A stretch of DNA of 13,180 nucleotides, from contig JAJXUY010000018.1 of assembly GCA_021782525.1 (NCBI GenBank), positions 1 through 13,180 of the forward strand, in the 5' to 3' direction. The notes below the pieces were generated by a model. That model made no database searches and was not told the DNA's origin. It saw nothing but the letters and a program-made list of their open reading frames with translations. This stretch comes from Acidobacteriota bacterium (GTDB lineage Bacteria > Acidobacteriota > Thermoanaerobaculia > Thermoanaerobaculales > Thermoanaerobaculaceae). Both the position numbers and the translations under genes were made by a program. Shown piece after piece: positions 1 through 13,180 of this stretch; the first letter of the stretch is position 1; each line of letters starts with the position of its first letter.

Positions 1-123
1 ACAGCCGCTTGCAGGCGGCGCGCCCGCGACGGTCCCGGCGTGGAGAAGATACGGTGTTCGAGAATCATGCGGTGCCAACGACGCGCAGTTCGTCGGGCGC
101 GCGCCTGAAGCGGGGCGTTAGCT
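1..123 (+). repeat. attC site 1 (left box cut by window edge)
   Basis: The window opens inside the left RYYYAAC box (only its final AC is present). The left arm CCGCTTGCAGGCG pairs with CGCCTGAAGCGG near 102-113, leaving one unpaired G in the left arm. The right box GTTAGCT is at 117-123. It is a long site of about 120 bp, unlike the 98-bp family. It closes a cassette whose gene lies to the left of the window. Confidence 0.88.
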
Positions 124-145
124 GGACAGACGGAGGGGAGCAACG

Positions 146-385
146 ATGAGCAGTTCTTCGAGCGGTAGGTCGTGGAAGAGCGCGCCGCAGTGGTTCCGGG
201 CCGTCATGTTCGTTGCCGCTCTTGGTGTGAGCGTGTTCCACGCGGTGCGGCTGGGTGGGGCCACGAACATGGACCCGTGGCTGCTGCTGGTCCTTGGCAT
301 GCTGGCAGGACGATTGCTTCACTACCTGCTGCCGACCGGTACGGACTCGCAGGTGGGCGATGAGCAGGTTCTCTTCCGCCAGTGA
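146..385 (+). CDS. Small two-helix membrane protein (cassette gene)
   Basis: This encodes 79 aa from ATG 146, with a strong Shine-Dalgarno GGAGGGGAG at 132-140. After a Ser-rich start there are two hydrophobic stretches, about residues 17-34 and 43-62, joined by a short loop, so an inner-membrane hairpin is likely. The tail (63-79) is polar. It is the only gene of the cassette running from 118 to 489, whose ends GTTAGCT and AGCTAAC are perfectly complementary. I recognise no family and propose no function. The rival frame overlapping 172-363 has no ribosome-binding site and an Arg/Gly-rich shadow composition. Confidence 0.75.
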   Translation: MSSSSSGRSWKSAPQWFRAVMFVAALGVSVFHAVRLGGATNMDPWLLLVLGMLAGRLLHYLLPTGTDSQVGDEQVLFRQ

Positions 386-397
386 TACGTGGCTGCC

Positions 398-495
398 AGC
401 TAACCAGCCGTTGCAGCCGCCCTGCTCGTCTGTCACGCGGCTTGCGTGGGCAAGCCGCGCGCCAGCCAGCGGGCGGCTGAACGGCGGCGTTAGGC
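398..495 (+). repeat. attC site 2 (98-bp family)
   Basis: Left box AGCTAAC 398-404, right box GTTAGGC 489-495. The arms GCCGTTGCAGCCG and CGGCTGAACGGC pair, with one extra G in the left arm. The central part varies from its sisters (for example CTTGCGTGGGCAAG at the tip) but keeps hairpin complementarity. Confidence 0.95.
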
Positions 496-515
496 GTCCC
501 TTGGAGTAGGCAGAA

Positions 516-1259
516 ATGTTCACGTCAGTGTTCCTACGCCGCTGGCTCGTTTGGCCTCTTGGTCTCGCAACAGTGGCGAGTCTCGCGCTTGCGTATTTCC
601 TCCCAGCGGGGGGACTTTTCGTCAACCTGGCTGCCACCTTTGTTGGGATTCTCTTCACGGTCGGGTACGTCGATCTGGTTCTGAAGAACCACGAAGCCCA
701 TCGTTGGGAGGCTGCCCTTACTCGCATTCAGGGCCGCCTCGACAACTTCACCGGCGTTGCCATAACCCAGTTTCGTGTGGCCTTTCGCATCCCGGCGAAT
801 GTCCTCGACCAAGCGCTGATGGTCCGCGGGTCGGACCACGAGCGCCGCACCGAGCTCGTGCGCCTCGCGCAGTCCTTCGTGATGCCGGCGGTGGAAGACG
901 GCCTGCGCGCCCTGGACACCCAGGGGTGGCAACGCCTTGTCAAACAGCTACAGGTCACATGGACGTCGGCGGACAGGCTTATTGAGTTGCACGGGAACCA
1001 ACTGGGCCCGGCCGTCATCGCCACGCTCCTGGACATCCAGAACACCATGACGTCAATCGGCACGTACTTCGCGACGTTTCCCGACGTCCTTGGGACCGAT
1101 CCCCAAGACCTCAAGCCAAATCGTCTTGGGCAGTCGACTCTCCCCCTGCAGAGAGATCTTCTTGCTTCTGCCGCGCGGGATGTTCGCACAACCCTGGCGT
1201 CCGCTATCCAGCTCGTCCAGCAGTCCGACGGGCTTTTCGCCAAGAGAGGAGACGCCTAA
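516..1259 (+). CDS. Membrane-anchored protein of unknown function (cassette gene)
   Basis: This encodes 247 aa from ATG 516, with GGAG at 503-506. Two adjacent hydrophobic segments, about residues 11-30 and 33-56, form a membrane hairpin, followed by about 190 residues of mostly helical soluble domain. That domain is rich in Arg, Gln and Leu, with a long amphipathic stretch around 65-85 and a weak coiled-coil look near the end. The TAA stop at 1257-1259 lies inside the left box of the following attC (GCCTAAC 1254-1260), so the recombination site completes the reading frame. The cassette ends match over 10 bp. No family is recognised. Confidence 0.85.
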   Translation: MFTSVFLRRWLVWPLGLATVASLALAYFLPAGGLFVNLAATFVGILFTVGYVDLVLKNHEAHRWEAALTRIQGRLDNFTGVAITQFRVAFRIPANVLDQALMVRGSDHERRTELVRLAQSFVMPAVEDGLRALDTQGWQRLVKQLQVTWTSADRLIELHGNQLGPAVIATLLDIQNTMTSIGTYFATFPDVLGTDPQDLKPNRLGQSTLPLQRDLLASAARDVRTTLASAIQLVQQSDGLFAKRGDA

Positions 1260-1351
1260 CATGCCGTTGCAGCCGACCCACTCGGCTGTCACGCCGCGTG
1301 CGGTGGCACGCGTCGCGCCAGCCGGCGGGCGGCTGAACGGCGGCGTTAGGG
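1254..1351 (+). repeat. attC site 3 (98-bp family)
   Basis: Left box GCCTAAC 1254-1260, right box GTTAGGG 1345-1351. The arms GCCGTTGCAGCCG and CGGCTGAACGGC carry one extra left-arm G, and the tip hairpin is GCCGCGTGCGGTGGCACGCG. It holds the stop codon of the upstream gene. Its right box supplies the Shine-Dalgarno of the downstream gene. Confidence 0.96.
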
Positions 1352-1358
1352 AGACCGG

Positions 1359-1979
1359 ATGAGGCACAGAGTTTCAATGCTTCTCATCTCGGCTGCTGTC
1401 GCGTTCGCCAGCGATGTCGCTGCAGAGAGCAGGATAGTCGCGCAAGGGAGAACCGGCGCCGAGGGGGATGGCAAAGCAGACGTCGTGACGATTGTCCTTG
1501 TCAGCGGGCACGTGGCAAAGGAGGGTTGTGCCGAGGGCGACGTCCTGGTTGGGAGGTTCGCCGTCAAGGTCAGGAAACCGTCCGGTCGGACGGTCAAGAC
1601 CAACCTGAATGACCTTGTTGGCAGCCCCGAGCTTCGTTTCGTCCCCGGGCCAGCTGGCATGATATTCTTTGATTTCACACACGATGGCCGACCGTGCTTC
1701 GCCGTGGCTGAGATGTCGTGTGGCAATAATGGGTTCTACCGGTTCTTCGCGCTCGCCCAAAATGGCACGGTCTCGTTGCTGTGTTTCGCGCCACCACCGA
1801 ACGGTCGCCACATCTTCGGCAACAACACCATCGCCAACGACGAATCTCTCCGGGTGACCAAGGATGGCTTCGAGTGCGACACGTACAACAATGCGGACGG
1901 CGAGAGCCACACCGCGGTCTTCCGCTGGATGCCGGAGCAGGGCATCTTCATGGAAGTCGAGGAGAAGGTCTCGAAGTGA
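1359..1979 (+). CDS. Secreted/periplasmic protein of unknown function (cassette gene)
   Basis: This encodes 206 aa from ATG 1359. The first 22 residues form a signal peptide: Arg at positions 2 and 4, hydrophobic core 6-18, likely cleavage after V-A-A at 20-22. The mature protein is beta-rich, with five cysteines (about 57, 113, 121, 142, 173) that could form disulphides outside the cytoplasm. A stretch at about 103-115 (FFDFTHDGRPCFAV) recalls a calcium-type D-x-D-G loop, but I would not name a domain from it. The ribosome-binding site AGGGAG at 1348-1353 is formed by the cassette's first bases, six bases before the ATG. No family is recognised. Confidence 0.83.
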   Translation: MRHRVSMLLISAAVAFASDVAAESRIVAQGRTGAEGDGKADVVTIVLVSGHVAKEGCAEGDVLVGRFAVKVRKPSGRTVKTNLNDLVGSPELRFVPGPAGMIFFDFTHDGRPCFAVAEMSCGNNGFYRFFALAQNGTVSLLCFAPPPNGRHIFGNNTIANDESLRVTKDGFECDTYNNADGESHTAVFRWMPEQGIFMEVEEKVSK

Positions 1980-1989
1980 ATGGACGGCT

Positions 1990-2087
1990 CCCTAACAGGC
2001 CGTTGCAGCCGCCCCACTCGGCTGTCACGCCGCTTGCATGCGCAACCGGCGCGCCAGCCGGCGGGCGGCTGAACGGCGGCGTTAGGC
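1990..2087 (+). repeat. attC site 4 (98-bp family)
   Basis: Left box CCCTAAC 1990-1996, right box GTTAGGC 2081-2087. The arms are those of the 98-bp family with the extra left-arm G. CTCCCTAAC at its start is the exact complement of the GTTAGGGAG that opened the upstream cassette at 1345. Confidence 0.96.
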
Positions 2088-2113
2088 GTCGTGCCTTGGC
2101 TGGAGGAGGCGTT

Positions 2114-2533
2114 ATGGGACGTTGGTCTGCGCCGTCCGATCCTGTTGCCGAAATCGAGCGAGAACTAGCGACCATCGCACACGAAGTCCGCCGGACAGCC
2201 AGCGTTGCCCCTATTCTCGCCTACATCCGTGGCAATCCGCTTACGATGGAGGTTGTCCGATACCACGGAATCCGGGACGAAGACATCGAGCAGTGGCACC
2301 AGGATCTCGTCCGCACCGGTGGCGCTCAGTGGGTCGGAGGGTCCTACGCGCCTGTGATCGCACTCGCGCTTCCGAACGGCCTTGACTTCATCGCGACCTC
2401 CCTCAAGTCTCGGCCACCGGATTGGGACGACTACAATGTCTGGCTCAAGATCTCGTACGATGTGCTAGCAAGTCTAGACAATCGGCGACCGCTGGCGGGC
2501 GAGTTGTTCCGGGAGGTCCATGACGACGCCTAA
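2114..2533 (+). CDS. Hypothetical protein (cassette gene)
   Basis: This encodes 139 aa from ATG 2114, preceded by GGAGGAGG at 2102-2109. The open frame extends far upstream (to about 1781), but that part crosses the previous gene and attC, so the site-proximal ATG is the real start. The protein is soluble. It has a charged helical N-terminal half (about 10-70, many Glu, Arg and Asp), then a more hydrophobic stretch near 80-95 and a Trp/Asp/Tyr-rich segment around 105-115. The stop TAA (2531-2533) lies inside the next attC box. The cassette ends agree over 12 bp (GTTAGGCGTCGT and ACGACGCCTAAC). No family is recognised. Confidence 0.8.
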   Translation: MGRWSAPSDPVAEIERELATIAHEVRRTASVAPILAYIRGNPLTMEVVRYHGIRDEDIEQWHQDLVRTGGAQWVGGSYAPVIALALPNGLDFIATSLKSRPPDWDDYNVWLKISYDVLASLDNRRPLAGELFREVHDDA

Positions 2534-2628
2534 CAGCGCGCTGGACCGGGCGGTCCGTCCTGTCACGCCCGTTGCACTGGCGCAACGGGCGCGCCAGTCC
2601 GTCCCGCCGGTCAGCGCGAGCGTTAGGC
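2528..2628 (+). repeat. attC site 5 (101 bp, divergent type)
   Basis: Left box GCCTAAC 2528-2534, right box GTTAGGC 2622-2628. The arms CGCGCTGGACCGG and CCGGTCAGCGCG pair, again with one extra G in the left arm. The tip is CCCGTTGC...GCAACGGG. The arm sequence is unrelated to the 98-bp family although the layout is the same, so this cassette came from a different attC lineage. Confidence 0.93.
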
Positions 2629-2666
2629 GCCACAAGAAGCCACGTTCACGAAAGGAGAACTGAGGA

Positions 2667-3245
2667 ATGGCCAAGGCCGCATTGACCCTGCCGAACGGTA
2701 CGATCGTCCAGATCGAGGGGACGGTGGAGGAGGTCCAGGCCCTGCTGGCGCACTACGGTTCCGGTGCGGTGCGCGGGCCCGGCGCAACCCCCGACAAGAC
2801 CGGCACCGCCCAAGCTAGCCGGCGGTCGAACATTGGCGCAAAGCCGAAGCCTCCCGCCGAAGAAGAGAAGGCCGGCAGCACGCTGGACTTGGCGGAAATC
2901 GTGAACCTGACGAAGACCTGCGACGAAGCAGAGGAAATCGAGGCACAGATTCTCGACCGCGCGAGCCAGGTCGATCGTACCTTACTGCCGCTCTACATCG
3001 TGCATGAGCACCTTGATAATCGTACTAGCCTGTCCTCTGGCGAGATCAGTAAGGTCACAACGGATCTCGGAGTCCCCGTGTCCCAACCACACGCGTCCAC
3101 GACCCTCTCCGGGACGGCATCAAAGTACGTAATCGGCGACAAGGTCCGGAGGAAGGGACAGACCGTTCGATACAAGCTGTCACGACGTGGACTCAAGTAT
3201 ATGAAGGCTCTGATTGGTGGCACGTCGGATGAAGACGCGAGCTGA
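2667..3245 (+). CDS. Winged-helix-like protein, first gene of a two-gene cassette
   Basis: This encodes 192 aa from ATG 2667, with AAAGGAG (2651-2657) and GAGG upstream. Three parts are visible. Residues 1-30 resemble a short beta module (LPNGTIVQIEGTVEEV) seen at the start of other small proteins. A low-complexity Gly/Ala/Pro/Lys linker runs from about 31 to 70. The C-terminal half (about 95-185) looks like a winged helix: SSGEISKVTTDLGVPVSQPH as the helix-turn-helix part, then a basic KVRRKGQTVRYKLSRRG wing. It probably binds nucleic acid, or acts as a protein-protein wHTH. Its last codons overlap the next gene, so the two are translated together. The domain call is by pattern only. Confidence 0.78.
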   Translation: MAKAALTLPNGTIVQIEGTVEEVQALLAHYGSGAVRGPGATPDKTGTAQASRRSNIGAKPKPPAEEEKAGSTLDLAEIVNLTKTCDEAEEIEAQILDRASQVDRTLLPLYIVHEHLDNRTSLSSGEISKVTTDLGVPVSQPHASTTLSGTASKYVIGDKVRRKGQTVRYKLSRRGLKYMKALIGGTSDEDAS

Positions 3246-3957
3246 CTTCGCTAGCGAGATCGCCCAGAAGAGCCTCTCGCACGTGGACCGCGCGGTGGCT
3301 TTACTCTGGTACTACCGGCACACCCAGGAGTATGAGGAGCGTTCTGCGACGGCACTGGCAACCGATCTCCACGACGAAGGCTTCCCGAAGCCCAATGTCA
3401 CTCGGCTGGCGGCTGACCTCAAGCGCAGCCGGTGCACCACACGCGGGAAGCGCCCTGGGACCTTTCAGATTGACGTTCGTCATCTCGCTGCCCTTGACGA
3501 GTCCTACTTGCCACTTCTGGGAGCCCGGAAGGTCAAGGTCACCGGGGCGATTCTGCCCAGCGAGAGCCTCACGGGAACTCGTGGCTACCTTGAGCAACTT
3601 GCTCACCAGATCAATGGTTCCTACGACGCCGGTTTCTTCGACGCCTGCGCCGTCTTGTGTCGCCGACTCATGGAGACGCTTGTCATCGAGGTCTACATCC
3701 ACCAGGGACGCCCTCACGATATCCAGCAGGATGGCGTCTTCCTACCCCTCGACCGACTGCTTGCGCAGATTAAGGGTGACAAATCAGTCGCTCTTGGGCG
3801 GGCCACGCCCAAGACGATGGCTGAGGTCAAGCTCTTGGGCGACACTGCCGCCCATGATCGTACATACATCACCAAGCAAGTCGACATCGATGACGTCAAG
3901 GCGCGGTACCGCAAGCTTATTGGGGAGCTGCTTATCCTGGCAGGCGTGAAGAAGTGA
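3229..3957 (+). CDS. Winged-helix plus DUF4145/HEPN-like protein, second gene of cassette
   Basis: This encodes 242 aa from ATG 3229, which overlaps the upstream gene's stop by 17 bases. TTG 3214 and GTG 3217 are alternative starts. Residues about 15-85 look like a winged helix (RAVALLWYYRHTQEY, then LATDLHDEGFPKPNVTRLAADL). Residues about 117-242 resemble DUF4145/HEPN-type helical domains: a helix pair with YDAGFFDACAVLCRRLMETL, then KLLGDTAAHDR at about 201-211, matching the family's G-N/D-x-A-A-H signature. The canonical HEPN nuclease motif R-x4-6-H is not intact; the residue before LLGDTAAH is Lys. It could be a catalytically altered RNase, a sensor or an adaptor. The pairing with another wHTH protein suggests a regulated two-component toxin or defence unit; that is inference. 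Confidence 0.78.
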   Translation: MKTRADFASEIAQKSLSHVDRAVALLWYYRHTQEYEERSATALATDLHDEGFPKPNVTRLAADLKRSRCTTRGKRPGTFQIDVRHLAALDESYLPLLGARKVKVTGAILPSESLTGTRGYLEQLAHQINGSYDAGFFDACAVLCRRLMETLVIEVYIHQGRPHDIQQDGVFLPLDRLLAQIKGDKSVALGRATPKTMAEVKLLGDTAAHDRTYITKQVDIDDVKARYRKLIGELLILAGVKK

Positions 3958-3973
3958 GACGGGCAGGCGTGGC

Positions 3974-4071
3974 GTCTAACAAGCCGTTGCAGCCGGCCCA
4001 CACGTCTGTCACGCCGCGTGCAGGGGCACGCGTCGCGCCAGCCGGCGGGCGGCTGAACGGCGGCGTTAGGT
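3974..4071 (+). repeat. attC site 6 (98-bp family)
   Basis: Left box GTCTAAC 3974-3980, right box GTTAGGT 4065-4071. GTGGCGTCTAAC at its start complements the GTTAGGCGCCAC that opened its two-gene cassette, with one G-T type mismatch. Arms and tip are of the 98-bp family. Confidence 0.95.
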
Positions 4072-4077
4072 GTTCCT

Positions 4078-4085
4078 AGGGGAGG
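4078..4085 (+). promoter_or_regulatory. Strong Shine-Dalgarno far from the ATG, pointing to a CTG start
   Basis: AGGGGAGG at 4078-4085 sits six bases before CTG 4092. That CTG is in frame with the ATG at 4134, with no stop between. The ATG has no purine-rich site nearby. This suggests translation from CTG 4092 (14 extra residues), or an ATG that mutated to CTG. Confidence 0.55.
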
Positions 4086-4133
4086 TGGCGACTGCCGATC
4101 GACGAAGCAAGTGCCAAGCAACGTCTGCCGCAC

Positions 4134-4886
4134 ATGTTGGAATGGCTTTCCAGGATACGGGCCACGGTGGAGGCCGAATTCAGCCTTGTCAAATATCAGC
4201 GTGACGACGACTTTGCCTTCATGGCGCTGTGCTTTCTTGGGAAGCAGATCGATCACTCTTACTCGCTTGAGCGCATCAGTCCGCTCAAGGATGCCGTCCT
4301 TATCGCACGTTGCATGTTCGAAGGTCTGTGCCAGCTCCTTTGGGCAAGTCACGAAATTCAGGTACGGCCGGCGCGCTGGCGCGCTTTTGCGGTCGTCGAG
4401 GATTGGAGGAACCTTCCGAAACGGCGCGCTGCAGGCTTCAACCCAACGCCTAAGATGATGCAGAAACTTGAGGACGCCCTGCACGAGGTCGAAGAACTCG
4501 TCATGACACAGAAGGCCAAGACGCAGAAAGAACGCGGGCTTCCCCTTCAGCCGGACCCGTATTTCAAGAACTGGCGAGCGGGTACTCACTTCACCACTAT
4601 CTTCCTTGAGGTTGACGCGGCTGATACTGCCGAGAACTTTTACAGCCCCTATTCCGGTTGGGCACATTGGTCGCCAGACGCGTTTGGCGACCGACTCGCG
4701 AAGAATGAAGTAGGGGTGAAGTATGGGCCGCCTCAGTCCTACGAGTTTGCGGCGTCTGCCGTCGCTCTCGCAATCCAGTGCCTCCTCCAGACAGCTCACC
4801 TGGCGTTCTGTCACCTCGATCTACCGGGGAAGGGCAAGGTGGAGGCCTTACGCGACGACTTCGAGGCGTGGCATGCAGCACAGTGA
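4134..4886 (+). CDS. DUF5677-like protein (cassette gene)
   Basis: This encodes 250 aa from ATG 4134, or 264 aa if the CTG at 4092 is used; the only good Shine-Dalgarno serves the CTG. It is a soluble, helical protein. The stretches DDDFAFMALCFLGKQIDHSYSL, the charged segment ISPLKDAVLIARCMFEGL with LLW, an aromatic block around 75-90 and YSPYSGWAHWSP near 170 match my memory of DUF5677 proteins, which are all-helical with conserved Arg, His and Trp. The function of that family is not established. Such genes turn up in cassette arrays and accessory islands, so a defence or stress role is possible but unproven. Its cassette ends agree over nine bases. Confidence 0.75.
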   Translation: MLEWLSRIRATVEAEFSLVKYQRDDDFAFMALCFLGKQIDHSYSLERISPLKDAVLIARCMFEGLCQLLWASHEIQVRPARWRAFAVVEDWRNLPKRRAAGFNPTPKMMQKLEDALHEVEELVMTQKAKTQKERGLPLQPDPYFKNWRAGTHFTTIFLEVDAADTAENFYSPYSGWAHWSPDAFGDRLAKNEVGVKYGPPQSYEFAASAVALAIQCLLQTAHLAFCHLDLPGKGKVEALRDDFEAWHAAQ

Positions 4887-4907
4887 GGCAGCGAGATCCA
4901 CAAGGAC

Positions 4908-5005
4908 ACCTAACAGCGCGTTGCAGCCGTCCTACTCGGCTGTCACGCCGCGTGCGTGCGCACGCGTCGCGCCAGCCGGCGGGCGGCTGAACGGCGGCGT
5001 TAGGC
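4908..5005 (+). repeat. attC site 7 (98-bp family)
   Basis: Left box ACCTAAC 4908-4914, right box GTTAGGC 4999-5005. Arms and tip are of the 98-bp family with the extra left-arm G. The ACACCTAAC end complements the cassette start GTTAGGTGT at 4065. Confidence 0.96.
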
Positions 5006-5026
5006 CTTCGCTCCAGAGAGTCGTAC

Positions 5027-5584
5027 ATGGCTGAGCCACACGATCACGTCTGCCCCATCACTCTCGCTGGTACGCTCGATAACCGGATCCGACGGTGGCT
5101 TCAAAGCCCTCGCCGCCTTCTCGAGCCTTACGTGCGAGAGGGCATGGTCGCTCTCGACTTCGGTTGTGGCCCCGGGTTCTTCACTCTGGAACTCGCGCGC
5201 CTCGTCGGTTCGTCCGGTCGCGTCATCGCGGTCGACCTACAACCTGCCATGCTCGAGAGAGTCCGCGTCAAAGCTCAGGGCACCGAACTCGAACCGCGCA
5301 TCACGCTTCACCAGTGCCAGCCAAATCGAATCGGCCTTTCAACGCCTGTGGACTTCGCGCTCGCGTTCTACGTGCTTCATGAACTCCCCGATCCCGCGGC
5401 ACTCCTCACCGAGCTTCGGTCCCTCCTGACCTCACACGGACGGCTTTTCATCGTTGAACCGCCGTTCCACGTATCCAAGGCCGCCTTCGAAACCACGATT
5501 CAATGTGCTCATCGGGCGGGTTTCCGCCTCATCGCCCGACCTCGCATCCGCTTCAACAAGGCCGCCCTCCTCGCGGGCGGCTGA
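5027..5584 (+). CDS. Class I SAM-dependent methyltransferase (cassette gene)
   Basis: This encodes 185 aa from ATG 5027, with AGAGAG at 5015-5020. It opens with HDHVCPITLAGTLDNRIRRW, typical of a small-molecule methyltransferase family seen in many bacteria and archaea. Motif I is DFGCGPGFF (44-52), which binds S-adenosylmethionine. The acidic residue after the second strand is D70 (VIAVDL), which would hold the ribose. The strand-4 region is DFALAFYVLHELPD (109-122). The C-terminal part FIVEPPFHVSKAAFE is also family-typical. The length is normal, so the gene looks complete. The substrate is unknown. It lies between a normal attC (4908) and a decayed one (5617). Confidence 0.92.
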   Translation: MAEPHDHVCPITLAGTLDNRIRRWLQSPRRLLEPYVREGMVALDFGCGPGFFTLELARLVGSSGRVIAVDLQPAMLERVRVKAQGTELEPRITLHQCQPNRIGLSTPVDFALAFYVLHELPDPAALLTELRSLLTSHGRLFIVEPPFHVSKAAFETTIQCAHRAGFRLIARPRIRFNKAALLAGG

Positions 5585-5616
5585 TCGCCCTTCGTCAGTC
5601 TGCTCAACCCGGCGAG

Positions 5617-5674
5617 GCCAAATTCCGGCATGCTGCGGACTCGCTACGCTCGCCGCTGATGCCAGACGTAAGGC
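5617..5674 (+). repeat. attC site 8, short and degenerate
   Basis: Arms GGCATGCTGCGG and CCGCTGATGCC pair apart from one mismatch and one extra left-arm base, around the tip ACTCGCTACGCTCG. The left box has decayed to GCCAAAT (5617-5623) and the right box to GTAAGGC (5668-5674). Even so, GTAAGGCGGCT still complements AGCCGCCTAAC at 6199-6209, which marks the left end of the toxin-antitoxin cassette. At 58 bp it resembles the 60-bp site at 6203. Confidence 0.75.
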
Positions 5675-5676
5675 GG

Positions 5677-5946
5677 CTAGAGGCTCTTGTAGACTCGGCT
5701 TCGATGTCCGACCTTGACCAGGACAACCACGAGTTCGAGGTCGCGGACCTCGTACACGATCCGGTAGACCCCCTGTCGCACCCGGTAGCGGTCGCCTACA
5801 CCAGCGAGTCTTTCGCAGCCCGGTGAACGCGGGTTTGTCGCAAGGCCTTGGATGCGAGTAACGATCTGTCGGCGGACCTTCTTCGGTTCGATCCGCTCGA
5901 TCTCTTTCGCCGCAGAGGCCTTGATTCGGAGGCTATAGCTTCCCAC
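5677..5946 (-). CDS. RelE/ParE-family toxin of a type II toxin-antitoxin pair
   Basis: This encodes 89 aa from a GTG at 5946; the stop TAG sits two bases from the decayed attC box. The fold pattern is that of RelE/ParE: an N-terminal strand, a helix pair with ASAAKEIERIEPKKVRRQI (10-28), the NPRSPGCERLAG loop (38-49), then strands YRVRQGVYRIVYEVRD (54-69) and a final VGHRSRVY (79-86). Members are ribosome-dependent mRNA interferases or gyrase inhibitors; I cannot tell which from sequence. The start overlaps the antitoxin's end by 14 bases, so the two are co-translated. Such pairs are common in cassette arrays and are thought to stabilise them. Confidence 0.9.
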   Translation of the reverse strand: MGSYSLRIKASAAKEIERIEPKKVRRQIVTRIQGLATNPRSPGCERLAGVGDRYRVRQGVYRIVYEVRDLELVVVLVKVGHRSRVYKSL

Positions 5947-6163
5947 TACGCCTCATCGACCGCAGGAAGTCCTCAAAGGCTCGCTCGGGTTCGTGTGCCC
6001 GCTGCTCAAATGCCTCTAGGTCTTCGGCGTCGTCGGCAAGGGCCGCGCGCACAGCATCATTCACCATCTCGGAAACCGAGCGGTCGCTGGAGGCAGCCTT
6101 CAGCTTCAGCGCACGATGAACGTTCGGTTCGAAGTAGACGGTCACGCGACGAGCGTCACTCAT
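5933..6163 (-). CDS. Ribbon-helix-helix (CopG-type) antitoxin
   Basis: This encodes 76 aa from ATG 6163. Residues about 5-43 (RRVTVYFEPNVHRALKLKAA, then SVSEMVNDAVRAAL) form a ribbon-helix-helix DNA-binding domain. The acidic C-terminal half (DDAEDLEAFEQRAHEPE) is the expected toxin-wrapping tail. A TTG at 6172 would add three residues, but it overlaps the predicted -10 element, so I reject it. The promoter places the transcript start about at the ATG, so the mRNA is probably leaderless. The protein should neutralise the overlapping RelE/ParE toxin and repress its own promoter. Confidence 0.9.
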   Translation of the reverse strand: MSDARRVTVYFEPNVHRALKLKAASSDRSVSEMVNDAVRAALADDAEDLEAFEQRAHEPERAFEDFLRSMRRSGKL

Positions 6164-6170
6164 GAGGCCC

Positions 6171-6199
6171 AAAATAGTGCTAGAACGCTATGACGTCAA
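6171..6199 (-). promoter_or_regulatory. Promoter of the toxin-antitoxin operon
   Basis: Read on the minus strand: TTGACG (6199-6194), a 17-base spacer, then TATTTT (6176-6171). Transcription would begin about 6-8 bases further, at or next to ATG 6163, and there is no Shine-Dalgarno. The palindrome TGACGTCA (6191-6198) overlaps the -35 element and is a plausible antitoxin operator. Confidence 0.7.
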
Positions 6200-6202
6200 G
6201 CC

Positions 6203-6262
6203 GCCTAACGATATCGCGTTCAGCGGCGAGCGCAGCGAGTCCGCTGCAACGCGGGGTTAGGC
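6203..6262 (-). repeat. attC site 9, 60 bp, in inverted orientation
   Basis: Boxes GCCTAAC 6203-6209 and GTTAGGC 6256-6262. Here the extra base is in the right arm: the left arm is CGCGTTCAGCGG, the right arm CCGCTGCAACGCG. Read on the minus strand it becomes CGCGTTGCAGCGG...CCGCTGAACGCG, which is the polarity of every other site. So this attC points the opposite way, matching the minus-strand gene at 6279-6671. Confidence 0.9.
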
Positions 6263-6278
6263 GGCCTGATGCTGGCCT

Positions 6279-6671
6279 TTATCGCCGGCTCCCTGCGGGC
6301 ACCCAGCGAGCGGCCGCATCGGCACTATCATCGGGCCGCGTATTGAATGCGATCGCAGCGCCTGGGGCAGCCTTGCGTACAGCGTTGATGACGACTTCAA
6401 ATATCGCAAGGCGTTTGGGTGGCAGGCGCACGCCGGCTCCGATAACAACACAATCATAGGTCTTCGACGCCAGTTGCCTCTCTACTGCCGGCCCGGCGCT
6501 CTCATCCGGCCGGATGTAGGCAACCTCCCCTTCCCACCCCCGGTCAACGAACTGCTTGAGCGCAATCGCAATACCGGCGTGGACCTTCTCAACGGACATG
6601 CCAGGCGGCAAAGCGGGGTCCGAAAAATCCACAGTCTCCGGGTCGTAACCGAGCAGCAGAACTCGCGTCAT
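6279..6671 (-). CDS. Conserved hypothetical protein (inverted cassette gene)
   Basis: This encodes 130 aa from ATG 6671, with AGGAGGG just upstream on the minus strand. A possible -10 GATAAT lies at 6698-6693, but no convincing -35 was found. The protein begins MTRVLLLGYDPETVDFSDP and has alternating strands and helices: VLLLGY, EVAYIRP (49-55), YDCVVIGAGVRLPPKR (72-87), AAIAFN (105-110). It looks like a small Rossmann-like domain, and I recall similar uncharacterised proteins in other bacteria. No catalytic motif stands out. With the inverted attC at 6203-6262 it forms a complete cassette on the minus strand, its ends GTTAGGCGGC and GCCGCCTAAC matching over 10 bp. Confidence 0.85.
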   Translation of the reverse strand: MTRVLLLGYDPETVDFSDPALPPGMSVEKVHAGIAIALKQFVDRGWEGEVAYIRPDESAGPAVERQLASKTYDCVVIGAGVRLPPKRLAIFEVVINAVRKAAPGAAIAFNTRPDDSADAAARWVPAGSRR

Positions 6672-6738
6672 GAGACCCTCCTCGTAGCCGGTATTATCGC
6701 ACCACAGTTTGCCGAGGGCATCGAGTGTCTCCTTAGCC

Positions 6739-6866
6739 GCCTAACCAGCGCTTACAGGCGCTGCGTCCGGGGCCGAGATTGCTCGGAGGTTGCAGCGTGG
6801 CGCATCATCGTTCCGTGCCAGAAGCCTTTGCGGTTGTGGGCGCGCGTCTGAAGCGCAGCGTTCGGG
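6739..6866 (+). repeat. attC site 10 (128 bp, GTTC-type right box)
   Basis: Left box GCCTAAC 6739-6745, right box GTTCGGG 6860-6866. The arms GCGCTTACAGGCG and CGTCTGAAGCGC pair with one extra left-arm base and one mismatch. The right box has GTTC instead of GTTA. The same arm sequence recurs at 7899 and 8433, a second attC lineage in this array. Confidence 0.85.
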
Positions 6867-6939
6867 TGCGCCCGTGTCCGCCCGACACCCGTGAGATACG
6901 ACATTCCCTAGACACCACGCCTTCCTCCCTCGCCCCGCT

Positions 6940-7152
6940 ATGCTGAGTCGAAAGCCGCTCACAGTCGCTGACCGGATCGTGGCGGTACTCCTCGCTCTCC
7001 TCTGCTGCGGCGCTGGAGTCGTGAGCATTGTGCTCGGGATCCGCCACGGCCGGGTGCTGCTCATCGTAGGCGGGCCGGCTGCGATCGTCCTGGGCCTGCT
7101 CTTCGCCCGCGCTGCGTGGATCGGCCGCCCGCTGAGCCTCCCAGGTGGCTGA
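6940..7152 (+). CDS. Small two-helix membrane protein (cassette gene)
   Basis: This encodes 70 aa from ATG 6940. Two hydrophobic segments, about residues 12-34 and 39-58, are separated by a short basic turn (GIRHGR). The N-terminus carries positive charge, so it is probably an inner-membrane hairpin. There is no Shine-Dalgarno before the ATG; the upstream sequence is C/T-rich. Either the message is leaderless or the start lies further in. No family is recognised. The cassette's two ends do not complement each other (GTTCGGG against GCCTAAC), so this unit may be a fusion of two cassettes. Confidence 0.6.
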   Translation: MLSRKPLTVADRIVAVLLALLCCGAGVVSIVLGIRHGRVLLIVGGPAAIVLGLLFARAAWIGRPLSLPGG

Positions 7153-7398
7153 GCCGCGACCTCGGCCTGCAGTCGCCGCCGCCGAGCCAAGGGACCCTCG
7201 CCGCACCGGAACCCGCCGGGACCGCAGGGGCGCTGGCCAACTGGCGAATGAAGCTGGCGGAACGCGCACGACCGGAGGGGTGCTTGGCGGATCGCGAGGT
7301 CCGGGTCGCGCAAGAGTTCAACGGTGCCGCGACATCGCGAGATCGGTGACTTCTTGGCGCGAAAGATGTGCCGAGATCTCGGAGTGCCGGAGCCTAGC
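7153..7398 (+). other. Gene-free stretch in the cassette before attC 11
   Basis: No credible gene was seen in these 246 bases. Open frames across it lack ribosome-binding sites and have low-complexity composition. A GTTCAAC at about 7316 matches the attC box consensus, but no pairing arm follows. Since the flanking cassette ends are mismatched, this may be the remains of a second cassette. Confidence 0.5.
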
Positions 7399-7496
7399 GC
7401 CTAACAGGCCGTTGCAGCCGCGCCTCACGGCTGTCACGCCGCGTGCAGGGGCAGGCGTCGCGCCAGCCGGCGGGCGGCTGAACGGCGGCGTTAGAC
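7399..7496 (+). repeat. attC site 11 (98-bp family)
   Basis: Left box GCCTAAC 7399-7405, right box GTTAGAC 7490-7496. Arms GCCGTTGCAGCCG and CGGCTGAACGGC have the extra left-arm G. It is nearly identical to the sites at 1254-4908 although it lies beyond several sites of other types. Confidence 0.95.
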
Positions 7497-7544
7497 GCAC
7501 CCTAATGGCGATCACCTATGGACCCTTAATCTGATTCGCCGATC

Positions 7545-7877
7545 ATGATTTTTCAGGCTCGGCAGTTGTACGAGGCGGATATGGTCGCGGCCGCATTGGA
7601 AGAGGCCGGCATTCGGCAGATCAGAAAGGTCAAGGGCAGCAGGGCGAGTGTTCTCTATTGCATCTTCGTTTCCTCGGAGGTCGAGGCCCAGGCTCGAAGA
7701 ATTGTGGGAACCATCTCTGCGGACGACGAGGCGAAAGTAGGGAAGGCACCGTCGGAGCGAGTTGGCCGCGCCAGGCCACGGTTGAGGGCGATCGCCGTAG
7801 CGGTCTTCGTCATCGTTGTAGTCGGTGGCTTCGCTTTGGTAGTCCTTGGGTGGCTACAGGCCATGCGAGGGCACTAG
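7545..7877 (+). CDS. DUF2007-like protein with C-terminal membrane anchor (cassette gene)
   Basis: This encodes 110 aa from ATG 7545; no clear Shine-Dalgarno is present. Residues 1-57 follow the DUF2007 pattern: a hydrophobic strand, then EADMVAAALEEAGI (10-23), a second strand with a hydrophobic VLYCIFVSS (36-44), then EVEAQARRIV. DUF2007 is a small ACT/ferredoxin-like fold often called putative signal-transducing; its ligand is not established. A basic linker follows, then one hydrophobic helix at about 81-105, so the domain would be held at the membrane. A separate DUF2007-like gene occurs at 10352 outside the array. Confidence 0.75.
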   Translation: MIFQARQLYEADMVAAALEEAGIRQIRKVKGSRASVLYCIFVSSEVEAQARRIVGTISADDEAKVGKAPSERVGRARPRLRAIAVAVFVIVVVGGFALVVLGWLQAMRGH

Positions 7878-7898
7878 TGCCGGGCGGGGCAGCCGGGC

Positions 7899-8024
7899 GT
7901 CTGACAGGCGCTTGCAGCTGCACGCCGGCCAGCGAGTTTGTGCGGCGGCCTCGCGGGGTTCATCATCATGCCATGCCGAAGCCCGAAGGGTCAGCCGGCG
8001 TGCCACTCAAGCGCAGCGTTCGAC
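7899..8024 (+). repeat. attC site 12 (126 bp, GTTC-type right box)
   Basis: Left box GTCTGAC 7899-7905 has one change from the consensus RYYYAAC. The right box is GTTCGAC 8018-8024. GCGTCTGAC still complements the cassette start GTTAGACGC at 7490 with one G-T mismatch. The arms GCGCTTGCAG and CTCAAGCGC leave one unpaired base. Confidence 0.82.
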
Positions 8025-8058
8025 GCCACAAGCCACACCAAGCGTCGCTGGAGGACCC

Positions 8059-8427
8059 ATGAAGCCTCTCGCGCTCGTCTGCAACGTCGTCTCGTTCCTC
8101 TTCACGCTGCTTGTGATCGCAGGCGATGGTCCCGCCACGAAGACCGTCTACATCGTCCTCATGCTCCTCTTGCTTCTCATCCCGATCCTCACGCTCCTGG
8201 CGCTCGGCCGCCCGCAAACGTTCCGGGCAAGAGCCACCGCCGTTCTCCGTCTCGCGGCTCTGGGCAATCTCGTCCTGCTCGGGTTCGTCTGTTGGGCCCT
8301 GGTCGACCAGCACCCTCACCCGAACGAGCCGGGCTTTCTTCCGTACGCCGCCCTCATGATCCTCACGCCGATCCTCAGCGCCATCGTCCTCCTGCGCCAC
8401 CCACCCACTGAACTACGGCACGGCTAG
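8059..8427 (+). CDS. Four-helix membrane protein (cassette gene)
   Basis: This encodes 122 aa from ATG 8059, with GGAGGA at 8050-8055. The same frame is open further left, but that part covers attC 12, so the ATG next to the Shine-Dalgarno is used. Hydrophobic segments lie at about 3-21, 29-48, 62-82 and 94-113, with short polar loops and a His-rich loop (DQHPHPNEP, 83-91). It is an inner-membrane protein with no recognised family. It is the last clear gene of the array; its closing attC is decayed. Confidence 0.8.
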   Translation: MKPLALVCNVVSFLFTLLVIAGDGPATKTVYIVLMLLLLLIPILTLLALGRPQTFRARATAVLRLAALGNLVLLGFVCWALVDQHPHPNEPGFLPYAALMILTPILSAIVLLRHPPTELRHG

Positions 8428-8432
8428 GCGGC

Positions 8433-8497
8433 GTTCAACCAGCGCTTGCAGCGAACGCCCACGCCCTGAGCTTCAGGGCGCCGCCGAAGCGACGCGC
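8433..8497 (+). repeat. attC site 13, decayed (right box lost)
   Basis: GTTCAAC (8433-8439) followed by CAGCGCTTGCAGCG is the left half of a GTTC-type attC. GGCGTTCAAC still matches 8 of 10 bases of the complement of the cassette start at 8018. The partner arm is reduced to CCGAAGCG near 8483-8490, and no GTTRRRY box follows. It marks the last site of the recognisable array. Confidence 0.65.
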
Positions 8498-8513
8498 CGG
8501 CTCCCGAGCCGGC
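8462..8513. other. Two adjacent perfect hairpins at the array end
   Basis: CGCCCTGAGCTTCAGGGCG (8462-8480) is an 8-bp stem with a 3-base loop. GCCGGCTCCCGAGCCGGC (8496-8513) is a second 8-bp stem. Neither has a T-tract, so simple intrinsic termination is doubtful. The first may be the tip of the decayed attC hairpin. Confidence 0.5.
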
Positions 8514-8552
8514 CGTGTGGGCTATGATCTGGGGCACACCCAGGGGGCCGAG

Positions 8553-8669
8553 ATGCGGTTGGAGTTCACAGCGGTGTTCCAGCAGGTTCCCGAGGGCGCC
8601 ATCGCCTTCGGTGAGGAGTCGCCCGGCGCGAACACCCAGGCCCGCCGCACGACAGGAGGACGTCCATGA
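8553..8669 (+). pseudogene. Truncated HicB-type antitoxin start
   Basis: An open frame of 38 codons begins at ATG 8553 and reads MRLEFTAVFQQVPEGAIAFG and then EESPGANTQ. This is the N-terminal half of the HicB antitoxin fold, where the family normally has AVFxxVPEGYIAFVEELPGANTQG. After about residue 29 the homology stops and the frame runs through the Shine-Dalgarno of the next gene, ending in an ATGA overlap at 8666-8669. No HicA toxin is visible nearby. A TATGAT (8523-8528) upstream may be its old -10 element. It is best read as a deletion remnant, now at most a leader ORF for the reductase gene. Confidence 0.7.
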
Positions 8670-9334
8670 GAAGGCTCATCGCATCTACGTTCGCGTCGCT
8701 CGACGGCATCATGCAAGCGCCCGGCGGACCGGAGGAAGACCCAACCGGCGGTTTCACCCTCGGCGGTTGGATGTTCAGATACGCGGACGAGAGCATGGAC
8801 ATCTCGGCAGCCGGGTTCGACGGCCACGGTCGCGAGCTGGTGCTCGGGCGCAGGACCTACGAGATCTTCGCAGCGTACTGGCCGTACCAGCCGGGCGACG
8901 ATCCGGTCGCGAAGACGCTCAACGCGGCGAAGAAGTTCGTCGCGTCGCGCACGTTGACGGCGCTCGGCTGGAACAACTCGACGCTGCTGCACGGCGACGT
9001 CGTCTCGGCGATCGCCGCCCTCAAGGCCCAACCGGGCCCCGACCTGCAGATGATCGGCAGCGGCGACTTGCTGCAAACGCTCCAGGCCGCCGCGCTGATC
9101 GACGAGTACAACGTGTGGACGTTCCCAGTGGTGCTCGGGCGGGGCAAGCGTCTCTTCGGCGAGACCGCCAAGCCATCGGCGCTGCGGCTCGTTCGCTCTC
9201 AGGTTTCGACGACCGGCGTCGTGATGAGCACCTATGTGCCGGACGGCGATGTCCGGCCCGGGTCGTTCGCGAGCGCCGAGCCGAGCGAGAAGGAGCGGGC
9301 CCGACGCACGAGGATGGCGGATGGGACGTGGTGA
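8666..9334 (+). CDS. Dihydrofolate reductase family protein (RibD C-terminal-like)
   Basis: This encodes 222 aa from ATG 8666, with AGGAGGA about seven bases upstream. The start MRRLIASTFASLDGIMQAPG, the ELVLGRRTYEIFAAYWP block (57-72), the MIGSGDLLQTLQAAALIDEY stretch (129-148) and WTFPVVLGRGKRLF (151-164) are typical of the YwjB/YyaP-type branch of the RibD_C/DHFR superfamily. These are NADPH-binding reductases whose substrates are mostly unknown; genuine folate or riboflavin activity should not be assumed. The length is normal; the Glu/Arg-rich tail (about 210-222) is extra. An attC remnant lies downstream, so the gene may once have been a cassette. Confidence 0.92.
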   Translation: MRRLIASTFASLDGIMQAPGGPEEDPTGGFTLGGWMFRYADESMDISAAGFDGHGRELVLGRRTYEIFAAYWPYQPGDDPVAKTLNAAKKFVASRTLTALGWNNSTLLHGDVVSAIAALKAQPGPDLQMIGSGDLLQTLQAAALIDEYNVWTFPVVLGRGKRLFGETAKPSALRLVRSQVSTTGVVMSTYVPDGDVRPGSFASAEPSEKERARRTRMADGTW

Positions 9335-9449
9335 TGTGAAGAGGACGGCGCGCGCTCACCACGCATGCAGGCCGACGCCGGTTCGTGGCGCGGGTCGATC
9401 CAGGTGCCGGGCGAAGGACGCGCTCGGTCGCGTGAGGTGCCGCCGCCAG

Positions 9450-9511
9450 AGCACGCCGTGGCGGCCGCCCGACTCGGCTGCCACGCCGCGTGGGGTGGCA
9501 CGCGGCGCGCC
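9450..9511 (+). repeat. Fossil half attC of the 98-bp family
   Basis: About 57 bases from GCCGTGGCGGCCG to CGCGGCGCGCC align with the left half and tip of the 1254 attC with about seven substitutions and no gaps, by eye. The tip CGCCGCGTG/CACGCGGCG is now a perfect 9-bp hairpin. The left box is degraded to CCAGAGC, and the right arm and right GTTAGGC box are absent. It lies in the gap between the reductase and DUF4386 genes. Confidence 0.7.
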
Positions 9512-9552
9512 GTGACCGCGGCCGACCCGAAGCACCGTGGGAGGAGGGACAG

Positions 9553-10275
9553 ATGAGCACGCCGGTGCAAGATCGATCCCCCGAGGCGACCAGGCGACTG
9601 GCGCGGATCGCGGGGGCGGTCTACGTGGCGGTCGGCGTCGCGAGCGCGTTCGGCTTCTACCACGCGCCGGTGGTCCAGAGCGATCCGGCCGCGATCGCCC
9701 GCGGCCTGCTGGCGTCCGACCTGCGCTTCCGGGTCGGGGTCGTGACCGACCTGCTCTCGACCGCGCTCGCCGTGCCGCTGGCGCTGCTGCTCTACCAGCT
9801 CTTCCGGCCGGTGCAGAAGGCGCAAGCGGCGTGGATGGCCGTGCTGCTGCTGGTGGCCGTGCCGATCTCGTTCGTGGTGGCGCTCCACTACGTCGCGGCG
9901 CAGTGGCTGCTGAGCGGCGCCCCGGTCGTCGCGGCGCTCGCCGGCCCCGAGCGGCAGGCGCTCGGGATGCTCTTCCTGCGCCTGCACACCCACGGAGTGC
10001 TGGCGGTCGAGATCTTCTGGGGGCTGTGGCTGCTGCCGTTCGGTCTGCTGGTCCGGCGATCGGGGTTCCTGCCGCGCGTCCTCGGCGTGCTCCTCATCGT
10101 CGCCGGCGCGGCGTACGTCGCGCACAGCCTCGTGACGCTCCTGCTCGGCGGGCAGCGGTTCCTCCCGTTCGAGCGCCTCACCATGCTGGCCCGCGCGGCC
10201 GGCGAGTTGCCCGTCATGCTGTGGTTGCTGGTCGTGGGGGCGCGCGCGCGCGGGGCGATCTCGGAGGCGACGTGA
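9553..10275 (+). CDS. DUF4386 family membrane protein
   Basis: This encodes 240 aa from ATG 9553 after GGGAGGAGGGA. Six hydrophobic segments are visible, about 18-38, 62-82, 92-114, 148-168, 175-195 and 214-231. The opening ATRRLARIAGAVYVAVGVAS and the IARGLLASDLRFRVGVVTDL stretch (48-67) are hallmarks of DUF4386, a family of unknown function in the inner membrane. The length is normal. An in-frame GTG at 9490 would extend it across the attC fossil and lacks a ribosome-binding site. Base composition is clearly richer in GC than the cassette genes, consistent with resident chromosome. Confidence 0.9.
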   Translation: MSTPVQDRSPEATRRLARIAGAVYVAVGVASAFGFYHAPVVQSDPAAIARGLLASDLRFRVGVVTDLLSTALAVPLALLLYQLFRPVQKAQAAWMAVLLLVAVPISFVVALHYVAAQWLLSGAPVVAALAGPERQALGMLFLRLHTHGVLAVEIFWGLWLLPFGLLVRRSGFLPRVLGVLLIVAGAAYVAHSLVTLLLGGQRFLPFERLTMLARAAGELPVMLWLLVVGARARGAISEAT

Positions 10276-10351
10276 CCCGGCGGTGCGAGGGGCCGGCGTT
10301 CCTCGCCGCCACAGGCCGGTCGTGAAGCAACGCGAGGGAGGATCGAGCGAA

Positions 10352-10765
10352 ATGTACTGCCCAAACCCAGACTGCCCAGACGTGCAAGAGTCCGGCGAGC
10401 CGGGCGAGTACCGCGACGACGTCCGGGTGTGCCCGAAGTGCGGCGCCGAGCTCGGGCCGGGGACGCCGGGGGACGAGCGTGAAGGAACCGGGACGGGTCC
10501 CGAGGGCGACGCCGAGCCGAACGGTCCGCTCGTCGCCGTCGCGGCGTTCAACTACCGCCAGGATGCGGAGCTCGCGGCCTCGTTCCTGCAGGCGAACGGC
10601 GTGGAGGCCGGCGTGTTCGGCGACGACTGCGGCGGCACCGACCCGCGGATCGGGTTCTCCTCGCGGGCGCGGGTGATGGTGCCTGAGGGGCAGGCGAGCC
10701 TCGCGGCGACGCTGCTCGACCAGGGATCCGATGCACCGGCGGAAGGGAGTGAGCCGTGCAGCTAA
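10352..10765 (+). CDS. Zinc-ribbon plus DUF2007 protein
   Basis: This encodes 137 aa from ATG 10352, with GGGAGGA at 10335-10341. Cysteines 3, 8, 27 and 30 (CPNPDC and CPKCG) form a zinc-ribbon-like N-terminus. After an acidic Gly/Glu linker (about 33-58) comes a DUF2007 domain: LVAVAAFNYRQDAELAASFL, QANGVEAGVFGDD, then ARVMVPEGQASLAATLL. The likely role is a small cytoplasmic sensor or adaptor; the ligand is unknown. The end overlaps the start of the cupin frame by 10 bases, so the two were probably co-translated. Confidence 0.85.
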   Translation: MYCPNPDCPDVQESGEPGEYRDDVRVCPKCGAELGPGTPGDEREGTGTGPEGDAEPNGPLVAVAAFNYRQDAELAASFLQANGVEAGVFGDDCGGTDPRIGFSSRARVMVPEGQASLAATLLDQGSDAPAEGSEPCS

Positions 10766-11085
10766 GCGGGGTTCCGTTTGGGACGACCGACTGGGCCGCG
10801 ATCGAGCCGACGGAGCACCGGGGCGAGACGGGGACGGCGACCTGACGCACGCGGCAGTTCGGAAACGTGCGCGTCAGGATGGTCGAGTACACCCCCGGCT
10901 ACCTCGCCGACCACTGGTGCGAGAAGGGGCACATCCTCCTCTGCCTCGAAGGCGGGCTGACGACGGAGCTCAAGGACGGCCGGACGTTCGTCCTCAGGCC
11001 GGGGATGAGCTCCCAGGCGTCCGACGGCCAGGAGCCGCACCGCTCCTCGACGCGGGTGGGCGCCACGCTGTTCATCGTCGATTGA
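10756..11085 (+). pseudogene. DHCW-motif cupin gene interrupted by an in-frame TGA
   Basis: From GTG 10756, with AGGGAG upstream, the frame reads a family-like N-terminus (GVPFGTTDWAAIEPTEHRGE) until TGA 10843-10845 at codon 30. It then continues without a shift through RTRQFGNVRVRMVEY, YLADHWCEKGHILLCLEG and the FVLRPGM turn to TGA 11083. The family has Trp where the TGA stands, so one G-to-A change (TGG to TGA) explains it. The full length would be 109 aa, normal for this single-domain cupin family of unknown activity. ATG 10867 could give a 72-aa C-terminal piece. A sequencing error is possible. Confidence 0.8.
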
Positions 11086-11176
11086 ACGGCCCGGCCGGAG
11101 CGGCGTCTCGTGGTGCCTCGCCGCATCGGGTCACCAGCGACGAGGGCGCGCGGACTCGGGCGCCGGCGACCGGGGG

Positions 11177-11310
11177 CCGGTCATCGCCTACGACCGCCTC
11201 GGGTACGACAGGGCCCCGCCGCGCACGGCGCCGCCTGTGGCCCACTTCCTCAACGAGGAGGCCGAGGTGCTGCCGCGGGCGCTGCTCGACGGGTTCGGGC
11301 GACGTCGCGG
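11177..11310 (+). pseudogene. Remnant of an alpha/beta hydrolase
   Basis: About 45 codons in the frame of GTC 11180 read VIAYDRLGYDRAPPR and VAHFLNEEAEVLPRALLDGFG. This matches the stretch between strand beta-4 and the helix before the nucleophile elbow in alpha/beta hydrolases (usually AYDRxGYGRS, then EAExLxALLDxLG). The G-x-S-x-G nucleophile, the upstream oxyanion region and the rest of the domain are all missing. A run of ten G lies just after it (11336-11345). The rest of 11086-11391 holds nothing else I can name. Confidence 0.6.
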
Positions 11311-11391
11311 CCGCACCGGCGTGCGGGCGAGGTTCGGGGGGGGGGCCGCTCCAGGGGGCGCGCATCGAGACACGGAAAGGAAGGAACGGCG

Positions 11392-11907
11392 ATGGACGTG
11401 GCGCGAGCTGAAACGGCAACGCTGGACTCCGGCGCCGGACAGGGACGGACACGGTCTCGCAACTCGGGCCCAACGGTGGCGGTTTTGGCGGCGCTGCTGG
11501 CTCTCACGAGCTGCGCGAGCGCGCGGGTCGTGGGCCGCGGCCCGACCCCGGGAACCACGGCGGTACGGGTCGCGGTGTTCGACGACGACGCCGACGCCAA
11601 GGCGGGACGCACGACCCGGCAAGCGATCGTGACCAGCCTGCGCGAGGGTGGCGAGGACGGGCGCACCCTCGCGGAGAGCGCCGAACCCACCTGGGTGCGG
11701 ACCGACCTGCCGCCGGGTCCGTACACCGTCCGGCTGGAAGGCCGCCGCACCGCATCGGGGACGCTGCACCGTCTGGTCAGCGACAACTGGGCGAGCTTCG
11801 AGCTGAAGCCGGGCGAGACCGTGACGGTGCAGGTGATCCTCCACAGCCAGCGGGAGACCGTCCGCATGACGGTCGTTCCGCCGCCGCTCCTCGACGTGAA
11901 GGAATGA
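11392..11907 (+). CDS. Putative lipoprotein, beta-rich
   Basis: This encodes 171 aa from ATG 11392, preceded by AGGAAGGAA. After a long charged N-region comes a hydrophobic core (VAVLAALLA) and the lipobox LTSC with Cys 41, so the protein should be lipidated and exported. The mature part is beta-rich; TDLPPGPYTVRLEG (about 104-117) and a later FELKPGETVTVQVIL resemble carboxypeptidase-regulatory/PEGA-like sandwich domains, often found in cell-envelope proteins. The partner or substrate is unknown. The same frame is open to 11110 but without a ribosome-binding site. Confidence 0.8.
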   Translation: MDVARAETATLDSGAGQGRTRSRNSGPTVAVLAALLALTSCASARVVGRGPTPGTTAVRVAVFDDDADAKAGRTTRQAIVTSLREGGEDGRTLAESAEPTWVRTDLPPGPYTVRLEGRRTASGTLHRLVSDNWASFELKPGETVTVQVILHSQRETVRMTVVPPPLLDVKE

Positions 11908-12008
11908 CGCCGCCGCGTGGCCGCGCCGCGGCGCCTCGGCCCGGAGCCTCGCGCTCGCGGCGGCGGTGGGCGGCGGGCAACAGGGCGGGCCTGCGGTAGG
12001 GTGAAGCC

Positions 12009-12071
12009 ATGACCAGGACGGGCGCGTGGCGAACGACGTTTGTCGCTGCCGCCACGCTCCTGTGGGGGTGA
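12009..12071 (+). CDS. Possible 20-aa leader ORF
   Basis: ATG 12009, with AGGGTGA just upstream, starts MTRTGAWRTTFVAAATLLWG and stops at TGA 12069-12071, two bases before the probable GTG start of the next gene. The peptide looks like the first residues of a signal peptide. It may be a coupled leader, or the cut-off start of a lost gene. Confidence 0.3.
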   Translation: MTRTGAWRTTFVAAATLLWG

Positions 12072-12073
12072 CC

Positions 12074-12526
12074 GTGAAGAGTCTGGGAAGACGTTGCGGT
12101 GAGGCGTACCGGCCCGGCCGGCGTGCCCGGGTCGCCTGCGCCTGCACGATCCTGGCGGCGCTGCTCGCGGGGTGCGCACCGATCGAGACGAGCGCGCGGC
12201 GGACGGAGCCGCGGACGCGCCGGCCGCGCCCGGCCGACGCCCCGGTCGCGTTGCTCGACGAGCCGGTTCCGGCTCATCCGCACAAGGTCATCGGCAGTGT
12301 GCAGGCCCGTGTCTACCTGGCCGAGGGCGGCCGGGTGGCGGCGACGCGAGCAGAGATCATCGCCGCGCTGAAGAAGCAGGCGCGGGCGCTGGGTGGCGAC
12401 GCCCTGCTCCCGATTGCGGTCACGCCGGACGCCGGCGGCAGCGTGGGGGCCCCGCCGGTGGGACAGGTCCGGCTCGGCAGCAGCGAGATCTGGAGCGCGC
12501 TGGTCATCGTCTGGCTGCAACCGTAG
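12074..12526 (+). CDS. Putative lipoprotein with heavy-metal-binding-domain-like fold
   Basis: This encodes 150 aa from GTG 12074, with a GGGGGTGA stretch just upstream. GTG 12026 and GTG 12062 are in frame and also possible. The N-terminus is Arg-rich, followed by a hydrophobic run and the lipobox LAGC with Cys 34. The mature domain has KVIGSVQARVYL, TRAEIIAALKKQARALGGDA and a final strand WSALVIVWLQ. This arrangement (strand, helix with an L-G-G-D/N-A turn, strand) is like small YbjQ/UPF0145-type domains and related lipoproteins. Its function is unknown. Confidence 0.72.
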   Translation: MKSLGRRCGEAYRPGRRARVACACTILAALLAGCAPIETSARRTEPRTRRPRPADAPVALLDEPVPAHPHKVIGSVQARVYLAEGGRVAATRAEIIAALKKQARALGGDALLPIAVTPDAGGSVGAPPVGQVRLGSSEIWSALVIVWLQP

Positions 12527-12554
12527 CGCCGCAGGCCCGCGGGAGGGTGATGCG

Positions 12555-13004
12555 ATGGCGAACGCCGGCTCTCTGATCGTCTTCGAGGATGAGCGCTTCA
12601 CGGTCGCGCACGAGGCGGGGTGCGCGGTGCCCGGCTACCTGATCGTCCGTCTGAAGGACGGCTCGACCTCGTACGGCGACCTCGCCCCGGAGGCGGCGCA
12701 GGCGCTCGGGACACTGCTCGCCCGCGCGGTGCGCGCGGTCGAGGCCGCGGTCGGCGCCGACCGCGTCTACGTGCTGACGTTCGCCGAGCTCGACCGGCGG
12801 CTGCACGTCCACCTCTTCCCACGGGCGCCGTGGCTGCTCGAGGCGTACCGGCGCGCCACCAGGAGCCGGGAGCGGCCGGTCAACGGCCCGGCGCTGTTCG
12901 AGTGGGCGCGGGCGACGTTCGCGGCCGGCTGTGCCCTGCCGCCCGGCGCCGGGTCCGTTGCCGAGGCGTGCGCGGCGCTGCGCGAGCGCCTGCGCGGCCG
13001 TTGA
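12555..13004 (+). CDS. HIT-like (histidine triad) family protein
   Basis: This encodes 149 aa from ATG 12555, with GGGAGGG at 12541-12547. The frame is open to 12393, but that part overlaps the lipoprotein gene. The early strand GYLIVRLKDG, the helix LAPEAAQALGTLLARAVRAVEAAVG (43-67), the strand RVYVLTFAELD and the motif RLHVHLFPR (82-90) follow HIT hydrolase/transferase order. Aligned on the conserved P-R, the triad HxHxH reads R82-L-H84-V-H86: the first His is Arg, while the middle His, the usual nucleophile, is kept. A nucleotide-related hydrolase is possible but not certain. Confidence 0.75.
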   Translation: MANAGSLIVFEDERFTVAHEAGCAVPGYLIVRLKDGSTSYGDLAPEAAQALGTLLARAVRAVEAAVGADRVYVLTFAELDRRLHVHLFPRAPWLLEAYRRATRSRERPVNGPALFEWARATFAAGCALPPGAGSVAEACAALRERLRGR

Positions 13005-13009
13005 CGGGC

Positions 13010-13039
13010 TTGGCGGCGGCGCCGGGGCCCCGCTACACT
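13010..13039 (+). promoter_or_regulatory. Candidate promoter before the last gene
   Basis: TTGGCG (13010-13015), an 18-base spacer and TACACT (13034-13039) resemble a sigma-70 promoter. The ATG at 13050 is about ten bases after the -10, so the transcript would have almost no leader. Confidence 0.5.
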
Positions 13040-13049
13040 CCCGCCCCGC

Positions 13050-13180
13050 ATGACGACCACGCTCGAGTCCGTCCCGTGGCGCTGGGTGGCGCTTTTCTTC
13101 GCCGTTGCGCTCCTCGGCGCCGCTCCGTTCAACCTCGGCCTCGCCGCGCCGTGGCTGCGCGCGAACCTGGCCGGCACGCC
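13050..13180 (+). CDS. Start of a membrane protein (cut by window edge)
   Basis: The frame from ATG 13050 stays open to the window end (about 44 residues). After MTTTLESVPWRW comes a hydrophobic segment (about 12-33), then NLGLAAPWLR, as at the start of a multi-pass membrane protein. No family can be named from this piece. The start fits the candidate promoter and differs from the upstream gene by a 45-base gap. Confidence 0.55.
   Translation, partial: MTTTLESVPWRWVALFFAVALLGAAPFNLGLAAPWLRANLAGT

Follow-up and report, generated by a model that had tools for sequence, protein, structure and literature searches.

Promoter-like and start-like motifs in the long attC sites of an Acidobacteriota integron cassette array

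The window analyzed here, a 13,180-nucleotide stretch of DNA from an Acidobacteriota bacterium, almost certainly holds part of an integron cassette array, to judge from sequence homology, and the array is probably of the chromosomal type. Such an array is a known kind of element, and the promoter-like and start-like content of its long attC sites appears to be the new part. With slightly better than even confidence, these long sites would not only act in recombination but also supply the following cassette with a promoter and a leaderless start.

The array and its genes

Two attC models, R1 (25 sites) and R2 (12 sites), were trained on relatives only and run with filters off. They recover 12 attC sites in positions 1-8024, together with an extra weak, truncated site at 8433-8502. 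This count agrees with the 13 sites that a preliminary description had placed in 1-8500, of which 10 are strong, two moderate (5617 and 6203) and one weak. Matches to attC models are thus present in the window, as are R''/L''-L'/R' boxes and complementary arms (12 sites, plus the weak, truncated one). The exact 21-mer at the attC 3' end occurs in six copies in the window and in none of 200 shuffles. The sites are listed below.

1..123, +: long attC, its 5' end cut by the left edge of the window, which falls inside the site (R2 E 3.9e-10; 8e-10 for 1-118)
398..495, +: class A attC (R1 E 1.1e-23)
1254..1351, +: class A attC (R1 E 1.7e-24)
1990..2087, +: class A attC (R1 E 7.8e-24)
2528..2628, +: class C attC (R1 E 3e-19)
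3974..4071, +: class A attC (R1 E 1.4e-25)
4908..5005, +: class A attC (R1 E 9.4e-22)
5617..5674, +: short attC of moderate score (R2 E 5e-4; R1 E 0.76)
6203..6262, -: short attC, inverted relative to the array (R2, 42.2 bits on - vs 21.4 on +; R1, 36.1 vs 15.3)
6739..6866, +: long attC, class D (R2 E 8.5e-19)
7399..7496, +: class A attC (R1 E 4.6e-22)
7899..8024, +: long attC, class D (R2 E 2.7e-18)
8433..8502, +: truncated attC that closes the array, without R' but by eye with R''/L'' (weak: R2 E 0.03, R1 E 0.16)
9461..9524, +: decayed class A attC lacking R boxes, in the right flank (R1 E 6e-4; 0.0075 in a larger search)

Compared with a reference copy, the five remaining class A sites are 83-91% identical, and at least three further attC classes are intermixed with them. 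Each attC interval contains one to two genes. Strand scores from R1 and R2 place 11 of the 12 attC sites on the + strand and one in inverted orientation; the strand asymmetry of attC sites is due to an extra base in L''. The expected polarity, with attI to the left, stands as the direction of the array (+) and fails for the single attC at 6203-6262 (-). The site at 8433-8502 is not carried by its score alone, because a presumed chance match within a right-flank gene (10516-10621, -; E 0.015) scores better with R2. The decayed copy at 9461-9524 is missed by R2, which gives only E 3.3 for 9467-9496. Rfam offers no useful match for the window, the one sub-threshold miRNA match being attributable to chance. 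The array has a G+C content of about 60-67%, compared with 69-75% for the right flank, where it reaches 72-75% from 9001 onward.

Fourteen array ORFs were compared with Pfam.

146..385, +: cassette gene, 79 aa, orphan (ORF list; Pfam, PADLOC, NCBIfam)
516..1259, +: cassette gene, 247 aa, orphan, its stop codon inside the R'' box of attC 1254 (Pfam)
1359..1979, +: cassette gene, 206 aa, orphan, with an ATGA overlap with the attC frame-0 stop (Pfam)
2114..2533, +: cassette gene, 139 aa, orphan, its frame the same as that of the attC (Pfam)
2667..3245, +: two-gene cassette, gene 1, 192 aa, orphan (Pfam)
3229..3957, +: two-gene cassette, gene 2, 242 aa, DUF4145 (PF13643, 24 bits, cut-off 23.1)
4134..4886, +: cassette gene, DUF5677-like, 250 aa, with CTG 4092 a possible start (PF18928, 25.6 bits, cut-off 27.1)
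5027..5584, +: cassette gene, SAM methyltransferase (PF13847, E 7e-18)
5677..5946, -: ParE-family toxin gene (PF05016, E 4e-11)
5933..6163, -: ribbon-helix-helix antitoxin gene (PF20605, E 8.5e-7)
6279..6671, -: inverted-cassette gene, 130 aa, orphan (Pfam, PADLOC, NCBIfam)
6940..7152, +: cassette gene, 70 aa, orphan, chosen by judgement, the script having taken a longer ORF further on (Pfam)
7545..7877, +: cassette gene, 110 aa, orphan (Pfam)
8059..8427, +: cassette gene, 122 aa, orphan, a DUF7937 match falling short of the cut-off (Pfam)

The curated Pfam cut-off is passed by 4/14 of these ORFs (DUF4145, methyltransferase, ParE and the RHH antitoxin), with the DUF5677 gene just under it, which bears out the earlier characterization of the genes as mostly unrecognised. 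NCBIfam matches none of 10 array proteins, and PADLOC assigns a defence function to none of the same 10. A promoter-like sequence, TTGACG-17-TATTTT (6199-6171, -), precedes the antitoxin gene at 5933-6163. GGAGG-like sites were also seen, uncounted, before several cassette genes.

Integrase, relatives and kind of element

Five metagenome-assembled genomes (MAGs) carry the attC 21-mer. Three of them (G002, G004 and G005, from Acidobacteria or Terriglobia) encode an integron integrase (TIGR02249, 459-473 bits, cut-off 265) with the same attC family directly downstream; the remaining two have no integrase above the TIGR02249 cut-off. Since the same attC family adjoins an integron integrase in three MAGs, the window very probably holds a genuine integron array, as originally proposed. 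Polarity in these three MAGs also matches the predicted placement of the attI end to the left, and an attI-like GTTAGGC junction follows intI at three loci (L094, L105 and L109). The integrase itself lies out of view, as first described: the 20 window proteins given to Pfam include no integrase domain, and no plasmid or phage domain either.

It is very improbable that the repeats belong to another element type, such as interspersed hairpin repeats. The decayed copy at 9461-9524, outside the array, would fit such an element, but the R'/R'' boxes, the strand-asymmetric model scores, the one to two genes per interval and the intI gene beside the same family contradict it.

At somewhat below even likelihood, the array may be a cluster without an integrase (CALIN) that was seeded elsewhere than at the main integron. 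The window starts with an attC and no intI is seen, and G002 has arrays or single attC sites on several contigs besides its intI contig. Against this, the left side of the window is simply cut, and the arrays of G004 and G086 share a contig with the same HIT-family gene, hinting at a recurrent site; the latter argument is limited, as in G002 and G055 this gene sits on a contig without array matches. By blastn, the high-G+C right flank is common to a G088 contig.

Acidobacteriota are abundant in soil. An integron integrase passes the family cut-off in 112/396 sampled genomes of the phylum, and integrons are therefore common in it. The view that sedentary integrons are under-described in such organisms needs correcting for Acidobacteria, whose integrons have already been reported (PMC8352920, PMC8618304).

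Motifs in the loops of long attC sites

Long attC sites measure ~125 nt, and in the lineage of the window their apical loop tends to contain a -10-like hexamer, then exactly 6 nt, then ATG or GTG in one fixed frame that stays open through the crossover and tends to close at the start of the following gene. The preliminary description does not mention this feature. All three long attC sites of the window carry this motif, and the short ORF that begins at the loop start codon spans the recombination point and ends near the next gene start. The arrangement is one of sequence only, and the promoter role of the hexamers listed below is putative.

60..65, +: -10-like hexamer GAGAAT in the loop of attC 1-123, with GTG at 72 after 6 nt
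72..149, +: attC-borne leader ORF with a GTG start, frame 0 at R', its TGA overlapping ATG 146
6803..6808, +: -10-like hexamer CATCAT in attC 6739, with GTG at 6815 after 6 nt
6815..6946, +: attC-borne leader ORF (GTG), its TGA at 6944 overlapping the gene start at 6940
7938..7943, +: weak -35-like TTGTGC, read from sequence, 17 nt upstream of the -10-like hexamer
7961..7966, +: -10-like hexamer CATCAT in attC 7899, with ATG at 7973 after 6 nt
7973..8062, +: attC-borne leader ORF (ATG), ending in ATGA on the next gene start

Among 56 long attC sites from model matches, NANNNT-N6-ATG/GTG is present in 43 (39 of these in frame 0), and 38 of the 56 have a loop start that is in frame and open through the crossover; the motif had been seen before it was counted, and R2 training took in 12 of these sites. 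Loop starts lie 39, 42, 45, 48 or 57 nt from R'. In a second set, selected on the arms with the loop unused, the spacing of 6 occurs in 20/28 sites (shuffle mean 1.6; bottom strand 3), and 18/28 are in frame and open (500 shuffles, mean 0.45, maximum 3). Omitting three sites from G003, a genome not in the family, leaves 16/25 (shuffle mean 0.35, maximum 2). The window's own three sites are not among the 28, and the regions scanned for this set were largely picked by R1/R2 or 21-mer matches. Many of the 28 are related, forming 16 groups, of which two were judged false and 10 of the other 14 have the motif. Four further low-scoring, previously unseen family sites include one with an in-frame motif. 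A spacing of 1 is also common (16/28 on the top strand, 14 on the bottom) because the CATCAT word is repeated.

The motif could instead reflect shared ancestry within an ordinary array, in which cassette duplication spread a few attC families and their start codons are functionless; this is a lesser possibility, at about one in three. The sites do fall into a limited number of families, and frame openness alone is cheap, because the remaining two frames run into stops in the canonical L' (TGA) and R' (TAG) boxes. Yet loops with differing hexamers (CATCAT, TAAGCT/TAGGCT, TATCCT/TATTCT, GAAAAT) share one 6-nt spacing and one phase across five distances to R', which argues against ancestry as the whole explanation.

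The host offers a second comparison. TANNNT at this spacing is the signature of leaderless genes, which average 13.3% of the genes in three Acidobacteria genomes according to the part of Zheng 2011 (PMC3160421) that treats them. In 400 kb of G002, strict TANNNT peaks exactly at -12 from candidate starts (20/640, with counts of 0-8 elsewhere between -40 and -6), again counting against shared ancestry, whereas relaxed NANNNT has no peak at -12 in G002 (31 there, 9-38 at other offsets), consistent with it. In the window, the hexamers (two CATCAT and one GAGAAT) fit only the relaxed form, none of them being strict TANNNT. Strict TANNNT is found in the TAAGCT/TAGGCT and TATCCT attC families, and in the 28 lineage loops it exceeds neither chance nor the opposite strand (12 top, 9 bottom, shuffle mean 8.9). 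A generic sigma-70 scan gives no promoter in the window's three long attC sites, another point in favor of shared ancestry. A -35-like TTG occurs in 10/18 sites (300 shuffles, mean 1.7, maximum 6); in attC sites of other genomes it appears in 1/19, compared with 1.0 in shuffles.

A further alternative is that the loops are promoters only, with the in-frame start incidental and the genes using their own Shine-Dalgarno sites. This is unlikely, although several observations suit it. In the other class genomes that were scanned, TANNNT stands on the loop top strand in 19/24 attC sites of at least 95 nt, compared with 3/24 on the bottom strand (1000 shuffles, mean 6.3, maximum 12); the count was not blind, as part of the sites had been read earlier, and of the 24, 10 come from two loci (L201 and L204), one belongs to a family member (G106, L173) and one appears spurious (L190). 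Those sites mostly lack a start codon 6 nt on, and GGAGG-like sites, though uncounted, are present at several cassette genes. In the lineage, by contrast, 18/28 sites do have the start codon, in phase and open, which points beyond a promoter alone.

A fresh test, fixed beforehand, covered 40 integron regions from the phylum, which fell in effect outside the class, as 147 of the 148 available class genomes had been searched earlier; it yielded five attC sites of at least 95 nt. TANNNT was found in 0/5 and in-frame starts in 0/5, a result that sides with shared ancestry; for TANNNT the test is nearly uninformative because shuffling expects only 1.5 of 5. Loop promoters in long attC sites across the whole phylum are accordingly unsupported (0/5 in fresh genomes; n=5, little information).

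Coupling to the next gene and a proposed mechanism

Of 10 forward-gene cassettes in the window, five have a leader stop overlapping the gene start, in three the stop falls 3-10 nt before it, one is in frame and one fits no category; for 3/10, the gene chosen differs from the longest ORF taken by the script. Across lineage cassettes, 42/49 have their first frame-0 stop within 60 nt of R', compared with 36/83 for the other frames (p 1e-6), or 35/42 and 30/72 without G003. This bias is absent in other genomes (7/16 vs 22/44), and shared ancestry does not readily account for it. Coupling alone is weak for long attC sites (p 0.06 and 0.08) and equally strong after class A attC sites, which lack the promoter motif. 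NTGA overlaps number 22/61 in frame 0 and 16/109 in other frames, over a background that ordinary second-codon usage creates; by itself this overlap is a weak argument. RNA of the whole attC at 7899 folds at -60.7 kcal/mol (z -2.5), compared with -29.0 kcal/mol (z -0.2) for RNA starting at 7973.

These observations suggest the following mechanism. Cassettes would be inserted by an integrase of the type that adjoins this attC family in relatives, and the ~97-nt attC sites would be plain recombination sites. The long sites at 1-123, 6739-6866 and 7899-8024 may have a second job. Their loop -10 element, exactly 6 nt from ATG/GTG, would reproduce the host's leaderless-gene layout, with transcription predicted to start at the loop start codon. 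Such a message would lack the attC 5' arm and could form no whole ribosome-blocking hairpin. Translation would run from the first codon across the crossover (codon GTT), in the frame left open by the canonical attC boxes, and the leader stop on or just before the next gene start would couple translation to that gene. Because the crossover always falls at that GTT codon, a downstream cassette would always be joined in the same phase. It is thus conceivable, at just under even likelihood, that this attC class combines a recombination site with a portable expression module, so that shuffling would join an incoming cassette to a working start and expression would be set by the upstream attC rather than by distance from Pc.

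Parts of this arrangement have known counterparts. Acidobacteria are among the taxa given their own attC model in work on sedentary chromosomal integrons (Ghaly et al. 2021, PMC8352920); there, too, in the sections that describe them, cassettes are bounded by attC sites that are alike within a lineage and contain mostly unknown genes, but those sections mention no promoter or start codon inside attC. ORF-11 and ORF-17 of attI1 in class 1 integrons are likewise short recombination-site ORFs that aid translation of the next gene, and ORF-11 runs across the recombination point and is terminated by a stop codon of the inserted cassette, as outlined in part of PMC8876359. These ORFs lie in attI, use a Shine-Dalgarno sequence and serve the first cassette only, according to the same part of that source, whereas the element predicted here would be in attC, leaderless and moving with cassettes.

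Transcription also starts inside Vibrio arrays, where one sigma-70-type promoter bridges an attC and starts fall within one attC (cassette F2), as reported in portions of PMC2945992 and PMC11014356. As presented there, these cases involve varied cassette promoters, or AT-rich starts that may be spurious, rather than a feature conserved within an attC family and paired with a framed start codon. The leaderless genes described in part of Zheng et al. 2011 (PMC3160421) share the hexamer-start spacing, with TANNNT ~12 nt upstream, but there the signature belongs to ordinary genes rather than recombination sites, and class D hexamers here are mostly CATCAT instead of TANNNT. No attC-borne leaderless start appears among the matches listed from the open-licence PMC literature, including the portions of PMC9176274, PMC12444791 and PMC12340547 that they cover.

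On the usual view, as given in part of PMC8876359, most cassettes have no promoter and are weakly expressed when far from Pc, and the hairpins that attC sites form in mRNA impede translation of the gene that follows. If the proposed mechanism is correct, a promoter and start codon in the loop would solve weak expression and the hairpin block together. Arrays without an integrase could then stay expressed, and recombination sites would be selected for gene expression as well as for recombination. If borne out by experiment, this would be a new way of switching cassette arrays on.

The cassette array and its relatives

The preliminary description placed an integron cassette array in the left part of the window, and this is confirmed as an array of a known kind, with attC sites found by two covariance models, R1 and R2, trained exclusively on attC of other genomes. 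The left part (1 to ~8500, ~60-67% G+C) yielded 12 sites with R1/R2, plus a truncated weak one at 8433-8502; the right flank has a G+C content of 69-75%, or 72-75% from 9001.

attC sites and associated genes of the window (attC calls from R1/R2)
Starts 398, 1254, 1990, 3974, 4908 and 7399: six near-identical class A attC, 97 nt
Start 2528: class C attC, one site
Starts 5617 and 6203: two short attC
6203-6262, minus strand: inverted short attC, against the array direction, with an orphan gene (6279-6671) in front
Starts 1, 6739 and 7899: three long attC
5677-6163, minus strand: toxin-antitoxin pair (ParE/RHH) on the strand opposite to the array; a promoter-like site of its own at 6199-6171
9461-9524: decayed class A copy that lacks R boxes, within the high-G+C flank (R1 E 6e-4; missed by R2)

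We judge a further R2 match inside a flank gene (10516-10621, minus strand, E 0.015) to be due to chance. Pfam cut-offs were passed by 4 of the 14 array proteins (DUF4145, methyltransferase, ParE toxin and RHH antitoxin), and neither PADLOC nor NCBIfam gave a match for the 10 array proteins tried. For a DUF5677-like cassette gene (window 4080-4134), CTG 4092, preceded by GGGGAGG, is a possible start codon instead of ATG 4134.

A search of the GTDB genome collection with the attC 3' 21-mer returned 12 stretches in five MAGs, four titled Acidobacteria or Terriglobia and one Chloroflexi. Three of the five (G002, G004, G005) encode an integron integrase above the family cut-off, with same-family attC directly behind it on the same strand. 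At these loci (L094, L105 and L109) intI is co-directional with the array, an arrangement known from Treponema too, and the attI-like region between the two, which contains a CATAAT element, is conserved in G004 and G005 and more loosely so in G002. The Chloroflexi-titled MAG, WY5.bin143 (L003, L012), which has the same attC families and no integrase above the cut-off, is perhaps misbinned. Integrase carriers make up 6 of 17 genomes in the family of G002, 44 of 148 in the class and 112 of 396 in the phylum sample, where some genomes match at two to four places. Six other G002 contigs (C14, C33, C45, C52, C63, C78) hold arrays or lone attC besides the array at intI, possibly through insertion at secondary sites.

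The closest relative found, G088, is among the 17 family genomes; its HIT-family protein is 90% identical, and its DNA is 82-92% identical to the right flank across four aligned blocks. The two cassettes of window 7304-8648 are missing from it, and a different decayed attC (R2 E 0.003) stands in their place, so the array end differs among close relatives. The otherwise collinear G088 flank also lacks 11169-12524 (~1.36 kb, two small genes) and a 733-bp stretch, 9364-10096, within which the decayed attC at 9461-9524 sits. The HIT-family gene shares a contig with arrays in G004 and G086, but not in G002 and G055.

A start-codon motif in long attC

All three long attC of the window carry a loop motif, whose order is shared by several loop kinds: NANNNT, 6 nt, ATG or GTG, then a frame open to the R' box, with GTT read as a codon.

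Loop motifs in the long attC of the window
60-74: GAGAAT-GTG
6803-6817: CATCAT-GTG
7961-7975: CATCAT-ATG

Across 56 long attC compared side by side, hexamer and start occur in 43, of which 39 are in frame 0 (the frame with GTT as codon), and 38 of the 56 are both in-frame and open; 13 lack any motif, and 5 have another frame or a stop. Because 12 of the 56 sites had trained R2, we recounted on 28 long attC located from their arms alone (the finder gave one match in 400 kb of control chromosome at the threshold used), in regions mostly chosen through model or 21-mer matches. Here the spacing of 6 recurs in 20 of 28 sites (1.6 in shuffles), and 18 are in-frame and open, against 0.45 in shuffles (maximum 3, 500 shuffles). 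Without the three sites of G003, a genome outside the family, the count is 16/25 versus 0.35 (maximum 2). The 28 sites form 16 groups at 80% similarity, and once two judged false are removed, 10 of 14 have the motif.

TANNNT at this spacing is the published leaderless signature, reported on average for 13.3% of genes in three Acidobacteria genomes (PMC3160421). In 400 kb of G002 chromosome (249 long ORFs, 640 candidate starts), it falls exactly at -12 20 times and at every other offset 0-8 times. Two attC families have strict TANNNT; in the CATCAT family only A2 and T6 are preserved. In G002 host sequence the relaxed NANNNT has no peak at -12 (31 at -12, 9-38 at other offsets), and strict TANNNT shows no enrichment across the 28 lineage loops (12 top strand, 9 bottom, 8.9 shuffled); the promoter reading of the window's three sites thus draws on the spacing, the start codon and the frame, not on the hexamer. 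Of 18 lineage sites, 10 contain a -35-like TTG, where 1.7 would be expected. A generic sigma-70 scan found no promoter in the window's long attC. Judged from sequence, long attC of this lineage would carry a promoter and a leaderless start.

Proposed coupling of the attC frame to the next gene

Two of the three reading frames are interrupted in canonical attC by the stops in the boxes L' (TGA) and R' (TAG), which leaves a single open one. In lineage cassettes, the first stop of this frame (frame 0) comes no further than 60 nt from R' in 42/49 cases versus 36/83 for other frames (p 1e-6; minus G003, 35/42 vs 30/72, p 1e-5), and within 14 nt of a main-ORF start codon in 31/45 versus 26/75. Other genomes show no such bias (7/16 vs 22/44). 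The leader stop overlaps the gene start at window 146, 1359, 5027, 6940 and 8059, as read from the sequence.

The bias is equally strong behind 90-114-nt attC (20/21 vs 15/41), from which the promoter motif is absent (TANNNT 0/34), and behind long attC alone it is weak (p 0.06 and 0.08). We read it as an adaptation of cassettes moving between attC types, but the bias would also be expected from ribosomes that come in from the gene upstream. RNA of the whole 7899 attC folds at -60.7 kcal/mol (z -2.5), whereas RNA from 7973 (-29.0, z -0.2) folds no better than shuffles; the 6739 site is similar (-63.0, z -2.0 whole vs -39.4, z 0.7).

Precedents and reach

Cassette promoters, one bridging an attC, are described in Vibrio arrays (PMC2945992), as are transcript starts within one attC, with the remark that they may be spurious (PMC11014356); in the attI1 of class 1 integrons, ORF-11 and ORF-17 aid first-cassette translation (PMC8876359). 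Among the open-licence literature matches listed, we saw none that describes an attC family in which a leaderless start is conserved.

In other genomes of the class, the loop has TANNNT on the top strand in 19 of 24 attC of at least 95 nt and on the bottom strand in 3 (shuffle mean 6.3, maximum 12, n=1000), a set partly read before the count, with 10 sites from two loci, one from a family member and one that looks false. This suggests that the loops of these attC may carry a promoter without a start codon. A fresh test with criteria set beforehand, on 40 phylum regions in effect outside the class, yielded only 5 long sites, none of which had the hexamer on either strand (0/5, against 1.5 in shuffles) or a start codon in frame; four more degraded family sites have the motif in 1/4. 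We therefore make the claim for the lineage of the window only, and see a hint of it in the class. Within that lineage, putative promoter-bearing long attC are well supported as a sequence pattern, from which promoter function is inferred.
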